Below are positions 1 to 64,000 of a stretch of 64,000 nucleotides of DNA, one piece after another. The notes under the pieces were generated by a model. The model had not been told where the DNA came from. It did no database searches and saw only the letters and a program-made list of their open reading frames with translations. The translations under genes were made by a program, and so were the position numbers. Position 1 is the first letter of the stretch; the number at the start of each line of letters is the position of its first letter. The stretch covers positions 1 to 64,000 of the forward strand of contig JARKQJ010000170.1 in NCBI GenBank assembly GCA_029973955.1. Direction: 5' to 3'. Source of the stretch: Paludibaculum sp. Its GTDB lineage: Bacteria; Acidobacteriota; Terriglobia; Bryobacterales; Bryobacteraceae.

Positions 1-55
1 GGCGGGTGAACCTCATGCAGCAAAACGAGCCATCCCCGCTGAATTGACCCATTAG
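1..55 (+). CDS. possible 3' end of a gene cut by the window edge
   Basis: A reading frame open at the left edge (frame starting at base 2) ends at a TAG at 53-55 and would give a 17-residue tail, AGEPHAAKRAIPAELTH. Nothing in so short a tail identifies a family. It may be chance, since no start or ribosome binding site is visible. It is listed because the frame cannot be judged without upstream sequence. Confidence 0.15.
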   Translation, partial: AGEPHAAKRAIPAELTH

Positions 56-351
56 GACTGTGTCCACAAATCGCATTCGTGGACACGGTTCTTTCGTTTG
101 CTCCCTGAGCAGATGGGACGGCCAACTCCGGACGCTTACGACCAATGGCGCTTCTCTGGAACGGCTGCGACACTGTGCGGCTGGTCCCTTCCGATGCACG
201 TTCAGGGCGCTGTGGAGAAAGCGATACGTGAGAGATCAAGCACGCGTGCAGTGCAGTGAGTCCAGTCGGATTCGCACCAGTGTGGTTGTAAGGGCGGTTA
301 TGAAATCAAAAAGCGGCCACGCGGGCCGCTCTGAAAATCTCGATTGTTTTT
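56..351. other. intergenic region with an imperfect palindrome
   Basis: I see no convincing gene here; the frames that cross it have no family resemblance and run into the tRNA. The main structure is a 27-base imperfect palindrome at 60-86: arms GTGTCCAC and GTGGACAC, inner AAT/ATT, one mismatch (A68/C78). It could be an operator, a transposon end or a hairpin after the partial frame. The right end holds the terminator of the minus-strand tRNA. Confidence 0.5.
307..330 (-). terminator. rho-independent terminator after tRNA-Leu
   Basis: Read on the minus strand, AGCGGCC and GGCCGCT form a perfect 7-bp GC-rich stem with a 5-base loop, followed directly by a run of five T. It lies about 20 bases beyond the encoded CCA of the tRNA-Leu gene, as expected for a terminator of that transcript and perhaps of the whole pdx operon upstream. 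Confidence 0.8.
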
Positions 352-438
352 TGGTGCGGATGAGAGGACTTGAACCTCCACTCCCTTGCGAGAACTAGAA
401 CCTGAAGCGAGCGCGTCTGCCAGTTCCGCCACATCCGC
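352..438 (-). tRNA. tRNA-Leu (anticodon CAG)
   Basis: This is a class II tRNA with the CCA encoded. The acceptor arms GCGGATG and CATCCGC pair perfectly. The D arm GCG/CGC, a long variable arm (TCTC-GCAA-GGGA) and the T arm with loop TTCAAGT are all present. The 7-base anticodon loop reads TTCAGGT, so the anticodon is CAG, decoding CUG leucine. The anticodon stem is CTCGC against TCTAG, which leaves two C-U mismatches at 29:41 and 31:39. The gene lies 45 bases downstream of the LMW phosphatase gene on the same strand and is followed by a strong terminator. Confidence 0.88.
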
Positions 439-483
439 ACACTCGGTGTGACAACTCCATTGTCATCAACTGGAAGGCGGATG

Positions 484-906
484 TCAAATCTGGCGGCCGG
501 CGGGATTTGCGGTCTGCCGCAGCTCCAGAATCAGCCCCATGACCAGGCCTTCGATCTGGTCGCGGACGCGCTCGTGCACCTCGTCTTTTTTGCCGATCGG
601 ATCCTCCACTTTCCAATCGCGCACGTCCGGCACCGGCAGTCCACGCAGCTTCACGCCGCTGAGGTTTACGACCACGTCCACGCCCTTCAGGGGCGTCTCG
701 TCCAGGGCCGTGGGGAACTGCCCGTCGAGCTTCAGGCCCTTGGCTTCCATCACTCTCAGCGTGATGCCGGGGATCATCGCGGCGGGCGCCAAGCCGGCGC
801 TGGAAGGCTCCATCACATCGGCGCCGTAGGCGCGGGCGAACGCCTCCGCCATCTGGCTGCGGCAGGCGTTGCCCACACACACAAACACGATTTTGCGCCG
901 GCTCAC
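484..906 (-). CDS. low-molecular-weight protein tyrosine phosphatase / ArsC-like protein
   Basis: A 140-aa cytoplasmic protein of the LMW phosphotyrosine phosphatase / arsenate reductase fold. The N-terminal P-loop is C10-VGNAC-R16-S, the Cys-x5-Arg nucleophile motif, and the general-acid DP pair is at about residues 102-103. The thioredoxin-coupled ArsC family also needs two relay cysteines near residues 80-90. This protein has only Cys10 and Cys15, with NLSG at the equivalent site, so a phosphatase role or a different reductant is more likely than classical arsenate reduction. The GTG start at 906 overlaps the pdxT stop (GTGA), so it is probably translationally coupled to pdxST. No arsenic resistance genes are near. 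Confidence 0.85.
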   Translation of the reverse strand: MSRRKIVFVCVGNACRSQMAEAFARAYGADVMEPSSAGLAPAAMIPGITLRVMEAKGLKLDGQFPTALDETPLKGVDVVVNLSGVKLRGLPVPDVRDWKVEDPIGKKDEVHERVRDQIEGLVMGLILELRQTANPAGRQI

Positions 907-1478
907 ACTTCCTCCAGCTTACGAACAAACCGCGCGTGAATGCGCGGGTCGCCGCTCAACTCGGGGTGAAACGTCGCCACCATGTGGCGGCCGAACTCCA
1001 CCAACACGGGATCGCCAAGATAAGATGCCAGCACTGCCCCGCCCTGGCCCACGCGCCGCAGGATGGGCGCGCGGATGAATACGGCCTCCAACTCCGGCTC
1101 GCCGCCCAGGGCGTGGCCGGTCAGCTTCACGACGCGCGAATCGAGCTGCCGCCCGTAGGCGTTGCGCTCCACCGCCATATCCAGCAGTTCGAGAGAAGGC
1201 TGCGGAGGATTCAGCACCTCGGTGGCCAGCAGGATGGCTCCGGCGCAGGTGCCGAACACCGGCTTGACCGATCCGAACTCGCGCAGCGGAGCAAACAGCC
1301 CGTAGTATTCCATGAGCTTGAGCATCGAGGTGCTCTCGCCGCCCGGAATCACCAGGCCATCCACGGCGGCGAGTTCCGCCACCGTGCGGACTTCCACGGC
1401 CGCGGCGCCGGCCCGGGCCAGCGCCGCGGCGTGGGCTTCGTAGTCGCCCTGCAGGGCCAGTACGCCAACTGTCGCCAT
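903..1478 (-). CDS. pdxT: pyridoxal 5'-phosphate synthase glutaminase subunit PdxT
   Basis: A 191-aa glutaminase of the DXP-independent vitamin B6 pathway; it releases ammonia from glutamine and feeds it to PdxS in a 12+12 complex. The class I amidotransferase triad is visible: nucleophile Cys78 in FGTCAGAILL, His171 and Glu173 in TFHPELSGD. The GGEST motif is at about 46-50. The frame extends upstream, but the ATG at 1478 gives the conserved MATVGVLALQGD start and sits 7 bases after the pdxS stop, so I chose it. The stop overlaps the start of the next gene. Length is normal for the family. Confidence 0.95.
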   Translation of the reverse strand: MATVGVLALQGDYEAHAAALARAGAAAVEVRTVAELAAVDGLVIPGGESTSMLKLMEYYGLFAPLREFGSVKPVFGTCAGAILLATEVLNPPQPSLELLDMAVERNAYGRQLDSRVVKLTGHALGGEPELEAVFIRAPILRRVGQGGAVLASYLGDPVLVEFGRHMVATFHPELSGDPRIHARFVRKLEEV

Positions 1479-1485
1479 GTCGCGG

Positions 1486-2373
1486 CTACCAGCCCCGCGA
1501 GGCCAGCTTCTCGGATTCGTCCATCTGGCGGACATCCAGGCCGGGCATGGCTTCGCCCAACTCTTCGCTGGCTTCGAGCACGGCTTTGGCGTCCTGGTAG
1601 TGAGTGTTGGCCTTCACGATGGCGCGGGCGCGCTTTTCCGGATCGGTGGACTTGAAGATGCCGCTGCCGACAAAGACGGCCTCGGCGCCGAGGTGGCGCA
1701 CCAGCGCGGCGTCGGCCGGCGTGGCGATGCCGCCGGCGGAGAAGTTCGGCACGGGGAGCTTGCCGTGCTTGTGGACGTACTGGATCAGCTCGAGCGGCGC
1801 CTGGTGGCGCTTGGCTTCGGCCATCAGCTCGTCCTGCGACAGCACCGTGATCTGCTTCATCTCCTTGACGATGGTGCGGATGTGGCGCACGGCTTCCACG
1901 ATGTTGCCGGAACCGGCTTCGCCCTTGGTGCGGATCATGGCGGCGCCTTCGGCGATGCGCCGCAGCGCCTCGCCCAGGTTGCGGCAGCCGCAGACGAAGG
2001 GCACCTTAAAATCGCGCTTCCACACGTGGTGCTCTTCATCGGCCGGCGTCAGCACCTCGCTCTCGTCGATGTAGTCCACCTCGAGGGCTTCCAGCACGCG
2101 CGCTTCGGCGAAGTGGCCGATGCGGACCTTGGCCATCACCGGGATGGTGGTGGCGGCCATGATCTCGCGGATCTTGCTCACCAGCGACATGCGGGCCACG
2201 CCGCCTTCCTTGCGGATGTCGGAGGGCACGCGCTCCAGGGCCATCACCGCGCAGGCGCCGGCCTTTTCCGCGATCACAGCCTGCTTGTCGTCGGTCACGT
2301 CCATGATCACGCCGCCCTTGAGCATTTCAGCCAGGCCGACCTTGACGCGGAAATCGTCATCGAGGTAAATCAT
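1486..2373 (-). CDS. pdxS: pyridoxal 5'-phosphate synthase lyase subunit PdxS
   Basis: A 295-aa (beta/alpha)8-barrel synthase that builds PLP from ribose 5-phosphate, glyceraldehyde 3-phosphate and ammonia from PdxT. Residues matching the known catalytic set are present: Asp25 (GVIMDV), Lys82 (MAKVRIGH) and Lys150 ([11 protein letters not shown]). The full-length family sequence is nearly unbroken (for example [17 protein letters not shown]). It follows the pdxR-like gene by 11 bases and precedes pdxT by 7, so the three are one transcript. No pdxA or pdxJ is seen here, consistent with the ribose-5-phosphate route. Confidence 0.97.
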
Positions 2374-2384
2374 CTTCCGTCTCC

Positions 2385-3854
2385 TTATACGATGGCGGGC
2401 GCGGGTCCGGCATGGCCGGCCGCCAGCGCCCCTTCCAGTTCTTCCTGAAACACGCGCCCAAGCGCCGCGAGGCCCGCTTCAATGCGGTCCGGCGGCAGCC
2501 CGGCAAAACTCAATCGAAGGCTCCCCGGATCCGTGCGCGAAACCGCAAAGTGCCGCCCGGGCAGATACGCGACTCCGGCCGCACGGGCCTTGCCCAACAG
2601 TTCCGAAGCGTCCAGGGGATCCGGCAAGCGCACCCACAGATTCATCCCCCCCTGCGGTCGCGTGAAACGCGCACCCGCGGGGAGATGCCGGGCGCAGGCC
2701 GCGATCACGGCACGCAGGCGCTCCGCGCCCGTCTCCAGAATGCGCCGGCGGTGCTGCTCCAGCCGGCCCGATTCGGCAAAGCGCAGCAGCACGGCCTGCG
2801 ACAACTGGTCAGAGTGCAGATCCGATAGCTGCTTCCACTCCGCCAGACGCGCGATCACCGCCCGCGGGCCCGTCACCCAGCCGACGCGCAGCCCTGGAAA
2901 CGCGAGCTTCGAGAAACTCTTGATCTGAATGACGTCGCCCGCTTCATCCAGCGCTTTCAGGGGCGCCACGGCCGCGCCTTCGTAGCGCAGGTCTCCATAG
3001 ATGTCGTTTTCGACCACGATCAGCCCCGCTTCGCGCGCCACCTTGAGCAGCGCCGCGCGCGCCGGCGCCGGCATCGTCGCGCCGGTGGGATTCTGAAAGT
3101 TCGGCGTCACCACCAGCAGCCGCGGCCGCTCGCGCTCCACGCGGCGCGCCAGCGTCTCCACGTCGATCCCCTCGGCCTCCACGGGCACCCCCACGGCGCG
3201 CACGTCGCTGCGCGTGAAGACGTTCCGGAGGCCGGGGTAGATGGGGTCCTCAATCAACACACTGTCGCCCGGCTGCGTGAGCAGACGCTGCAGCAGGTCC
3301 AGCGCCTGCTGGCATCCGCTGGTGATCAGCAGATCGTCGGTGTCGCGCACCAGGCCCTGGCGGCGGCCCTGCTCCAGCAGCCACTCGCGCAGCGGCGCGT
3401 AGCCATACGGCGAGCCGAGCTGTAGGATTTTCGAGGCGCCTTCGCCTTCAATTACTTCCTGACAGCTTCTCCGGAACTCATTGATAGGAAATAGATCTTC
3501 CGCGGGGCGCGCGGAGGTGAAACTGATCTCCGCCTCCACCGGCACGCTGGCCCGGGGCGGCGCGGCGGCGGCGGTGAAGCGTTCCTCCCACTCGATGCCC
3601 GAGTGGGTTGCCACTGGCGCCACGAAGCTGCCCCGGCCGACATGGCCGCGGATCAGCCCCTCGCTCTCCAACATCTCGTAGGCCGAGGCGACCGTCGCCC
3701 GATTCAGGCCAAGTTGCCCAGCCAATTCGCGGGTTGGCGGGATGCGCTGGCCCGTCGCCAAGTCTCCCGCTAGAATGCGGCCCCGGATGTAAGCGTAAAG
3801 CTGCCTGTAGATTGGCTCATGCGATGACTCATCAAATTGAGGCAGCGGCAGCAT
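2385..3854 (-). CDS. MocR/PdxR-type GntR regulator with aminotransferase-like domain
   Basis: A 489-aa protein with an N-terminal GntR winged helix (about residues 12-75; [17 protein letters not shown] and [20 protein letters not shown]). A fold-type I aminotransferase-like domain (about 110-475) carries the PLP-binding lysine in [11 protein letters not shown]. MocR-family proteins of this layout include PdxR, which senses PLP and controls pdxST. Here the gene is the first of the same operon (11 bases before pdxS) rather than divergent, so autoregulation together with pdxST is likely. I infer the PdxR role from position. The family also includes GABA and taurine regulators. A promoter and a small palindrome lie directly upstream. 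Confidence 0.88.
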
Positions 3855-3865
3855 GGAATAGACCT

Positions 3866-3894
3866 AATATAGCCAAGCAGGCCAGCCAATGCAA
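3866..3894 (-). promoter_or_regulatory. probable sigma-70-type promoter of the pdxR-pdxST operon
   Basis: On the minus strand a TTGCAT box (3894-3889) and a TATATT box (3871-3866) are separated by exactly 17 bases. Only 11 bases lie between the -10 box and the ATG at 3854, so the mRNA would have an extremely short leader. No clear Shine-Dalgarno is present, which fits. Confidence 0.5.
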
Positions 3895-3899
3895 ATTGG
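3886..3899. promoter_or_regulatory. palindrome overlapping the -35 box, possible autoregulatory operator
   Basis: CCAAT-GCAA-ATTGG is a perfect 5-4-5 inverted repeat that covers the -35 box of the putative pdxR promoter, followed by another partial copy (ATTGGATTGG). Its placement suits a repressor or activator site for the MocR-type regulator encoded just downstream. This is inferred from position only. Confidence 0.35.
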
Positions 3900-3914
3900 A
3901 TTGGATGGTTTGGA

Positions 3915-4391
3915 CTACTGGTCAGCCGCCATGTCGAACGGGACGGTGCGGATGGTGACGCCAGCCTCCGAAAACAGGTCCATGGTGCGGCGGAAGTGCT
4001 CGTTGTACTGGTCGCTGGAGTACTGCTGGAAGCGCGTCTCGTCCGTCACCACCGCCACGATGCCCGCCTGGACGATGGCGCGGGCGCAGTCCATACAGGG
4101 CATCAGATCCGTGTAGATGGTGCAGCCCTCCAGGGGCGTGCCGGCGCGGGCGGCGTTGTAGATGGCGTTGCGCTCGGCGTGCTCGATCCAGAGGTACTTC
4201 TCGGGGCGCTCGAGCCGCTCCGGCACGTTGTCGCGCACGTGGCGGGGGAGGCTGTTATAGCCGGTGGAGCGGATCTCCTTGGCCGGACCAACGATGACGC
4301 AGCCCACCTTGGTGGACGGATCCTTGCTGCGTTTGGACACGACGCGGCAGATCTCGAGGTAGTAGCGGTCCCAGTCCGGCACTTGCGGCAT
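3915..4391 (-). CDS. dCMP / cytidine-type deaminase
   Basis: A 158-aa zinc-dependent deaminase. The zinc and proton-shuttle signature is H71-A-E73 followed by C99-M-D-C102, in the spacing typical of deoxycytidylate deaminases (ComEB-like), and the N-terminal DRYYLEICRVVSKRSKDPS is also typical. Likely reaction: dCMP to dUMP for dTTP synthesis. The longer upstream frame has low-complexity residues unlike the family, so I take the ATG at 4391. It is divergent from the YwiC-like gene and separated from the pdxR start by about 60 bases, so it is a unit of its own. Confidence 0.9.
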   Translation of the reverse strand: MPQVPDWDRYYLEICRVVSKRSKDPSTKVGCVIVGPAKEIRSTGYNSLPRHVRDNVPERLERPEKYLWIEHAERNAIYNAARAGTPLEGCTIYTDLMPCMDCARAIVQAGIVAVVTDETRFQQYSSDQYNEHFRRTMDLFSEAGVTIRTVPFDMAADQ

Positions 4392-4428
4392 GCACTCCAA
4401 AATACACGAGTGCGACACTGGTTTGGGA

Positions 4429-5226
4429 ATGCTACCGCGGGAACATGGGGCCTGGAGCCTGCTGCTGACACCTTTCGCCGCCAGCCTGCTGATTGCCAGG
4501 CGTTGGGATGGCGACATTCTGGCCGTGCTGTGCGCCGTGGCGGCCCTGTTTCTGCTGCGCGCGCCGCTGATCGCACTGGCGCGCCAGAGATGGACCTGGA
4601 AAGAGCCGCGGCCGGAGGCGGCGCAGGCGCGCCGCTGGCTGCTGTGGCTGCTGCCGCTGCTGGCCGCATCCGGAGCCTGGCTTCTGGGCCGCTGGGGATT
4701 CGCCGTGGCCGCCGGCATGGGCGCCATCGCCGTTCTTCTCAGCGTGGCGGCGGTTTGGATGACCATCTCCAACCGGCAGCGCTCGCCCTGGTTTCAAGTG
4801 GTCAGTTGCGCCGGACTCACCTTCTCCGCCGTCGCCGCCGCGCGGGCCGCCACCGGCGGATTCCCCTTTTGGGCTTGGCTGCTGTGGGGATTTTGCGTCA
4901 TCCACGGCGCCGCCGGCATCCTGCTGGTCCACGCGCGGCTCGACGCCATCATTGCCAATAAACGCTCCGCCGCACCCGCCCCCTCCACCCGCCGCGCCCC
5001 CTCCACCCGCCGCGCCGCCGCCACCGCCATCGCCTGCGCCGCCGCGGCTTCTCTGGCGGTTGCCTTCTATCAACCCTGGCTCGCCCTCGCCCCGGCTCTC
5101 GCCGCCGCCGCGCAAGCGGCCGAACTGCGTTGGATGGATGTGTCGACGCCCCTGAAGACGGTCGGCCTGCGAGCCATGACCCTCTCCATCTTCCACGCCC
5201 TGGCTTTGGTGTTCGTGCTTTCCTAG
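4429..5226 (+). CDS. YwiC-like integral membrane protein
   Basis: A 265-aa protein made almost entirely of hydrophobic segments (about seven membrane helices). It starts with PREHGAWSLLLTPFAASLL, the hallmark N-terminus of YwiC-like proteins, whose function is unknown. The frame also has an ATG at 4390, but that would overlap the start codon of the divergent deaminase, and family members begin close to REHGAW, so I prefer 4429. In the loop near residues 185-195 an 18-base unit is duplicated (APSTRR twice). The stop codon overlaps the stop of the convergent hemerythrin gene. Confidence 0.75.
   Translation: MLPREHGAWSLLLTPFAASLLIARRWDGDILAVLCAVAALFLLRAPLIALARQRWTWKEPRPEAAQARRWLLWLLPLLAASGAWLLGRWGFAVAAGMGAIAVLLSVAAVWMTISNRQRSPWFQVVSCAGLTFSAVAAARAATGGFPFWAWLLWGFCVIHGAAGILLVHARLDAIIANKRSAAPAPSTRRAPSTRRAAATAIACAAAASLAVAFYQPWLALAPALAAAAQAAELRWMDVSTPLKTVGLRAMTLSIFHALALVFVLS
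4978..5013 (+). repeat. two tandem copies of an 18-bp unit inside the YwiC-like gene
   Basis: The unit GCCCCCTCCACCCGCCGC occurs twice head to tail without mismatch and encodes APSTRR twice in a hydrophilic loop. It keeps the frame, so it looks like a recent slippage duplication. Confidence 0.9.
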
Positions 5227-5696
5227 TGCGCCCTGCTCAGGCCCCGCCGGCGCGCGTATTCCTGGCCCAGTTCCGACCGCCGATCCTCATCCAGAACCAC
5301 CTTCGCCAACCCGAACAGGATGCGCTCTTCCACCGCAAAGTGCTCCCGCGTCAGCTCCATCAATCGGCCCAACTGGCCCCGCGCCCGCACCACCTCGGTC
5401 TGCTCGCGCAGCTCTTCCAGCATCCGCCGCTGCTCGTTGTGCTCGCCCGCCATCGCCGCCAGCGTCTCTTTGACGCCGTTCTGCTCCACTCGCAGCGCGT
5501 GGAACACCAGCTGATCCTCTTCCAAGGCGTGGGCCATCAGCAGGGATTCAAGAGCCTCCCCGGCCGCATGGATCTCATCCAGCGACATATTGGGCAGCCG
5601 CATCTCAATGTGGCGAAAGAGGGACAACATGCACCCGTGCTCACCGAGCAGCAGGTCGATCACGTCGAGGTCAGGGCGCGGAATGAAAGGCGACAT
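5223..5696 (-). CDS. hemerythrin HHE-domain protein
   Basis: A 157-aa helical protein of the HHE cation-binding family. Histidine/glutamate pairs that can bind a di-iron centre are visible: LLLGEHGCMLSLFRHIE near residues 15-31, MAHALEEDQLVFHAL near 53-67, MAGEHNEQR near 81 and LTREHFAVEERILF near 115. Such proteins bind oxygen or nitric oxide, or serve in iron and stress handling; which applies here cannot be told. It lies 39 bases after the NUDIX gene in the same direction and converges on the YwiC-like gene, with the two stop codons overlapping at CTAG. Confidence 0.85.
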   Translation of the reverse strand: MSPFIPRPDLDVIDLLLGEHGCMLSLFRHIEMRLPNMSLDEIHAAGEALESLLMAHALEEDQLVFHALRVEQNGVKETLAAMAGEHNEQRRMLEELREQTEVVRARGQLGRLMELTREHFAVEERILFGLAKVVLDEDRRSELGQEYARRRGLSRAH

Positions 5697-5735
5697 TTCG
5701 GTCCTGTTTATCCATTCTGCCAGATCCGCGGCGGC

Positions 5736-6296
5736 TCAACAAGTTCCATCTTCTGTGTTTCGGGCCAGCGTCTTGGCTACCAGGCGCAAGACGGACTGAT
5801 CGGTGTTCAGGTTCGCCACCTCATCCAGCGCCACCCAGCGCACTTCGTGGGACTCCTCGGAGACCACCGGAGCCAGCGCGCCGTCGGCCTCCAGCAGGAA
5901 GCGGACATCGTAGTGGATGTGCGCGGGTTCCTCTTTGCGCGCGGGGATCTCGTGCGTGTCCACGTCGAAAACCCGCGGAGTGACCGGCGATGCCGTGAGG
6001 CCGGTCTCCTCCAGTGCCTCTCGCAGCGCTACCGCGAGCACATCGGCGTTGCCGTCACAGTGCCCGCCGGGCTGCAGCCACTTGCCGAGCTTGGCGTGGT
6101 GGACCAGCAGCGTGTGCGTCCGCTGGCGATTCACCACCCAGGCGGAGCCGGTGACATGACCGCACAGCAGCGAGCGTTCAAAGCACTCTTCGTGCGTATC
6201 GACGAATGCGAGGAGGCGGGCGAGCATCGCAGCCTCTTGGGTGTCGAATGGGCGATGGGCGCGCAGTGCCCGCAGCAGATCTGTGCGCGAGTTCAT
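5736..6296 (-). CDS. NUDIX hydrolase
   Basis: A 186-aa protein with one NUDIX domain. The core of the NUDIX box is REALEETGL near residues 93-101, preceded by QPGGHCDGN. The first glutamate of the box is shifted or replaced (ADV), so the match is good in its second half only. Substrates of this family are nucleoside diphosphates linked to another group; the exact one is not predictable. Its ATG overlaps the stop of the upstream amidohydrolase gene (ATGA), so the two are co-translated. Confidence 0.85.
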   Translation of the reverse strand: MNSRTDLLRALRAHRPFDTQEAAMLARLLAFVDTHEECFERSLLCGHVTGSAWVVNRQRTHTLLVHHAKLGKWLQPGGHCDGNADVLAVALREALEETGLTASPVTPRVFDVDTHEIPARKEEPAHIHYDVRFLLEADGALAPVVSEESHEVRWVALDEVANLNTDQSVLRLVAKTLARNTEDGTC

Positions 6297-8008
6297 TGGG
6301 CGTAGAACCTCAAATTGTCGAGTTCAAGGAAGGCCTTCTGCCCGGCGGCTCGCGAGAGCCTGAATTCCAGCGAAGTCAGGGCTGAGGTTTCGGCGTTCAG
6401 GAAGGCGCTGAAGGGCAGCCGCACGGTGTGCCACTCCGCTCCGGCGCGGAACCTGGCGGGGGCAGCCGCTTCACGGCCGCGCAGCAGGAGCGTGACCTCG
6501 CCATCGCCGCGCGCGTCGAATTCGACGCCGGCAAAGGCTGAGGCGTCCACCGGCCGCACGGCGCCTTTGCTCAGGGGCAAGATCATCGAGGCGAAGGGCC
6601 GGTCTTTGGGTGTCATCTCGGCCAGCACGCTGAGCGCGTGGTTGGTGGCCGTGCGCAGCGTCACCTGGTAGCTCATGAGGGCGTGGTCGTGGCCGGAGTC
6701 GGTGTTGTTGATCCAGAGCGTACCCAGGCGCGAGCGTCCGTCGGAAGATTCGAAATCGTCCAGCAGGGCCTGCGCCGGAACGGCGGCCAGCGGCGTGGGG
6801 CCGGGCCGGGACACGGCGGCCAACAGGGCGGCGCGGTCCACTTCCCTGCCCCCCAGCCAGACGCGTTCGACCTTGCGGATGTCTGTGATGTCGGCCGCTG
6901 GATCCCCAGAGATGAGCACGAGATCGGCGAGTTTGCCCTCCGTGATGGAACCGCGCTCGCTGTCCACGCCCAGCAGGCGCGCGCTGTTTAGAGTGGCGGC
7001 CGAGATCGCCTCCAGCGGATTGAGCCCGCCCTGTACCATCAGCTCCAGTTCATGCAGTGAACTCGAGCCGTGCGGCGTGCCGGGCATGCCGGCGTCCGTG
7101 CCGGCGCCCAGCAGGACGCCGCCGTTGCGCGCCAGCGGCCCGTTGGCCAGCAGGTGCGCCCAGCGCCGTTTGCGGGCTTCCACGACCTTGGCGGTCTTGG
7201 GCTCATAGACGGCCAGGGTTTGCACGTAACCGGTGTGGTGCCCCGCCATCAGGCGCACGGCTTCGGCGTCCAGGTCGGCATCACCGATCCCGTGGTTGAC
7301 GATGTCCACACCGGCGCGCGCCGCCAGCTTGGCTTTTTCCTTGGAGACGGTGTGCGAGACGACTTTCAGACCGAACTTGTGCGCTTCGTCCACCAAGGCC
7401 GTCAAGGTCTCCTCATCCATGGAGGTCATGTCCGTATCGGTGCCGTAGCGCCAGCCGTCCGTGAAGACCTTCAGCAGGTCCGGTTGGTAGGCGGCGAAGC
7501 GCCGCACGGCCTCACGGGCCTCGCGCGGCGTCTGGACGATCTGCGTGTGGAAATCGCCGCGCCCGCCCTCGGCGCCGTGGCCGCCGGGCGTGGAGAAGCG
7601 CCCGGCCATCAGCACCCGCGGCGCGGGCAGGCCCTGGGCGATCAGCGCGCGCATCGGCTCAAACTGCTCCGGATAGGTGCTCATGTCGGCGACGGTGGTG
7701 ATGCCGTTGGCGAGGTACAGCTTGAGGATCTTGCCCCAGTCCAGATCCTTGGCGCCGCCGCTGGCCAGCAGGTGCGTGTGGACATCGAAGAGACCCGGAA
7801 GCAGCGTCTTCCCGCGGGCGTCCACCACGGCGGCGCCGGCCGGGATCCTCACCTCTTCGCCCACGGCGGAGATGCGGCCATTGTCGATGAGCACAGTGGC
7901 GGCCCGCGGCGCGGCGCCAGTGCCGTCGATCACCCGTGCTCCGGTGATCGCCACCACATCCCCGTACAGCGGCAGGAGCCAGACGAGCAGGAAAGCGAGG
8001 AAGCGCAT
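6293..8008 (-). CDS. secreted amidohydrolase with C-terminal CIA30-like domain
   Basis: A 571-aa protein. The signal peptide is MRFLAFLLVWLLPLYGDVVA. The metal-dependent amidohydrolase domain (about 20-420) shows HxH in DVHTHL, a candidate bridging lysine in DLLKVFTDG, His in SHTV and NHG, and Asp in GAGTDAG, as in imidazolonepropionase- and prolidase-like members. Residues about 425-571 (LLDDFESSDGRSRLG to ELDNLRFYAQ) resemble the CIA30/galactose-binding beta-sandwich often fused to such periplasmic hydrolases. The much longer upstream frame runs through the tRNA-Gln, so the ATG at 8008 before the signal peptide is the real start. The substrate is unknown. Confidence 0.87.
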   Translation of the reverse strand: MRFLAFLLVWLLPLYGDVVAITGARVIDGTGAAPRAATVLIDNGRISAVGEEVRIPAGAAVVDARGKTLLPGLFDVHTHLLASGGAKDLDWGKILKLYLANGITTVADMSTYPEQFEPMRALIAQGLPAPRVLMAGRFSTPGGHGAEGGRGDFHTQIVQTPREAREAVRRFAAYQPDLLKVFTDGWRYGTDTDMTSMDEETLTALVDEAHKFGLKVVSHTVSKEKAKLAARAGVDIVNHGIGDADLDAEAVRLMAGHHTGYVQTLAVYEPKTAKVVEARKRRWAHLLANGPLARNGGVLLGAGTDAGMPGTPHGSSSLHELELMVQGGLNPLEAISAATLNSARLLGVDSERGSITEGKLADLVLISGDPAADITDIRKVERVWLGGREVDRAALLAAVSRPGPTPLAAVPAQALLDDFESSDGRSRLGTLWINNTDSGHDHALMSYQVTLRTATNHALSVLAEMTPKDRPFASMILPLSKGAVRPVDASAFAGVEFDARGDGEVTLLLRGREAAAPARFRAGAEWHTVRLPFSAFLNAETSALTSLEFRLSRAAGQKAFLELDNLRFYAQ

Positions 8009-8103
8009 TGCCTTATTGTCGCCCAACGGCAGCCGCCTCACGACAAAGCCCCATTTCGATCCCTGGCAAGGTATGATGGAAGGAGTTCGTTCTCGCCTAT
8101 TGA

Positions 8104-8177
8104 TCCCCGGTCGTCTAATGGTAGGACAGCGGCCTTTGGAGCCGTGAATCGTGGTTCGAATCCATGCCGGGGAGCCA
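8104..8177 (+). tRNA. tRNA-Gln (anticodon TTG)
   Basis: A 74-base gene with CCA encoded. Acceptor arms TCCCCGG and CCGGGGA pair fully, the discriminator is G, and the D loop contains the usual TCTAATGGTAGGAC. The anticodon loop CTTTGGA gives anticodon TTG, and the T loop is TTCGAAT. It is transcribed away from the amidohydrolase. Sequence to its right looks like accessory DNA, so its 3' end is a plausible integration site, although I found no second copy of the tRNA end downstream. Confidence 0.95.
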
Positions 8178-8472
8178 CCGTCCCAAAAGGTAACTTCCCA
8201 CCGCCCGATTTCGTTGACGCCATCGGCGTCTGGCAGTGCGCCCGTATCCCGTACATTCGCGGGAATTTGCGTTTCGGCGTGGTTCTCCAGTTGGAAATGC
8301 CTCCGACTGGGCAGCGCTCTCAACCATGATGGTTCGGAGCGTTGGCCTCTCTGAACCCCCCGAACTCTCGGGTTTCTCCGTTGACAACTCCGGTTTCGTT
8401 GACAGCCCGGTTGAGAAAGGTGGGCGATTCTCTGAATTTCGAACCGCCTACGGACGCAGCGGGCTTTCGTGG

Positions 8473-9582
8473 CTATCGCACGATTTCGCTTCCGCCTCTC
8501 GAACCGGCGCGAGGCAATACCTTCCAACGCCGCGGGGCATACAGATCCCTAACCGGTGCTTCAGCTTCCTCCAGGATCTCCCGGTATTCTTTACCTCCCG
8601 GCGAGAGTAGAAACTTGCTCTGATCATGCCAGTCGATTTCCTGATGCTCCATTCCAATCGCTCCTTCGACAGCTGCCATGAGCCGTTGGAATCGTGAGAC
8701 AGTCGCCCATTTCGCTAGGTTCGGCTTGCTGTTCCTTCCTGCCCACGCGTGTATTTGGTTCATGACGAAGTGCATGCGCACCAGAGGCGGCGGGTGCCGA
8801 CGAAGCTTTCGCTCACCCCTCCGCGAAAAGAAGAAGGCACCCGCCGCAAGACAGGTTAGGCGCAGCAGCCACCTGTCTGATCGAGGGTGTTGGGAGGGCT
8901 TGCCAAGTCCGCGATGGAATTCGGCGCGTGGACCTTCGAGCAGGTGGAAGTTGTCTAAGCACATTGTCACCGCGTAGCCGTCCGCGTCAATTTCCTTCCG
9001 CTGGGCGATGAGCGATTCCTCGGGCGTCAGCTGATCCGAAGGTTCAAATTCGCTATACGCGCCGCCGGAGTGGTCGGCAAGAATGTGCCCGTGAACGTGG
9101 TGCCCGAGTTCATGGCTAGTCAAAAACAGGCACTGTGCGCTGAATAGGGAGGCGCCAAGGTGGTTCGCAGAATCCTGCTGATCCGGTTGAATGTGGAAGC
9201 CGTCCAGAATGCGCTGAGTGTGCGCGAGCCGCCAACTCAGCCACGAAATCTCATCCATTTGATCGCGGGTAACGCCGACGCACGAGACTCCCTCGTTCTC
9301 GAACGCGATGGCTGTCGCAAAGCGTCCATCCGGGTTTGTGCCTACAGGTGGGTGACGGGTGTCGATGTAGTCGAAATGGAGCAACGGATGCTCGTCTTGT
9401 CTCAGCAATGAGGTGCGCTGCGCTGCCCACTTTGAGTTAATGTCGTCTCTGATCAGAGTCAGGATGGCGCGCTGGTCATCGGGCACTCCCCAGAGCTCAT
9501 CGCGGCCGCAATAGCGTTGCTTTTCTTCTTGGGTTCGTTCCGGCCGAAGAAAGAACCGATGGAAAGCTTCTTCTGGAGGCAT
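8473..9582 (-). CDS. HExxH zincin-like metallopeptidase-like protein of unknown function
   Basis: A 369-aa protein I cannot assign to a named family. It has HELGHHVHGH near residue 158, an HExxH zinc motif with a third histidine. About 35 residues later comes KEIDADGYAV, an ExxxD/EDAD-type third-ligand motif as in M48-like and related zincins. No signal peptide or clear membrane segment is seen apart from a short hydrophobic stretch (LTCLAAGAFFF) near residue 250. It may be a cytoplasmic peptidase in accessory DNA. A GTG three bases upstream (9585) is an alternative start. The gene stands alone between tRNA-Gln and the recombinase remnant. Confidence 0.65.
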   Translation of the reverse strand: MPPEEAFHRFFLRPERTQEEKQRYCGRDELWGVPDDQRAILTLIRDDINSKWAAQRTSLLRQDEHPLLHFDYIDTRHPPVGTNPDGRFATAIAFENEGVSCVGVTRDQMDEISWLSWRLAHTQRILDGFHIQPDQQDSANHLGASLFSAQCLFLTSHELGHHVHGHILADHSGGAYSEFEPSDQLTPEESLIAQRKEIDADGYAVTMCLDNFHLLEGPRAEFHRGLGKPSQHPRSDRWLLRLTCLAAGAFFFSRRGERKLRRHPPPLVRMHFVMNQIHAWAGRNSKPNLAKWATVSRFQRLMAAVEGAIGMEHQEIDWHDQSKFLLSPGGKEYREILEEAEAPVRDLYAPRRWKVLPRAGSRGGSEIVR

Positions 9583-9714
9583 CACCTACGAATCGTACCC
9601 AATGCGGCTTCCGGTGCGACGGTACCGTGTTCGGGTTGAGAGAGGTGGCCGATTGGACAGTTTCGAACTCCCGTGAGTATCTATTGACAGAGCCAGACAG
9701 CGGGCAGGCCGCAA

Positions 9715-9732
9715 AGCGGAAACCGTTGTGGG
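9715..9732 (+). repeat. left copy of a perfect 18-bp direct repeat
   Basis: AGCGGAAACCGTTGTGGG here recurs without mismatch at 10642-10659. Between the copies lie a 62-aa ORF, a DUF2924 gene and the start of a serine recombinase. The repeats could be a target-site or attachment-core duplication left by a mobile cassette. Confidence 0.8.
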
Positions 9733-9774
9733 CCGGACACACCTTCCTCTAATTCCAAGGGGGACCGGCAACAC

Positions 9775-9963
9775 ATGGAATTCCGAGACCGCCCGACGCG
9801 CGACGCCGTCGCCGACATCGCAGGACTGCTGGCCGTCGCCTACCAGCGCTATCGGCGCGCGCGGCGCATTGAAATGGATGGCCCGGACGCGCCGGAATCC
9901 GTCAACGGAGAACTTGATAACCCGTGCCCGGAGAGCCCTCATGTCAATGAGGTTGACGCATGA
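9775..9963 (+). CDS. small conserved-looking protein upstream of DUF2924 gene
   Basis: A 62-aa hydrophilic protein (MEFRDRPTRDAVADIAGLLA...). It has no motif I recognise. It is supported by its ATG a short distance after the purine-rich AAGGGGGACC (9759-9768) and by its stop overlapping the ATG of the DUF2924 gene (ATGA at 9960-9963), which implies translational coupling. My recollection is that small ORFs of this kind precede DUF2924 and recombinase genes in mobile DNA; I could not verify homologs. Confidence 0.6.
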   Translation: MEFRDRPTRDAVADIAGLLAVAYQRYRRARRIEMDGPDAPESVNGELDNPCPESPHVNEVDA

Positions 9964-10448
9964 AGAAGACCATCCGGGACCGGATCGACGCGCTCGCCGC
10001 GATGAGTGGCCCCGCGCTGCGGGAGGAACACCGCAAGTTGTTCGGCGAGGAACCTGCGAGTACCCACCGCCAGTTCCTCTTCCGCAAGATCGCCTGGCGG
10101 CTGCAGGCTGATGAGGAAGGCGGGCTGTCCGAGGCGGCGCGGGAACTCGCCCGCGGGATCGCGCGCGACACGCCGCTACGGAATCGCGTGATCACCAACG
10201 CCGCCAAACGGCGCACCGGCCTCCCAGACGATCGGACGGCGGTCACCACCATCCAGCCCGGGCACGACTCCCGGCTGCCGATGCCCGGCGGCCAGATCGT
10301 GAAGCACCACAAGGGCGAGACCCACGTCGTGAAGGTCCTCGATGATGGCCGCTTCGAGTACGCCGACCAGAAATACAAATCGCTGAGCGCGATCGCCCAG
10401 GCCATCACCGGTACCAAGTGGAACGGCCTGCTCTCTTTTTTGGGCTGA
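9960..10448 (+). CDS. DUF2924 family protein
   Basis: A 162-aa protein whose N-terminal half (LAAMSGPALREEHRKLFGEE, FLFRKIAWRLQADEEGGLS) matches the DUF2924 family. The C-terminal half (PGGQIVKHHKGETHVVKVLDDGRFEYAD, YKSLSAIAQAITGTKWNG) is the usual small DNA-binding-like tail of that family. DUF2924 genes typically sit beside a large serine recombinase in phage and integrative elements and may be an accessory to it; the function is unproven. Here it overlaps the small ORF upstream and is followed 12 bases later by a truncated recombinase, so the cassette is probably inactive. Confidence 0.85.
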   Translation: MKKTIRDRIDALAAMSGPALREEHRKLFGEEPASTHRQFLFRKIAWRLQADEEGGLSEAARELARGIARDTPLRNRVITNAAKRRTGLPDDRTAVTTIQPGHDSRLPMPGGQIVKHHKGETHVVKVLDDGRFEYADQKYKSLSAIAQAITGTKWNGLLSFLG

Positions 10449-10460
10449 CGGAGAAGAAGA

Positions 10461-10641
10461 ATGGCCGGCGGTAACGGTCTGCTCGCGGCTCCCCGGCGCT
10501 CGACCATCCGGTGCGCCATCTACACGCGCAAGTCTCCAGAAGCAGGACTGGAGCAGGAGTTCAACACGTTCGACGCCCAGCGGGATGCGGCCGAGGCCTT
10601 CATCCGGAGCCAGCGCGGCGAGGGTTCCCGCTGGGCTGCCG
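10461..10641 (+). pseudogene. N-terminal fragment of a large serine recombinase
   Basis: Starting at the ATG at 10461, the product contains RCAIYTRKSPEAGLEQEF and DAQRDAAEAFIRSQRGEG, the resolvase N-terminal region of large serine recombinases. The catalytic serine lies in TRKS, with an early arginine in IRCAIYTR. Homology stops at about residue 55: the frame then runs on through unrelated sequence to 10820, lacking the rest of the catalytic domain and the whole DNA-binding region. The break lies about 15-20 bases before the right copy of the 18-bp repeat. The gene cannot encode an active recombinase. Confidence 0.8.
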
Positions 10642-10659
10642 AGCGGAAACCGTTGTGGG
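10642..10659 (+). repeat. right copy of the perfect 18-bp direct repeat
   Basis: Same 18 bases as at 9715-9732. It lies directly after the point where the recombinase loses its family sequence and 43 bases before the start of the NUDIX gene. This position suggests it marks the right edge of the cassette or a deletion junction. Confidence 0.8.
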
Positions 10660-10702
10660 TCGTGGCCACGGCCTTTGCTATGCTGGCGGAACACAAAACT
10701 TC

Positions 10703-11338
10703 ATGGAACCAATGCAACTCCTCCGCTATGCACAGAGGTTGCAGGCCATTGCCCAGGCGGGATTGGCGTATCCTACCTCCCGGTTTGATGTCGAGCGCTA
10801 TCAAGAGATCCGTTTGCTGAGCGCCCACCTTCTGAAGGAAATCACGGAAGAGCCGCTGGAGAAGATCATCCGCGTCTTTGCGGAAGAAACCGGATACCAG
10901 ACGCCCAAGGTAGATGTGCGAGCGGTGTTGTTTCGTGGGACTGATGAAGTCCTGCTCGTGAAAGAGAAGATCGATCAGGGCCGCTGGACCCTTCCGGGCG
11001 GCTGGGCCGACGTGGGTTGCACACCATTCGAAGCCGCCGCCAAGGAGGCGCAGGAAGAGACCGGTTTGCAGGTGAAGCCGGTGCGCTTGCTCGCACTCTT
11101 TGACAAGCGAAAGCACCCGCATCCGCCCCAGCCCTGGTATGTCTACAAGGCGTTCATCCAGTGCGAGGTGATGGGGGGCGAACTGATGCAGGAAACGGCC
11201 GAGACCGCTGGGGTGGGTTGGTTCCGGCAGGATGAGTTGCCACGCCTTGAACTCTCAGTGGATCGCGTCACGCTCTCGCAACTCGACGCCCTGTTTCCGT
11301 ACGCGGGGCAGCCGCGCTTGCCCGCACTGTGCGATTGA
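10703..11338 (+). CDS. NUDIX hydrolase with N-terminal Nudix_hydro_N domain
   Basis: A 211-aa protein. The helical N-terminal part (LLRYAQRLQAIAQAGLAY, RYQEIRLLSAHLLKEI) is the domain that precedes NUDIX in YjhB-like ADP-ribose / nucleoside-diphosphate hydrolases. The NUDIX box runs from GGWADVG to KEAQEETGL near residues 90-115. Likely role: hydrolysis of ADP-ribose or a related dinucleotide, by family analogy. The frame is open further upstream into recombinase DNA, so I chose the ATG at 10703; the ATG at 10712 is also possible. Its upstream region was probably altered by the recombinase-cassette event. Confidence 0.85.
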   Translation: MEPMQLLRYAQRLQAIAQAGLAYPTSRFDVERYQEIRLLSAHLLKEITEEPLEKIIRVFAEETGYQTPKVDVRAVLFRGTDEVLLVKEKIDQGRWTLPGGWADVGCTPFEAAAKEAQEETGLQVKPVRLLALFDKRKHPHPPQPWYVYKAFIQCEVMGGELMQETAETAGVGWFRQDELPRLELSVDRVTLSQLDALFPYAGQPRLPALCD

Positions 11339-11537
11339 GAGACAGAAACAGACCGGCAGCCAGCCGTCAAAGCCGCTCTGACTGCACAACTTCGAACTCC
11401 CGTCCGTGAACCGCGGTGCGTCAGGGGATTGAACCCCGCTCCCCCCCGGTATCTGAATCGGCGGCGCGTTCCGGCTGCGTGCCCGCACTCGCCGCGGGGA
11501 ACCGCGCAGAGCATCCTGGGGACGCGATGGCTGCAGG

Positions 11538-14093
11538 TCAGCGGCGGGCGGCGGGAAGCGCGGCGAGGTCCTTGCGGGCGGCTTCGAGCCAGGGGGAATC
11601 GGGCTGCATTTGAGGCTCGAGGATCGCCAGGCCGGCACGGAGCTCGCGTTCGGCGTCGGCGAATTTGCCGGCGCGGAGGAGGACGCGGCCGAGTTTGAGG
11701 CGGGCGATGCCGGAGTTGGAGTGAGTGGGGCCGGTGGCGGCGATGAAGACGGCGAGCGCGGCGCGCATGTGGGATTCGGCGTCGGCGAGGCGGCCACGGT
11801 CGAGGGCGATGCTGGCGAGGTTGGAGGAAGCGATGCCGTTGAGGTAGTGCTCGGGCCCGTGGGCTTCGCGCCAGATGCGGGCAGCGCGGCGGTAGGCGGC
11901 GTCGGCGTCGTCAATGCGGCCCAGGGAGCGAGAGAGAGTGCCGATCTCATTGAGGGCGGAGGCGACGCGGGGGTGGTTGATTCCGAAGTGGCGCTCCTGG
12001 ATGGCGATGGCGCGGCGGAGCAGAGCCATGGCTTCGGCGGACTGCTGCAGCCGCACGAGGACGCGGCCGAGCATGGTGAGTTGAGAGGCGGTCTTCGGAT
12101 GGTCGGGGCCGAACCAGGCTTCGGTGATGCGGAGGGCCTCGCGATAGCGTTGTGCGGCTCCGGCGGGGTCGCCTTGTTCGGCGCGCACGGCGCCGAGGTT
12201 GATGAGGACGTCGGCGACGGTAGGGTGGCCCTCGCCGAGCGACTGGCGGAAGAGCGGGAGCGCGCGGCGGTTGAGCTCCTCGGCCCGGGGGTAGTGGCCG
12301 GCGTAGAACTCCGCGTTGGCGAGTTCAAAGAGAATGCCGGGGGCGTCGGCCGGCGCAGCGGCGCGCGAGGCACTTTCCAGGACCCGGATGGCCTCGGCGT
12401 AGCGGCCGCGATCGGAGAGCACCTTGCCGAGCGCTGAGAGAGCGCGGGCGTGAGCAGGGTGGGAGGGCGGCAGAGCGAGAGTCTGGATGCTCCGCGCCTG
12501 GCGAATGAGGGACTCGGCGGCGTCGAAGCGAGCCTGTGCGGCGAGAAGTTCCGCCAGGGCGAGGAGCACGCGGGCGGTTTCGGGATGTGAGGGTCCATCG
12601 AGGGCTTCGCGCCGGGTGCGTGCCAGGTTGAGCAGTTCGGAGGCCTGGTCCAGGCCGCCTTGCTTGAGGTAGAGGCTGCCGAGGGTGAGGAAGAGTTCAG
12701 CCTGGATGCGCGGTTCGGCGTCGAGGGAGCGGGCCTGGCGCGCGCCGCGGTCGAGGAGCTGGACGACACGAAGGGCGCCGGGCGGACCAGAGTCGGGGTC
12801 GCCGCCGTGGAAGAGATCCAGCATGAATCGCTGGATGCGTTCGGTGCGGGCGGCCTCTTCCCGGGCCTGGCTGCGGGCAGCGGCGAGGCGGAAAGTAAAG
12901 AAGCCGGCGAAGGCGATGGCGGCAACGGAGATGAGCGCGGCGGCGGAGAGGGCTCGGGCGTGGCGGCGGGCGAACATGCCGGCGCGGTAAGACCAGCGAT
13001 CGGGGCTGGCCTCCAGGGGTTGGAGGCGCAGGAAGCGGTCCAGGTCGCGGGCGAAGGCCTCGGCGGTGCTATAGCGGCGCGCCGGGTCTTTGTGCATGGC
13101 CTTGAGGGTGAGGAGGTCGAGGTCGCGCCAGGCGGCGGCGCTTGCGGCGGAGGCAAGGCCCAGGTCGCGGGCGCGGCGGGAGGGGCGCGGGGGTTCGGAT
13201 TGAGCGATGAGATCGGAAGCTTCGCCGGGCGTGCGGCTGGCGAGATCGAAGGGTGGCTGGCCGGTGAGCAGTTCGTGGAGCAGGGCGCCGAGGGCGTAGA
13301 CGTCGGTGTAGGCGCCGGTGCGGAGGCCCCGCACCTGTTCAGGCGCGGCGTAGGCGGGCGTCATGAGACGAAGTCCGGTGCGGGTGTGGTCGATGGAGAG
13401 GCCGGATTCGTCGATGTGGGCGGCGATGCCGAAGTCGAGCAGGCAGACCTGCCCGCCCGGACGGACGAGGATATTGGAGGGCTTCAGGTCGCGATGGATG
13501 ATGGCGTGGGCGTGAGCAAACTGGACGGCCTCGGCGACGCTGCGCAGGAGGCTGAGGCGGTGGTGCAGGTTGGTGGCGTGGCGTTGGCAGTATTCGGTCA
13601 AAGGCAGGCCATGGACAAGCTCCATCGCGAACCACGGGGTGCCATCGGGCAGTGTATCGGCGTCGAAGATGCGGGCGATGGCGGGATGGTCCAATTGCGC
13701 CAGGGTGTGCTGTTCGCGTGCGAAGCGCTCGCGGCGGGCCGGCGAGAGCCAGGCGTCGCGGAGGATCTTGATGGCGGCCTGGGTGCCCAGACCCGTGTGG
13801 GTGGCGCGATAGACGACGCCCATGCCGCCTTCGCCGACGGGTTCATGGATTTCGTACGGACCGATGCGGCGCGGGAGGTCGGGCGAGGTGAGGACGGAAG
13901 CGGCAACAGAGGCGAGGGGCTGGTCGAGGAGGGGGGAGTGCGCGTTGTCGGCATCGAGCAGCGCCTGGACGGCGGCACGCAGTTCGGAGTCGGCGGCGCA
14001 TTCCAGGTCCAGCTTGCGGCGCCTCTCCTGCGCGGGGAGGTCGGCGAGAGTGAGAAAGAGTTCCTGAACGCGTTGGAAGCGGGCGGGATCCAT
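11538..14093 (-). CDS. Ser/Thr protein kinase with C-terminal TPR array
   Basis: An 851-aa membrane-anchored Hanks-type kinase. The kinase domain is at about 80-345: glycine loop GEGGMGVVY at 87, Lys109 in AAIKIL, H200-R-D202 in IIHRDLKPSNIL, D220-F-G in LLDFGIA, and APE in AYAAPEQV. One membrane helix (ALISVAAIAFAGFFTF) is near 385-402. From about 430 to 845 it carries roughly ten tetratricopeptide-like units (repeated A-x-L-x-ALG and HP-x-A/V patterns). The N-terminal 60 residues form a helical segment seen in this acidobacterial kinase type. It starts 6 bases after the ECF sigma gene, so sigma factor and kinase are one operon, suggesting phospho-control of the sigma regulon. Confidence 0.92.
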   Translation of the reverse strand: MDPARFQRVQELFLTLADLPAQERRRKLDLECAADSELRAAVQALLDADNAHSPLLDQPLASVAASVLTSPDLPRRIGPYEIHEPVGEGGMGVVYRATHTGLGTQAAIKILRDAWLSPARRERFAREQHTLAQLDHPAIARIFDADTLPDGTPWFAMELVHGLPLTEYCQRHATNLHHRLSLLRSVAEAVQFAHAHAIIHRDLKPSNILVRPGGQVCLLDFGIAAHIDESGLSIDHTRTGLRLMTPAYAAPEQVRGLRTGAYTDVYALGALLHELLTGQPPFDLASRTPGEASDLIAQSEPPRPSRRARDLGLASAASAAAWRDLDLLTLKAMHKDPARRYSTAEAFARDLDRFLRLQPLEASPDRWSYRAGMFARRHARALSAAALISVAAIAFAGFFTFRLAAARSQAREEAARTERIQRFMLDLFHGGDPDSGPPGALRVVQLLDRGARQARSLDAEPRIQAELFLTLGSLYLKQGGLDQASELLNLARTRREALDGPSHPETARVLLALAELLAAQARFDAAESLIRQARSIQTLALPPSHPAHARALSALGKVLSDRGRYAEAIRVLESASRAAAPADAPGILFELANAEFYAGHYPRAEELNRRALPLFRQSLGEGHPTVADVLINLGAVRAEQGDPAGAAQRYREALRITEAWFGPDHPKTASQLTMLGRVLVRLQQSAEAMALLRRAIAIQERHFGINHPRVASALNEIGTLSRSLGRIDDADAAYRRAARIWREAHGPEHYLNGIASSNLASIALDRGRLADAESHMRAALAVFIAATGPTHSNSGIARLKLGRVLLRAGKFADAERELRAGLAILEPQMQPDSPWLEAARKDLAALPAARR

Positions 14094-14099
14094 GGGGAG

Positions 14100-14651
14100 T
14101 CAGAGGGAGCGGCGCAACTGAAGGGCAAGCCAGGCGCGGGCGGCACGCCATTCGCGGTGGATGGTGGCCTCGGAGACGTCGAGGAGTTGGGCGGTTTCGG
14201 CGACATCAAAGCCGCCGAAGAAGCGGCTTTCGACGATCTCGGCCTGGCGGGGATGGAGGCGCGCGAGTTCATTCAGGCACTCGTCGAGCGCGAGGAGTTC
14301 CTGCGAAGTGGACGGCGAGTGACCGAGGGCATCGTCGAAAGAGATCAGAAGGGCGCCGCCGCCGCGTTTGCCGGCGTTGCGGCGGCGCGCGGCTTCGATG
14401 AGGAGTTGTCGCATGGCGCGGGCGGCGATGCGTTTGAAATGAAGGCGAGAGCCGGCGTGGAGTTCGGGTGCGCGAGCCAGACGGAGCCAGGCTTCGTTGA
14501 CGAGCGCGGTGGGGCTGAGCGAGGGGTTGGCGTTGCCGCGCCGGACCGTGGCGGCCAGGCGGCGGAGTTCCTCATAGGTGACGCTGAACAGGTGATCGAG
14601 CGTCGCGCGCGCGGCGGGGGAAGAAGAAGCGGCAAATTCCTGTTCGGACAT
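14100..14651 (-). CDS. ECF-type RNA polymerase sigma factor
   Basis: A 183-aa sigma-70 factor with regions 2 (about 15-80; TYEELRRLAA, SPTALVNEAWLRLARA, HFKRIAARAMRQLLIEAARRR) and 4 (about 120-178; LHPRQAEIVESRFFGGFDVAETAQLLDVSEATIHREW, a helix-turn-helix). This matches the ECF subfamily often encoded next to Ser/Thr kinases in Acidobacteriota and Planctomycetes. The frame has an earlier ATG at 14696, but MSEQEF at 14651 fits the family start. It is divergent from the secreted two-domain protein at 14773, a candidate target of the pair. No anti-sigma gene is adjacent; the kinase may fill that role. Confidence 0.88.
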   Translation of the reverse strand: MSEQEFAASSSPAARATLDHLFSVTYEELRRLAATVRRGNANPSLSPTALVNEAWLRLARAPELHAGSRLHFKRIAARAMRQLLIEAARRRNAGKRGGGALLISFDDALGHSPSTSQELLALDECLNELARLHPRQAEIVESRFFGGFDVAETAQLLDVSEATIHREWRAARAWLALQLRRSL

Positions 14652-14772
14652 GACAGTTTTCGGCCGCCGAATACGTAATGCGATGGAGAAGAACAAACAA
14701 CCCAGGGTTCCGGCAGGACCAATGACAGAAGGCTAACACCCGGGGCTAACGGCATTCAAGCGAGGAGGGAAC

Positions 14773-15963
14773 ATGGGAAGAGTCCAGATGACGGCGCTGT
14801 TCGCGCCTGTATTGCTACTGGTGACGCCGGCGCTGGCGCAGACGCCGGCCTGCGGCACGCAACCGCGTTGCACGGAGGTGGCGAGTTTTACGGCAACGGT
14901 GACAGACTTCCGGACGAGCAACAACGGAAGAACGAAGATCATCACGGCGACGGTGCGCTTCCAGAACCGGCTGAACCGGCCTCTGGTGCTGGGCTATGTG
15001 GACGGATCCGGGGTGGCCACCGACGATCAGGGCAACCGGTATGTGTTGTACGGTGAGAACGCGGTGCGCGCCATCGGGATCGTGTCTCGGCAGGGCTTGG
15101 ACCCGAAGTTCGTGCTGGAACCAGGCCAGTGGAGCGACGCGCGATTCGAACTGATGTGGAACCCGTCGGGGCGGGAGATCTACGGGCTGTCATTCAATCT
15201 CGAACTGGCAATCCGGGAGTTGACGCCGATCCAAGGCAGGCAGTGGCGCCTGGGGCTGGAGCATATCATCCAATTCAAGCGGCTGAGCGATGCACCACAG
15301 GCGGCGGAGGCCCCGGCGGCCCGGCCGGCGGCGGCGGCGTCCACGCCGACAGGGTCGACAGCGGCAGCAGCAGCGGCGGCGGCGCCACCCGCGCCGCAAG
15401 AGGACCTGTGCGCGGGCAAGGCGCGGTGTGCCCACCCGGGTCCGTTCATCGCCGAGATTCAGAACATCACCTCGGCGCTGGCGGGCACGTATTCGGACCA
15501 TGTGCTGCGCATCAACGTGCAGTTCCGGAACGTCACGAACCAGCCGCTGATCCTGGGTTATACGGCCAAGAGTTCCAAGATGATCGACGATCTGGGGAAC
15601 GAGTATTACTGGGGGCGAGCGGGCACGTACGACCGGAGCGTCACCGGCATGGGCACGGTGGAAGCGCGCACGGCGGGCGCGGATTTCGTGCTGCAGCCCG
15701 GACAACAGCGGACTGCAATGTTTGAACTCAGGCGCTACGCGACGGCCCGGAAGCAGTTGGGCACCAGCTTCACCTGGGACTTCGCGGTGCAGCAACTGGA
15801 GATCCTGCCTTCAGGACAGATCCAGCCCGGGCGGCAATACAGCCTGAACTATCCGGGCCTGGGCGTGCGTCCGCCGACGGCGGCGGGTTCGCCGGCACAA
15901 CAGCAGGCGACGCCGGCGGAGTCGATTCAGCAGTTGAAGGACCTTTTCAAGAAGAAGAAGTAG
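14773..15963 (+). CDS. secreted protein with two copies of an unknown beta-rich domain
   Basis: A 396-aa exported protein of unknown function. The signal peptide is MGRVQMTALFAPVLLLVTPALAQ. Two related domains follow, at about 24-170 and 213-370. Each opens with a Cys-x(4-5)-Cys pair (CGTQPRC, CAGKARC), then a variant of VRFQNxxNRPLxLGY, then DDQGNRY / DDLGNEY, and ends with FVLEPGQWSDARFEL / FVLQPGQQRTAMFEL. They are joined by an Ala/Pro-rich linker. Relatives of the single domain seem to be small secreted proteins. It is transcribed divergently from the ECF sigma/kinase operon, 121 bases away, so it may be controlled by it. Confidence 0.8.
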   Translation: MGRVQMTALFAPVLLLVTPALAQTPACGTQPRCTEVASFTATVTDFRTSNNGRTKIITATVRFQNRLNRPLVLGYVDGSGVATDDQGNRYVLYGENAVRAIGIVSRQGLDPKFVLEPGQWSDARFELMWNPSGREIYGLSFNLELAIRELTPIQGRQWRLGLEHIIQFKRLSDAPQAAEAPAARPAAAASTPTGSTAAAAAAAAPPAPQEDLCAGKARCAHPGPFIAEIQNITSALAGTYSDHVLRINVQFRNVTNQPLILGYTAKSSKMIDDLGNEYYWGRAGTYDRSVTGMGTVEARTAGADFVLQPGQQRTAMFELRRYATARKQLGTSFTWDFAVQQLEILPSGQIQPGRQYSLNYPGLGVRPPTAAGSPAQQQATPAESIQQLKDLFKKKK

Positions 15964-16299
15964 ACGGCAGCCAGCTCGTCCAGCCCGCTGCAGTGCGATT
16001 CTGAGCCTGCGCGCGCTGGCTGAGAAGGGGCGTGGACGGGTCAGGCCGCAGGAAGGGGATCACCACGGTGTGAATCATCCACTCCTGTCTGGTGTACCTA
16101 CCGCGGCAACTCCGGATAAGGCCCTAGACGGCACAGCGCGCGGCCCGCATCCTCGATTCGTCGCCGTTGAGCGGGTTCCGCAGAGGCCCGCCGGCGCCAC
16201 GGGTTCGCCCAAAGATAGGGAGATGTTGCGTCGCACCGAACCGGCAGCTATCGTGGTGATGAGGAATGGGTGCGGCCCTGGCACCCTCCTCGGTATTTC
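15964..16299 (+). other. intergenic region, no gene seen
   Basis: No supported coding frame. Just after the stop of the two-domain protein an 8-base arm, CAGCCAGC (15968-15975), pairs with GCTGGCTG (16015-16022) around a 39-base loop. There is no T-run, so it is at best a weak terminator. The rest is unremarkable and carries no tRNA-like fold that I can see. Confidence 0.4.
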
Positions 16300-16581
16300 A
16301 TGTCTGATGTCATTATCCGTATTTGGCAGTTTGAGAGAGCTCCCCAAGAGTTACGCGCTTTGGCTTCCGAGTTGCCGAATGCACGCTGGGTCATCCAGAT
16401 CCCTATCTCGCTGTACGGGGAGGATCTCGATGAGGCGATCCGGCTTCGCGCAGGTGTAGGCCCGCTGCAGAGGGTAGAGACCTTGCAGGGCGACATCGTT
16501 TACTTTGGCGCGTCGGAACTTGCGCCCGTGATGGCCACCGTTTTGGCGGCCAATGATCGACCGAACACCCCTCAGCCCTAG
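16300..16581 (+). CDS. hypothetical small protein
   Basis: A 93-aa protein (MSDVIIRIWQFERAPQELRALA...) that I do not recognise. It has no signal peptide, membrane helix or Cys motif; the pattern of hydrophobic residues suggests a compact alpha/beta fold. The frame extends upstream to 16270, but the ATG at 16300 gives the more natural protein. It stands alone between the two-domain secreted protein and the polysaccharide locus. Coding status rests on composition and length only. Confidence 0.5.
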   Translation: MSDVIIRIWQFERAPQELRALASELPNARWVIQIPISLYGEDLDEAIRLRAGVGPLQRVETLQGDIVYFGASELAPVMATVLAANDRPNTPQP

Positions 16582-16663
16582 CGTGGCGGGGCATGATTCC
16601 CGCCCCAACCTGACCATCGCCCCACACCCTCTCACAGGCGACCCCTGCACCTAATGCAACCTA

Positions 16664-16678
16664 CTGAAATGCTTTCAG
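16664..16678. promoter_or_regulatory. perfect palindrome, possible operator
   Basis: CTGAAA-TGC-TTTCAG is a perfect 6-3-6 inverted repeat in the AT-richer gap before the polysaccharide locus, about 150 bases upstream of the candidate promoter. It could be a regulator site. There is no T-run, so it is not a terminator. Confidence 0.3.
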
Positions 16679-16824
16679 AAGAATGTAATATAGAGACTCC
16701 ATCTTCTACCGCAAAAACATAGCGAAGGGGAGGGGGATTCACGGCATTTTCATGGAACCAATAGTACTAATGGCATGAGTAAAAGGTCCCTGGCCACAAA
16801 TTCCAGGCAGCATCGAAAATCCTA

Positions 16825-16853
16825 TTGACTTGCGACCTGAGTTGGTGGATCAT
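16825..16853 (+). promoter_or_regulatory. candidate promoter for the polysaccharide locus
   Basis: TTGACT (16825-16830) and GATCAT (16848-16853) are 17 bases apart. The -35 box is close to consensus and the -10 box matches four of six bases. It would give a leader of about 135 bases before the antiterminator ATG at 16994. Confidence 0.35.
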
Positions 16854-16993
16854 GGTTCAACGCAGTATGTAGGTGTTTTCACCAACACTGAGCTACGTGG
16901 GTAGTATCCCTCATAGCGAATCAAACAGTGGATGGCATCTGTAAGGGGCATGCCGGAGGTTCGTTCAGAACCTCAAGAATCGGAGGCGACATA

Positions 16994-17557
16994 ATGCCCA
17001 ATCCTCAATACCAGGCTTGGTACGCACTGCGTGTACGATCTCGGCATGAGAACACAGTGCGTACTCAGTTGGTCGCCAAACAACACGAAGTATTCCTACC
17101 GTCGTACAACGCCCGGCACAAGTGGGCTGACCGTTGGAAGACGATCGCCCTGCCCCTCTTTCCGGGGTATGTTTTCTGCCGTTTTGACGCTGCACTCCGC
17201 ACATCGGTGCTGACAACTTCCGGGGTAATTGACGTGGTACGGGCTGGATCTCAGCCTGTTCCGGTCGATGACTCGGAGATTGAAGCGATCCGGATAGCGG
17301 TGAATTCTCCCCTGTTTACTGAACCTTACGCTGGCTTGATCAAAGGACAGGGTGTCCTGGTCACTGGGGGCCCGCTGGCTGGACTCACTGGACACCTTGT
17401 TGAAGTCCGCAAGAACCTGCGCCTGGTTCTCTCGGTAGAACTACTGAATCGCTCCGTGTTGGTCGAGATCGACCGTGAGTGGGTGGCACCGCGTGCGCCC
17501 GTTCGCCGCCTCGATTGCCGGCCCGAATCTGTCATACAGAACTCCCGAATCGCCTGA
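16994..17557 (+). CDS. NusG-like specialised antitermination factor (UpxY/LoaP/RfaH type)
   Basis: A 187-aa NusG paralog. The NGN domain (about 8-110) shows WYALRVRSRHENTVRTQL, VFLPSYNARHKWADRWK and PLFPGYVFCRF, all typical of NusG-like factors dedicated to long surface-polysaccharide operons. The C-terminal KOW domain (about 120-170) contains GQGVLVTGGPLAGLTG. It binds RNA polymerase to let it read through terminators in the locus. The ATG at 16994 has a clear GGAGG 7 bases upstream (16982-16986), while the longer frame does not. It is the first gene of the locus, the usual place for UpxY-type regulators. Confidence 0.9.
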   Translation: MPNPQYQAWYALRVRSRHENTVRTQLVAKQHEVFLPSYNARHKWADRWKTIALPLFPGYVFCRFDAALRTSVLTTSGVIDVVRAGSQPVPVDDSEIEAIRIAVNSPLFTEPYAGLIKGQGVLVTGGPLAGLTGHLVEVRKNLRLVLSVELLNRSVLVEIDREWVAPRAPVRRLDCRPESVIQNSRIA

Positions 17558-17883
17558 GAACAATCAGGAAGTGCGGGTAGCAGCCTGGTGTCCGTTTTGC
17601 AACTGGGGCAAATGGACTACGCGATCTGGTCTGCGGTGTGTTGCCGTGTGAGGCGGAGCCGTATCCACGCGCTCCTGACAATTCCACCGCGCCGATAAAA
17701 GGTCAATGGCAGTTCAAAATACCACCCGACGCTGAGGGCACCGTGCAGGCTGGTTCTGTGTCCGGTTTTCCACTGGAACGGGCTCCTCCTCCGCCTGTTT
17801 TCTGGTGGAATACGGCGGGGCTCCCGAGCTCCGCCGCACGGCACTTTGTGCCATCTATATCTGGTCACTGAACTGAAATAATA
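17558..17883. other. gap between antiterminator and epimerase, IS-derived sequence
   Basis: A 326-base stretch without a supported gene. Short frames exist on both strands but look like translations of transposon-end sequence. It contains two related direct repeats described as a mobile-element scar. About 15 bases before the epimerase ATG there is no strong ribosome binding site. Confidence 0.5.
17589..17776. mobile_element. probable remnant of an IS21-like element end
   Basis: Two similar direct repeats, TGTCCGTTTTGCAACTGG (17589-17606) and TGTCCGGTTTTCCACTGG (17759-17776), lie about 150 bases apart. Repeats starting TGT and containing a TTTT...CACTGG core, in several copies, are characteristic of IS21-family ends. 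No istA or istB gene remains. The stretch therefore looks like a leftover end. The assignment is by resemblance only. Confidence 0.4.
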
Positions 17884-18867
17884 ATGCGGTATCTAATCAC
17901 TGGCGGAGCGGGCTTTATCGGAACGCACCTGGTGCGGAGGCTCCGATTGGATCCCACGGCAGAGGTGTTTGTCCTGGACAATCTGCGGCGGCCCTGTTGC
18001 TTGCCGGAGATCCCTTCCTTGTTCATTGAAGGCGACATCCGCGACCGTGACACAGTTGCCGGCGCCATGAGCGGCGTGGACGTGGTGGTGCATCTTGCGG
18101 CGCAATCGAATGTGATGGGCGCGGAAGCAGATCGCGATTACTCCTTCTCAACCAACGTGATAGGGACTTTTCGACTGCTGGAAGCAGCCAAGTCCGCCGG
18201 AGTGTCGCGGTTCGTCTTCGCCTCCTCGCGGGAGGTGTACGGGGAGCAGGAAGACCTGCCGGTGGCCGAATGTGCCCCAACCTGCGCCAAGAACTATTAC
18301 GGCGCCAGCAAACTGGCGGCGGAAGCCTACTGCCGCGTCTTCTCCGTCGATGGTCTGCCGGTCACCATTCTGCGGCTGGCCAACGTCTATGGACCCGGCG
18401 ATCGGGATCGGGTGATCCCGCTGTTCCTGTCCGCCGCACTCCGGGGGGAACCGCTGATTCTCTACGGCGGGCGGCAAGTGATCGACTTCCTCTGGATCGA
18501 TGATGCGGTGGACGCTCTCCTGCGCGCCGCGCGCCCTGATGCGCCGGCCGGACCGGTGAACATTGGCAGCGGTTGCGGCGTCACGGTGCGCCAGCTGGCT
18601 GAAATTATCCACGGGCAGATCTCCGGCGGCGTGCGAATGATCCAGATGCCGCCGCGTCCTCAGGAAGTCACCGGATTCGTCGCAGACATCAACCTCGCTT
18701 TGCGTTACGGTCTCCTGGCGCAGCCCCACCCGCCACTGCGGCACCTGCCCAAGGTGCTGGAGGAACTGCGGGCGGAACTCGTTCCCTGGAAAACTACTCG
18801 CCCTGCCGGCAGTCATCCCGCGGGCGCCAGATCGGATTCCTTATCGACGGTCGGGCGACGCTCGTGA
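17884..18867 (+). CDS. NAD-dependent sugar epimerase/dehydratase (GalE-like)
   Basis: A 327-aa extended SDR. The NAD-binding GGAGFIG motif is near residues 7-13, DIRDRDTV near 51, the catalytic Ser in FASSREVYGE near 122, and YxxxK as YGASK near 141. Such enzymes epimerise or dehydrate UDP- or GDP-sugars; the exact nucleotide sugar cannot be read from sequence. The C-terminal 30 residues are low complexity and may be a loose tail. It is the first structural gene of the polysaccharide locus after the IS scar. Confidence 0.85.
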   Translation: MRYLITGGAGFIGTHLVRRLRLDPTAEVFVLDNLRRPCCLPEIPSLFIEGDIRDRDTVAGAMSGVDVVVHLAAQSNVMGAEADRDYSFSTNVIGTFRLLEAAKSAGVSRFVFASSREVYGEQEDLPVAECAPTCAKNYYGASKLAAEAYCRVFSVDGLPVTILRLANVYGPGDRDRVIPLFLSAALRGEPLILYGGRQVIDFLWIDDAVDALLRAARPDAPAGPVNIGSGCGVTVRQLAEIIHGQISGGVRMIQMPPRPQEVTGFVADINLALRYGLLAQPHPPLRHLPKVLEELRAELVPWKTTRPAGSHPAGARSDSLSTVGRRS

Positions 18868-18906
18868 TCCCGTCGTCCTAATGACTCCCACGGAGCAACA
18901 CGTAGT

Positions 18907-19179
18907 ATGGCAATGCTCAGACGCAGATCCCGATTGCTCACCGTCCGCCTCTCATCCGACGAATACGAGCGCCTTAAGAGTCTCTCCGCCCAGGAAGAAG
19001 CGCGCAGTTTATCTGATTTCGCGCGCGAGGCGATCCTGCAGAAAATCAACGCCAGCAGGACGCCGCAAGCCTCGCTCGCCGGTGACTTAAATGTGCTGGG
19101 CGCCCGGTTGGAGCAGGTTGACGACGCCATTAAGAGCCTGAGCGGTTGTATCGAACGGGTGCTGGGCAGGAATTCGTAG
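18907..19179 (+). CDS. ribbon-helix-helix DNA-binding protein
   Basis: A 90-aa protein. The N-terminal 45 residues (RRRSRLLTVRLSSDEYERLKSL, SLSDFAREAILQKI) are a typical ribbon-helix-helix domain of the CopG/MobC type. The C-terminal part (LGARLEQVDDAIKSLSGCIERVL) is a short coiled-coil-like helix. It could repress the locus or be a stray mobilisation-type protein left by the IS event upstream. It sits 39 bases after the epimerase and 69 bases before the first secreted protein. Confidence 0.75.
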   Translation: MAMLRRRSRLLTVRLSSDEYERLKSLSAQEEARSLSDFAREAILQKINASRTPQASLAGDLNVLGARLEQVDDAIKSLSGCIERVLGRNS

Positions 19180-19248
19180 ATTTCGTAGTGCTTGACGCGG
19201 ACCGGCTGCCTGGGAATGCACGCTGGTGTGCGGAAGGATAGCCCGCCT

Positions 19249-19857
19249 ATGTTGACGAGTCTGCAAATCCATCGACAGGCTTACCCTGTCTGTTCACTCA
19301 TCCTCACCTTCTGTCTGGTTCACTCCCCCGTTTTGAGTCAGACAGCCGGATTTCTCCATGTAGTCCCGACCGAAGGAGAAGGGGCCTTCAACGCAATGCG
19401 TACGGGCTACGTGCACCCGCCCGTGGTCCGCGTCACCGACGAGACCGGCAAAGCCGTGGTCGGCGCTGAAGTGATCTTCTCGTTTCCAGCGGTGGGCGCC
19501 GGCGCCATTCTGCCGGGCGGCGGCCAGAGCTTGAAAGCCGAAACCGATGCCGCGGGCCTGGCACGCTGCCCCACTTACAAGCCGAACACGGAGGAAGGCC
19601 GCTTCCGCATCAAGGTGACGGCCAACTATCAGGGAAAGACGGGCACCTTCGTGATCAACCAGAGCAACACTCGCGCCGGTTCGACGCCGGCTGGTGAACA
19701 GAAGTCTAGTAAGAAGTATTGGATCTGGGCTCTCGTTGCCGGGGGCGCCGCAGCCGGGATCGTCGTCGCCACCACCGGCTCTTCCTCTTCCTCTTCCCCC
19801 ACCGTACCGCCCACTACCTTGAGCGCCGGCGCCATCACAGTAGGAGGACCGAGATGA
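19249..19857 (+). CDS. exported Ig-like domain protein with C-terminal membrane anchor
   Basis: A 202-aa protein. An N-terminal hydrophobic export signal (VCSLILTFCLVHSPVLSQ) is followed by a Big-1/carboxypeptidase-regulatory-like beta domain (about 35-125; PVVRVTDETGKAVVGAEVIFSFP, KAETDAAGLARCPTYKPN). A Lys-rich stop and one membrane helix (IWALVAGGAAAGIVVATT) lie near 155-175. The tail is Ser/Pro/Thr-rich. It may be a cell-envelope accessory of the polysaccharide machinery. A TTG start at 19192 is possible, but the ATG at 19249 places the signal correctly. The stop overlaps the next start (ATGA). Confidence 0.75.
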   Translation: MLTSLQIHRQAYPVCSLILTFCLVHSPVLSQTAGFLHVVPTEGEGAFNAMRTGYVHPPVVRVTDETGKAVVGAEVIFSFPAVGAGAILPGGGQSLKAETDAAGLARCPTYKPNTEEGRFRIKVTANYQGKTGTFVINQSNTRAGSTPAGEQKSSKKYWIWALVAGGAAAGIVVATTGSSSSSSPTVPPTTLSAGAITVGGPR

Positions 19858-20858
19858 GAGTTCCGATGCTCGTGTTCGCCACAGCCATGCTGGCAGGCCT
19901 GTGCCTGCCCCTCGATGCGCAGTCCGCATTCCGCGCCCCCGTCAGCGGTTACATCCTCGATGCCCAAATCCAGGCGATCCGCCCCATTCAGGGCTTCCCC
20001 GGTTCGGCCGTCTTTGGCGAGCCGCTGGATTTGCCCGCGCCCATCTCCGCGGTGACCGTTGCTGAATCCGGGGCCTTCGCACTCGCCACCACCGGCGGCG
20101 ATGCCGAGGGCCTGCTACTGATTCGGGGCTTGCGTGGAGGAGTTCCGCGGGCGGCGCCGGTCGATGGCGTAATCGCTGGAGTCGAACTGATTGCCATCAG
20201 TTCGGATGGTTCGACCGCGGTATTGCTGTCGCGCCGTACGCCATGCCTCCAATTCCTGACCGGCCTGCCCGACCAGCCTTCGCCGCAAGCCCCGATCGCA
20301 CTGACGGACCTCTCCGGCAGGATCACGGCCCTCGCGGTTTCCTCCAGCGGCCATCAGGCCGCGCTGGCCGCCACCCTCGACCAAACCGGCGCCATCTATC
20401 AGGTGGATGCGGTGCCGGGCTCGGCGCTGCGCAGCGTGGCGACGCCGCAGCATCCGGTCAACGTGTTCTACGTCAACCAGGATCGAGACCTCATCTACCT
20501 GGATGCCGGCGCTTCACGACTGGTTTTGCTCCGGAATGCCGGCGGCAGCCGCGAACAACAGGTTCTGCTCTCTTCGGAACAGGGGCTCCAGGCGCCCTCC
20601 TCAATTTCGGTTTCGGGCTCCAGGCTCTGGCTGGCCGACACCCGAATTCAGGATTCCATCTCCACCGGACACCTCATCGTTCTCGATCTCGAGAGCGCCC
20701 AGGTGACCTCCGAAAAAGATCTCAGCATTGTGCCAGACCGGCTCCAGACTCTGGGCAGCCCCGGCGTGTTCGCGCTCAACGCCCTCCAGAACGGGCCGGT
20801 CTACCTGCTCTCATCAGCCGACTCATCGGTTGCCTTTGTCCCGTCCATCGTGCGGTGA
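19854..20858 (+). CDS. secreted beta-propeller-like protein
   Basis: A 334-aa protein with a signal peptide (MRVPMLVFATAMLAGLCLPLDAQ). Repeated segments of about 45 residues resemble beta-propeller blades (ISAVTVAESGAFALAT, VELIAISSDGSTAVLL, ITALAVSSSGHQAALAA, NVFYVNQDRDLIYLD). No catalytic motif is seen, so a binding or scaffold role in the envelope is likely. The ATG at 19854 has AGGAGG at 19842-19847 and overlaps the previous stop. It is followed 7 bases later by the choice-of-anchor-D protein, so the three exported proteins form one translational group. Confidence 0.75.
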   Translation: MRVPMLVFATAMLAGLCLPLDAQSAFRAPVSGYILDAQIQAIRPIQGFPGSAVFGEPLDLPAPISAVTVAESGAFALATTGGDAEGLLLIRGLRGGVPRAAPVDGVIAGVELIAISSDGSTAVLLSRRTPCLQFLTGLPDQPSPQAPIALTDLSGRITALAVSSSGHQAALAATLDQTGAIYQVDAVPGSALRSVATPQHPVNVFYVNQDRDLIYLDAGASRLVLLRNAGGSREQQVLLSSEQGLQAPSSISVSGSRLWLADTRIQDSISTGHLIVLDLESAQVTSEKDLSIVPDRLQTLGSPGVFALNALQNGPVYLLSSADSSVAFVPSIVR

Positions 20859-20865
20859 ACCAATC

Positions 20866-22989
20866 ATGCGTCCAGGTTTTGTAAATCCCTGCGTGCTCCT
20901 CTTCTCGTTGGCGTCGCTGTGCTCCGCCCAGGCGCCAAACCTCACTTTCGGCTACCGCGGACCGGGCGATGCCACCATCCTCGCCATCGGAGCCAACGGC
21001 ACACTGACACTGCCTGCCACTCAGGCCGGCGCGACAACACTGGTGCAGTTCTACATCAACAACGCCGGAACATCCGCTGTGAACGTCTCCGGAGCCTCGT
21101 CGTCAAACCCGATCATCAGCGTCTTTCCCAGCACCCTCAACATCGGCGCCAATCAGACCGGAGTACTCAGCATCTCGTTCCAGCCGAAGTCAGCCGGAGT
21201 GGTTACGTCCACGATGAGATTCCAGGTGGGGGATAGCACGGCATACACTTTCACCCTCACCGGCACGGGAATCGCGCCGCAATTCGTACTCAGCTACCTC
21301 CTACTACCCGACGGAAACCAGACGCCCATCTCCGAGGGCGGCGAGATCGTCTTCCGCCAGACGCCGGTGTCGCAATCAGCCACGGCTAGCTTCATTGTTT
21401 CCAACCAGGGCACTGGCGCCGGCAGCATCACCGCTGTCTCCATCTCCGGCACTGGCTTCCGTCTCACCGGACTCCCGCTGCTGCCGGCCACCGTGAGCGC
21501 CGGCACCACCATGCAATTCAACGTCGTCTTCTCCCCGCTCCAGAACATTCCTTATGAGGGGTCGCTCCAGATTACGGCGGGAGGCACCACAGTTACCATG
21601 CGGCTGACGGGGCAAGGTTCCTCCTCGTCCTTCTCCTATCAGTTCACCCTGGGCTCCTCCACATCTCCCATTGCGCCGAACGGAACCATCGCATTTGGGC
21701 AGACTCCACTCAACACTCCGGTCTCCGCCACAATGCAGGTGCAGAATACCGGCAACGCCACAGGGACCATCAGTGCAGTCACGATCGTCGGAAGTGGATT
21801 TGCGCTCAGCAACCTGGTTCCGCTGCCGGCCTCGCTCACGCCTGGCTCCACTCTCGTCTTCACCGTGACTCTCAACCCTACCGTGCCGGGCCCGCTTACT
21901 GGCCGTCTGGTGATTGATGGGGTGACGTTCGACCTGACCGGCACGGGCACTGGAGCGCAATTGGCGATGAGATTCACGGTGGGCGACTCCACTACGACCT
22001 TGACCAATGGCGGCACAGCCAACTTCCCCAATGCCGTTGCGGGCACCAAAGTGGACGCCGCCATCGTCATCGGCAACACCGGCAACTCCGCCGCCACTAT
22101 CAACAACGTCAGCCTCTCCGGGCGCTACTTCGGACTCACCGCACCGTCCCTACCGGCCCGCATCGACCCTGGCGCGGAGCTTTCGATTCCGGTTTCGTTT
22201 GAACCCACTGCGCTCGGCGTACTCACTGCCACATTGGGCATCGACACCATGGCCATCACCCTGCGCGGGATCGGCACTGCGCCGCCGAATCTGCCCGCCT
22301 ACTCATTCACAGGCGTCGGCGCCACGGCTCAACCGGCGGATCAGCCTGCAATCGGACTCACTCTCGACCAGCCCTACGACACCGAAATCACCGGCACTCT
22401 CAGGCTGACCTTCACCCCGGAATCCTTCGCCTCAGACCCGGCCATTCAGTTCTCCAGCGGAGGCACCTCCGTGAACTTCCGGATTCCGGCTAAAACCAAA
22501 GCGGCTGTCTTCAGCACCTCGGCCACCAGCATCCAGTTCCAGACCGGCACAGTGGCTGGGACCATCACTTTCACACCATCGTTCTTAACCGGTGAAGTCA
22601 GCATCACTCCCAACTCCCCGCCGGTCAAGACGGTACAGATTGCCGCCGCGGCGCCCGTGATCAGGAATCTCCAGATCGGTACGCGCACCGCCAACAGCAT
22701 CGAACTCCTTCTCAGCGGCTACAGCACGGCACGATCGCTCACTCAGATCAACCTTCAGTTCACCCCCGCGGCGGGCGCGAATCTGCAGACTACATCGCTC
22801 TCGCTGAACACGGAGTCCGCCTTCAACTCGTGGTATCAGACCTCGCCTTCTCAGGCGGTGGGCAGCCAGTTCACGGCGTCCATCACCATCCTTGTCAACG
22901 GCAGCTTGTCCGCCATCCAGTCGGTTTCCGCAACGGCAGTCAATGCTAGAGGATCATCCAGTGTCTCCAATACTGTGCCGCTCCAGTGA
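20866..22989 (+). CDS. secreted multi-domain protein with choice-of-anchor-D (ASH/HYDIN-like) repeats
   Basis: A 707-aa surface protein. The signal peptide is about residues 1-21 (CVLLFSLASLCSAQ). About four Ig-like repeats of roughly 120 residues follow. Each has a Gly-rich opening with Gly-x-Ile/Val-x-Phe-xx-Thr, then VxNxGTGxGxIxxVxISGxGFxL, then a VxFxP segment ending with LxGxG, the pattern of choice-of-anchor-D / ASH domains. The last 200 residues differ and lack the repeat. No sorting signal or outer-membrane anchor is visible. In this locus it probably acts at the cell surface together with the exported polymer; its role is inferred from position. Confidence 0.8.
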   Translation: MRPGFVNPCVLLFSLASLCSAQAPNLTFGYRGPGDATILAIGANGTLTLPATQAGATTLVQFYINNAGTSAVNVSGASSSNPIISVFPSTLNIGANQTGVLSISFQPKSAGVVTSTMRFQVGDSTAYTFTLTGTGIAPQFVLSYLLLPDGNQTPISEGGEIVFRQTPVSQSATASFIVSNQGTGAGSITAVSISGTGFRLTGLPLLPATVSAGTTMQFNVVFSPLQNIPYEGSLQITAGGTTVTMRLTGQGSSSSFSYQFTLGSSTSPIAPNGTIAFGQTPLNTPVSATMQVQNTGNATGTISAVTIVGSGFALSNLVPLPASLTPGSTLVFTVTLNPTVPGPLTGRLVIDGVTFDLTGTGTGAQLAMRFTVGDSTTTLTNGGTANFPNAVAGTKVDAAIVIGNTGNSAATINNVSLSGRYFGLTAPSLPARIDPGAELSIPVSFEPTALGVLTATLGIDTMAITLRGIGTAPPNLPAYSFTGVGATAQPADQPAIGLTLDQPYDTEITGTLRLTFTPESFASDPAIQFSSGGTSVNFRIPAKTKAAVFSTSATSIQFQTGTVAGTITFTPSFLTGEVSITPNSPPVKTVQIAAAAPVIRNLQIGTRTANSIELLLSGYSTARSLTQINLQFTPAAGANLQTTSLSLNTESAFNSWYQTSPSQAVGSQFTASITILVNGSLSAIQSVSATAVNARGSSSVSNTVPLQ

Positions 22990-22996
22990 AGACGTC

Positions 22997-23998
22997 ATGA
23001 ACAGAAAACCAATCACCTGCCTGCGCCTGCTCGTGCTCTGCTGCGTCGCGGCGCTGCTTTCCCCCGTGCCCCTTTCTGCGCAGAAGGAACCAGCCAAAAC
23101 CGCCGAACGCGCTCCCATCGTCCTTGGTCCTGACGATTCCATCCATGTCCTTGCATTGAACTGTGAGGAGATCAGCAAGGAGTGGCGCATCGGCCAGACC
23201 GGTGACGTCAACTTCCCGCTCATCGGACGGATTCGGTTGGCGGGCCTGACTCTGGAAGAAGCTGAGCAGGTCATCTCGAAGCAACTCAAGCGATACCTCA
23301 AAGACCCTCAAGTCACCGTCTACGCCGGGGAAGTCCGCAGTTCTCCCGTCACGGTCGCCGGTGCGGTGGATAAGCCGGGCCGTTACCAGATCTCCAGCGG
23401 CTCCACTCTCTTTGCCGTGCTCATTCAGGCGGGCGGCCCCAAGAACTCCGGCTCCACGGTCACGGTGAAACGCAGCCTCGCCCGCGGAAACCTGACCGGC
23501 CCCAACGTCAGAATCGACGGCGGCGGTGAGTTCGCGCTGGCCGAATTCGACATGAAGACGGTGCTGGACGGCCCGGAAGGGCCTGGTTCCAACGGCAATT
23601 TCAAGCTGGAACCCTTCGACATCGTCACGGTCGCACCTGCCGCCGCCGGCCGCTTCGTCCACATCACGGGAGAAGTTACGCGCCCCAGCCACGTGGAACT
23701 GGTGACTCAGGAGTCAGTCTCTCTCATGAAGCTCATTGCCATGGCGGGCGGGCTCACCCGTACCGCGTCCGCGAGCAAGACAATGATCATCCACGTCACT
23801 GACGATGGGGTGCAGACCTCAACCTCCGTCGTCGACGTCAAAAAGATTATGGACGGCAAGTCGAAGGATCTCGACCTGACCGCTGGCGACGTCGTCATGG
23901 TCCCGACCAGCAAAACCAAGACCGTGACCACGATGCTCACGGCCACAGCCATTACCGCTGGTTTGACCGCGGCCATCTATTCATTGATCCACTACTAG
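22997..23998 (+). CDS. Wza-type polysaccharide export outer-membrane protein
   Basis: A 333-aa exported protein. The signal peptide ends near SAQ (about residue 28) and lacks the lipobox cysteine found in E. coli Wza. A Poly_export domain (about 42-115; LGPDDSIHVLALN, GDVNFPLIGRIRLAGLTLEEAE) is followed by two SLBB domains (about 118-165, VTVAGAVDKPGRYQ, and 222-275, VHITGEVTRPSHVELV). A C-terminal hydrophobic helix (MLTATAITAGLTAAIYSLIHY) may act as the membrane segment. It forms the outer-membrane or periplasmic channel for export. The start at 22997 follows the previous stop by 7 bases; the tyrosine kinase gene is 51 bases downstream. Confidence 0.92.
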   Translation: MNRKPITCLRLLVLCCVAALLSPVPLSAQKEPAKTAERAPIVLGPDDSIHVLALNCEEISKEWRIGQTGDVNFPLIGRIRLAGLTLEEAEQVISKQLKRYLKDPQVTVYAGEVRSSPVTVAGAVDKPGRYQISSGSTLFAVLIQAGGPKNSGSTVTVKRSLARGNLTGPNVRIDGGGEFALAEFDMKTVLDGPEGPGSNGNFKLEPFDIVTVAPAAAGRFVHITGEVTRPSHVELVTQESVSLMKLIAMAGGLTRTASASKTMIIHVTDDGVQTSTSVVDVKKIMDGKSKDLDLTAGDVVMVPTSKTKTVTTMLTATAITAGLTAAIYSLIHY

Positions 23999-24049
23999 CG
24001 CCCTCTGCCGCCGCCTCGCGAAGGGCTGAAAAGAACTTAGGAGAAATCA

Positions 24050-26362
24050 GTGGAACGCGATCGTCAGCTAACGGCCATTCCGGGCAGATCGTTGGCCGAG
24101 CCCAGAAATGGTCACTATCTCCCAAAAGACAACCAGGGACGCTTGTTTTACTTTGAACCGCTGGAAGAATCTCCTGCCCCACCCAATCAGGAGAGTCCCT
24201 TCGTCGATATCCTCCGACTGCTGTGGTCCCGCGCCTGGATCATTGCTCTCGTCGCGGTGTTGGCCTCAGCGATCGGTGCGGGGCTGACGTTCGTGCAGGA
24301 TCCTATCTACCGCGCACGCGCCACGCTGGAGATCCAGGCGCCCCAGGAGAGCGTCTTCGGCATGCAGGGTAGCCCGACCGGTTCGAGCATCCAGCCCGCT
24401 TCCTTCCTGCAGACCCAAGTCAAGACAATGGAGAGCCGCACCCTGCAGAAGCGCGTCATCGACTCGCTCAAGAACGCGAAGAAACTGAGCACCTATCGCC
24501 CGCCGGACCGCCTCGCCGCCTGGAAGCGGGCCCTGGGCCTGCCCACGGCATCGGTGGATTCCTCCGCACTGCCGCCACGCGTGCCCACCTTCGAAAGCAA
24601 ACTGACGGCATACGACAACACGCAGATCGTCGAGATCCAGATCGATTCTCCCGATCCCGCCTTCTCCGCCGATTACGCCAACACGCTGGCCGATGAGTTC
24701 ATCCAGATGAATCTCGACACTCGCTGGACCAGTTACCAGCGCAGCACCGAATGGCTCAGCAGGCAACTGGGCGACCTCAAGGGCAAACTCGAAACTTCAG
24801 AGCGCGATCTGCAGTCCTACAGCGATTCCTCCGGCCTGCTCTTCACGGACGACAGGGATTCTGTTCAGTTCGGCAAGCTGAAGCAGCTTCAGGAGGAATT
24901 GTCCAAGGCCCAGGCGGACCGCGTCGCCAAACAGGCAGTGCTGGAAGTCGCCCTGGCCAGTTCCGCCGATGCCGTGCCCATGGTCATCGACAATGAACGC
25001 CTCAGCGGCTACCAGATCAAGATCACCGAACTCCGGCGGGAACTCGCCGAACTCAGCTCCCTCTATACTTCCGACTATTACAAGGTCATCCGGGTGAAGG
25101 CCCAGATCTCTGAAGTGGAATCCGCTTTTCAGAGAGAGCGCGATGCCATCATCGTCCGCATCCGCAATGAATACCAGGCGGCTCAACGCCGCGAGAAACT
25201 GCTGCTTGCGGACTACTACCGCCAGGCCCAGACCGTCTCCGTGCAGGCATCTAAAGCCATTCACTACGACGTCCTCAAGCGGGACGTAGACACCAACCGG
25301 CAGCTCTACGGCGCCCTGCTGCAGAAGGTGAAAGAAGCCAGCGTGGCCTCGGCCTTCCTGGCTACCAACATGCGCATTCTCGACCCGGCCGAGCCGCCCA
25401 ACCTACCCTTCAAGCCCAGCCTGCCGGCAAACATCGCGAAGGGCCTCAGCGCCGGGCTTCTGCTGGGTATGTTCCTGGTGGTCGCCACCGATCACATCAA
25501 TCGCAGCCTGCGCGCCCCGGGCGAGACTCCTTTCCACCTCAAGGTGCCGGAACTCGGCGTGATTCCCGCCAGCAACTCCATGGCCCTTACCACCACCACG
25601 CGGCCGCCCAAACAGAAGCAGAGCAGCATTCTGCTGCCGGAAGCGGAACTGGACGCACATGCCGACGAGGGCGTCGAACTCATCACCTGGCAGGACAGCA
25701 ATTCCATCCTGGCCGAGTCTTTCCGCAGCACTCTGGCCTCCATCCTCCTCTCTTCCAACGGCAACCGGCCCAAAGTCCTCCTGGTCACCAGTGCCTCCCG
25801 CGGCGAAGGCAAGAGCACGACAGCCAGCAACCTCGGCATCTCTTTGGCGGAGATCGATCACAAGGTCCTGCTCATCGATGCCGACATGCGCAAGCCTCGC
25901 CTCCACTACCTCTTCGACCTCAGCAACACCTGGGGCCTGAGCGATCTGCTCCGCGAAAAGACGGATCTCCGCAACAGTCCCATCGAAGCCCTGGCCCGGC
26001 CGACGCAAATCACAAATCTTTGGGTTCTGCCCAGCGGCCCCGGAACGCTCAGCATCTCCAACCTGCTGTACTCCGAACGCATGGCGGAACTTCTGCAGCG
26101 TTTCGTAACGGAGTTCCACACCGTCATCATCGACACTCCGCCCATGCTCACCATCTCCGACGCGCGCATCCTCGGCCGCCTCGCTGATGGCGCCATCCTC
26201 GTCGTTCGCGCCGGACAGACCACGCGAGACGCCGCTTTGAGCGCCAAGGACCGCCTCGACGAAGACGGCATCCCCGTGCTCGGCACCATCCTCAACGGCT
26301 GGGATCTCAAGTCGAAGACCCGGTACATCCACCATGGCTACTACTACAGCCCGCCCGCCTAG
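24050..26362 (+). CDS. Wzc/GumC-like polysaccharide co-polymerase with BY-kinase domain
   Basis: A 770-aa inner-membrane protein. The first membrane helix (AWIIALVAVLASAIGAGLTFV) is near 61-81. A long periplasmic Wzz-type coiled-coil region (about 85-450) precedes a second helix near 465-485 (IAKGLSAGLLLGMFLVVATD). The cytoplasmic tyrosine autokinase shows Walker A SRGEGKSTTAS near 585, Walker A' LLIDADMRKP near 608 and Walker B VIIDTPPML near 693. The C-terminal tail ends in a tyrosine cluster (RYIHHGYYYS), shorter than in E. coli Wzc. It controls chain length and export together with Wza. The GTG start at 24050 has AGGAG about 7 bases upstream. Confidence 0.92.
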   Translation: MERDRQLTAIPGRSLAEPRNGHYLPKDNQGRLFYFEPLEESPAPPNQESPFVDILRLLWSRAWIIALVAVLASAIGAGLTFVQDPIYRARATLEIQAPQESVFGMQGSPTGSSIQPASFLQTQVKTMESRTLQKRVIDSLKNAKKLSTYRPPDRLAAWKRALGLPTASVDSSALPPRVPTFESKLTAYDNTQIVEIQIDSPDPAFSADYANTLADEFIQMNLDTRWTSYQRSTEWLSRQLGDLKGKLETSERDLQSYSDSSGLLFTDDRDSVQFGKLKQLQEELSKAQADRVAKQAVLEVALASSADAVPMVIDNERLSGYQIKITELRRELAELSSLYTSDYYKVIRVKAQISEVESAFQRERDAIIVRIRNEYQAAQRREKLLLADYYRQAQTVSVQASKAIHYDVLKRDVDTNRQLYGALLQKVKEASVASAFLATNMRILDPAEPPNLPFKPSLPANIAKGLSAGLLLGMFLVVATDHINRSLRAPGETPFHLKVPELGVIPASNSMALTTTTRPPKQKQSSILLPEAELDAHADEGVELITWQDSNSILAESFRSTLASILLSSNGNRPKVLLVTSASRGEGKSTTASNLGISLAEIDHKVLLIDADMRKPRLHYLFDLSNTWGLSDLLREKTDLRNSPIEALARPTQITNLWVLPSGPGTLSISNLLYSERMAELLQRFVTEFHTVIIDTPPMLTISDARILGRLADGAILVVRAGQTTRDAALSAKDRLDEDGIPVLGTILNGWDLKSKTRYIHHGYYYSPPA

Positions 26363-26369
26363 GTTTCTG

Positions 26370-27017
26370 ATGCCGACGCAAAACGCACTCCGCAGGCTCT
26401 TCGACATCGCGTTCGCCTTGGCCGGCCTGATCCTCTCGGCGCCCGTCGTCGGCCTCGCTGCGCTGGCCATCGTCCTCGACGACGGCCTGCCGGTCTTCTT
26501 CCGGCAGGAGCGCGTTGGATTGCGCGCCCGCCGCTTCCTGCTCTGGAAACTGCGCACCATGCGCCACAGATCATCAGGCCTCGCCGTCACCGCGGGCAAC
26601 GATGCCCGCATCACGAGAGTCGGCGCGACACTCCGCCGCTTCAAACTCGATGAACTGCCCCAATTCTGGAATGTCCTCAAGGGCGACATGAGCCTCGTAG
26701 GACCGCGCCCCGAAGTGCCGCCGTATGTCGATGAGTCCAGCCCTGTGTGGCACTTCGTGCTCGCCCACCGGCCGGGCATCACAGACCTGGCCACGCTCCT
26801 GTTCCGCGACGAGGAAGCGCTGCTTGCCGCTGAGGCGGATCCGGAGCGCGCCTACCGCGAACAGGTGCTGCCGGCCAAGCTCGAACTCAACCTCGAGTAT
26901 CAGTTGCATCGTTCGCTCCTGTCCGACCTCAAATTGATTGTCCTGACCGCCGTCTACAGCTTCACCCGAGCCCTGCCGGATGCCGCCTTCATTCGAAGAG
27001 CCGTCCTCACCAAATAG
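26370..27017 (+). CDS. initiating sugar-phosphate transferase (WbaP/ExoY family)
   Basis: A 215-aa polyprenyl-phosphate sugar-1-phosphotransferase that starts repeat-unit assembly on undecaprenyl phosphate. One N-terminal re-entrant or membrane helix (LFDIAFALAGLILSAPVVGL) is followed by the conserved block FFRQERVGLRARRFLLWKLRTM, then TRVGATLRRFKLDELPQFWNVLKGDMSLVGPRPE, and later RPGITDLATLL. It is a short form lacking the extra N-terminal helices of WbaP. An ATG at 26334 overlaps the kinase gene by 29 bases; 26370 gives the normal family start. No sugar specificity can be assigned. Confidence 0.92.
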   Translation: MPTQNALRRLFDIAFALAGLILSAPVVGLAALAIVLDDGLPVFFRQERVGLRARRFLLWKLRTMRHRSSGLAVTAGNDARITRVGATLRRFKLDELPQFWNVLKGDMSLVGPRPEVPPYVDESSPVWHFVLAHRPGITDLATLLFRDEEALLAAEADPERAYREQVLPAKLELNLEYQLHRSLLSDLKLIVLTAVYSFTRALPDAAFIRRAVLTK

Positions 27018-27024
27018 CCCCGCC

Positions 27025-28248
27025 ATGACCAACCATCCCTACGTACCCTTCCATCGCCCTTCCATCGGCGAAGAGGAGATCCAGGAAGTAGTGGCCACCC
27101 TCCGTTCCGGCTGGTTGACCACGGGTCCTCGCACGCATCAGTTCGAGGCGGACTTCCAGGCGTACTCCGGTGCGCGGCACGCCCTGGCCGTCAACTCCTG
27201 CACAGCCGCTCTGCATATCGCGCTTGCCGGACTCGGCATCGGCCCGGGCGATGAAGTCATCACCACGCCGCTCACCTTCTGCGCCACCGTCAACACGATC
27301 ATTCATGTCGGCGCCACCCCCGTTCTGGCCGATGTCGGCCCCGACGGCAACATCGATCCACACTCCATAGAAACCCGCATCACCAGCCGCACGCGGGCCA
27401 TCATCCCCGTCCACTACGGCGGGCTGCCCTGCGACATGGACGCCATTTACCGCCTCGCGGAGCAGCACAACCTGCGTGTCGTCGAAGATGCCGCCCATGC
27501 CGCCGGAACTCACTATCGTGACGCCCACCTCGGCGCTGAGCACGCGTCCAGGAGCGACGCTGTCGCCTTTAGCTTTTACGCCACCAAGAACCTCACCACG
27601 GCCGAAGGCGGCATGGTCACTACGAACGACCCGGCATTGCATGAAGTCATGCGCCGCCTCGCCCTGCACGGCATCAGCAAAGATGCCTGGAACCGTTACG
27701 CCGCCAACGGAAAATGGCACTACACCGTCCAGGAGCCCGGCTTCAAATACAACCTCAGCGATCTGCAGTCCGCCGTCGGCATCCACCAGTTGCGCAAGCT
27801 CGAGTCTTTCACGGCCGCCCGCGCCCGCCTCGCCGCTCTCTATACCGAGCTTCTCGGCGACATTGAAGAGGTCAGCCCCTCCCCGGACACGCTCTGCGGC
27901 CGCAACGCCTGGCACCTCTACGTCCTGCGGCTGCATCTGAACGAACTCTCCATCGATCGCGACGCCTTCATCGAAGAGCTGCGTCTTCGCGGCATCGGCG
28001 TGAGCGTCCACTTCATTCCCATCCCGCTTCATCCGTTCTTTCAGCCTTGGACCAACGGTAGCCATCATCATCACTGCCCCGTCGCCATGTCTCTCTATCA
28101 CCGCATCATCTCCCTGCCCCTGTTTCCTCAACTGACCGTCGAAGAAGTCCACCACGTTGTGAACAGCATCAAGAGCGTCGTCGCTGCCCATCGCCGCCAC
28201 TCAGTACATGGAGTTCTCCTGGAGCGTGCTGCTCGCGCCGCCTCCTAG
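27025..28248 (+). CDS. DegT/DnrJ/EryC1-type sugar aminotransferase
   Basis: A 407-aa PLP-dependent nucleotide-sugar aminotransferase (sugar C-4 or C-3). Family signatures are NSCTAALHIALAGLGIGPGDEVI, TPLTFCATVN, HYGGLPCDM, EDAAHAAG and SFYATKNLTTAEGGM, which includes the PLP-binding lysine. With the CapD-type 4,6-dehydratase encoded 39 bases downstream it would make a UDP-4-amino-4,6-dideoxy-hexose, the entry step of bacillosamine/legionaminic-type sugars (LegB then LegC). That link is inference from neighbourhood. The ATG at 27025 was chosen over a frame extension that overlaps the previous gene. Confidence 0.92.
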   Translation: MTNHPYVPFHRPSIGEEEIQEVVATLRSGWLTTGPRTHQFEADFQAYSGARHALAVNSCTAALHIALAGLGIGPGDEVITTPLTFCATVNTIIHVGATPVLADVGPDGNIDPHSIETRITSRTRAIIPVHYGGLPCDMDAIYRLAEQHNLRVVEDAAHAAGTHYRDAHLGAEHASRSDAVAFSFYATKNLTTAEGGMVTTNDPALHEVMRRLALHGISKDAWNRYAANGKWHYTVQEPGFKYNLSDLQSAVGIHQLRKLESFTAARARLAALYTELLGDIEEVSPSPDTLCGRNAWHLYVLRLHLNELSIDRDAFIEELRLRGIGVSVHFIPIPLHPFFQPWTNGSHHHHCPVAMSLYHRIISLPLFPQLTVEEVHHVVNSIKSVVAAHRRHSVHGVLLERAARAAS

Positions 28249-28287
28249 ACAAGAACGAACGCATCTGTTTGCTGTGAGTTGCCTCAA

Positions 28288-30198
28288 ATGCTCGCCACCC
28301 TCCTTAAGTTCCATCGAGTGTTCGCGCTGCTGATTCAGTCCTGGATCATCCTCGTCTCCCTGACGTTGGCCTTCCTGCTCAGGTTCGATGCGCTGATCCC
28401 GGTCACCGAGTTGCCCGGTTTTCGCGTGGGCCTGATCATCGCCCTGATCGTCAAGCTGATCGCCTTTCGCATCAGCCGTCTCGATCGCGGCTGGTCACGC
28501 TTCGTGGGAATGCGCGACCTCCACGACGTTTTTCTGGCCAACGTCTTTGGCAGCACCATGTTCATCGCAGCCACTCTCGCCGTGGTCGGTTCGGCGTTCC
28601 CGCGCTCGGTTTACATCATCGATTTCCTCGTCTGCTTCCTCGTCACCGCCGCCACGCGCTGCTCCGTGCGGATCTACCGCGAGTTTGTCGATGGCGGCGC
28701 TCGCACAGCCGGCGGGAAGCGAATCCTCATCTATGGCGCCGGTGACGCCGGCGTGGCCCTCCTGCAGGAGATCCAGAACAATCCCAGGCTTGGGCTCCGT
28801 GTCGTCGGCTTCCTCGACGACGACCAGTCCAAATGGCGAACCATCATCCTGGGCGTCACCGTGCTCGGCCCGGGCCGGAGCGCGGCTCTGATCTGCGCCA
28901 AGTTCCTCCGCAGACGCACCCGCGTGGAAGAGATCGTCATCGCCATGCCTTCCGCGACCGGGCCGCAGATGAACGAAGCCCTGGCCAATTGCCGTTCCGC
29001 GGGTGTCCCTTGCAAGACCGTCCCCAGCGTCGGTGAGTTGCTCAGCGGCAAAGTCACTGCCAGCCAGATCCGAGAGATCTCCGTCCTGGACCTCCTGGGC
29101 CGCGCGCCCGTCAACCTCGATGAAACCGTCATCCGCCGGTCCATTGAGGGCCGTTCCGTTCTCGTCACTGGCGCTGCCGGCTCCATCGGCTCCGAGATCT
29201 GCCGCCAGGTCGCTCGCTTTCAACCGCGCCGTCTCTTCCTCTTCGACATGGCCGAAAGCGCGCTCTTCCACATCGACAACCAGATTCGCGCCATGTATCC
29301 CACGCTCCCCGTCGTGGCCGCCATCGGCGACATCCGCGACTATGAGCGCGTGGAAGAGGTCATCCGCAAAGGCGGCGTCGAGTCCATCTTCCATGCCGCC
29401 GCTTACAAGCATGTGCCGTTGATGGAGAACCACGTCGTTGAAGCCGTTCGCAATAACATCCTCGGCACCCGCAACGTCGTCAAGGCGGCCGAAGCGAATC
29501 GCGTCGCCAACTTCCTCATGATCTCCTCCGACAAGGCGGTGAATCCCACCAACGTCATGGGCGCCACCAAGCGCGTCGCCGAATTGATTGTCTCCTCCAT
29601 GCCGTCCGGCCCCGGTTGTCCCACCCGCTGCGTCTCCGTCCGCTTCGGCAACGTCCTCGGCAGCAATGGCAGTGTCGTGCCTCTCTTCCGCGATCAGATT
29701 CTCAGCGGCGGCCCGGTCACCGTCACGCACCCAGACATGCGCCGCTATTTCATGACCATTCCGGAAGCCGTTCAACTCGTCCTCCAGGCATCCACGATGG
29801 GCAAAGGATCCGAGATCTTTGTCCTCGACATGGGCGAACCCGTGAAGATCGTCGACCTCGCCCGCAACATGATTAAGCTCTCCGGCCATGAGCCCGACGT
29901 GGACATCGAGATCCGCTTCACGGGCCTCCGTCCCGGCGAGAAACTCTTCGAAGAACTCGCCATTCAGGGAGAGAACATCCAATCGACGTACCACAAGAAG
30001 ATCAAAATCTTCTCCGGTACCCGGCTCAGAGCCAAGCAGGTCGAGACGTGGATCGAGTCTCTGGAAACTCTCGTCGCACAACGTGATGACTGCGCCCTCG
30101 TGGATCACATCCACGACCTCGTCCCGGAATACAAACCATCCGCCGACTTCAGAGAGCCCGCCCCCACCATGTACTTCTCTGCGTCGGTTGGCGATTGA
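28288..30198 (+). CDS. membrane-bound CapD/FlaA1-like nucleotide-sugar 4,6-dehydratase
   Basis: A 636-aa protein. Four N-terminal membrane helices (about 10-130) are followed by a CoA-binding-like Rossmann domain (ILIYGAGDAGVALLQEI near 145). The catalytic extended SDR (about 285-600) shows VLVTGAAGSIGSEI, FHAAAYKHVPLME and ISSDKAVNPTNVMGATKR. In this subfamily the usual Tyr of YxxxK is replaced (here MGATK), as in other CapD/PglF-type enzymes. Likely reaction: UDP-GlcNAc to the 4-keto-6-deoxy sugar. A TTG at 28279 could be an earlier start; I prefer the ATG at 28288. With the preceding aminotransferase it makes a plausible two-step amino-sugar module. Confidence 0.9.
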   Translation: MLATLLKFHRVFALLIQSWIILVSLTLAFLLRFDALIPVTELPGFRVGLIIALIVKLIAFRISRLDRGWSRFVGMRDLHDVFLANVFGSTMFIAATLAVVGSAFPRSVYIIDFLVCFLVTAATRCSVRIYREFVDGGARTAGGKRILIYGAGDAGVALLQEIQNNPRLGLRVVGFLDDDQSKWRTIILGVTVLGPGRSAALICAKFLRRRTRVEEIVIAMPSATGPQMNEALANCRSAGVPCKTVPSVGELLSGKVTASQIREISVLDLLGRAPVNLDETVIRRSIEGRSVLVTGAAGSIGSEICRQVARFQPRRLFLFDMAESALFHIDNQIRAMYPTLPVVAAIGDIRDYERVEEVIRKGGVESIFHAAAYKHVPLMENHVVEAVRNNILGTRNVVKAAEANRVANFLMISSDKAVNPTNVMGATKRVAELIVSSMPSGPGCPTRCVSVRFGNVLGSNGSVVPLFRDQILSGGPVTVTHPDMRRYFMTIPEAVQLVLQASTMGKGSEIFVLDMGEPVKIVDLARNMIKLSGHEPDVDIEIRFTGLRPGEKLFEELAIQGENIQSTYHKKIKIFSGTRLRAKQVETWIESLETLVAQRDDCALVDHIHDLVPEYKPSADFREPAPTMYFSASVGD

Positions 30199-30214
30199 AC
30201 AGGAGCCTGTCAGC

Positions 30215-31066
30215 ATGGGCGTCCTCACCAACAACCTCACTCCACCAATCCCGATAATCCGCATCGAGCCTTCCGGGCCCCGTGTGCGGCTGCTTCTCTC
30301 TGAGCTTTGGCACTACCGCGAGCTCCTCTACTTCCTCGTCTGGCGCGACCTCAAGGTCCGCTATAAGCAGACCGCCCTCGGCGTCGCCTGGGCCGTCCTC
30401 CAACCCTTGCTCACCGCGCTCGTTTTCAGCATCTTCTTCGGACGCCTCGCCAAAGTGCCCTCGGACGGCATTCCTTATCCGCTCTTCTCCTTCACCGCCC
30501 TCGTGCCGTGGATGTTCTTCGCCAACGCGCTCACGCAATCCTCCAATAGCCTGGTGGGCAGCGCCAACCTGCTCACGAAGGTTTACTTCCCGCGCCTGCT
30601 CATCCCGGTCGGCTCAGTGGTCACCGGCCTTGTCGATTTCGCTCTCTCCTTTGTCGTTCTGCTCGTCATGATGGCCAAGTATCGCGTCGTCCCCACCGCC
30701 GCCGTCTGGTACATCCCGCTTTTTGTACTCCTGGCTCTCATCACCGCGCTCGGCATCGGCTTCTGGCTTTCAGCACTCAACGTGAAATACCGCGATGTCC
30801 GCCACACGGTTCCCTTCCTCGTTCAGTTCTGGATGTTCGCCACGCCGGTCGCCTACCCGAGCAGTCTCTTGCCCGAGCCCTGGCACAGCGTTTACGGGCT
30901 GAATCCGATGGCCGGCGTGGTGGAAGGCCTGCGCTGGGCTATGCTCGGCGGCACCAGCCATCCCGGCACGCTCTTCGCCCTCTCCTGCGTCGCGGCCGTC
31001 GTCCTGTTCGTCAGCGGCGCATATTACTTCCGAAGCGTTGAAAAATCCTTCGCCGATTACGTGTGA
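30215..31066 (+). CDS. ABC-2 polysaccharide export permease (Wzm-like)
   Basis: A 283-aa inner-membrane protein with six predicted helices. The typical cytoplasmic N-terminus of TagG/Wzm proteins is present (ELLYFLVWRDLKVRYKQTALGVAWAVLQPLL), and conserved YFPRLLIP and LNVKYRDVRHTVPFLVQFWMFATPVAYP segments follow. It forms the transmembrane channel of the ABC exporter whose ATPase (Wzt-like) is encoded 10 kb downstream at 41560. Separation of the two by the sugar-modification genes is unusual. AGGAG lies about 10 bases before the ATG. Its stop overlaps an upstream GTG of the next frame. Confidence 0.92.
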   Translation: MGVLTNNLTPPIPIIRIEPSGPRVRLLLSELWHYRELLYFLVWRDLKVRYKQTALGVAWAVLQPLLTALVFSIFFGRLAKVPSDGIPYPLFSFTALVPWMFFANALTQSSNSLVGSANLLTKVYFPRLLIPVGSVVTGLVDFALSFVVLLVMMAKYRVVPTAAVWYIPLFVLLALITALGIGFWLSALNVKYRDVRHTVPFLVQFWMFATPVAYPSSLLPEPWHSVYGLNPMAGVVEGLRWAMLGGTSHPGTLFALSCVAAVVLFVSGAYYFRSVEKSFADYV

Positions 31067-31074
31067 ACTCCGCC

Positions 31075-32271
31075 ATGACCAACGTCAACCCAAGCATCGA
31101 TAGGCCCGCCGAGCACGAGTTCGCTCCCGGCCAAACCGTCACTTTCGCCCAGACCATCACCGAGCAGATGCTGGATGCCTACGCGGCATTCTCGGGCGAC
31201 TTCAACCCGCTGCACATGGACGACCAGTACGCCCAGCGCGCCGGCTTTCGCGGACGCGTCGCCCACGGCATGATCGCCTGCAGTTGCCTCTCCCAACTCA
31301 TTGGGATGCGCCTGCCCGGCCCCGGCGCTCTCTGGGCCAGCCAGGACTTTCGCTGGCTCGCACCGGTCTTTGTCGGAGATCGAATCGAGTTCACTTTGCA
31401 GGTATCGGCGGTTTCACCTGGCACGGGCACTGTCACGCTCTCTGCCCGCGTCGTTAATCAAAACGGGAGGACTGTCATGGAAGGAGACGGGGTAGTAAAG
31501 GTGCTGGAGCCTCGCGATTCGCGTCGCGCGAGACCGCGCGGGGAACATTGCGCTCTCATCACCGGAGGAGTCAATGATGCGGCTCCGGCCATCGCCGACC
31601 GGCTGGCCGCCCAGGGCGCCAAGGTCGCGCTCCTCCTCCATGACGCTACCTCCGAGGCCCAGAAGACCTGCGAGGCGATTTGCGCTACCGGCGCGCAGGC
31701 CATTGCCCTGCCCCACGACACCCTCGCCCACGACGCCCTCCGTCGCGTGGAAGACCTCTTCGGTGCTTCAGTAGACATTCTTGTTCATCAGGCGCCTCTC
31801 ACCTTCAGCCCTGAAGCCTTCCAGACCCTCTCCTGGTCCACGATTCAGAATCAACTGGATCTGAACCTCCGCGCCGCATTCGAATACAGCCAGGCTGTCC
31901 TGCCCGGCATGCTGCAACGAGGCTCGGGCTCCATCGTTCACATCGGCTCCACCTTCACCTGGAGCGTCCCGCCACTCCACTGGACCGCCTTCTGCGTCGC
32001 CAAATCCGCCCTCAAAGCCCTCACCCACAGTCTCGCTGTCGAACTCGGGCCCAAGGGCATTCGCGTCAACCTCGTTTCACCCGGACTTCCGGAACTCGGC
32101 CTCTCCGAGGACGTCACCGAGCGCTTCCGCAAGCTCCAGGCCATGCAGTCTCCGCTGCGCCGTCTCGCCTCTGTCGACGACGTCGCCTCGGCCGTGGCGT
32201 TTCTTTGCTCGGATCACTCGGATTTCATCACCGGCGCGGACATCCCCGTCTGCGGCGGACAGGTGATGTAG
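31075..32271 (+). CDS. MaoC-like hydratase fused to a degenerate SDR domain
   Basis: A 398-aa fusion. Residues about 15-140 are a hot-dog R-specific enoyl hydratase of the MaoC type, with the motif GDFNPLHMD and later RVAHGM (catalytic Asp and His both present). Residues about 155-398 are a short-chain dehydrogenase fold, but the Gly-rich NAD site reads TGGVNDAAPAIA instead of TGxxxGIG, and the YxxxK site reads FCVAK (Tyr to Phe). The Ser (HIGST) and the LNL asparagine remain. The hydratase should act on acyl-ACP or acyl-CoA; the SDR part may bind substrate rather than catalyse. It precedes the FkbH-like and ACP genes. A GTG at 31063 is an alternative start. Confidence 0.85.
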   Translation: MTNVNPSIDRPAEHEFAPGQTVTFAQTITEQMLDAYAAFSGDFNPLHMDDQYAQRAGFRGRVAHGMIACSCLSQLIGMRLPGPGALWASQDFRWLAPVFVGDRIEFTLQVSAVSPGTGTVTLSARVVNQNGRTVMEGDGVVKVLEPRDSRRARPRGEHCALITGGVNDAAPAIADRLAAQGAKVALLLHDATSEAQKTCEAICATGAQAIALPHDTLAHDALRRVEDLFGASVDILVHQAPLTFSPEAFQTLSWSTIQNQLDLNLRAAFEYSQAVLPGMLQRGSGSIVHIGSTFTWSVPPLHWTAFCVAKSALKALTHSLAVELGPKGIRVNLVSPGLPELGLSEDVTERFRKLQAMQSPLRRLASVDDVASAVAFLCSDHSDFITGADIPVCGGQVM

Positions 32272-32285
32272 GAGGAACTACTCCC

Positions 32286-34211
32286 GTGGTTGACTACCAG
32301 ACGCTCCGCAACAGGCTCGATCAGGAGTTGCGCGCCAATTCCCTCGCGGAAGCACGGCAGACATTGGGCGAACTCTGGTCATCGCAGCCCTCTTCCTCCA
32401 CCGCGGCTCTCATCCTTAATCTGAGGCCCGTCCTCGCAAAACAATTCAGCCTTCGCCAATTTCGCGTTGCGATCCTGCGCTCCTTCACGGTGGAGCCCAT
32501 CGCAACACTCCTCCAGGCCTCCGCCGTTCTTCATGGCCTCGACCTTGACATCTATTTCGGTGACTTCAACGCCTACGCCCAGGAGATGCTGCAGCCACCG
32601 TCCGCGCTGCGCTCGTTCGATCCCGCCATTGTGATTCTCGCCGTCCGCACACCCGACCTTCTTCCGCTCATCTGGGAGCAGTTCCCTGACCTCGCTCCGG
32701 AAGACGTGCCAGCGCTCATTTCCAACGCCCTCCAGCAGATGCGCACCTGGCTCCAGTCCTTCCGCCAATCCTGCGGCGCCCGGCTGATCGTTCACTCCCT
32801 CGAACTGCCGGTCTCTCCCGCACAGGGGCTCCTCGATCACGCCAACCTCTCCGGCCAAACCGAAGCCATTCTCGAATTCAACCGCGGACTCAAGACTCTC
32901 GCGGCGGAGTTCACCAATGTCAGTGTCCTGGACTACGACGCCCTCATCTCCCGCTATGGCCGCGAGCCCTGGAACGATGAGGTCCGCAGCGCGGCCATCC
33001 GCCTTCCCATTTCCTCCAAGTACCTCCGCTGCCTCGCTCACGAATGGCTCCGCCACATCCACGCCTTCGTCGGGCAGACGCGCAAGGTCCTCGTCACGGA
33101 CCTCGACAACACTCTCTGGGGCGGTCTCGCGGGAGAGGAAGGGCTTTCCGGCATTCAACTGGGTACCGATCATGCGGGCCTCGGCTATCGCAAGCTCCAG
33201 CGCGCGTTGCTCGACCTGCACCACCGCGGCATTCTGCTCGCCGTTTGCAGCAAGAATAACGAGGCTGACGCCATGCGCATCCTTGAGCAACATCCCGATA
33301 TGCTGCTCAAACCCGACCACTTCGCGGCCATGCGCATCAACTGGAACGACAAGGCCGCGAACCTCAAAGAGATCGCCGCCGAACTCAACCTTGGCAACGA
33401 TGCCCTCGTCTTTCTCGACGACAATCCCGTCGAGCGCCAGCGCATTCGCGCGGAGATGCCCGAGGTGGAGGTGATCGAACTGCCCTCCTCGCCATTGCTT
33501 TACGCGCAGGCATTGCGCGACAGTGTCGTCTTTGAGCGTCTCTCCGTCACCGCGGAAGACCGTCTGCGCACGGAGCTCTACCGGCAGCAGAAGGAGCGCA
33601 TTGAGCTGGCCCAGGCAGCCGGATCGCTCGAAGAGTTCTACGCCTCATTGAAACAGGTGGTCACCATCGCGCCGGTTACCGCCGCGTCCGTGTCGCGCGC
33701 CGCGCAGCTCACGCAGAAAACCAACCAGTTCAACCTCACCACGCGCCGGTACAGCGAAACCCAGATCTCCGAACTCATGGCCACGCCAGGCTGGAACCTC
33801 TCAACCATCCAGGTGGAAGACCGCTTCGGCGACAACGGCATCGTCGGCGTCGTCATCACGCACACTGCCGACTACGTTTGCTGCGTCGACACATTTGTCC
33901 TGAGTTGCCGCGTCATCGGCCGCACCGTCGAATCGGCCGTACTCTCCTACATCGTGGCCGAATGCGCCCGCGAAGGACTGCAGGAGATCCGCGGCCAGTT
34001 CATCCCCACCAAGAAGAACGCGCCCGCCGCCTCTCTTTACTCTTCCCATGGTTTCGTCGCCATCCCGCCCCTGGCGGGCGGCAACGGCAACGGCGAAGCC
34101 AAAGGTTCCTGGTGGGCTCTCGATCTCCGCAAGGCCGACGTGAAGTCTCCCGAGTGGATCCAACTCCGCGTCGCTACGGAACAGGTCCTCTCCACCTATG
34201 CCACTCGTTGA
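32286..34211 (+). CDS. FkbH-like HAD-superfamily protein
   Basis: A 641-aa protein of the FkbH family: a GDSL-like N-terminal region (about 50-250; FRVAILRSFTVEP and DLDIYFGDFNAY), a HAD phosphatase-like domain starting with VTDLDNTLWGG near residue 270 and FLDDNPVERQRI near 375, and a GNAT-like C-terminus (about 460-620). Characterised FkbH proteins convert 1,3-bisphosphoglycerate into glyceryl-ACP. That chemistry suits the ACP encoded directly downstream (14-base overlap). The GTG start at 32286 follows GGAGG at 32271-32275; the ORF continues further upstream but without homology. It probably supplies a C3 acyl group for sugar decoration. Confidence 0.9.
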   Translation: MVDYQTLRNRLDQELRANSLAEARQTLGELWSSQPSSSTAALILNLRPVLAKQFSLRQFRVAILRSFTVEPIATLLQASAVLHGLDLDIYFGDFNAYAQEMLQPPSALRSFDPAIVILAVRTPDLLPLIWEQFPDLAPEDVPALISNALQQMRTWLQSFRQSCGARLIVHSLELPVSPAQGLLDHANLSGQTEAILEFNRGLKTLAAEFTNVSVLDYDALISRYGREPWNDEVRSAAIRLPISSKYLRCLAHEWLRHIHAFVGQTRKVLVTDLDNTLWGGLAGEEGLSGIQLGTDHAGLGYRKLQRALLDLHHRGILLAVCSKNNEADAMRILEQHPDMLLKPDHFAAMRINWNDKAANLKEIAAELNLGNDALVFLDDNPVERQRIRAEMPEVEVIELPSSPLLYAQALRDSVVFERLSVTAEDRLRTELYRQQKERIELAQAAGSLEEFYASLKQVVTIAPVTAASVSRAAQLTQKTNQFNLTTRRYSETQISELMATPGWNLSTIQVEDRFGDNGIVGVVITHTADYVCCVDTFVLSCRVIGRTVESAVLSYIVAECAREGLQEIRGQFIPTKKNAPAASLYSSHGFVAIPPLAGGNGNGEAKGSWWALDLRKADVKSPEWIQLRVATEQVLSTYATR

Positions 34212-34449
34212 TCGCATCTCCCGGCTAGTCGCCGACATCTTCGAAGTCCCCCTCGCCTCGGTCACTCCGGACTCGTCTCCGGATTCCATCGAGTCCTGGG
34301 ATTCGCTTCGCCACCTCAACCTTGTCCTCGCTCTGGAGCAGGAGTTCGGGATTCAGTTCACCCCGGAGGAGATCGAACAATTGCTCTCCGTCTGGCTCAT
34401 CGGCAGCCTCGTGGAAGAAAAGCTCAGCAGTTCAGGAGTCACCCAATGA
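34198..34449 (+). CDS. acyl carrier protein
   Basis: An 83-aa stand-alone acyl carrier protein. The phosphopantetheine attachment serine is in ESWDSLRHLNLVLALEQEF (the DSL motif near residue 41), with the usual four-helix pattern around it (LVADIFEVPLASVTPDSS before, FTPEEIEQLLSV after). It begins inside the end of the FkbH-like gene and its stop overlaps the ATG of the GNAT gene, so all three are translated together. It most likely carries the acyl group made by FkbH and/or the MaoC fusion. A possible but degenerate phosphopantetheinyl transferase lies at 54.7 kb. Confidence 0.93.
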   Translation: MPLVDRISRLVADIFEVPLASVTPDSSPDSIESWDSLRHLNLVLALEQEFGIQFTPEEIEQLLSVWLIGSLVEEKLSSSGVTQ

Positions 34450-35576
34450 GCATCGAGTTCCGTTTCGCCGCCACGAACGAATACCCGCGCATCAGCGCCT
34501 TCCTCGATGAGTTCTGGGCCAAGAACCACATCTATGTCCGCAAACCTGAGCTATTTGAGTGGACCTTCCGCCGCCCCGGCTACTGGGATCCCGGCCAGTA
34601 CAGTTTCTCCCTCGCTGAAGACAACGGAGAACTCGTTGGCATTCTCGGCGGAATTCCCTATGATCTGAACTTCCAGGGCTCGCGCCGGCGCGGCGTTTGG
34701 ATCGTCAACTTCGCCGTGCGGCCTGACTATCGAAAAGGCGCCGCCGCCCTGCGCCTCCTCAGCACATTCCGGAATCCTTCATTTCCCGTTGTCATCGCCT
34801 CCGGCCTGAACGAAGCCACCGTGGCGATCTACAAAGTCTTGCGCGGCCAGGTATTGCCAGAGCCCCCACGGCACGTCGCCGTACTTCCTCCCGCGGTTGA
34901 CCGCCTGGCCGCCCTCATTTCTTACGCCCATCCGGATTGGCACGCCTCGCGCGCCGACGCGCTCGCCTGCTTCTTCGAATGGCCGGCGCTCCCCCCACCG
35001 CCCACTCTCCCTGGCCGGCAACTCCCGCCTGCCTGGGATGAGGTGGACTGGCCTCGCATCGCCGCGCATACCGTCGGCGCCTGCCGCGATCTCGACTACC
35101 TCACCTGGCGCTACCTCCGGCACCCCTGCTTCTCTTACCGCATCCTCACCGTCCCGGAAGGCCCTCACACCGGGCTGCTCATCTGGCGGCTCGAAACCGC
35201 GTCGCGCATTGTGAATGGACAACGGGTCGACGTGGACACCATCGGACGCATCGTCGAATTTCTCCCCGCCAGCCCCGCCAACGCCACGCACCTGCTCGCT
35301 GCTCTCCAGGCAGACCTCGAGCAAGCCGGGGCCCTCGGCGCGGACTTCTATAACTATGACGGCGCCTGCCGCCAGGCATTCAACGACGTCCTTTTCCGCT
35401 GCACCTCACAACATCCCGACGGCCACGACGTGCCCACCCGCCTCCAACCCATCGATCCCGGCAGCGGCATGTTGAATGCCATCTTCGCCGACCCGGATCT
35501 GCCAAGTTGCGATCTCAGCCCGACTTGTCCGTGGTACTGGACCAAGTCCGACTCAGACCAGGACCGCCCCAACTGA
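34446..35576 (+). CDS. GNAT-fold N-acyltransferase-like protein
   Basis: A 376-aa protein with a GNAT acetyltransferase-like N-terminal domain (about 1-120; VWIVNFAVRPDYRKGAAALRLL resembles motif A, with the pyrophosphate-binding RKGAAA). A longer C-terminal part of similar overall type (LDYLTWRYLRHPCFSYRI) recalls double-GNAT or FemAB-like enzymes. Coupled by ATGA overlap to the ACP gene, it is the natural candidate to move the acyl group from ACP to an amino sugar. The acceptor and acyl group are inferred, not shown. Confidence 0.78.
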   Translation: MSIEFRFAATNEYPRISAFLDEFWAKNHIYVRKPELFEWTFRRPGYWDPGQYSFSLAEDNGELVGILGGIPYDLNFQGSRRRGVWIVNFAVRPDYRKGAAALRLLSTFRNPSFPVVIASGLNEATVAIYKVLRGQVLPEPPRHVAVLPPAVDRLAALISYAHPDWHASRADALACFFEWPALPPPPTLPGRQLPPAWDEVDWPRIAAHTVGACRDLDYLTWRYLRHPCFSYRILTVPEGPHTGLLIWRLETASRIVNGQRVDVDTIGRIVEFLPASPANATHLLAALQADLEQAGALGADFYNYDGACRQAFNDVLFRCTSQHPDGHDVPTRLQPIDPGSGMLNAIFADPDLPSCDLSPTCPWYWTKSDSDQDRPN

Positions 35577-35585
35577 ACTTCCCTC

Positions 35586-36542
35586 ATGCGCCAACTCAAC
35601 ATCGTCATGTACCACTACGTTCGCGATCTTCCGCGAACACGCTTTCCGCGTATCCGCGGGATGCTCACTGACGACTTCCGCGCCCAGGTGGATGTCCTCC
35701 AAAGCTCATTCGAGATGGCTACCCTCGAATCCGCGCTCAGCTTCCTCGCCGGAAAGTATCATCCCCGGCGGAACCTGTGCCTGCTGACCTTCGACGACGC
35801 CTTGCGGGAACACTTCACGGGCGTCATGCCCATCCTCGCCGAGCGCCGCATTCAGGGCATCTTCGGCATCATCACCGGATGCGTCGAGGAGCACGCCGTG
35901 GCTCCAGTCCACATGAACCACTTCCTCGCCGCCGATCTCGCTTTCCACCGCTACAGCCGTATCTTCGCCGCTGCCTGGAGATTGGCGTACGGCGAACTCC
36001 TGAGCTCGATCCCCGTAGACGTCGAGAACGCGCGCCGGTCTTACCCTCTCGATACCGCATCCGAAGCGGTTTTCAAGTGGCTCATCAATTTCCAACTCCC
36101 CGAACGGCAGCGCGATGAGATCATCCGCTTCCTTTTCGCCCGCTATTTCGGCGAGGAATGCGCCTTCGCGCGCGAACTCTACATGAGCTGGGATGAAATC
36201 CGCCAACTGCAGTCCGCCGGCATGTTGCTGGCCGGTCACACCCACCGCCACCGCCCGCTATCGGCCCTCTCCCTGACCGAACTTCGGCACGACCTCGAAA
36301 CCAGCCATCACCTGCTGCTGAACCGCACCTCTCACCAGGCGCTGTGGCCATTCAGCTACCCCTACGGCAAACGTAACTCTTACTCTCCTGATGCGATCGA
36401 ACTGCTGCGCTCCACCGGCTACGATTGCGCGCTCACCACCGAATCCGGGCGCAATGTGCCGGGCGTATCTTCCTTCGAACTCTTCCGCACTGACTGCAAC
36501 GGCGCCGTCCAACGCCTGCTCGTTCAGTCCGCTGTCGCTTGA
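35586..36542 (+). CDS. polysaccharide deacetylase (NodB-like, CE4)
   Basis: A 318-aa protein with the NodB homology region. Motif 1 is LLTFDDALREHF (the TFDD aspartates near residue 62) and motif 2 is AGHTHRHRPL (HxxxH-type metal ligands near 220); SYPYGK follows near 258. No clear signal peptide is present, so it may act on a lipid-linked or cytoplasmic sugar. Likely reaction: removal of an N-acetyl group, which could free the amino group for the ACP-linked acyl group made by the preceding genes. It follows the GNAT gene by 9 bases. Confidence 0.85.
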   Translation: MRQLNIVMYHYVRDLPRTRFPRIRGMLTDDFRAQVDVLQSSFEMATLESALSFLAGKYHPRRNLCLLTFDDALREHFTGVMPILAERRIQGIFGIITGCVEEHAVAPVHMNHFLAADLAFHRYSRIFAAAWRLAYGELLSSIPVDVENARRSYPLDTASEAVFKWLINFQLPERQRDEIIRFLFARYFGEECAFARELYMSWDEIRQLQSAGMLLAGHTHRHRPLSALSLTELRHDLETSHHLLLNRTSHQALWPFSYPYGKRNSYSPDAIELLRSTGYDCALTTESGRNVPGVSSFELFRTDCNGAVQRLLVQSAVA

Positions 36543-36562
36543 GGCTCGCTCCCAGGACACCT

Positions 36563-37387
36563 ATGCCAGCTACCACACCCACCGCCCTATCCCTGCCTGC
36601 GGCTTACGATGAGGCGTTCTACCAGGAAGTGGGCCAGATCGCCTACCGTTCCGCGCAGGTCCTCGTTCCCCTGTTGATGGATCTCCTCCATCCGCGCAGC
36701 GTCGTCGACATCGGCTGCGGGGCCGGCGCCTGGCTCTCCGTCTTCCACCAGCACGGCATCGAAGACTATCTCGGCGTCGATTCATCCTGGGTCGAGCCCA
36801 GCACTCTGGTCATTCCGCCCGATCACTTCTTCACGCACAACCTCGATCGGGAACTCACCCTGCCGCGTCAGTTTGATCTCGTCCTCAGCCTGGAAGTGGC
36901 CGAACATCTTCCGCCCGAGGCTGCCCGCGGCTTCGTGCACTCCCTCACCCGCCTGGGCCCGGTCGTCGTGTTTTCCGCCGCCATCCCGGAGCAGGGCGGC
37001 GTCTGTCACCTCAATGAACAATGGCCCGAGTATTGGGCCGCGCTCTTTGCCGGCTTCGGTTTCGTCCCCGTGGACTGCATTCGGCCGCGCCTCTGGTCTC
37101 AACCTGCCGTGGAGTGGTGGTACGCGCAAAACACTCTGATCTACGCCAGCCAGGAGGCGCTGACCCGGTTCGGGCTGCAGCCGGCCGGCGATCCCGTTGC
37201 CACTCAGCTCAGCATCGTCCACAAGGATATGTACCTCAAGATCGTCGGCAAGTACCACGCCGCCCGCGCTCGCGCCGACCTGGAGCAGGTACCGCTCCGC
37301 AAGCTGCTCGGCGCCCTGCCCGGCGCTCTCTCGCGCTACATCCGCCGTCTGGCCCATCATCCTTCCGCCGGTGCAAAGGTGGCGTAA
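36563..37387 (+). CDS. class I SAM-dependent methyltransferase
   Basis: A 274-aa protein with a SAM-binding Rossmann core: motif I VVDIGCGAGAWLSVF near residue 48, motif II YLGVDSSW near 70, and LVLSLEVAEHLPPEAA near 105. The C-terminal 70 residues are basic and Arg-rich (ARARADLEQVPLRKLLG), perhaps for membrane or partner contact. It may methylate a sugar hydroxyl or the acyl group in this cassette. I chose the ATG at 36563; the frame also has a TTG at 36539 that overlaps the previous stop. Its TAA stop overlaps the next ATG (TAATG). Confidence 0.85.
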   Translation: MPATTPTALSLPAAYDEAFYQEVGQIAYRSAQVLVPLLMDLLHPRSVVDIGCGAGAWLSVFHQHGIEDYLGVDSSWVEPSTLVIPPDHFFTHNLDRELTLPRQFDLVLSLEVAEHLPPEAARGFVHSLTRLGPVVVFSAAIPEQGGVCHLNEQWPEYWAALFAGFGFVPVDCIRPRLWSQPAVEWWYAQNTLIYASQEALTRFGLQPAGDPVATQLSIVHKDMYLKIVGKYHAARARADLEQVPLRKLLGALPGALSRYIRRLAHHPSAGAKVA

Positions 37388-38259
37388 TGGCAGACGCAAA
37401 CGCCCCAGTTTCAATTGTCATTCGTGTCCGCAATGAAGGCCGGCTCCTGCGCAAGACGCTCGCGGCGTTGAATGCTCAGGATGGGCCGCCACTCGAAGTG
37501 ATTGTGGTGGATAACGAATCCACGGACGACTCCTCCGAGGTCGCCCGCGAGGCCGGGGCCATCGTGCTGACGCTGCCTCGGTCCGAATTCACCTACGGAA
37601 AAGCCCTGAACGTCGGCATCAGCGCCGCCACCTCTGATTTCGTCGTGCTGCTGAGCGCTCACTCTCTGCCGGTCGGCCCCAACTTCATTCGCCTCGCCGT
37701 GAAACCCTTTGAGAATCCCGCCATCGCCGCTGTCCGCTGCGTGCATATCTCCAACAGGCAGGAGGTGGAACAGTGGGCGAACCAGTCCACTCTTACCTGG
37801 CCCGCGGAACTCACCGACGTCGTTGCCCGCGGACCCGTCGCCTGCGGTTGCGCCATTCGCCGTTCGGTTTGGGCCCAATTGCCGTTCAACGAAGATATCA
37901 AAGCGGTCGAAGACAAGTTCTGGGCCGCCGAAGCGCTAAAGCTCGGCTATCTCATCACCAGCTCGCCTGCGATCTATCTCTATATGCAGGAGTTTAGCTT
38001 CCTGGGCTACATCCGCAAGCTCAATAAGGATCGCCTCTGCTTCTACCAGCACACCGGAAGGAGCTTTGCCGGCCATCCCACCACCCGCGATCTCTGGGTC
38101 GATCTCTTCTACACCCTGCCCCGCCGCGCGTTGCGTGGCATGGTTCAGGACCTCCTGCTTGCCTTTGCCGTCACCAGCGTGCCACTGCAAGCCTGGTACC
38201 TCAAACTGCAGTCCAGACGAGGGCAGTCGCTCTCGCGCTCCCATTCAGTGAACTCATGA
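37387..38259 (+). CDS. family 2 glycosyltransferase
   Basis: A 290-aa GT-A fold inverting glycosyltransferase. N-terminal SIVIRVRNEGRLLRKTL, nucleotide-binding EVIVVDNESTDDS, and the region around LLSAHSLPVGPNF, where the usual DxD is replaced by SAHS. The acceptor-site ED pair is AVEDKFWAAEAL near residue 178. The DxD change is seen in some GT2 subfamilies and does not prove inactivity. No membrane helix is present. It overlaps the methyltransferase by one base and the epimerase gene by four (ATGA). Confidence 0.88.
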   Translation: MADANAPVSIVIRVRNEGRLLRKTLAALNAQDGPPLEVIVVDNESTDDSSEVAREAGAIVLTLPRSEFTYGKALNVGISAATSDFVVLLSAHSLPVGPNFIRLAVKPFENPAIAAVRCVHISNRQEVEQWANQSTLTWPAELTDVVARGPVACGCAIRRSVWAQLPFNEDIKAVEDKFWAAEALKLGYLITSSPAIYLYMQEFSFLGYIRKLNKDRLCFYQHTGRSFAGHPTTRDLWVDLFYTLPRRALRGMVQDLLLAFAVTSVPLQAWYLKLQSRRGQSLSRSHSVNS

Positions 38260-39395
38260 GAACAATCGCTGCCCTTACCGGCTCCCGCGGAGAATGGGGC
38301 TACATCCGCCCCATTCTCAAATCGATTGATCGCGATCCCGATCTCGACTATCGGATCATCGCTACTCATATGCATCTGCTCCCTACCTTCGGCAACACCG
38401 TGAAGGAGATCGAGCGCGACGGCTTTCATGTGGATGAGCGCGTCTACATGACTTTCGACGGCTACAACGCCAGCACCATGGCCAAGTCACTCGGCGTCCT
38501 GCTCCTGGAGTTGCCCACCGTTCTCTCCCGGCTTCGCCCTGATATCATCCTGCTCGCCGGCGACCGCGGAGAACAGTTGATGGGCGCGGTCGCCGGTCTT
38601 CACCTCGGCATCCCCGTCGCGCACATCCAGGCAGGCGAGTTGTCGGGCAATGTCGATGGCATCGTCCGTCACGCTATCACCAAGCTCGCCCACATCCACT
38701 TCGCCGCAAACGAAGAGTTTGCCGATCGCGTGCGCCGCATGGGCGAGCAGGACTTCCGCATCTTCGTCACCGGCGCCCCGCTGGTGGATGAGCTTGTCGA
38801 GGGCCCAATTACCCCCGAAGCCGAGTTGCGTTTGCGCTACCGCCTGCCCGAGCAGCAGAAGCTCGTGCTTACCGTCCAGCATCCCGTCACCGAGGAAGAA
38901 GGCGCCGCCGGTGAACAGATTTCGGAGACAATCCATGCCCTGATGGAACTCAACTGGCCCACCATCTTCATCTACCCGAACGGCGACGCCGGCAGCGAGT
39001 CCATCCGCTCCCAGCTCGCGGCCTTCAAGCGCCCCAACGTGCGCATGTTCCGCAACCTCCCCCGGCAGGACTACCTCGGACTGATGCGCATGGCCTCCGT
39101 CGTCGTCGGCAACTCCAGCAGCGGAATCATGGAGGCGCCGTCGTTCGGAAGACCCACCGTCAACATCGGCCGCCGCCAGGCCGGCCGTCCTCAAGCCTGC
39201 AATGTAATCAACGTTGGATATGCGAAAAGTGACATTGTAAGCGCTTTACAACGCGCAACCAGCCCCGATTTCGTCGCTCAAGCGAGCACTGCGCGCAATC
39301 CTTACGGCGACGGCAACGCCTCCCAACACATCGTCGATGTCCTCAAAAACATCGAAATCAACTCCCGGCTCCTTCTCAAGGAACTCACCTACTAG
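38256..39395 (+). CDS. hydrolysing UDP-GlcNAc-type 2-epimerase (NeuC/LegG-like)
   Basis: A 379-aa GT-B fold enzyme. Family signatures are LTGSRGEWGYIRPIL at the start, LAGDRGEQLMGAVAG, HIQAGELSGNVDGIVRHAITKLAHIHF, and VGNSSSGIMEAPSFGRPTVNIG with the substrate-binding segment. Length and the GNVD...RHAITK block fit the hydrolysing NeuC/LegG branch, which releases UDP and gives ManNAc or 2,4-diacetamido-trideoxymannose. It stands next to CMP-sugar synthetase and NeuB-type synthase genes, so nonulosonic acid synthesis is the clear context. Whether the product is NeuAc, legionaminic acid or another isomer is not resolved; the CapD and DegT enzymes upstream favour a legionaminic-type sugar. Confidence 0.92.
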   Translation: MRTIAALTGSRGEWGYIRPILKSIDRDPDLDYRIIATHMHLLPTFGNTVKEIERDGFHVDERVYMTFDGYNASTMAKSLGVLLLELPTVLSRLRPDIILLAGDRGEQLMGAVAGLHLGIPVAHIQAGELSGNVDGIVRHAITKLAHIHFAANEEFADRVRRMGEQDFRIFVTGAPLVDELVEGPITPEAELRLRYRLPEQQKLVLTVQHPVTEEEGAAGEQISETIHALMELNWPTIFIYPNGDAGSESIRSQLAAFKRPNVRMFRNLPRQDYLGLMRMASVVVGNSSSGIMEAPSFGRPTVNIGRRQAGRPQACNVINVGYAKSDIVSALQRATSPDFVAQASTARNPYGDGNASQHIVDVLKNIEINSRLLLKELTY

Positions 39396-39405
39396 CAGGT
39401 CTATC

Positions 39406-40500
39406 GTGCTCACATTAGAGGACTTCCTCATCCGCGCCAACCTTCCCCTCAAGGCCGCTCTGCAGCGCATGACCGACAACCGCCGCGGCGTTCTGTTCGT
39501 CTGCGATACCGACGCCCATCTGGTCGGGGTTTTGAGCGACGGTGACGTTCGGCGCAGCTTGCTGGACAACACGCAGCTCGTCTCGCCCGTCTCCAAGATC
39601 ATGAATACAGACCCGGTTACGGCCTCCACCATCGCCGATGCCAAGGACCTGGTGAAACGCCTCGCCATCGTCGCCGTGCCGGTCATCGACGACGAAGGCC
39701 GCATCCGGGAAGCCGCCATCGAAGACCGCGACGGCGTCATTTCGTTGCGCACGCTGCCGACGCAGACCAATGCGGAAAAAGGGCTCTGTGCCGTCGCCCT
39801 GATTCCGGCGCGCGGCGGCTCCAAGCGCATTCCGCGTAAGAACCTGGCCATGATCAGCGGCTGTTCCCTGGTGGGCTGGGCGATTCAAGCGGCTCGCGAG
39901 TCCACGGAGGTCGCCCACATCCTGGTTTCCACGGACGACGACGAGATCGCCGCCGAGTGCCGCCGGCACGGGGCGGAAGTGCCCTGGCTGCGGCCCCCGC
40001 AGTTGGCGCACGACGATTCGCCCACGATTGCGGCGGTGGAACATGCCCTGCGATGGGCGCTGGAGAACATCGAGCCGGCGCCGGTATTCGCGGTGTTGCT
40101 GGAACCGACGGCTCCGCTGAGGGAGGGCCGGCACATCGATGTGGCACTGGAGATGCTGGCGGCATCCGACGCCGATTGCGTCATGTCGGTCTCTGAGGCG
40201 CCGCACGTATTCCATCCCGAGGAGCTGTTGGTGGTGACGGACGGGCAGTTGTGTCCATACCTGCCGTACAGGACGATGGAGACGCGTCATCTGCGCGGCG
40301 ATCAATCGAGCGTATACATTCCGAACGGCTTGGTCTACGCGCTGCGAATTGAGGCAGTGCTCGCCACGCACAGCCTGTATGGCGCCAAGACGCTGCCCTA
40401 CATCACGCCGTGGAGCGAGTTCCTGGACATCGACACGGCCGACGACCTGAAGATGGCGGAGTTGCGGATGCAACGCCGCGAGATGGTGGGAAAGGAGTAG
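39406..40500 (+). CDS. CBS-domain CMP-nonulosonate synthetase fusion (LegF/NeuA-like)
   Basis: A 364-aa fusion. Residues about 1-120 hold two CBS motifs (LQRMTDNRRGVLFVCDTDAH and VSKIMNTDPVTASTI). Residues about 128-364 are a cytidylyltransferase of the NeuA type: ALIPARGGSKRIPRKN, STDDDEIAAECRRHGAEV, LLEPTAPLR and DIDTADDLKMAE. It activates the nonulosonic acid with CTP, or could be a PtmE-like nucleotidyltransferase, since that enzyme also carries CBS domains. The start is uncertain: the upstream frame overlaps the epimerase, so I take the GTG at 39406. Codon third-base preference changes between the two halves of this gene. Confidence 0.88.
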   Translation: MLTLEDFLIRANLPLKAALQRMTDNRRGVLFVCDTDAHLVGVLSDGDVRRSLLDNTQLVSPVSKIMNTDPVTASTIADAKDLVKRLAIVAVPVIDDEGRIREAAIEDRDGVISLRTLPTQTNAEKGLCAVALIPARGGSKRIPRKNLAMISGCSLVGWAIQAARESTEVAHILVSTDDDEIAAECRRHGAEVPWLRPPQLAHDDSPTIAAVEHALRWALENIEPAPVFAVLLEPTAPLREGRHIDVALEMLAASDADCVMSVSEAPHVFHPEELLVVTDGQLCPYLPYRTMETRHLRGDQSSVYIPNGLVYALRIEAVLATHSLYGAKTLPYITPWSEFLDIDTADDLKMAELRMQRREMVGKE

Positions 40501-40503
40501 AGA

Positions 40504-41535
40504 ATGCCCAAACAGATCATCATTGCGGGACGGCGCATCGGGCCCGACGCGAGGTGCTTCGTGATTGCGGAGGCCTGCGACAACCATCTTGGAAACATGG
40601 ACGCGGCCAAGGAGATGGTGCGCCAGGCGAAGGCTGCCGGCGCGGACGCCATTAAGTTCCAGCACCACCTGCCGGATGAAGAGATGCTGCGGGAAGGCGT
40701 GCCGATGTCGGCGAACTTCAACATGCCTCTGTATGAGTTCCTGCAGCGCTACGCACTCACACTGGATCAGCACCGGGAGCTGCTGCGGTACTGCAATGAG
40801 CTGGGCATCCTGTATCTGTGTACGCCGTTCAGCCGCAAGGCGGCTGAGGAACTTGAGGAGATGGGTGTGGCGGCTTTCAAGATCGGCTCCGGCGAACTGA
40901 CGGATCTGCCGACCTTGAAGGTGATCGCTCGTTTCGGCAAGCCGATGATCCTGAGCACGGGCATGGCGGAGTGGGAAGAGATCGATGAAACGGTGGAAAC
41001 GCTGCGCCCAATCAACGATCAACTGATCCTGATGAATTGCGTTTCGGAGTATCCAGCCAAGCACTGTGACGTGAACCTGGGCGTGATCGCGCAACTTGAG
41101 CAGCGCTACGACCTGATCGTGGGGCATTCAGATCACACTCCGGACATCTACACCTCCATCGCGGCGGTGGCGAGAGGCGCGAAGCTGCTGGAAAAACACA
41201 TCATCCTGGACCGCCGGCAACCGGGGCCGGACCAGGCGGTGTCGATTGAACCGTACGAACTGGCCGAACTGGTGAAGGCCACGCGGCGAGTGGAGGAGGC
41301 GTGCGGGGCTGAGAAGTCAGTCCACGAAATGGAACGCCCCATCCGGGAATGGGCGCACCGCAGCGTGGTTTCGTTGTGTCCAATTCCGAAAGGGACGAAG
41401 ATCTCCTCGGCGATGGTGTGGACCAAGCGGCCGGGCACGGGCATTCCGGCGCGGGATCTGGAGAACGTGGTGGAGCGGATCGCGGCGCGGGACATCCCGC
41501 AGGACCACCTGATTCGCTGGGATGAACTTGCCTGA
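40504..41535 (+). CDS. nonulosonic acid synthase (NeuB/LegI-like)
   Basis: A 343-aa TIM-barrel synthase that condenses a 2-acetamido-mannose-type sugar with phosphoenolpyruvate. Signatures are VIAEACDNHLGNMDAAKEMV, DAIKFQHHL, YLCTPFSRKAAEEL, FKIGSGELTDLP, LSTGMAEWEEID, NCVSEYPAKHCDVNL and GHSDHTPD. A C-terminal SAF antifreeze-like domain (about 280-343; SVVSLCPIPKGTKISSAMV) completes the family layout. It begins 3 bases after the CMP-sugar synthetase and is followed by the Wzt-type ATPase gene. Exact specificity (Neu, Leg or Pse) cannot be fixed from sequence alone. Confidence 0.93.
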   Translation: MPKQIIIAGRRIGPDARCFVIAEACDNHLGNMDAAKEMVRQAKAAGADAIKFQHHLPDEEMLREGVPMSANFNMPLYEFLQRYALTLDQHRELLRYCNELGILYLCTPFSRKAAEELEEMGVAAFKIGSGELTDLPTLKVIARFGKPMILSTGMAEWEEIDETVETLRPINDQLILMNCVSEYPAKHCDVNLGVIAQLEQRYDLIVGHSDHTPDIYTSIAAVARGAKLLEKHIILDRRQPGPDQAVSIEPYELAELVKATRRVEEACGAEKSVHEMERPIREWAHRSVVSLCPIPKGTKISSAMVWTKRPGTGIPARDLENVVERIAARDIPQDHLIRWDELA

Positions 41536-41559
41536 GATGAGAGCCAGAAGAGGATAAGC

Positions 41560-42813
41560 ATGTCGGCGATTCTGGTGGACAACCTATCGAAGCGGTACCA
41601 GATCGGGGTGCGCGAAAAGCGTTTCCCGACACTGCGCGACAGTCTTGCGCAATTGGCGCGGGCGCCGCAGAGACTATTCCGCCGCAACGGGACGGGCGCC
41701 ACGGATGACTGCCTTTGGGCGCTGAAGGACATCTCATTTGAGATCCGGCAGGGTGAGGTGACCGGCGTGATCGGACGCAACGGCGCGGGTAAGAGCACGC
41801 TATTGAAGATCCTCTCCCGGATTACTGAGCCGACTCAGGGTTTCGCTGAGATTCGAGGCCGCGTGGGCTCCCTCCTGGAGGTGGGCACAGGTTTTCATCC
41901 GGAACTCACTGGCCGGGAGAACATCTATCTAAACGGCGCGATTCTCGGCATGAGGCGGGCGGAGATCGATCGTAAGTTCGATGAGATTGTGAGTTTCGCC
42001 GAGATTGAGAGATTCCTGGACACAGTAGTGAAGCACTACTCAACGGGGATGTTCATGCGGCTGGCGTTCGCCGTGGCGGCCCATCTCGACCCGGAGATTC
42101 TACTGGTGGATGAGGTTCTGGCGGTAGGCGACGCCGAGTTCCAGAAGAAGTGCCTGGGCAAGATGAGCGGCGTGGCCAAACAGGGCCGCACCGTGCTATT
42201 TGTCAGCCACAACATGCCGGCGGTTCAGGCATTGTGCAGCCGCTGTCTGCTTCTGCAGGGTGGACGTCTGCAACTGGCGGGGAGCGTGCAGGAGGCAGTC
42301 GGGCTTTACCTGGCTGGCAACCAGCCCGTGGATCTGGATTCTGAACCGGGCGAAGTGGTGGTGCAAAACCTGCGCGTCAACGGCAGCATGGTGCCGGAAG
42401 TACATGCGGAGCAGCCGCTCCGCTTCGAGTTCGATCTCGGGTTGCGCCGGGATGTGGCCGGATACCGAATGATCCTGGTGATGGAAAACGAGGCGGGCAC
42501 TACCATCCTGCATGCGGTGAGAACTGACCGCGACCTGCCTGAGATCCGGCGAGCGGGCAACTACCGGCTCACCCTCACCACTCCAGCGCTGTGCCTGACG
42601 TCCGGCGCCTACAGCTATTACGTGAAGTTCATCTGGAACGGCCTGAATGTGAAGGGCCGCTACGTTTCCGACAAAGCAGTGGTGACATTCGGCGGCAATT
42701 ACGTCTCCGATATGTCGCCGGGAGTTCTGACGCCGGCGACAGATTGGGCGGCTGAGAAGAGCCAGCGAACGGCAGTTTCGAAGCGGCCGCCCGCCCCGAC
42801 GCATGCGGGGTAA
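41560..42813 (+). CDS. ABC exporter ATP-binding protein with C-terminal carbohydrate-binding domain (Wzt-like)
   Basis: A 417-aa ATPase. Walker A is GRNGAGKSTLLKIL near residue 75, the signature loop is YSTGMFMRLAFAVA near 160, Walker B is EILLVDEVLAVGD near 180, and the H-loop is FVSHNM. Residues about 265-400 form a Wzt_C-type beta-sandwich (VHAEQPLRFEFDLG, YSYYVKFIWNGLNVKGRYVSD) that in O9a-type systems reads the modified chain end. It pairs with the Wzm permease at 30215. Presence of the binding domain suggests export is coupled to a specific cap, possibly the nonulosonic or acylated residue made by genes upstream. A clear AGAGGA lies before the ATG. Confidence 0.93.
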   Translation: MSAILVDNLSKRYQIGVREKRFPTLRDSLAQLARAPQRLFRRNGTGATDDCLWALKDISFEIRQGEVTGVIGRNGAGKSTLLKILSRITEPTQGFAEIRGRVGSLLEVGTGFHPELTGRENIYLNGAILGMRRAEIDRKFDEIVSFAEIERFLDTVVKHYSTGMFMRLAFAVAAHLDPEILLVDEVLAVGDAEFQKKCLGKMSGVAKQGRTVLFVSHNMPAVQALCSRCLLLQGGRLQLAGSVQEAVGLYLAGNQPVDLDSEPGEVVVQNLRVNGSMVPEVHAEQPLRFEFDLGLRRDVAGYRMILVMENEAGTTILHAVRTDRDLPEIRRAGNYRLTLTTPALCLTSGAYSYYVKFIWNGLNVKGRYVSDKAVVTFGGNYVSDMSPGVLTPATDWAAEKSQRTAVSKRPPAPTHAG

Positions 42814-42828
42814 CCGACCATGGGTACC

Positions 42829-42846
42829 ATTACTACTACGAGTAAT
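42829..42846. promoter_or_regulatory. inverted repeat upstream of the PEP-CTERM gene
   Basis: ATTACT-ACTACG-AGTAAT is a perfect 6-6-6 inverted repeat, 15 bases after the Wzt stop and 54 bases before the next ATG. The short surrounding gap is AT-richer than the genes. It may be an operator or part of an internal promoter. No clear -35/-10 pair could be fixed. Confidence 0.3.
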
Positions 42847-42899
42847 ATAGATCTTCCATCTCCCACAGGTTGTGCTAGTATCGCGCAAGAGGAAAATAG

Positions 42900-43532
42900 A
42901 TGCTTGCACGGAACTTGGCCTTCCTTCTTCTGTGGGGTTTCACTTGCAGTGGCGCAATCATTGCCTATGATTACCCCACTTCCATCGGGAATCAGACTTT
43001 TGGCGGCCCCCTGGGCATGGACTTCGATGTGAATTCGTCCATCTCCATCACGAGCCTGGGTGTATATGACAGCGGCGCGGACGGGCTGGGCCGTCAGATC
43101 ACCGCTTACATCTACGACCGCAATACAGGCGTCGCGTTGGCCAGTCTCGTATTCAACACTGGGGCAACGGGAACGCTCATTAATGGCGCACGCTTCCTGC
43201 CGCTGGCGGTGGCTCTGAATTTGAGTGCTGGCTTCCAGGGCTCCATCGTTGCAGAGAACTACGGCGACCTGGAACCCAACCTCAACAACGTGTTGGGATC
43301 ATTGTCCACCCTGAATACTGGCGGCGGGGCCATCTCGTTTGTCGGCACGTCGCGATACGGCCTGGTGCAGGGAGCTTTTCCGTCGACGATCGATAGCGGA
43401 CCGGCGAACCGCTACGGGGCCGGAACATTCATCTTTGAGACGCTCGTCCAGGAAGTGCCGGAGCCATCGACAATGTTGCTGGCGGCAGCCGGGCTGCTGT
43501 GCGCAGCGTACTGGAAGCGCAGAGTTTCCTAG
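42900..43532 (+). CDS. PEP-CTERM sorting-domain protein
   Basis: A 210-aa exported protein. The signal peptide (LAFLLLWGFTCSGAIIA) leads to a beta-rich, Gly/Asn/Thr-rich body without a known catalytic motif. The C-terminus is a standard PEP-CTERM tripartite signal: VPEPSTM, a hydrophobic helix LLAAAGLLCAAYW and the basic tail KRRVS (about residues 187-210). Such proteins are processed by an exosortase and often travel with exopolysaccharide loci. No exosortase gene is seen in the window, so it must lie elsewhere. An internal hairpin follows the gene. Confidence 0.88.
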   Translation: MLARNLAFLLLWGFTCSGAIIAYDYPTSIGNQTFGGPLGMDFDVNSSISITSLGVYDSGADGLGRQITAYIYDRNTGVALASLVFNTGATGTLINGARFLPLAVALNLSAGFQGSIVAENYGDLEPNLNNVLGSLSTLNTGGGAISFVGTSRYGLVQGAFPSTIDSGPANRYGAGTFIFETLVQEVPEPSTMLLAAAGLLCAAYWKRRVS

Positions 43533-43584
43533 ATCCGCCTTTCCGCCTGCCAGGCAGGCCAGAAAACCACTCCACAAACCGAAC

Positions 43585-43606
43585 GGGCGCGCCAACAGGC
43601 GCGCCC
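43585..43606 (+). terminator. strong GC hairpin after the PEP-CTERM gene
   Basis: GGGCGCGCC and GGCGCGCCC form a perfect 9-bp stem with a 4-base loop, followed by CATTTCTTT. It is a likely intrinsic terminator or mRNA-end hairpin in the middle of an otherwise continuous plus-strand locus. The GTG start of the next gene is only 13 bases further on, so read-through would need the antiterminator encoded at the head of the locus. Confidence 0.6.
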
Positions 43607-43618
43607 CATTTCTTTCCC

Positions 43619-45061
43619 GTGTCGAAACCACGCCTAATCATCCCCGTCAGCCTGCAGTTTTCGGTCCGTTACCTGCTGAGGTCCGGCCTGCTGGAGGAGC
43701 TACAGCAGAGGTGCGAGCCGGTAATCCTACTGGCTTGGAAAGACGAAGGTCTTGAGCGCGAACTGAGCGACCTGGCCGAGGTGCACAGCCTGGTGAAGTC
43801 GCAATGGGGCGGCGACTACGAACGGGTGCGCGCGCCATTAAACTCCGATTTCCAGATGCGGATGGCCAGCCCCTCCACGCCGATCCGGGAGAGGCGATCG
43901 AACCTGGATCGTGGAACCATGGAGCGGCTGCAGCGCAAGGCGCGGCTGACGTTGCGATGGCTGGTGGCCAGCATGCCAGGCATGGTGGAGTCCCTGCGGA
44001 AGCGGGAACTGGAACTGCTATGGACCGATACCAACGCGCGTGAAGTGCAGCGGCAAATCCACCGGCTGCGGGGGGATGCCCTGTTCTGCCTGACGCCATT
44101 CATCCCGGATGAGGAGTTGACGGCGCGGGTGTGCACGCTGGAAGGATTGCCCTCCTGCACCTCGATTCTGTCATTCGACAACCTGACCACACGAAGCTGG
44201 ATTCCGGTCGCTTTTGACACATATTGCGTGTGGAATCGGCATAATGCCGAGCAATTGAAACGCGGCTACCCGGAGTCGCGAGACAAACCGGTGCACATTG
44301 TCGGCTCGCCCCAGTTCGATTTCTATTGGGACTCCAAGTACTCATGGGACGACGCGAAATGGCGCCGCACGCTGGGGTTGCCGGCCGGCCGGCCGGTGGT
44401 GCTGTTCGGGGGCGGGTATTATTCATGCGCACCCCACGAACCGCAGTTCCTGCAGCATCTGGATGAGGCGATCTCCCGGGGCGAAATTCCAGGGGATCCC
44501 ATGATTCTGTTCCGGCGTCATCCGGTAGATCCAATCGGACGGTGGGAGAGCATCCTGAGAGGCGCGAAGAATGTGGTGCATGACGATCCGTGGGAGTTCC
44601 GCTCAACGATTCTGGGCCATACGAACGTGAGCCACGAGGATATTGCAAAGCTGAGATCGACACTCGAGCACACGGTGGCGCATGTGAACGTGGCGTCGAC
44701 GATGACGGTGGATGGGGCGATTCTGGACAGGCCGCAAATCGGTCCGGCCTACGATGAGAGTCCGGGAGGGAAGTACCATCGTTCGGCGTATGAGTGCTAC
44801 CAGCAGGAGCATTTCCTGCCGATCCTGAATTCGGGCGGCGTGTCGCTGGCGCGCAGCCAGGCGGAGCTGATCGCGGCATTGCGGTCGGCGCTGCTCAACC
44901 CTTCGGCTCAACAGGAAGGCCGCAAGCGGATTGTGCACGAGATCTGCACCTTCGATGATGGCCGGTGTACGAACCGGGTGGCGGAGGTAGTGCTGGAGTT
45001 CCTGGGCCGCCGGCGGCCGCAAGTGGCGCCGCTGAGCGCCATGACGATCGCTTCCGAGTGA
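43619..45061 (+). CDS. GT-B-like surface polysaccharide glycosyltransferase (unknown family)
   Basis: A 480-aa protein I can place only broadly. The C-terminal half (VNVASTMTVDGAILDRPQIGPAYDE near 370-395, and RHPVDPIGRWESIL) resembles capsule / CDP-glycerol-type GT-B proteins, where a Ser/Thr-Asp-x2-Asp/Glu segment binds the nucleotide sugar. No signal peptide or membrane helix is visible. It might add or transfer a sugar to the repeat unit. The start is inferred: the frame extends upstream across the hairpin, but the GTG at 43619 begins the conserved KPRLIIPVSLQF segment. Confidence 0.6.
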   Translation: MSKPRLIIPVSLQFSVRYLLRSGLLEELQQRCEPVILLAWKDEGLERELSDLAEVHSLVKSQWGGDYERVRAPLNSDFQMRMASPSTPIRERRSNLDRGTMERLQRKARLTLRWLVASMPGMVESLRKRELELLWTDTNAREVQRQIHRLRGDALFCLTPFIPDEELTARVCTLEGLPSCTSILSFDNLTTRSWIPVAFDTYCVWNRHNAEQLKRGYPESRDKPVHIVGSPQFDFYWDSKYSWDDAKWRRTLGLPAGRPVVLFGGGYYSCAPHEPQFLQHLDEAISRGEIPGDPMILFRRHPVDPIGRWESILRGAKNVVHDDPWEFRSTILGHTNVSHEDIAKLRSTLEHTVAHVNVASTMTVDGAILDRPQIGPAYDESPGGKYHRSAYECYQQEHFLPILNSGGVSLARSQAELIAALRSALLNPSAQQEGRKRIVHEICTFDDGRCTNRVAEVVLEFLGRRRPQVAPLSAMTIASE

Positions 45062-45085
45062 GATTCTCCCAAAGGGCTGGTTTTC

Positions 45086-47017
45086 GTGTTCACGCGAGAA
45101 CATACCAATTTCCTGCTGCAATGCTGCAAGCGGCGGCGTTTCGGCGACGGAGCGAAGTTCCTGACCCGACCGTTGCGAGTGTCGCTGTACAGGCTGCGCC
45201 GGCGGGCCGCATCGAAGGCGGCAATTGCGGAGGCGACGGCGACCACCGCCGACGACGCGGCTGGACTGGACGGCCGCGTACATGGGGTGTTTGCGCCGCT
45301 GTGCGTCAAGGGTGAGAAGGTACTGGAGGATGGGCTTCTGGCGATGGACGTGGACGCTCAACTGCGGGGCGTATATCGCCTGGCAGGAGGCGCCTACCGG
45401 CCACTGGTGCCGCCGGGGGCCACCGAAGTGAGTCTGCAGGGATTGCTGGACAGCGAAGACGTGCACTGCTGGCACCGGCTCTACTGGGCGGGCCGTTTCG
45501 CACGCGCCGCGGCGGCGGGGCACGAGAAAGCGCTGGATGCTCTGATCGTGCAGTTGACCGCGTGGTTGGATGGGCCGCAGAAGCATTGCCGTGAATCGCA
45601 GGCCGCCTACACCCTTGCCGAGCGCATCTGCTCCATCGCGGAAGTGCTGTTCTGGACGGCGGCTGGCGAGCGAGGCCTGCCGGAAGCTCTCACGCTCCAG
45701 CTAAAGAGCCAGAGCCGTCGAGATGCGCGCCTGTTGACCAGGCGGCTGGAATACCATCTGGGGGTCCACAATCATCTCCTGAACGACGCGCGCGGGCTGT
45801 ACGCCGCAGCGGAGATGCTGCCGGAGTGCGAGGAAAGCACGGAGTGGCGGAGGGCGGCGTTCGGCCTGTGGGAACATTTCTTCCCCTTGCTGCTGTTGCC
45901 GGATGGCACTCTGGCGGAGCAGTCAAGCCACTATCACCTGCTGCTTTGCCGCACGGCACTGGAGTACGTGCTGGCGGCCCGGTCGGCGGGGCGGGCGCTG
46001 CCGGATGGAATGAAGGAGAAGTTCACCGGCATGTTCCGGCTGGCCAACGATCTGGTACGGCCGGACGGCACGCTACCCCGGTTCGGCGACAATTCGCCGG
46101 ATCACATGGGAGAGGAGTTGTGGGGCCTGATGGCGGCGGCGCACTCCCACGGCCTGCTCGAAGAGACGCCCAGGCATTCCAAGGTCACGATGTTGACCCG
46201 TTATTACGCCCGCTATTACGAAGGCTCCGCGCCGGAGCAAGCGCGCGTGGCCGAGAGCGGCGGGACGAGGCTCTATGAAGACGGCGGGTTTGGTTTCCTG
46301 CGCTCAGCGGACGGGGCGACAGAAGTGGCGATCCATGCGAACCCACAGCCGGCGGCCGGGGCGCACGGCGACAGCGGCATCGGCAGTTTCGAAGTATGGC
46401 GTCAGGGGCAGGTGATCATCCGCGAGCCAGGCTGCTATCTGGGCCCCTCGTGCTCCCGAGCAGCGTGGTTCCGTAGCGCCGAGGCTCAGAATGTGACGAG
46501 CGTGGAGGATCTGGGGCCGGCGGTTCTGCTGGAGGACCAGCGCCGGATGCCCGAGTGGTACTGGGGTGAAGCAGGGCGATGGCAGTGCCCGAGCCCGGAC
46601 ACGCTGCTGTTCGAATCAAATGCCTTTTCCCGCCTGCAGCACGGAATGAAGCTGGCGCGGCGCTGGACGCTGGGCGAAGCGGGGGAGCTTCTCTTCGAAG
46701 AGGCGCTGTCCGGCCGGGGTGCGATCGGGCTGCGGTCGAGGCTCTTTCTGGGAGAAGGCCACTGGAAAGCGGAAGAGGATGCGGCGGGGCACGGCTGGCT
46801 GCTGACGCGGCAGGCGGAGCACGGTCCCGCGACGCGCCTGGCACTGACATTGCCGCGGGGACTGACAGTATCCGTGGAGGACGCGCACTTCACTCCGGAG
46901 TACGGCGTGGAACACCCGGCGCAGGTTGTTGTTTGGAGCGGCAGGATATCGCTACCGTGCCGATGGAGCCTGCGCAGCGAGTTTTCGGAAAAGGTTTATC
47001 GGGCGAGGAATCACTGA
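45086..47017 (+). CDS. heparinase II/III-like polysaccharide lyase-family protein
   Basis: A 643-aa protein with the (alpha/alpha) toroid and beta-sandwich layout of the heparinase II/III family. The segment HLGVHNHLLNDARGLYAAAEML (about 230-250) with its Asn-His pair, then SSHYHLLLCRTALEYVL near 280, are typical active-site helices. A later region (EDGGFGFLRSADGATEVAIHANPQPAAGAHGDSGIGSFEV near 395-435) matches the Heparinase_II_III C-terminal domain. Members of this family are frequent in exopolysaccharide loci; the role here may be editing or depolymerising the polymer. GTG start at 45086; no signal peptide seen. Confidence 0.85.
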   Translation: MFTREHTNFLLQCCKRRRFGDGAKFLTRPLRVSLYRLRRRAASKAAIAEATATTADDAAGLDGRVHGVFAPLCVKGEKVLEDGLLAMDVDAQLRGVYRLAGGAYRPLVPPGATEVSLQGLLDSEDVHCWHRLYWAGRFARAAAAGHEKALDALIVQLTAWLDGPQKHCRESQAAYTLAERICSIAEVLFWTAAGERGLPEALTLQLKSQSRRDARLLTRRLEYHLGVHNHLLNDARGLYAAAEMLPECEESTEWRRAAFGLWEHFFPLLLLPDGTLAEQSSHYHLLLCRTALEYVLAARSAGRALPDGMKEKFTGMFRLANDLVRPDGTLPRFGDNSPDHMGEELWGLMAAAHSHGLLEETPRHSKVTMLTRYYARYYEGSAPEQARVAESGGTRLYEDGGFGFLRSADGATEVAIHANPQPAAGAHGDSGIGSFEVWRQGQVIIREPGCYLGPSCSRAAWFRSAEAQNVTSVEDLGPAVLLEDQRRMPEWYWGEAGRWQCPSPDTLLFESNAFSRLQHGMKLARRWTLGEAGELLFEEALSGRGAIGLRSRLFLGEGHWKAEEDAAGHGWLLTRQAEHGPATRLALTLPRGLTVSVEDAHFTPEYGVEHPAQVVVWSGRISLPCRWSLRSEFSEKVYRARNH

Positions 47018-47019
47018 CC

Positions 47020-48927
47020 ATGTGCGGAATTGCCGGCATCTACGATCCCCTGAGACCTCCCAGGCCCGAGCAGTTGCACTGCATGGTCTCAATCCAACAG
47101 CACCGTGGCCCGGATGGCAGCGGCGAGTGGCTGAACGGCCCAGTGGCTCTGGGCATGAGGCGACTGGCCATCATCGACCTGGCAGGCGGGGATCAACCGA
47201 TCTTCAATGAAGACCGGACGGTGGCCGTTGTATTCAACGGAGAGATCTACAATTACGTCGAACTCCGCCGGGAGCTGGCCCGGAGCGGCCACGTCTTCCA
47301 GACACAGAGCGACACCGAAGTCCTGGTGCACCTCTACGAGGAGATGGGGGAGGCGATGCTTCCCCGGTTGAATGGGATGTTTGGCTTCGCAATCTGGGAC
47401 TCGGTGAAACGGCGTGTTTTTCTTGCGCGTGACCGCATGGGCGTGAAGCCGATGTACTACGCACAGCGCGGGTCGCGCTGGTATTTCGCCTCGGAGTTGA
47501 AGTGCCTCCTCACACAATCTGAGCTGCGGAACAGCCTGGAACTGGATGAGGATTCGCTGGCCGATTTCCTGCGGCTCTCTTACATCCCTCGCGATCGAAC
47601 GCCCTATCGCGGAGTGTTTAAGCTGCTGCCGGGACACAGCCTCATGCTGGAGCCAGACCATTCCGTGAACCGGCAATGGTGGAATCTGGCGGAGGAACAG
47701 GAGCCAGTTTCGGGCAGCCACCAGTCCCGCCGGGAACAACTGGCGGAGTTGTTCACCGACGCAGTAAGGCTGCGCATGAGAAGCGACGTGCCGGTGGCGT
47801 CGTTTCTGAGTGGAGGATTGGATTCGAGCCTGGTGACGATCGTTGCGCAGGAACATTCGTCGATTCCGCTGAACACGTTCACGCTCGGGTTCGAGCACAC
47901 TGAGTTCGACGAGACGCCGTACGCGCGGGCGGTAGCGGAGCATGCGAACACGAGGCACCGGGAATCGCTATCGAGGCCGATGCACGCGCTGGAGAGTTTG
48001 CCGCTGATGTTGTGGCACATGGACGAGCCGATGGGCGACTCGTCGATCATCCCGAACTACCTCATCACGCGGTTCGCCAGCCAGCACGTGAAGGTATGTC
48101 TCTCCGGCCTGGGCGGAGACGAGTTGTTCGGCGGCTATTCCCGGTATCTGGACCCGGGCATCGGACGCATCAGGAAGCTGTTTGCGCCGCTGCCGAGCAC
48201 GGCCGGAGCGCTATCGCCACTGATGAGCCGGTTCAGCTATTCGTGGAGCGAAGAGCTGCGGTTGGCCTCGGGGCCGCGCCATGACTGGCGCGGCTACCTG
48301 CACCGTCTGCAGGTGTTCCACAGCAAGGCCTTGAGCGATGTCGGCTTCCCTGCCCAAGGCAGGACCGAGGGTCTGATCGAACAGTTGTGGAACGAGTATC
48401 CGGGCACTGACGCAGTGTCGCGGCGGCAGTTTGTCGATCAGCATACATATCTGCCGGACCAGATCCTGGCGCTGACAGACAGGATGTCGATGGCCAACGC
48501 GCTGGAGGTACGAGTCCCGTTCATGGACTACCGGCTGGTGCGATTCAGCCAGGGGTTGACCTCGCTGGCAAAACAGACTCCACACGAGTTCAAGATCTTT
48601 CTGAAGGCGGCGTTGGGTGACAAGTGCCCGCCGGAGATTCTGACGCGGCGGAAGTGGGGATTCGACACGCCGCTGGCGCGCTGGGTGACGCGGCCCGAGT
48701 TGTTCCCGTGGATTCAGAGCCTGGATGCCGGCGAGGCGGTGAGACGTGGATTGCTGCGGGCCAAGGGAGTGCGGACACTCACGAGAACCCCCGAAGCGGC
48801 GCACAGGGCGGCACGGCGGGTATGGAACCTGCTGGTGCTTGACGTGTGGCTGCGGGTGCATGCGCGCAGGAATGCACCGACGGAGACGCTGGCGGAGTTG
48901 CTCGAGGAGTCAGTATGCATCCGGTAG
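47020..48927 (+). CDS. AsnB-like glutamine-dependent amidotransferase
   Basis: A 635-aa asparagine synthase-type enzyme. The N-terminal Ntn glutaminase begins with catalytic Cys2 (MCGIAGIYDP) and contains QHRGPDGSGEW, RLAIIDLAGG and FNGEIYNY. The synthetase domain has the ATP PP-loop SFLSGGLDSSLV near 265 and CLSGLGGDELFGGYSRY near 365. In polysaccharide loci such enzymes amidate uronic acids rather than make asparagine; that is the likely role here but is inference. The ATG at 47020 gives the essential N-terminal Cys2; longer frames upstream lack homology. It overlaps the next glycosyltransferase gene by 13 bases. Confidence 0.92.
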   Translation: MCGIAGIYDPLRPPRPEQLHCMVSIQQHRGPDGSGEWLNGPVALGMRRLAIIDLAGGDQPIFNEDRTVAVVFNGEIYNYVELRRELARSGHVFQTQSDTEVLVHLYEEMGEAMLPRLNGMFGFAIWDSVKRRVFLARDRMGVKPMYYAQRGSRWYFASELKCLLTQSELRNSLELDEDSLADFLRLSYIPRDRTPYRGVFKLLPGHSLMLEPDHSVNRQWWNLAEEQEPVSGSHQSRREQLAELFTDAVRLRMRSDVPVASFLSGGLDSSLVTIVAQEHSSIPLNTFTLGFEHTEFDETPYARAVAEHANTRHRESLSRPMHALESLPLMLWHMDEPMGDSSIIPNYLITRFASQHVKVCLSGLGGDELFGGYSRYLDPGIGRIRKLFAPLPSTAGALSPLMSRFSYSWSEELRLASGPRHDWRGYLHRLQVFHSKALSDVGFPAQGRTEGLIEQLWNEYPGTDAVSRRQFVDQHTYLPDQILALTDRMSMANALEVRVPFMDYRLVRFSQGLTSLAKQTPHEFKIFLKAALGDKCPPEILTRRKWGFDTPLARWVTRPELFPWIQSLDAGEAVRRGLLRAKGVRTLTRTPEAAHRAARRVWNLLVLDVWLRVHARRNAPTETLAELLEESVCIR

Positions 48928-49889
48928 CGAGCGTGATCACGGCTGTGCGCAACGGAGCACGGTATCTGGCGGAAACCATCGCCAGCGTGCAGGCGCAGAG
49001 CTTTCAGGACTGGGAGTATTTGATCGTCGACGACGCCTCCGACGACGACACCTGCGAGGTGGTGGAGCGAATGCGGCAACGGGACCGGCGTCTGATTCTA
49101 TTGCGGAGGAGCGTGTGCGGCGGCCCCTATGCAGCGGCCAACGAGGCGGTGCAGCAGGCGCGCGGCGAGTTCCTTTTCCGGACGGATGGCGATGATCTTC
49201 AACCGCCTGAGCGGTTCGAGCGCCAACTGCGATTCCTGCGAGAAAACCAGCAATACCAGGCGTGCGTGAGCTACTGGCAGGCGTTCGACAAAGACGGTCT
49301 GATTGCAAACAGCGTGGCGACGGTACCGAGTCCAGGCGCGTTCCGCTGGTATCTGCTGTTGCGCGGAGCCAGCGTACACAGTTCGCTGTGCATCCGGCGG
49401 CAGGCATTGCTGGATGTGGGCTCCTACCGGGAACTGCCGTTGTCGCAGGATTATCGTTTGTGGTGTGAGCTGACGAGACGCGGATGGCTGGGAGTCATCA
49501 AGGAAGTTCTGTCCTATGTGAGGTATCACGAGGCCAGGTCGACCACGGTTCGTGGCTCGCTGCAGAGGGACCTGGCACTGGATGTACTGCGCGACCACTG
49601 GCTGGCGCTGACCGGCGAGCCATGCCCGCCGGAACTATTGGAGGCGTTGTGGGCAATGGGCTACAGCCTGCCGTCGGAGGTCGGCAGCGGGCTGGACGCG
49701 CTGGAGACATGGACCCGGCTTTGGCGGGCAGACAAGAGCTTAACCCCGCAGGATCGCGATGAGCTGGAAGCGCTGACGAGGCTGCGGAACAGGAAGTTTT
49801 TGCGCGCAAACCTGCGCAAGTCCCCGGCATCGACCATGTTGGCGGCGGCGCGGTATCTGGTGAGGCAGCCGTATCCGAAGACGGCCTAG
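48915..49889 (+). CDS. family 2 glycosyltransferase
   Basis: A 324-aa GT-A protein. SVITAVRNGARYLAETIASV at the start, YLIVDDASDDDTCEVVE for nucleotide binding, and FRTDGDDLQPPERF with the metal-binding DxD-type motif near residue 92. The later LPLSQDYRLWCELTRRG (about 175-190) is a typical ED-like acceptor region. It lacks membrane helices. It starts within the end of the asnB gene and is followed 8 bases later by a GT4 gene. Likely adds one sugar to the growing repeat unit. Confidence 0.9.
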   Translation: MHPVASVITAVRNGARYLAETIASVQAQSFQDWEYLIVDDASDDDTCEVVERMRQRDRRLILLRRSVCGGPYAAANEAVQQARGEFLFRTDGDDLQPPERFERQLRFLRENQQYQACVSYWQAFDKDGLIANSVATVPSPGAFRWYLLLRGASVHSSLCIRRQALLDVGSYRELPLSQDYRLWCELTRRGWLGVIKEVLSYVRYHEARSTTVRGSLQRDLALDVLRDHWLALTGEPCPPELLEALWAMGYSLPSEVGSGLDALETWTRLWRADKSLTPQDRDELEALTRLRNRKFLRANLRKSPASTMLAAARYLVRQPYPKTA

Positions 49890-49897
49890 CAACGGCG

Positions 49898-51052
49898 ATG
49901 AGAGTCTGCTACATCTGCTCGGAATATCCACCGGCGCCGCACGGCGGCATCGGGAGCGTGACGCAGGTGCTGGGCCGCGGCCTGGTCGCGCGCGGGCATG
50001 ATGTGAAAGTGATTGGCAGTTATTCCGATGCTCAGGCGACGACGCAGGATTGCGATGAAGGCGTGCGGGTATGGCGACTGGGGCGGCGAAGTGCGCCGTT
50101 GGGCTGGATTTCGGACCGGTACCAGGTATTCCGGCAGGTGGCCGCCTGGGCCAGACAAGGGTTGATTGACCTGGTAGAGTGCCCGGATTGGGAAGGCTGG
50201 GCGGCGGGGTGGCCCAGCTTGAGTGTGCCGGTGGTGGCGAGACTGCATGGGAGTCAGGCGTACTTCGCGTCGGAACTGCGACAGAAGTGCGAAAAGAGCG
50301 CACGCTGGCTGGAAGGCGCATCGTTGCGGCGGGCCTCCTTCTGGTGCTCAGTGAGCCGGTACACAAAGGAGCGGACCATCGAGTTGTTCGCGCCGGGCGG
50401 CGAGGACTGCACGGTGATCTACAACGGAGTGGAAACGGCCGAGGCGGGCAGACACGCAATGAGACAGCGCGGAGAAGTGGTCTTCTCCGGAACGCTGACG
50501 GAGAAGAAGGGAATCCGGAGTCTCATCCGCGCCTGGCCGCAAGTGCGCCAGCGCCATGGCGAGGCAGTGCTGCACGTGTATGGAAAAGACACCACCCGAG
50601 CCGGCGCGCATTCCATGCGGGAGTCGTTGGTGGCTGAGTTGCCGGAGGAGGCGCGGCCTTCGGTGATCTTCCATGGGCACCAGAGCAGAAGCGTGGTGCT
50701 GGAGCACCTGCAACGGGCGCATCTGGCGGTGTTTCCTTCCTATGCAGAAGCGTTCGCGATGGCGCCGCTGGAGGCGATGGGACAAGGTTGTCCGACGATC
50801 TACTCGAAGTTGGGGAGCGGGCCTGAACTGATCGATGACGGGAGCGACGGGCTGCTGGTAGACCCGTCAAAGCCTGTCGAAGTTGCAGATGCAATCCAGC
50901 GCATCCTGGAGAGTGAGGAGTTGGCGGCGAGTTTGGGAAGAAACGGGAAGGCCAAGGTGGAGTCGCGGTTTTCGATCAGCACCGTGCTGGGAGCCAATGA
51001 GGCTTTCTACGCCCAGTGCATTGAGCGATTTCAGAAGCAGCGAGCGAACTAG
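49898..51052 (+). CDS. family 4 glycosyltransferase
   Basis: A 384-aa GT-B retaining glycosyltransferase. N-terminal MRVCYICSEYPPAPHGGIGSV (donor loop GGIG), middle VVFSGTLTEKKGIRSLIRAW, and C-terminal HLAVFPSYAEAFAMAPLEAMGQGCPTIYS containing the conserved EAFxxxxLEAM nucleotide-sugar motif. Specificity is unknown. It is sandwiched between two GT2 genes (8 and 6 bases gap), within the same transcript, and lacks membrane helices. Confidence 0.92.
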   Translation: MRVCYICSEYPPAPHGGIGSVTQVLGRGLVARGHDVKVIGSYSDAQATTQDCDEGVRVWRLGRRSAPLGWISDRYQVFRQVAAWARQGLIDLVECPDWEGWAAGWPSLSVPVVARLHGSQAYFASELRQKCEKSARWLEGASLRRASFWCSVSRYTKERTIELFAPGGEDCTVIYNGVETAEAGRHAMRQRGEVVFSGTLTEKKGIRSLIRAWPQVRQRHGEAVLHVYGKDTTRAGAHSMRESLVAELPEEARPSVIFHGHQSRSVVLEHLQRAHLAVFPSYAEAFAMAPLEAMGQGCPTIYSKLGSGPELIDDGSDGLLVDPSKPVEVADAIQRILESEELAASLGRNGKAKVESRFSISTVLGANEAFYAQCIERFQKQRAN

Positions 51053-51058
51053 GGTCGC

Positions 51059-52003
51059 ATGCTGATCTCGGTCATTATCTGCACGTACCGGAGAGTGGCG
51101 GCGGTGCGGTCCTTATTTCACTGCCTGACGGCGCAGGAACTGCGCGGCTTTGAAGTCCTGGTAGTGGACGGGAGCGGAGAGAATTCGCCCGAGCGGGAAG
51201 CGGTGCGCGAACTGGTCGCGGAGGTGAGCAGTTGCCTCGATGTTCGTATGATCGAGTCCGCGAAGGGCTTGACGCGCCAGAGGAATCTGGGGTTGGCCGA
51301 ATCGCGTGGTGACGTGATCGTGTTCCTGGACGATGATGTGACGTTCGGCAAGGAGTTCCTGCGGCAGATCCGAGAATTACTGGAAAGCCCAGAAATGAAG
51401 GTTGTCGGAGGAATGTCGGGTTTCGACACGCTGCATTATGGACAACCGGTGAGCCAGCGGTGGCGGCTGCGGTCGAAACTGAAGATCGTGCCGGAACTTC
51501 GGCCGGGAGCGATAGACAGGTTGGGCCGGTCGATCCCCGTGAGCATGATGCAGCCGTTCCACGGATGCAAGCCGGTGGACTACCTGTATGGCTTCTGCAT
51601 GATCTACCGGCGCGAAGCGATCCAAGGGATGCGGTTCGACGAGGACCTGCCCACATATGCGGGAGAGGACCGCGAGTTCTCATATCGCGTGGGGCAGGAG
51701 TGGCGGTTGATGTTGTGCGGTGACCTGTTGATGGAGCACCATAGTGCGCCGGAATCGCGTGAGACCAGCGTGCAGCGGACGTACCAGGCAGGCTTTGGGA
51801 CAGGCCGGCTGCTGCGGCGGAATGCGTTGCTCCCGGCCGATCTTGTGGAGTTCGCGCGAGTCCTGGTTGGGGAGTTCTTCATCGATGTACTGGGGCTATT
51901 GCGCTCGCCCTCGAAGGAACGCGCACAGGCAGCTTTTGCGAGGGCGGGCGGCTTCCTGGCCGGTTGGAAATCGATGGGTGGAGGAGCGTGGGTTTCCCGA
52001 TGA
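51059..52003 (+). CDS. family 2 glycosyltransferase
   Basis: A 314-aa GT-A protein. LISVIICTYRRVAAVRSLFHCL starts the fold, FEVLVVDGSGEN follows, and IVFLDDDVTFGKEFL near residue 88-102 carries the metal-binding DDD. Further AGEDREFSYRVGQEWRL (about 200-216) is a catalytic-base/ED-type region. The C-terminus has a weakly hydrophobic helix. It overlaps the polymerase/ligase gene by ATGA. Its sugar specificity is not predictable. Confidence 0.9.
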   Translation: MLISVIICTYRRVAAVRSLFHCLTAQELRGFEVLVVDGSGENSPEREAVRELVAEVSSCLDVRMIESAKGLTRQRNLGLAESRGDVIVFLDDDVTFGKEFLRQIRELLESPEMKVVGGMSGFDTLHYGQPVSQRWRLRSKLKIVPELRPGAIDRLGRSIPVSMMQPFHGCKPVDYLYGFCMIYRREAIQGMRFDEDLPTYAGEDREFSYRVGQEWRLMLCGDLLMEHHSAPESRETSVQRTYQAGFGTGRLLRRNALLPADLVEFARVLVGEFFIDVLGLLRSPSKERAQAAFARAGGFLAGWKSMGGGAWVSR

Positions 52004-53445
52004 ATCTCGCATTACCAGCACCGTTTTCCGCGCGTGTAGCACCGGCTTCTCTCCGTAAGGCCCCCGTCCGGAAGTGGGGCTCCCCGGCGCAACTGCATTA
52101 CGTCACGCTGATTGAAGTACTGGTTTGCCTGGTGCCTTCCATGGTCTTGCTGGCGGTGGGAGAGCTGCGGATGTCGGCATACGCGCTGTTCGTTCCGCTC
52201 GTCGTGCTTCTGTTTTACCACACACTGATGCGCCAGGCGCTGGACGCGCTATCCCTGGCAGTGGGTCTCATTCCCGTAATGATGTTGCTGCGCGGGCTGT
52301 TCGTCTATAACTCGCTGCAGTTCATTCTGGCGGGGTGTTTCGTGATGGCGCTCGGCTCCGCGAGCGATCGCGCCCGGCTGTTGCGCAACAGGCCGCTGGT
52401 CTGGTTGACGGGAACGTGTACGGTTTACTGGCTGGTTTCGTTTGTGATCACCGGCGAGTACACCTCCAACTCCCGAATGGTGGAGTTGGCGTTGGCCTCG
52501 GCGTCGGTGTTCCTCTTGATGGGGCACCGTTCCCGCATGGCGACCGCGGCGGTGGGCATTGCCGTTTCCGGGCTTCTGATGGCAGCGGCCATGATGCCTT
52601 ACGGCGCACGTCTGGGCATGGTATCCGGCGTCTCAGACGTGACCATCGGCAACCCGATCACTTTGGGGCTGTCCGCATCGGTGGGCTACCTGCTGACGAT
52701 CGCCGATCGCGGCAAGTGGATGCTGCTGCACCAGAGACCTTTGGTGCGGCTGGCCTTGGGTCTGCTGGCCGGAGCGGCGCTGGTGCTTTCCACTTCCCGC
52801 GGAAGTTGGCTGGTGACCTTGATGGGCACCATCGTGATCCTTTTCCTGAACAAAGAAGGGCGCCGGCCGTTGTTGTGGTCTCTATTGCTGTTGGCCGTGC
52901 TGACTGCAATCCTGCTGCAGACAAAGCGCGGCGCGGCGATCAGCCACTACTTCGACAATGCAGTGGGTGAAGATCAGACATTGGAGAAACGGACGACGGG
53001 CCGGGCGAACCAGTGGGAGTCGATGCCGGCGGTGCTGCATGCGTCGCTTCTGTGGGGGTTCGGACCAGGCTCGGGTCGTGACGTGTCGCGGCGGTTCACG
53101 AAGGAAGGCAAGCCCTGGCACTCCCTGTATCTACTGGCGGGCGCGGAAACAGGGTTGCCGGGGATGATGGCGCTGCTTGTGCTGCTTGGGGTGCTGACGG
53201 TGAGAACCGTCCGCCACCTGCGCGCCACTGGAGAAATTGTGCCGCTGATGGCACTGATTGGTTTTTCCGTGATCGGAGTATCGACGTCCGGCATGGATGC
53301 CATATCCGGGGTCTTTCTTGGATACGCATTCGGAGGCGGCGATTACACGGGATTGGTCAGAATGCGGGTCGGACTCGCGACCGGTGCCGGGCCCACTCCA
53401 GACGATGCGGGAGAGCAATCGGCACCAGCTTGCGATCTGCCGTGA
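52000..53445 (+). CDS. O-antigen ligase/polymerase-like membrane protein (Wzy/WaaL superfamily)
   Basis: A 481-aa protein with about ten membrane helices and one larger loop between residues 320 and 360. The Wzy_C-type motif is at ALVLSTSRGSWLVTLMGTIVILFL near 258-281, with the characteristic SRG. Such proteins polymerise lipid-linked repeats or ligate glycans on the outer face of the inner membrane. Its presence beside a Wza/Wzc pair supports a Wzy-type pathway, although no Wzx flippase is visible in the window. The ATG at 52000 overlaps the previous stop. Confidence 0.85.
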   Translation: MNLALPAPFSARVAPASLRKAPVRKWGSPAQLHYVTLIEVLVCLVPSMVLLAVGELRMSAYALFVPLVVLLFYHTLMRQALDALSLAVGLIPVMMLLRGLFVYNSLQFILAGCFVMALGSASDRARLLRNRPLVWLTGTCTVYWLVSFVITGEYTSNSRMVELALASASVFLLMGHRSRMATAAVGIAVSGLLMAAAMMPYGARLGMVSGVSDVTIGNPITLGLSASVGYLLTIADRGKWMLLHQRPLVRLALGLLAGAALVLSTSRGSWLVTLMGTIVILFLNKEGRRPLLWSLLLLAVLTAILLQTKRGAAISHYFDNAVGEDQTLEKRTTGRANQWESMPAVLHASLLWGFGPGSGRDVSRRFTKEGKPWHSLYLLAGAETGLPGMMALLVLLGVLTVRTVRHLRATGEIVPLMALIGFSVIGVSTSGMDAISGVFLGYAFGGGDYTGLVRMRVGLATGAGPTPDDAGEQSAPACDLP

Positions 53446-53545
53446 TCTGCGGGTTTGGGGACGAAGAGCACCTACGCGGGTAAGCAGTTTGCACGACGCT
53501 CGTTGATAGCCAATCAAATCCTGAACTGGAGAGCATACAGATAAC

Positions 53546-54535
53546 GTGCCGCAGCCCTCTCACTTGTTAATTGATCTCATGCGACGCCATGGAGCGACTT
53601 GTTCCACCGAGACATTCCAGTCGATGGTGAACACTTCGTTCCACGAGCACGAGGCCGCCGTTTACGATGAAATCCACCAGGCAATGTGGAAATCGTTGCC
53701 TGAGCACTTCTCCATCATTTCTGACCGCATTCTGGCTACCGGATCAGTGCCCGACTCCTTAAGCCTCTTGGATATCGGCTGCGGGACGGGACTTGGCACA
53801 GAATTGCTGTTGCACACCGAGATCGGCAAACGCGTTCGGGAGATTCATTTGCTGGACACGTCTTCCACGATGATGGATCACGCGGCGGTTCGATCACGCA
53901 ATTGGCCCGCGAGGACATTCACTTACCTCGGCGGCATGGCGGCGTTGCCCGAAGACAGCAAGTTTGACCTGGTGCTGGCCTCTTCGGTGCTTCACCACAT
54001 ACCCAATCTGGTGTGTTTCTTTGAACACGTTGCTGGCGTCCAGCGTCCAGGATCGTTCTTCATCCACTTACAGGATCCTAATGGAGACTATCTGGATGAT
54101 CCGGAACTACGGCATAGGACGGCCCTTGGGGCTAAGAACACACAGCCCCAGCTCCCTCGCTTCATCCTCCGCTTCTCTCCGGGGCGCATCCTGCGGAGAG
54201 TGCTGCGTGAATTGACTGGAAGACAGCATGAGACTTACATCGACTTGACTAACAAAGACCTCCTGGCGACAGAGGTGATTACTTCTCCGCTCACAGCGGA
54301 GGAGATCTGGAGCGTGACAGATGTTCATCTTTATGACGGCCTTGGAATCTCGCTCGGCGTCATGAAGAAGGAGTTGACGAAATATGAACTCATCCACACA
54401 CACTCGTACGCCTTCTTCGGTCACCTGTCGAGCGATCTGCCGCCTCCGCTTTTGCTGGAGGAGCGGCGTCTGCTGAGGAACAACGCCCCGAATGGTATGG
54501 ACCTCGCGGCAGTCTGGCGTAGGTGCAACTGCTAG
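53546..54535 (+). CDS. class I SAM-dependent methyltransferase
   Basis: A 329-aa protein. Motif I is LLDIGCGTGLGTELLL near residue 75; later come IHLLDTSSTMMDHA, FDLVLASSVLHHIPNLVCFFEHV and the C-terminal LLLEERRLLRNNAP. It looks like a Methyltransf_12-type enzyme. The GTG start at 53546 is preceded by GGAGAG about 13 bases upstream; an ATG at 53579 is an alternative. It is separated by 100 bases from the polymerase gene and by about 200 from the next, so the operon is looser here. The substrate may be a sugar or lipid-linked intermediate. Confidence 0.83.
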   Translation: MPQPSHLLIDLMRRHGATCSTETFQSMVNTSFHEHEAAVYDEIHQAMWKSLPEHFSIISDRILATGSVPDSLSLLDIGCGTGLGTELLLHTEIGKRVREIHLLDTSSTMMDHAAVRSRNWPARTFTYLGGMAALPEDSKFDLVLASSVLHHIPNLVCFFEHVAGVQRPGSFFIHLQDPNGDYLDDPELRHRTALGAKNTQPQLPRFILRFSPGRILRRVLRELTGRQHETYIDLTNKDLLATEVITSPLTAEEIWSVTDVHLYDGLGISLGVMKKELTKYELIHTHSYAFFGHLSSDLPPPLLLEERRLLRNNAPNGMDLAAVWRRCNC

Positions 54536-54742
54536 CCTTCTTGCCGCGATTGCTTGGGGTTGATGTGACCCGTGAGTTTGGTGGTGGCCGAATCTCCTGG
54601 ACAGACGAATCAGGTACTTCGAGATCGTCCGGACCTGCACAATCACTTGACGGAATGAACCCGCGGCAACGCCGCGCTGGTAGAGAGCCTGGATTCGAGC
54701 GTGAATGCCGACACCAAATATTTCGTTCCCAGAGCTGGCAGG

Positions 54743-55498
54743 ATGGCGGCTGCGCCTACTTTCCGGCTTGACGCCCTGGAGATTCACCTGTGGAGTGTAA
54801 AGCTGGAGGACTTCATCTCGCACAACCGTGAACTGGCACGGGTTCTGAGCTTTGAAGAATTGGTGGATGCTCAGAAGATCGCTTCAGATCTGGCGAGGGG
54901 CAGCTTCATCACCTGCCGCGGGTTGCTGCGCTACGTCCTGAGTTGCTACGTCGATGCGGCGCCCAAGGAGCTTCCCATCGAGTGGATGGAAGGCCGTCAT
55001 GCCGTTTTGGAGCTGGCGGGAAGCACGATTCGCTTCGATTACTCCTCCACCACCGGCGAAGCGCTGTACGTGGTTTCCGCGGATCGACCGCTGGGGGTGA
55101 GTCTGGCCGAACTGAAGACCGTGGATGAGGCTAGTCTCGCATCTCTGGATTCCCCGTTTACCTTAGCCGCGAATGAGCAGGAGGCGTTGCTGGGATTAAG
55201 CGAGGAGGCCCGCGCCGAGAAGTTCTTCCGGATCTTCACTAGAAGAGAGGCACTGGCGAAGGCTCAGTGGGGGAAATTGGCCATGAGCACTGCTGCCGGA
55301 GAGGGCGCGCGGGTTGCATCGTCGCCGATGCTCAGAATCCCTCCGGAGCCGGGCCGTCACACCGTAAACGGCTGGTGCGTAGAGGACCTGAAGGTTGTGG
55401 ATGGCCACGCCAGTGCGGTTGCGGCGCAGAACGATGATTGGCGGTTGCGGTGCATCTTCGTGAAACTGGATTCGGCTGAGAAAGGATGGAAGGCTTGA
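54743..55498 (+). CDS. phosphopantetheinyl transferase-like protein with degenerate active site
   Basis: A 251-aa protein of the Sfp-type 4'-phosphopantetheinyl transferase superfamily by layout: LEIHLWSVKLEDF start, RGLLRYVLSCYV near 60, then LPIEW. The key motifs are changed: F-N-x-SHS is FDYSST, GVDxE is GVSLAE (metal Asp to Ser at residue 120) and WxxKEA is FTRREA (residues 165-170). It may be inactive or have shifted function. If active it would prime the ACP at 34198. An in-frame GTG at 54701 is an alternative start; I prefer the ATG at 54743. It overlaps the next gene by 13 bases. Confidence 0.7.
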   Translation: MAAAPTFRLDALEIHLWSVKLEDFISHNRELARVLSFEELVDAQKIASDLARGSFITCRGLLRYVLSCYVDAAPKELPIEWMEGRHAVLELAGSTIRFDYSSTTGEALYVVSADRPLGVSLAELKTVDEASLASLDSPFTLAANEQEALLGLSEEARAEKFFRIFTRREALAKAQWGKLAMSTAAGEGARVASSPMLRIPPEPGRHTVNGWCVEDLKVVDGHASAVAAQNDDWRLRCIFVKLDSAEKGWKA

Positions 55499-56682
55499 AA
55501 CTGCTGGTGGTCAGCCACGTCATCCACTACCTGCACGAGGGATCGTTGCACGCCTATGGTCCGTACGCGCGGGAGATCGATGTGTGGGCCGACCTCTTCC
55601 ATGAGGTACGTATCGCAGCTCCGGTGCGGCAGGAAGCGCCGCCTGGCGATTGCCTGGCGTTTGAACGGCCCAATATTGTTGCGGTGCCACAGTTGGAGAC
55701 CGGTGGCGACACGTTCAGGGAAAAGGCCGCGCAGATGTTGAGCCTGCCCGTCCATTGCTGGCGCCTGGCTCGGGCGATGGCCGATGTCGACGCGATTCAC
55801 GTGCGCTGCCCGGGCAACCTGGGACTGCTCGGCGCCGTGCTGGCGCCGCTGTTTTCCGAGAAGATCGTCGCGAAGTACGCAGGGCAATGGCACGCGGGCG
55901 GCTTCATCGCCGCAACGTACAGGCTACAGCGCTGGATCCTGTGTTCGCGCTGGTGGCGGCGGGGCATTGTCACGGTGTATGGGCAGTGGCCCGGCCAACC
56001 GGCGCAGGTCGTGCCTTTCTTCACGTCGATGATGACTGGCGAGCAGGTGGCGCGTTCGCAGCGCATGGCTGCCGCGAAGCGGCTGCAGTGCCCGGCGCAG
56101 ATCCTGTATTCGGGACGGCTGGTGCCGGGCAAAGGGCTGGACGTCTTGCTGGAAGCTGTCCAGATGGCCTGGCAACGTGGAATCGACACGCGGTTGGCGA
56201 TTGTAGGCGACGGTCCGGAGCGGCCGCGCCTGGAGCGGCTCGCCATCACGTTGGGCATTGAGCAGAGAGTTCATTTCGAGGGAGCGGTTCCCTTTGGCGC
56301 GATGATGAACTGGTACGAGAAATCGCACATCCTGGTGCTCGCGTCCCAGTCAGAGGGCTGGCCGAAGGCGATCACCGAGGCCATGTGCCATGGTGTTGTC
56401 TGTGTTGGCAGCACGGAGGGTCTGCTGCCATGGATGTTGCAGGATCGGGGTTTGACCGTCCGGGCGGGCAATGCCGCCCAGTTGGCTGAGGCGCTTTCAG
56501 CGCTGATCGCCGATCCTCTGCTCTATTTAAAGCTCTCCCGGAATGCCGCTCAATGGGCACAGGGCTACTCACTCGAGGGCTTGCGAGAAGCGTTGCGTTC
56601 CCTGCTGGCGGAACGCTGGAATCTATCCCCAGCCGAGTTAACGCCGCCGGCCTCCTCCCCTGCCATGCAACCAGTTCGTTGA
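55486..56682 (+). CDS. family 4 glycosyltransferase
   Basis: A 398-aa GT-B glycosyltransferase. The N-terminus LKLLVVSHVIHYLHEGSLHAY leads to a donor-binding C-terminal domain with ILYSGRLVPGKGLDVLLEAVQ, LAIVGDGPERPRLERLA and ILVLASQSEGWPKAITEAMCHGVVCVG, the E-x7-E-type motif of GT4 (SEGWPKAITEAM). Membrane association may be peripheral. It starts within the end of the PPTase-like gene and is followed one base after its stop by another GT4 gene, so it is tightly operonic. Confidence 0.92.
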   Translation: MEGLKLLVVSHVIHYLHEGSLHAYGPYAREIDVWADLFHEVRIAAPVRQEAPPGDCLAFERPNIVAVPQLETGGDTFREKAAQMLSLPVHCWRLARAMADVDAIHVRCPGNLGLLGAVLAPLFSEKIVAKYAGQWHAGGFIAATYRLQRWILCSRWWRRGIVTVYGQWPGQPAQVVPFFTSMMTGEQVARSQRMAAAKRLQCPAQILYSGRLVPGKGLDVLLEAVQMAWQRGIDTRLAIVGDGPERPRLERLAITLGIEQRVHFEGAVPFGAMMNWYEKSHILVLASQSEGWPKAITEAMCHGVVCVGSTEGLLPWMLQDRGLTVRAGNAAQLAEALSALIADPLLYLKLSRNAAQWAQGYSLEGLREALRSLLAERWNLSPAELTPPASSPAMQPVR

Positions 56683-56683
56683 C

Positions 56684-57823
56684 ATGAAACTTGCCATGAA
56701 TTCGACGCCGGAAATCTCGACCGGACGGCCCGCATTGGGGCGAAGGCTCCGGATCATGCAGGTGATTGACTCCCTGGATATGGGAGGAGCGGAAAAGGTG
56801 GCGGTCAACCTGGCCAATCTGCTGCCGCGCGATCAATGCAAGTCCTACCTGTGTGTCACGCGCCGCGGTGGGCCGTTGCTGACACGGGTGGAAGACCATG
56901 TCGGCCTTTTGATTCTGAATCGAAGGGGCAGATTCGATCTCGCCGCGGTGCGGCGCCTGGTTTCGTTCGCCTCGCGGGAAGGGATCGATGTCTTCCACGC
57001 CCATGGTTCTTCGCTGTTCATCGCTCAGATTGCGGCGATGATGCAAGGCAAAGCCGCTGTGGTCTGGCACGACCATTGCGGCAAGGGGCCGCTCCACCGC
57101 AGTGCCGCTCTGTACCGTCTGGCCACTCGAAACGCGGGGGTCATCGCCGTGAATCGAGATCTGCTGGAGTGGGCCCGGAATCGTCTGCGCGTTCCAGCAG
57201 ACCGGCTGTGGTACGTACCCAACTGGGTGGAGCCGGTGAGGATGTCACAGTGCGCCACGGCGCTGCCGGGAAAGGACGGTCGGCGTGTGGTCTGCGTGGC
57301 GAACTTGCGCGGCGAGAAAGACCACGTCACACTGCTGCGTGCGCTGGCGCGAGTGAAAGACGCGGTGCCGGATGTCCACCTTCTGCTGGCCGGCGCCGCC
57401 GCGGAGCGCCAATATGAGCAGTACATCCACTCACAGATCGACCGGATGCAACTGGCGGAAAACGTAACTTGCCTGGGCGCCAGGGAGGATGTGGCATCGA
57501 TTCTGAGGGAGTCCGACATCGGGGTGCTGAGCTCCGAGTTTGAAGGGCTGCCCCTGGCGTTGCTGGAGTACGCCAGGGCCGGCCTGCCGGTGGTGGCCAC
57601 CGATGTGGGACAGTGCCGTGAGGTGCTGGACTCTGGACGCGTCGGATTCCTGGTGCCTCGCCGGTCTCCGGAGCCCTTGGCGGAGGCATTGATCCGGCTA
57701 CTGGCTTCGCCGGAGTTGCGCGCTCAGAGCGGAGCCGCCTTCCGTGAATTCGTCGCCGGACACTTCAGCCCTGAGATTGCGCTGCGGAAGGTGATGCAGA
57801 TCTACCACTCCATGCTGGTATGA
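56684..57823 (+). CDS. family 4 glycosyltransferase
   Basis: A 379-aa GT-B enzyme. IMQVIDSLDMGGAEKVAVNLANLLP is the classic N-terminal motif of GT4 sugar transferases. VVCVANLRGEKDHVTLLRALAR, HLLLAGAAAERQ and IGVLSSEFEGLPLALLEYARAGLPVVATDVG carry the donor-site EGLPLALLEYA motif. An internal start MNSTPE (56696) is also possible. Its stop overlaps the first in-frame ATG of the beta-helix gene. Specificity unknown. Confidence 0.92.
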   Translation: MKLAMNSTPEISTGRPALGRRLRIMQVIDSLDMGGAEKVAVNLANLLPRDQCKSYLCVTRRGGPLLTRVEDHVGLLILNRRGRFDLAAVRRLVSFASREGIDVFHAHGSSLFIAQIAAMMQGKAAVVWHDHCGKGPLHRSAALYRLATRNAGVIAVNRDLLEWARNRLRVPADRLWYVPNWVEPVRMSQCATALPGKDGRRVVCVANLRGEKDHVTLLRALARVKDAVPDVHLLLAGAAAERQYEQYIHSQIDRMQLAENVTCLGAREDVASILRESDIGVLSSEFEGLPLALLEYARAGLPVVATDVGQCREVLDSGRVGFLVPRRSPEPLAEALIRLLASPELRAQSGAAFREFVAGHFSPEIALRKVMQIYHSMLV

Positions 57824-57837
57824 CGGGGAGAACAATC

Positions 57838-59388
57838 ATGCCTGGCTTTGCCGCCTTGCGAGGTTTGATGCCGAGATTCACGATTGGACTCGCGCTCTGC
57901 CTCGCGTCGCTTGTGATCTTCCATCCCGACCAGCAAGCCGCAAGGCCTGCCCACGCTGCTCGGAAGCCGTCGCCGCGCGTGATGGAAAGTCTCTTCACCC
58001 TGTATGTCTCGCCCACCGGAAGATCCGAGGCCGCCGGGACGATGGATGACCCAAAGGACCTCCTGAGTGTGCTGGCCAAACCCGAAGCGGTTCCGCCAGG
58101 CAGCATCATCTGGCTGCGGGGCGGCATGTATGGAGATGGCAAGACATATTTCATCAGTCGCCTGGCCGGCACCGAAGAGGCGCCCATCATCCTGCGGCAG
58201 ATGCCGGGCGAGAGGGCCGCCCTGAACGGTTCTCTGATTATCGAAGGCGCACACACCTGGTTCTGGGGCTTCGAAGTGCTCAGTACTTTTGAAGACCGGA
58301 CAGGCGACCGCTACAACCCACAGGCGGGCACGTTGGACGGCGTGGTGGTGAACGGCCCTTACACCAAGCTGATCAGCCTGGTGATCCACGACACGCGGGA
58401 AGGAGTGGCCGTCTGGACACCGGCGGAAGGTGCAGAAGTCCATGACTGCATCATCTACAACAATGGCTGGCAGGGCCCGGATCGCGGCCATGGCCATGGA
58501 ATCTACACGCAGAACAACGGCGCGCCAAAACGCCTCACCGGCAACATCATCTTCAATCAATTTGGGGTCGGCATCCACGCCTATGGCAGCGATAAGGCGT
58601 TCGTGCGCAACTACATGGTCGACCATAACGTGGTGTTCAACAACGGCAGGCTCAGCATCGACGGCAGGAGCGACAACCTGTTCTTCGGCTCCGGTGGAAG
58701 CCTCTCCGGCATTCGCGTGCAGAGCAATTACACTTATCACACGCCGTCGCAGGATATCGGCGCATCCAGAGTCGGCTGGCAGTACGGCGGAACCAACCAG
58801 GACGTGAGCGTGCTCGACAACTACTTCATCGGAGGGTATATCGGCCTGTCGATGAATAGCTGGAGGTCGATGAGAGTCCATGGGAATGTGACCTATGCGG
58901 AGAAATCGTACAACGTATTTCTGCAACCTCCGCAGACTGAGGACGGCCTGGTGTCGGACTGGGATGGCAACAAGCACTACGGCGCGGGCCAGTTCCTGTT
59001 GCGCGGCGAAAAGCGGACTTTCGGCCAGTGGCGCGCAGCCGGGTTTGATGCCAATGGCGAGATGCACGACGGGAGACCGCGCGGGGTCTGGTCCTTCGTC
59101 AACCGGAATAATTTCGATCCCGGCCGTGCGCACATCGTGATCTACAACTGGGATCTGCAGCCCAAAGTGTGCGTCGATGTTTCCGCTGTGTTTGAGACCG
59201 GCATCAAGTATCAGGTGTTCGACGGGCAGAACATCTTCGGCGATGCCCTGGTGACCGGCGAGTTGCAGGGACGCGAGGTGTGCATCCCGATGACGGACCT
59301 GAAAGTAGTCATGCCGCTTGGCGTGGTGCCCAACCCTCCCACGCACACCGCACCCGAGTTCGGAGTCTTCGTGATGGTCCGGGAGTAG
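57838..59388 (+). CDS. secreted right-handed beta-helix protein
   Basis: A 516-aa exported protein. The N-terminal hydrophobic segment (FTIGLALCLASLVIFHP) acts as signal or anchor. A parallel beta-helix follows (about 60-430) with repeated short NxxI/V turns (LISLVIHDTREGVAV, VHDCIIYNNGW, LTGNIIFNQFGVGIHAYGSD, MVDHNVVFNNGRLSIDG, VRVHGNVTYAEKSYN). Such folds occur in polysaccharide lyases, epimerases (AlgG-type) and hydrolases; no catalytic set could be fixed. The C-terminal 80 residues form a small beta domain. I chose the ATG at 57838 because GGGGAG lies 7-12 bases upstream; an ATG at 57820 overlaps the prior stop. Possibly a periplasmic polymer-modifying enzyme. Confidence 0.78.
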   Translation: MPGFAALRGLMPRFTIGLALCLASLVIFHPDQQAARPAHAARKPSPRVMESLFTLYVSPTGRSEAAGTMDDPKDLLSVLAKPEAVPPGSIIWLRGGMYGDGKTYFISRLAGTEEAPIILRQMPGERAALNGSLIIEGAHTWFWGFEVLSTFEDRTGDRYNPQAGTLDGVVVNGPYTKLISLVIHDTREGVAVWTPAEGAEVHDCIIYNNGWQGPDRGHGHGIYTQNNGAPKRLTGNIIFNQFGVGIHAYGSDKAFVRNYMVDHNVVFNNGRLSIDGRSDNLFFGSGGSLSGIRVQSNYTYHTPSQDIGASRVGWQYGGTNQDVSVLDNYFIGGYIGLSMNSWRSMRVHGNVTYAEKSYNVFLQPPQTEDGLVSDWDGNKHYGAGQFLLRGEKRTFGQWRAAGFDANGEMHDGRPRGVWSFVNRNNFDPGRAHIVIYNWDLQPKVCVDVSAVFETGIKYQVFDGQNIFGDALVTGELQGREVCIPMTDLKVVMPLGVVPNPPTHTAPEFGVFVMVRE

Positions 59389-59393
59389 CACTC

Positions 59394-60485
59394 ATGGCAA
59401 CAACGGAACCGCGCTCAGTATTGTTCATTGGTAACTACCTCAGCCGAAACCGCGGCACGAGGGCCGTGACCGAAGACCTGTCTCTGCGGCTGGAGTCCTT
59501 GGGCTGGCGCGTGATCCGGGCTTCCGGAAAGGCGAACAAGGTGCTGCGCATGGCCGACATGCTGATTACGATCTGGCGGCGGCGCGCGGACTATGACGTC
59601 GCCGTGGTGGATGTGTACAGCGGCCAGGCCTTTCGCTTTGCGGAGTTTAGCGCCGCGCTGCTCACCGCCCTGGGCAAACCGTTCGTGCTGCTCCTGCACG
59701 GCGGAAGACTGCCCGAATTCGCGCTTTCTCATCAGCGTCGCGTGCGCCGGTTGCTGGCGCGGGCCACCGCGGTGGTGTCACCGTCCCGCTACCTGCTGGA
59801 ACGCATGCGAAACCTGCGCCCGGATGCGCAGTTGATTCCCAACCCCATCTCGCTGGAGCAGTGCCGGTACGTTCCGCGCCACAGGGTTGCGCCGAAACTG
59901 GCCTGGCTGCGTGCCTACCATCACGTCTACAACCTCCCCATGGCCATCCAGGTGGTCGAACGGCTGCTACACCAGTTTCCGGAGATCCGGCTCACCGCGA
60001 TCGGTCCGGACAAGGGAGACGGAACCTTGGCCGAGGTTCAGGCACAGGTCGCTCTGCGAAATCTCGCGGAACACGTGCGGCTGCAGGGAGCGGTCGACAA
60101 AGAACAGGTGCCCGGCTGCCTGAACCAGGGCGACATCTTCCTGAACACCACCAACATCGACAACACTCCGGTGAGCGTGCTGGAAGCGATGGCCTGCGGA
60201 CTGTGCGTCGTCAGTACGGATGTCGGCGGCATCCCCTACCTGTTGGAGGACGGAGTGGACTCCCTGCTGGTGCCGCGCGGCGATGCCGCGGCGTGCGCCG
60301 CCGCGGTAGAGAGGCTCTTGAAAGACGACGCGCTTGCGGCGCGCCTCTCCGCGGCCGCGCGCCGCAAGGCAGAGGCTTTCGACTGGCAGCGCGTGCTGCC
60401 CCAATGGCAGAGTCTGCTCCTCAATCTCATCCCCGCGCGATCGTCCGCCCGGCCCTTGGCGCCGCGTGAAGTGGCAGGTCACTAA
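59394..60485 (+). CDS. family 4 glycosyltransferase
   Basis: A 363-aa GT-B protein. RSVLFIGNYLSRNRGTRAVTEDL opens the acceptor domain. The donor domain contains HHVYNLPMAIQVVERLLHQFP, LQGAVDKEQVPGCLNQGDIFLN and NIDNTPVSVLEAMACGLCVVSTDVGG; the NTPVSVLEAM segment is the GT4 donor motif. The first acidic residue of the usual E-x7-E is replaced by asparagine/aspartate (NIDN), which is common in some clades. It begins 5 bases after the beta-helix gene stop. Confidence 0.9.
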   Translation: MATTEPRSVLFIGNYLSRNRGTRAVTEDLSLRLESLGWRVIRASGKANKVLRMADMLITIWRRRADYDVAVVDVYSGQAFRFAEFSAALLTALGKPFVLLLHGGRLPEFALSHQRRVRRLLARATAVVSPSRYLLERMRNLRPDAQLIPNPISLEQCRYVPRHRVAPKLAWLRAYHHVYNLPMAIQVVERLLHQFPEIRLTAIGPDKGDGTLAEVQAQVALRNLAEHVRLQGAVDKEQVPGCLNQGDIFLNTTNIDNTPVSVLEAMACGLCVVSTDVGGIPYLLEDGVDSLLVPRGDAAACAAAVERLLKDDALAARLSAAARRKAEAFDWQRVLPQWQSLLLNLIPARSSARPLAPREVAGH

Positions 60486-60487
60486 CC

Positions 60488-61546
60488 ATGCCCAACCGGA
60501 CAGTCTCCGTCATCATTCCATGCCGCAACGAATCCGGCCACGTACGCGCGTTCCTTGACTCCCTCATGGCGCAGCGGACGCCCGGCCTGGACGTGGAGTT
60601 CATCATCGCCGATGGCTGCAGCGACGATGGAACGCGAGAGATCCTCGCAGCCTATTCGGCGGCCCACCCGCAAGTCCGGGTGATCGACAATCCGGGCCGC
60701 ATTGTTTCCACCGGGCTGAACGCCGCCATTCGCGCTTCCTCCGGCGAAATCGTAATCAGAATGGATGCCCACACCGAGTTCCATCCCGACTACATCGCCA
60801 CCTGCGTGGAGACGCTGGAGCGCACAGGTGCCGAGAATGTGGGCGGACCGGCCCGCACAAAGGCGGATACTTTCATGAGCCGGGCCGTGGCCGCCGCGTA
60901 TCATAGCCGCTTCTCCACGGGCGGAGCCCGCTTCCACGACCCGGACTTCGAGGGCTTCGTGGACACAGTAACCTACGGGTGCTGGCGGCGGGAGACGCTG
61001 GTCCGCCTCGGGTACTTCGACGAAGCTCTGGTCCGCAACCAGGATGATGAGCTCAACTACCGGCTGGTCCTGACGGGCGGACGCATCTATCAGTCGCCGC
61101 GAATCGTCTCCTGGTACCGGCCGCGCGGGAGCCTGCGAACCCTGTTCCTGCAGTACTTCCAATACGGCTTCTGGAAAGTAGCCGTGATCCGCAAACACCA
61201 TATGCCCGCATCGTGGCGCCATCTTGCGCCCTGCCTGTTTTCGATCCTCATGCTCGTCCTGCTGCTCACCGCTGTGGCCGGGTTGCTCATGGGCCGCGGC
61301 GGCGTCGCGCTTGCAGCGGCGGCTCTCATGGCAGGCACGCTGGGCTGCTATCTCGCCGCTGCCGCCGCGTTCTCATTGCAGGCTGCGGCGCGCGCAGGTT
61401 TCGACCTGTTGCCAGTGTTGCCCTTGGTCTTTGGAACCTACCACCTTTCTTATGCGTCGGGATTCCTGGCCGGGCTCGCACTCCGGCCGAAACCATCATC
61501 CGGGCACATGACCCCCGGAAGCGTGTTCAGTCAGATCAGCCGCTGA
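60488..61546 (+). CDS. family 2 glycosyltransferase with C-terminal membrane helices (ExoA-like)
   Basis: A 352-aa protein. The GT-A domain (about 5-235) shows VSVIIPCRNESGHVRAFLDSL, FIIADGCSDDGTREILA, IVIRMDAHTEFHPDYIA (DxH in place of DxD) and NQDDELNYRLVLTGG. The DxH replacement is the one known in ExoA of succinoglycan synthesis. Three hydrophobic helices close the protein (LFSILMLVLLLTAVAGLL, ALAAAALMAGTLGCYLAA, LPVLPLVFGTYHLSYASG). It follows the GT4 gene by 2 bases and likely adds a glucose-type residue from the inner membrane face. Confidence 0.9.
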   Translation: MPNRTVSVIIPCRNESGHVRAFLDSLMAQRTPGLDVEFIIADGCSDDGTREILAAYSAAHPQVRVIDNPGRIVSTGLNAAIRASSGEIVIRMDAHTEFHPDYIATCVETLERTGAENVGGPARTKADTFMSRAVAAAYHSRFSTGGARFHDPDFEGFVDTVTYGCWRRETLVRLGYFDEALVRNQDDELNYRLVLTGGRIYQSPRIVSWYRPRGSLRTLFLQYFQYGFWKVAVIRKHHMPASWRHLAPCLFSILMLVLLLTAVAGLLMGRGGVALAAAALMAGTLGCYLAAAAAFSLQAAARAGFDLLPVLPLVFGTYHLSYASGFLAGLALRPKPSSGHMTPGSVFSQISR

Positions 61547-61610
61547 GACAGCTGACTTCCACCCCAATTGAATTCGCTCCCTTTGAATTGACATCCCTGG
61601 AGGCCGTATT

Positions 61611-62630
61611 ATGCTGCTGTCCCTGGTAATCCCCCTGTACAACGAAGAGGAGGTGCTGCCCTCCCTCCTGCCGCAACTTCGGCGGACTCTGGCGGCCATC
61701 GATTGCGAATACGAGATCGTATTCGTCAACGACGGCAGCAGGGACCGCACCGCATACCTCGTCCGCGATGTCTGCAACGAGGATCCCCGCATCAAACTCC
61801 TCTCCTTCAGCCGGAATTTCGGCCATCAGACGGCCATCACCGCCGGCATCGACTACGCGCAGGGGGACGCCGTCGTTGTGATGGATGGGGACTTGCAGGA
61901 CCCGCCGGAACTCCTCGTCGAAATGGTCCGGCTGTACCGGACTGGGTTCGACGTCGTCTCCGCCCAGCGTGCTAACCGGGACCAGGACACGTTCTTCAAA
62001 CGAAACACGGCGCGGCTCTTCTACTGGCTGATGCGGAGGCTGATCGACGACCGCATGGTCCCGCAGGTCGGCGACTTCCGGCTGTTCAGCCGCGCAGCGG
62101 TGCGCGCATTGCAGGGCTTCCGAGAGCAGCACCGCTTCATGCGCGGATTGGTGGCCTGGTGTGGACTGAGAGAGGCCATCATTCCTTTCTGCCGCCCGGC
62201 GCGAACCGCCGGAGAAACGAAATATCCGCTTCGTCGAATGATTCCCTTGGCCTGGACCGCCGTCACGTCCTCGTCCGGCCTCCCGCTGCGCGCCGCGCTG
62301 CCCTTGGGGCTTCTGATGGCGTTCGTGGGCATGGGTGGACTCACCGGCGATGCTCTGGCCGCCGGCATCTGGCGCTCGGCCTGGCCCGCATGGGCGGCGG
62401 TGGCACTGGTTCAGGTGCTCTGCTGCGGCATCATGCTGGTGTCTGTCGGGATCGTCGGAGACTATGTGGCTCGCACCTATGAGGAGATCAAGGGCCGGCC
62501 GCTGTACATCGTGAACGAATCCGTCAACATCGATCCCGAGAAGTACCATGTGGACCGTTCCCTGGTCCTGCCCAGGACACAGCAGCGTGTGGCCGATCAA
62601 ATTCACGAAGTAAAGGCCTTGGGTGCCTGA
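61611..62630 (+). CDS. polyprenyl-phosphate glycosyltransferase (DPM1/GtrB-like)
   Basis: A 339-aa GT2 protein. LSLVIPLYNEEEVLPSLL, YEIVFVNDGSRDRTAYLV, RNFGHQTAITAGIDYAQGDAVVVMDGDLQDPPELL (DGDLQDPPE is the metal and donor motif) and the C-terminal two-helix membrane hairpin (about 228-300) match DPM1/GtrB/ArnC-type enzymes, which load a sugar on undecaprenyl phosphate. GGAGG at 61597-61601 precedes the ATG. The next gene looks like a GT-C transferase, which would use the loaded sugar on the outer side: a two-gene decoration module. Confidence 0.92.
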   Translation: MLLSLVIPLYNEEEVLPSLLPQLRRTLAAIDCEYEIVFVNDGSRDRTAYLVRDVCNEDPRIKLLSFSRNFGHQTAITAGIDYAQGDAVVVMDGDLQDPPELLVEMVRLYRTGFDVVSAQRANRDQDTFFKRNTARLFYWLMRRLIDDRMVPQVGDFRLFSRAAVRALQGFREQHRFMRGLVAWCGLREAIIPFCRPARTAGETKYPLRRMIPLAWTAVTSSSGLPLRAALPLGLLMAFVGMGGLTGDALAAGIWRSAWPAWAAVALVQVLCCGIMLVSVGIVGDYVARTYEEIKGRPLYIVNESVNIDPEKYHVDRSLVLPRTQQRVADQIHEVKALGA

Positions 62631-62632
62631 GA

Positions 62633-64000
62633 TGGCGGTGATGCCGATGGCGAAGTCCAGCGACGCGTACGGAAATGTCTCGCCGGGACGGGCAGCGGCC
62701 GGGTCTCCACCGGTTTCGCTATGGCCCCTGGTCGTGGCGATCGTAGTTGTCGGCGCTCCCATGTTCTGGGGAGCCTTGGAGGCTTATCCTCTTTACGACG
62801 ACGGTTGGCTGCTGATGATGTTGCGCGAAGGCGCGCCCGGCCAATTGGCGGCCGCCATGCCGGACCGGCCATTGTTCGGCAGGCTGGTAGGGTTCCTCGC
62901 ATCGGCCTGGGGCAGTTCGCCACTGTTCTTTGTCTCTCTCTCGATGCTGCTATGCGCCGTATACGCCTTCCAGGTTGGCCTGCTGTGGCGGCGCGTGTTT
63001 CCCGACATGAAGCAGTATGGATGCCTGGCCGGCGCCATGGCGATGTCAACCCTGCTCGTCCAGGCGCAGTTGTGCACTCTACTGGTCGAATTGCCCTGTG
63101 TGGCCCCCGCCATTGCCGTGCTGGGCGGTCTGCTTCTGCTCCTGCGAGGGGTGGAGGGCAGTGAGCGGACTTGGCGGGTCAGCGTCCTGCTCGCATCAGC
63201 GCTCATCGTATCGGGAGTTCTCTTCAGCGAATACGCGGTGGCCTCCGCGGCTGCTGGCATCACAATTCTCGGGGGCATGTACCTGTCAGCGGAGGAACCT
63301 GTCGCGCGCACGCGTCTGCGATGGGCACTGGCAGCGATGGCAATCGCCACCGCCGCATCCTACGTCGTGTTCCTGCAGATGACCAACCTGACCGTGTCAA
63401 GGCCTTCGGTAAGCCCGAATAATGCCAGCGCGGTAATGCGTAAGAATCCGATCTCCGTTGTGACCAACCTGTTGAATGGCGTTTGGTACGCGGCGCTGGG
63501 CGCGGCGGCCAAGGCCGCCGGCCAGGTGAGTTTGGATTGGAGCAGCCGCTTCACGGTGTTGGCAACGGCTTATGGGGCGATGTCGGCCGGGTTGCTCTGG
63601 TGGCTTCTCCCGAAGCCGGACCTTTCCGGAGTTCGGCCCAGTGCGTCCCGCATCCATCCGGGTGCGCTGGTCCTGGCTGTCGCCGCCGGCTTGCTCCCCG
63701 TGGCGATGATGGGGCGTGGCACCGCGCTTACGGGCTTCGGCTCCAGATTCCTGCTTCCCGTTGTTCCAGCCGCATCCATTGCCCTGCTCGTATTCCTGTT
63801 TCATCTCGTCCGCTCGAGATGGACTCGGGTGGTCGTGGCGGCCATCGGGTTGATTACCGCCCATGCTTCGTTCTCCACCGCGGTGGCTGCGCGCCGCGAG
63901 GCTCGGCAGATCGACGCCCTCGGCGATAGCCTGGCCCCTTATGTCTCCGGCGGTTCCGAATACACGGTCGCTGTTCTTTCTCAATCCGGCATGGACTATG
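62633..64000 (+). CDS. multi-spanning membrane protein, GT-C-like, truncated by the window end
   Basis: An open frame starting at the ATG at 62633 and running 456 codons to the last base without a stop. The product has about ten membrane helices. The first outside loop carries YPLYDDGWLLMMLREGAP with an acidic pair (DD), the usual place of the catalytic aspartate in GT-C glycosyltransferases of the ArnT/PMT type. It begins 2 bases after the stop of the DPM1-like gene, which could provide the lipid-linked sugar donor. The frame is clear by composition and by a translated sequence that remains hydrophobic throughout. The C-terminus lies outside. Confidence 0.75.

Follow-up and report, generated by a model that had tools for sequence, protein, structure and literature searches.

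The nearest precedent for the locus described here is the glyceroyl-pseudaminic acid of Campylobacter. In the flagellar locus of Campylobacter jejuni NCTC 11168, a di-O-methylglyceroyl group has been reported on N5 of pseudaminic acid (Pse), a deacylation by Cj1295 has been proposed, and the Campylobacter flagellar glycosylation locus includes a gene with an FkbH domain, cj1302. Flagellin glycosylation islands in Aeromonas and Enterobacteriaceae carry genes for an acyl carrier protein (ACP), a FabG-like protein, an acyl dehydratase or a GNAT, which in Aeromonas lie beside genes for nonulosonic acids (NulOs). In polyketide clusters (methoxymalonyl-ACP, tetronates), FkbH and a stand-alone ACP give rise to glyceryl-ACP.

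The C. jejuni system shares with the present locus an N-linked glyceric-acid group replacing acetyl on a NulO (here predicted from the genes), a proposed deacylation and an FkbH gene. It differs in its Pse pathway and in modifying flagellin; in the published sections available, Cj1295 is aminopeptidase-like and not a PF01522 protein, and FkbH is not given this role. The capsule locus, the ABC export and a GNAT with an N-myristoyltransferase (NMT) fold belong to the window. The Aeromonas and Enterobacteriaceae islands are of the LuxE/LuxC/AMP-ligase type and serve flagellin, not a capsule, with no FkbH named in the accessible text. Polyketide FkbH-ACP modules pass the acyl group to a polyketide and not to a sugar, and the accessible accounts describe no comparable deacetylase or GNAT. 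With glyceroyl-NulO, a Campylobacter FkbH gene and ACP genes of flagellin islands already in print, at least in the portions of those reports available, the novelty claimed in the original prediction was too strong. A literature search, mostly outside subscription journals, found no report of FkbH/ACP in a NulO capsule locus.

The window analysed is a stretch of 64,000 nucleotides from Paludibaculum sp. (Acidobacteriota, Bryobacteraceae; contig JARKQJ010000170.1). Profile searches located every enzyme of the original prediction, from a MaoC-SDR fusion to NeuB with CapD and DegT upstream, at its predicted place and in the predicted order on the + strand, which is the strand of all genes given below. 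Upstream lie a small phosphoglycosyl transferase (PGT), the initiating enzyme of the polymer (26334..27017; PF02397, 178 bits; median identity 49% to 10 relatives), a DegT/PLP sugar aminotransferase, ArnB/PseC-like (27025..28248; PF01041, 411 bits; best solved relative ArnB), and a CapD-type membrane UDP-GlcNAc 4,6-dehydratase (28288..30198; PF02719, 391 bits, with CoA_binding_3). Three further genes were added to the predicted set: (i) a Wzm-like ABC2 permease for polysaccharide export between CapD and MaoC (30215..31066; PF01061, 75.9 bits); (ii) a Wzt-like ABC ATPase directly 3' of NeuB (41560..42813; PF00005, 81 bits); (iii) a 4'-phosphopantetheinyl transferase (PPTase) at 54701..55498, belonging to this same cluster. 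The acyl and NulO genes are thereby flanked by both halves of an ABC polysaccharide exporter, and a GT2 glycosyltransferase (37384..38259; PF00535, 73 bits) precedes the NulO genes. The Rfam scan of positions 15000-64000 gave zero matches, and promoter and terminator signals were no more frequent than in shuffled sequence. The whole is probably an ABC-exported capsule or exopolysaccharide locus making a Neu- or Leg-type NulO, decorated with an ACP-borne short acyl group.

The order MaoC-(SDR)-FkbH-ACP-GNAT-deacetylase recurs in 14 further genomes, and is therefore not a product of chance; the exceptions are the SDR-less loci L142, L143 and L205 and the FkbH-less L207. The genomes compared are mostly MAGs, many of them related, and L142 and L143 are nearly identical. 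Every genome with the GNAT and deacetylase cassette (15/15) carries NeuB, in 14 cases on the same contig, which bears out the predicted linkage of an ACP-dependent acyl module to NulO genes. In the best 80 of 483 FkbH relatives, an ACP accompanies FkbH in 76 loci and NeuB is found in 10, the other 70 having no NeuB in view. Among 297 genomes of the phylum, with at most four FkbH candidates scored per genome, NeuB lay within 30 kb of FkbH in 4 of 39 matches, the window counted; a true NeuB was taken as one with an E value below about 1e-19 among the matches listed, and weaker matches are presumably DAHP-synthase-like. One such weak match, in G122, is some 23 kb away from an FkbH. NeuB occurs in 8 of 9 loci with the GNAT versus 2 of 71 other FkbH loci (Fisher 1.4e-8, kinship ignored). 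A search seeded with the GNAT gave a strong match in 9 of 399 genomes of the class, all nine carrying NeuB, NeuC, CMP-synthetase, MaoC, ACP and deacetylase together, and eight of them FkbH. The only weak GNAT match, G312, sits on a 3.8-kb contig where nothing else matched. The FkbH-ACP pair alone is thus a general module, mostly away from NeuB, and the NulO link is specific to the version with GNAT and deacetylase; occurrence far from NeuB in relatives, named beforehand as evidence against the linkage, applies to the former and not to the latter.

NeuB and NeuC flank the acyl block in all 12 loci of non-window type for which the stretch extends to NeuC. A further survey found NeuB in 27 of 121 genomes, and eight loci were opened, two of them already counted (G702 = L113, G695 = L108). 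Two family members, L214 and L215, possess the same capsule locus minus the acyl genes, with NeuB directly beside NeuC; their NulO trio is like that of the relatives (medians of 48-69% to these, 28-35% to the window), and DegT is not in the stretch fetched. The three NulO genes of the window lineage have a median identity of 30-34%, against 59-66% among other loci (pairs of at least 97% identity excluded from the latter), while the acyl genes of this lineage are no more divergent than elsewhere. Judged by these identities, the NulO trio of the window lineage comes from another lineage and the rest of the locus keeps its identity. Since the cassette always occurs with NeuB, the NulO trio was exchanged alone and two loci are without the acyl genes, the acyl genes form a discrete unit associated with NulO capsules. 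The adjacent PGT, DegT and CapD could yield an amino-sugar starter in need of an N-acyl group, and most FkbH-ACP pairs have no NeuB in view; the module might then decorate another sugar of the repeat unit, for example a DegT-made, bacillosamine-like starter, with the NulO as a frequent neighbour. This is unlikely, in view of NeuB in all cassette genomes, the placement of the block between NeuB and NeuC in the 12 loci mentioned, and the adjacency of these two genes where the block is absent.

The tie to NulO being the preferred reading, the acyl source can be considered. FkbH (32286..34211) is a predicted phosphoglyceryl transferase/phosphatase placing glyceryl on ACP; it scores 312 bits with TIGR01686 (cut-off 146.65) and 25.2 with Pfam FkbH_N, slightly below the cut-off of 27. 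The HAD DxD residues D272 and D274 are kept in 81/81 aligned sequences and C541 in 80/80, and FkbH with intact motifs is present in 14 of 15 cassettes. In L207 it is reduced to a C-terminal remnant and the rest of the genome has no close copy; that cassette either draws on another acyl source or is decaying. The stand-alone ACP (34198..34449; PF00550, 27.1, cut-off 20.8) has a WDSL serine, and the WDS serine is kept in 15/15 cassettes. The PPTase (PF01648, 25.8 of 25; HetI model, 85 of 370) could be the activator of this ACP. PPTase matches occur in 14 of 15 cassette genomes, on the cassette contig in the window only (contigs were compared by number, for L145's genome also by sequence and length, and many cassette contigs are short); as a conserved cassette gene the PPTase was rejected, the cassette-contig copy being confined to the window.

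The MaoC-SDR fusion (31075..32271) is a single ORF with an (R)-hydratase-like domain (PF01575, 74.8 bits) and an SDR domain (PF13561, 148 bits). The catalytic motifs of MaoC are intact, and its closest relatives are (R)-specific enoyl-CoA hydratases (PhaJ-like). This kinship, together with the one FkbH-less cassette, would fit an (R)-3-hydroxyacyl group such as 3-hydroxybutyryl, drawn from fatty acid metabolism and not from glycerate. Such an origin appears improbable, given the intact FkbH of the other 14 cassettes, the altered SDR described next and a scan of the cassette genes in which no ketosynthase was found. The catalytic Tyr of the SDR motif YxxxK is present in 0/12 cassette SDRs (Lys retained in 11/12) versus 9/9 SDRs examined from other FkbH loci, and the whole domain is missing from L142, L143 and L205. 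Because of the missing Tyr and the loss of the domain in three loci, the cassette SDR is probably no active ketoreductase. Formation of lactyl-ACP by FkbH, MaoC and SDR, a bryostatin-like scheme, was rejected for the cassette on the same grounds. The Tyr is retained in the proteobacterial/Magnetococcales loci L156, L158, L160, L161, L163, L168 and L173, and lactyl-ACP stays a possible product there.

For the cassette of the window, a glycerate-derived group would be handed on by the tandem-GNAT acyltransferase (34446..35576; PF13527, 29.4, cut-off 25). Its Pfam matches are Acetyltransf_9/1 only, with no match to Pfam NMT or NodA. The predicted structure (pLDDT 87) resembles N-myristoyltransferase, with a TM of about 0.54 at about 11% identity; the eukaryotic enzyme is alike in its tandem GNAT fold and N-acyl transfer, and differs in using an acyl-CoA donor and a peptide acceptor. 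The C-terminal signature WYWTK[SA]DSDQDRP would be usable for finding such loci. The GNAT was looked for in five other FkbH genomes and found in none (0/5). Two 375-aa ORFs 3' of the ACP in L037 and L038 were rejected as orthologs, the alignment being unconvincing. The GNAT is followed by a NodB/PgaB-like PF01522 deacetylase (35586..36542), in which the motifs [TA]FDD, H[TS]HxH and P[YF]G are kept in 15/15 cassettes and a signal peptide is not evident by eye. The rhizobial NodB/NodA/NodF system likewise combines a PF01522 deacetylase, an N-acyltransferase and a specialised ACP, acting on chitin oligomers with a fatty acyl group; the deacetylase motifs of the window agree with it, but its GNAT falls outside the NodA family. 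The SAM methyltransferase that comes next (36563..37387; PF13489) was matched in 2 of 15 cassette loci, the window and L108, so that O-methylation, which had been suggested, is no core feature.

The constant company of GNAT and intact deacetylase would fit an acyl swap on a Neu-type sugar: the deacetylase would strip the 5-N-acetyl group from CMP-NulO, NulO or ManNAc, and the GNAT would add the ACP-borne acyl, by analogy with Neu5Gc versus Neu5Ac, leaving CapD and DegT for the initiating sugar. The di-O-methylglyceroyl group and proposed Cj1295 deacylation of C. jejuni 11168, as far as the accessible accounts go, agree with such a swap, as does the separate PGT-DegT-CapD block on other contigs of L145's genome. 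The PF01522 family also has lipid-linked and polymeric sugars among its substrates, however, and DegT accompanies most cassettes but is not beside the two module-free loci. The swap is put forward with reserve, as a possibility below even chance.

The NulO genes themselves bear on the choice. The hydrolysing UDP-GlcNAc/diNAcBac 2-epimerase of the NeuC/LegG type (38256..39395) scores 408 with TIGR03568 (cut-off 236), a model that cannot separate LegG from NeuC, and among solved structures its best relative is one bearing the name diacetylbacillosamine 2-epimerase. Next come a CBS domain joined to a CMP-sugar synthetase (CTP_transf_3) (39406..40500; PF00571, PF02348; PseF, 147 of 206) and a NeuB-family NulO synthase with SAF domain (40504..41535; PF03102, 261 bits; NeuB_NnaB, 332 of 400). 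Against plasmid and phage records, this NeuB reaches 41% at best, to an Azospirillum 'neuB'. The Gly of its 'SGE' is of the Neu/Leg type, standing where Pse has Phe (C2 position), and position 184 is Ser, which is listed for Pse; with PseI at 256 of 340, a Pse pathway is not indicated. The LegB dehydratase model TIGR04180 (40 of 475 bits) and the LegC aminotransferase model TIGR04181 (220 of 420; PseC model TIGR03588, 379 of 423.5) stay below their cut-offs. With these scores, and a relatives' trio in L214/L215 lacking DegT in the stretch, the legionaminic-like identity proposed earlier is not established.

A Leg-type route nevertheless deserves weight, somewhat short of an even chance: the GNAT would take the place of LegH and acylate the amino group at position 4 of the sugar made by CapD and DegT, placing the acyl on N7 of legionaminic acid, with a different role for the deacetylase. 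In its favour, 10 of 15 cassette loci have CapD and DegT upstream on the same stretch, 13 of 15 cassette genomes encode a DegT that is at least 60% identical, a PF17836 (PglD_N) search for a LegH/PglD-type 4-N-acetyltransferase gave no match in the window's genome, and the named relative of the epimerase fits. Apart from the LegB and LegC scores and the DegT-free stretches of L214/L215, this route is opposed by L127, with CapD and DegT 31 and 42 kb past FkbH on the same contig, by the genomes of L114 and L108 (both fragmented MAGs), in which a close DegT was not found, and by the ever-present deacetylase, which it leaves without explanation.

Under either route, a glycerate-derived acyl most likely moves from ACP to the amino group of a NulO or NulO precursor; the group might instead sit on the initiating sugar or on a different residue, and co-location cannot tell which sugar is acylated. 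In sequential order, the PPTase would arm the ACP, and FkbH, judging by family chemistry and intact residues, would use 1,3-bisphosphoglycerate and remove the phosphate, giving glyceryl-S-ACP. MaoC, whose residues are in place, may then modify the ACP thioester, one option being beta-elimination of glyceryl to enolpyruvyl/pyruvyl; the SDR has probably ceased to reduce. The cytoplasmic deacetylase would expose an amino group, to be acylated by the tandem GNAT with its NMT fold; alternatively, the GNAT would acylate the 4-amino sugar from CapD/DegT. NeuC, NeuB and CMP-synthetase would supply the activated NulO, and Wzm/Wzt would export the product. Tentatively, and less confidently than either route, we suggest a self-contained, insertable acyl-swap module of deacetylase, NMT-fold acyltransferase and FkbH-charged ACP, in which a glycolytic C3 unit (glyceryl, or pyruvyl via MaoC) takes the place of acetyl on a bacterial sialic acid and which goes on working despite exchange of the NulO-making enzymes.

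If true, this would give bacteria a genetically defined means of varying the acyl substituent of sialic-acid-like sugars, drawing on ACP and not on CoA. It would also suggest which genes could supply N-linked glyceric-acid groups to NulOs; the chemistry of such groups is known from Campylobacter, where the accessible reports assign no loading enzyme. Loci with and without the module form natural pairs for comparison. Other arrangements of FkbH and a carrier protein exist in NulO loci: L055 has the order NeuB-NeuC-CMP-FkbH/PP/TE-AMP-binding/PP/TE-PPTase, and in L044 NeuB lies near CapD, DegT, MaoC/SDR, FkbH, ACP, GNAT and a cytidylyltransferase.

The genes at 26334-42813 of the window lie on the + strand in the order initiating phosphoglycosyl transferase (PGT), DegT, CapD, ABC permease (Wzm), MaoC-SDR, FkbH, acyl carrier protein (ACP), tandem-GNAT acyltransferase (GNAT), deacetylase, methyltransferase, GT2, NeuC, CBS-CMP-synthetase, NeuB and ABC ATPase (Wzt), and every gene of the original prediction has been confirmed. 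The arrangement is operon-like, since adjacent genes overlap or are separated by at most 40 bases. The acyl and nonulosonic acid (NulO) genes are flanked on either side by the two exporter genes. Beyond 26334-42813, the upstream side encodes a Wza-type export protein and a protein of the Wzz/BY-kinase type, and the downstream side further glycosyltransferases, a Wzy_C ligase as well as a phosphopantetheinyl transferase (PPTase). The whole makes up a capsule or exopolysaccharide locus of the ABC-exporter type; its NeuB is the only NeuB match in the genome (94.5% complete, 6% contamination). A NusG-family gene (16928-17557), which might serve as a specialised antiterminator of the RfaH/LoaP kind, precedes the long one-strand polysaccharide cluster. 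An ASPM-SPD-2-Hydin (ASH) domain protein (20728-22989) is encoded immediately upstream of the Wza-type exporter, with homologues of 44-50% identity at the same position in the loci L127, L143 and L145 from other genomes. A PEP-CTERM protein (42900-43532) directly after the ABC ATPase and an XrtA-type amidotransferase-like AsnB (46579-48927; 491 of 817 bits, under the cut-off) hint at an exosortase link.

Among 297 genomes of the phylum, 39 FkbH relatives were listed, spread over 29 genomes; by coordinates, four of the 39 listed (in the window and genomes G028, G243 and G175) lie no more than 30 kb from a true NeuB. In a wider scan with three FkbH queries against 84,980 species, one genome per species, the best 80 of 483 relatives were examined: ACP was matched in 76 of these 80 loci, NeuB in 10 and a window-type GNAT in nine. 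NeuB was found in 8/9 GNAT loci versus 2/71 other FkbH loci (Fisher 1.4e-8), and, among loci flanked by 3 kb or more at each end, in 6/7 versus 1/50 (Fisher 1.3e-6), p-values that serve only as a rough guide because the genomes compared are related. The ten GNAT-bearing rows of the FkbH tree fall into two groups, and a single origin is possible. A second, unbiased search with a GNAT profile (10 sequences) against 399 genomes of the class gave nine strong matches, the window included, and one weak; NeuB, NeuC, CMP-synthetase, MaoC, ACP and deacetylase stand in one run with all nine strong matches, and FkbH with eight. The linkage of the acyl cassette to NulO genes has been shown more strongly than was possible from the window alone.

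Pooling both searches, 15 distinct cassette genomes have been identified: the window, L108, L113, L114, L127, L140-L143, L145 and L205-L209 (L211-L213 repeat L127, L140 and L143; L142 and L143 are nearly identical; L143, genome G510, is a Bryobacteraceae MAG, of the same family as the window's genome). In 14 of them NeuB and the cassette share a contig. The exception is L108, whose cassette contig stops inside GT2; a second one starts just before NeuC and carries NeuC, CBS-CMP-synthetase, NeuB and Wzt in window order (82, 60, 78 and 62% identity to the window, respectively), from which we infer that the two contigs adjoin.

The cassettes share their acyl genes. Median identities of the window to the other cassettes and among the others (L108's trio, on its separate contig, left out) are 51/53% for GNAT, 46/48% for FkbH, 58/49% for ACP, 48/48% for deacetylase, 45/49% for MaoC, 44/49% for SDR, 55/55% for CapD, 60/59% for DegT, 49/49% for PGT, 63/68% for the permease and 49/56% for the ABC ATPase, whereas those of the NulO trio are 34/59% (NeuB), 33/66% (NeuC) and 30/63% (CMP-synthetase). 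The window and L108 therefore have NulO genes of a different lineage, which are set apart also by gene order and by the CBS domain. In the window the trio is placed after the acyl genes; in the other 13 NeuB comes before MaoC, and the 12 of these that reach NeuC run deacetylase, NeuC, CMP-synthetase, with GT2 between the last two in five. The relatives carry before Wzt a D-2-hydroxyacid dehydrogenase beside the CMP-NulO synthetase (Pfam-checked at L113:16042-17121, L127:16094-17056 and L142:10880-11890) and an asparagine-synthase-like gene (checked in L127); no such dehydrogenase was seen at the corresponding place in the window.

Of 121 genomes from the family, 27 have a NeuB; eight of these loci were opened, two being cassette genomes already counted. 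The capsule locus recurs in L214 and L215 as Wzm-NeuB-NeuC-CMP-AsnB-Wzt, NeuB immediately adjoining NeuC, with no MaoC, SDR, ACP, GNAT, deacetylase, DegT or PGT match in the 17-20 kb fetched; in such loci the acyl block is therefore a discrete module. The NulO trio of both belongs to the type found in the relatives (median identities to them 48-69%, to the window 28-35%). In L215 an FkbH paralogue is encoded some 6 kb upstream, on the opposite strand. In the remaining four loci the NulO genes stand in different contexts, and the stretches fetched do not contain the module.

Conserved residues have been identified in most module enzymes: (i) the HAD aspartates (81/81 aligned sequences) and the cysteine of the LSCRVIGR motif (80/80) of FkbH; (ii) the ACP serine, the MaoC Asp and His and the deacetylase motifs, each in 15/15 cassettes and taken by us to be catalytic. 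The catalytic SDR tyrosine is present in 9/9 copies inspected from other FkbH loci but in 0/12 cassette copies, the nucleotide motif being lost too in the window; given also the absence of SDR from L142, L143 and L205, the domain is probably not used as a reductase in the cassette lineage. Seven proteobacterial and Magnetococcales loci (L156, L158, L160, L161, L163, L168, L173) have FkbH, ACP, MaoC and a Tyr-bearing SDR with no NeuB matched, and may produce a reduced (lactyl-like) acyl-ACP. MaoC resembles (R)-specific enoyl-CoA hydratases and might, at a guess, convert glyceryl-ACP to pyruvyl by beta-elimination.

Two features count against the explanation. FkbH is deleted from the otherwise intact cassette of L207 (in which the permease is also relocated), leaving a short C-terminal stretch between SDR and ACP (L207:9780-9860), and elsewhere in that genome only a distant FkbH paralogue was found. 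The PPTase (54701-55498), within the polysaccharide cluster, stands on the cassette contig in the window only; a second PF01648 match in the window's genome lies on a different contig (C233).

The sugar had been called legionaminic-like, an identity for which the case is now weaker. Both the NeuC-type epimerases and the Gly of NeuB's SGE motif favour a NulO of the Neu or Leg type rather than Pse, although the window and most relatives have Ser at NeuB position 184, a residue listed for Pse in PMC7371886. The LegB and LegC models are not matched by window proteins. The predicted GNAT structure (pLDDT 87, pTM 0.88) best matches N-myristoyltransferases, which are tandem GNAT N-acyltransferases (E 1.3e-11, TM 0.54, 11% identity), and its C-terminus reads WYWTK[SA]DSDQDRP plus one residue in 10/10 aligned sequences. 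The enzyme may act as LegH on the 4-amino sugar, a reading favoured by the frequent DegT: a close DegT was found in 8/10 genomes tested and in 5/5 of L205-L209, the cassette not always being nearby. A strong CapD was found in 10/10 genomes tested, and the window's genome gave no match to a PglD_N acetyltransferase. Alternatively, deacetylase and GNAT may swap the acyl group at N5, as favoured by the constant deacetylase. Close DegT matches in two nearly identical genomes (G303:C202:378-1538, G304:C130:57097-58257) contain one TAA.

The novelty first claimed is weaker, because the cassette is a variant of something known, although this variant is itself new. 5-(2,3-di-O-methylglyceroyl)amino-Pse is described on C. 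jejuni 11168 flagellin, with a deacylation step proposed (PMC3068675), cj1302 of the same locus is an FkbH-domain gene (PMC7099621), and flagellin glycosylation islands contain ACP and fatty-acid genes (PMC4875605, PMC7874193). Within the window's phylum, L044 and L055 combine FkbH, carrier protein and NulO genes in other ways. L055 (6233-15811) has NeuB-NeuC-CMP-synthetase, then FkbH/carrier/thioesterase and AMP-binding/carrier/thioesterase proteins and a PPTase, and is another acyl system within a NulO capsule locus. L044 (2476-18727) encodes two NeuB-type matches, DegT, CapD, MaoC/SDR, FkbH, ACP, a PF13302 GNAT, a cytidylyltransferase and a class-III aminotransferase.
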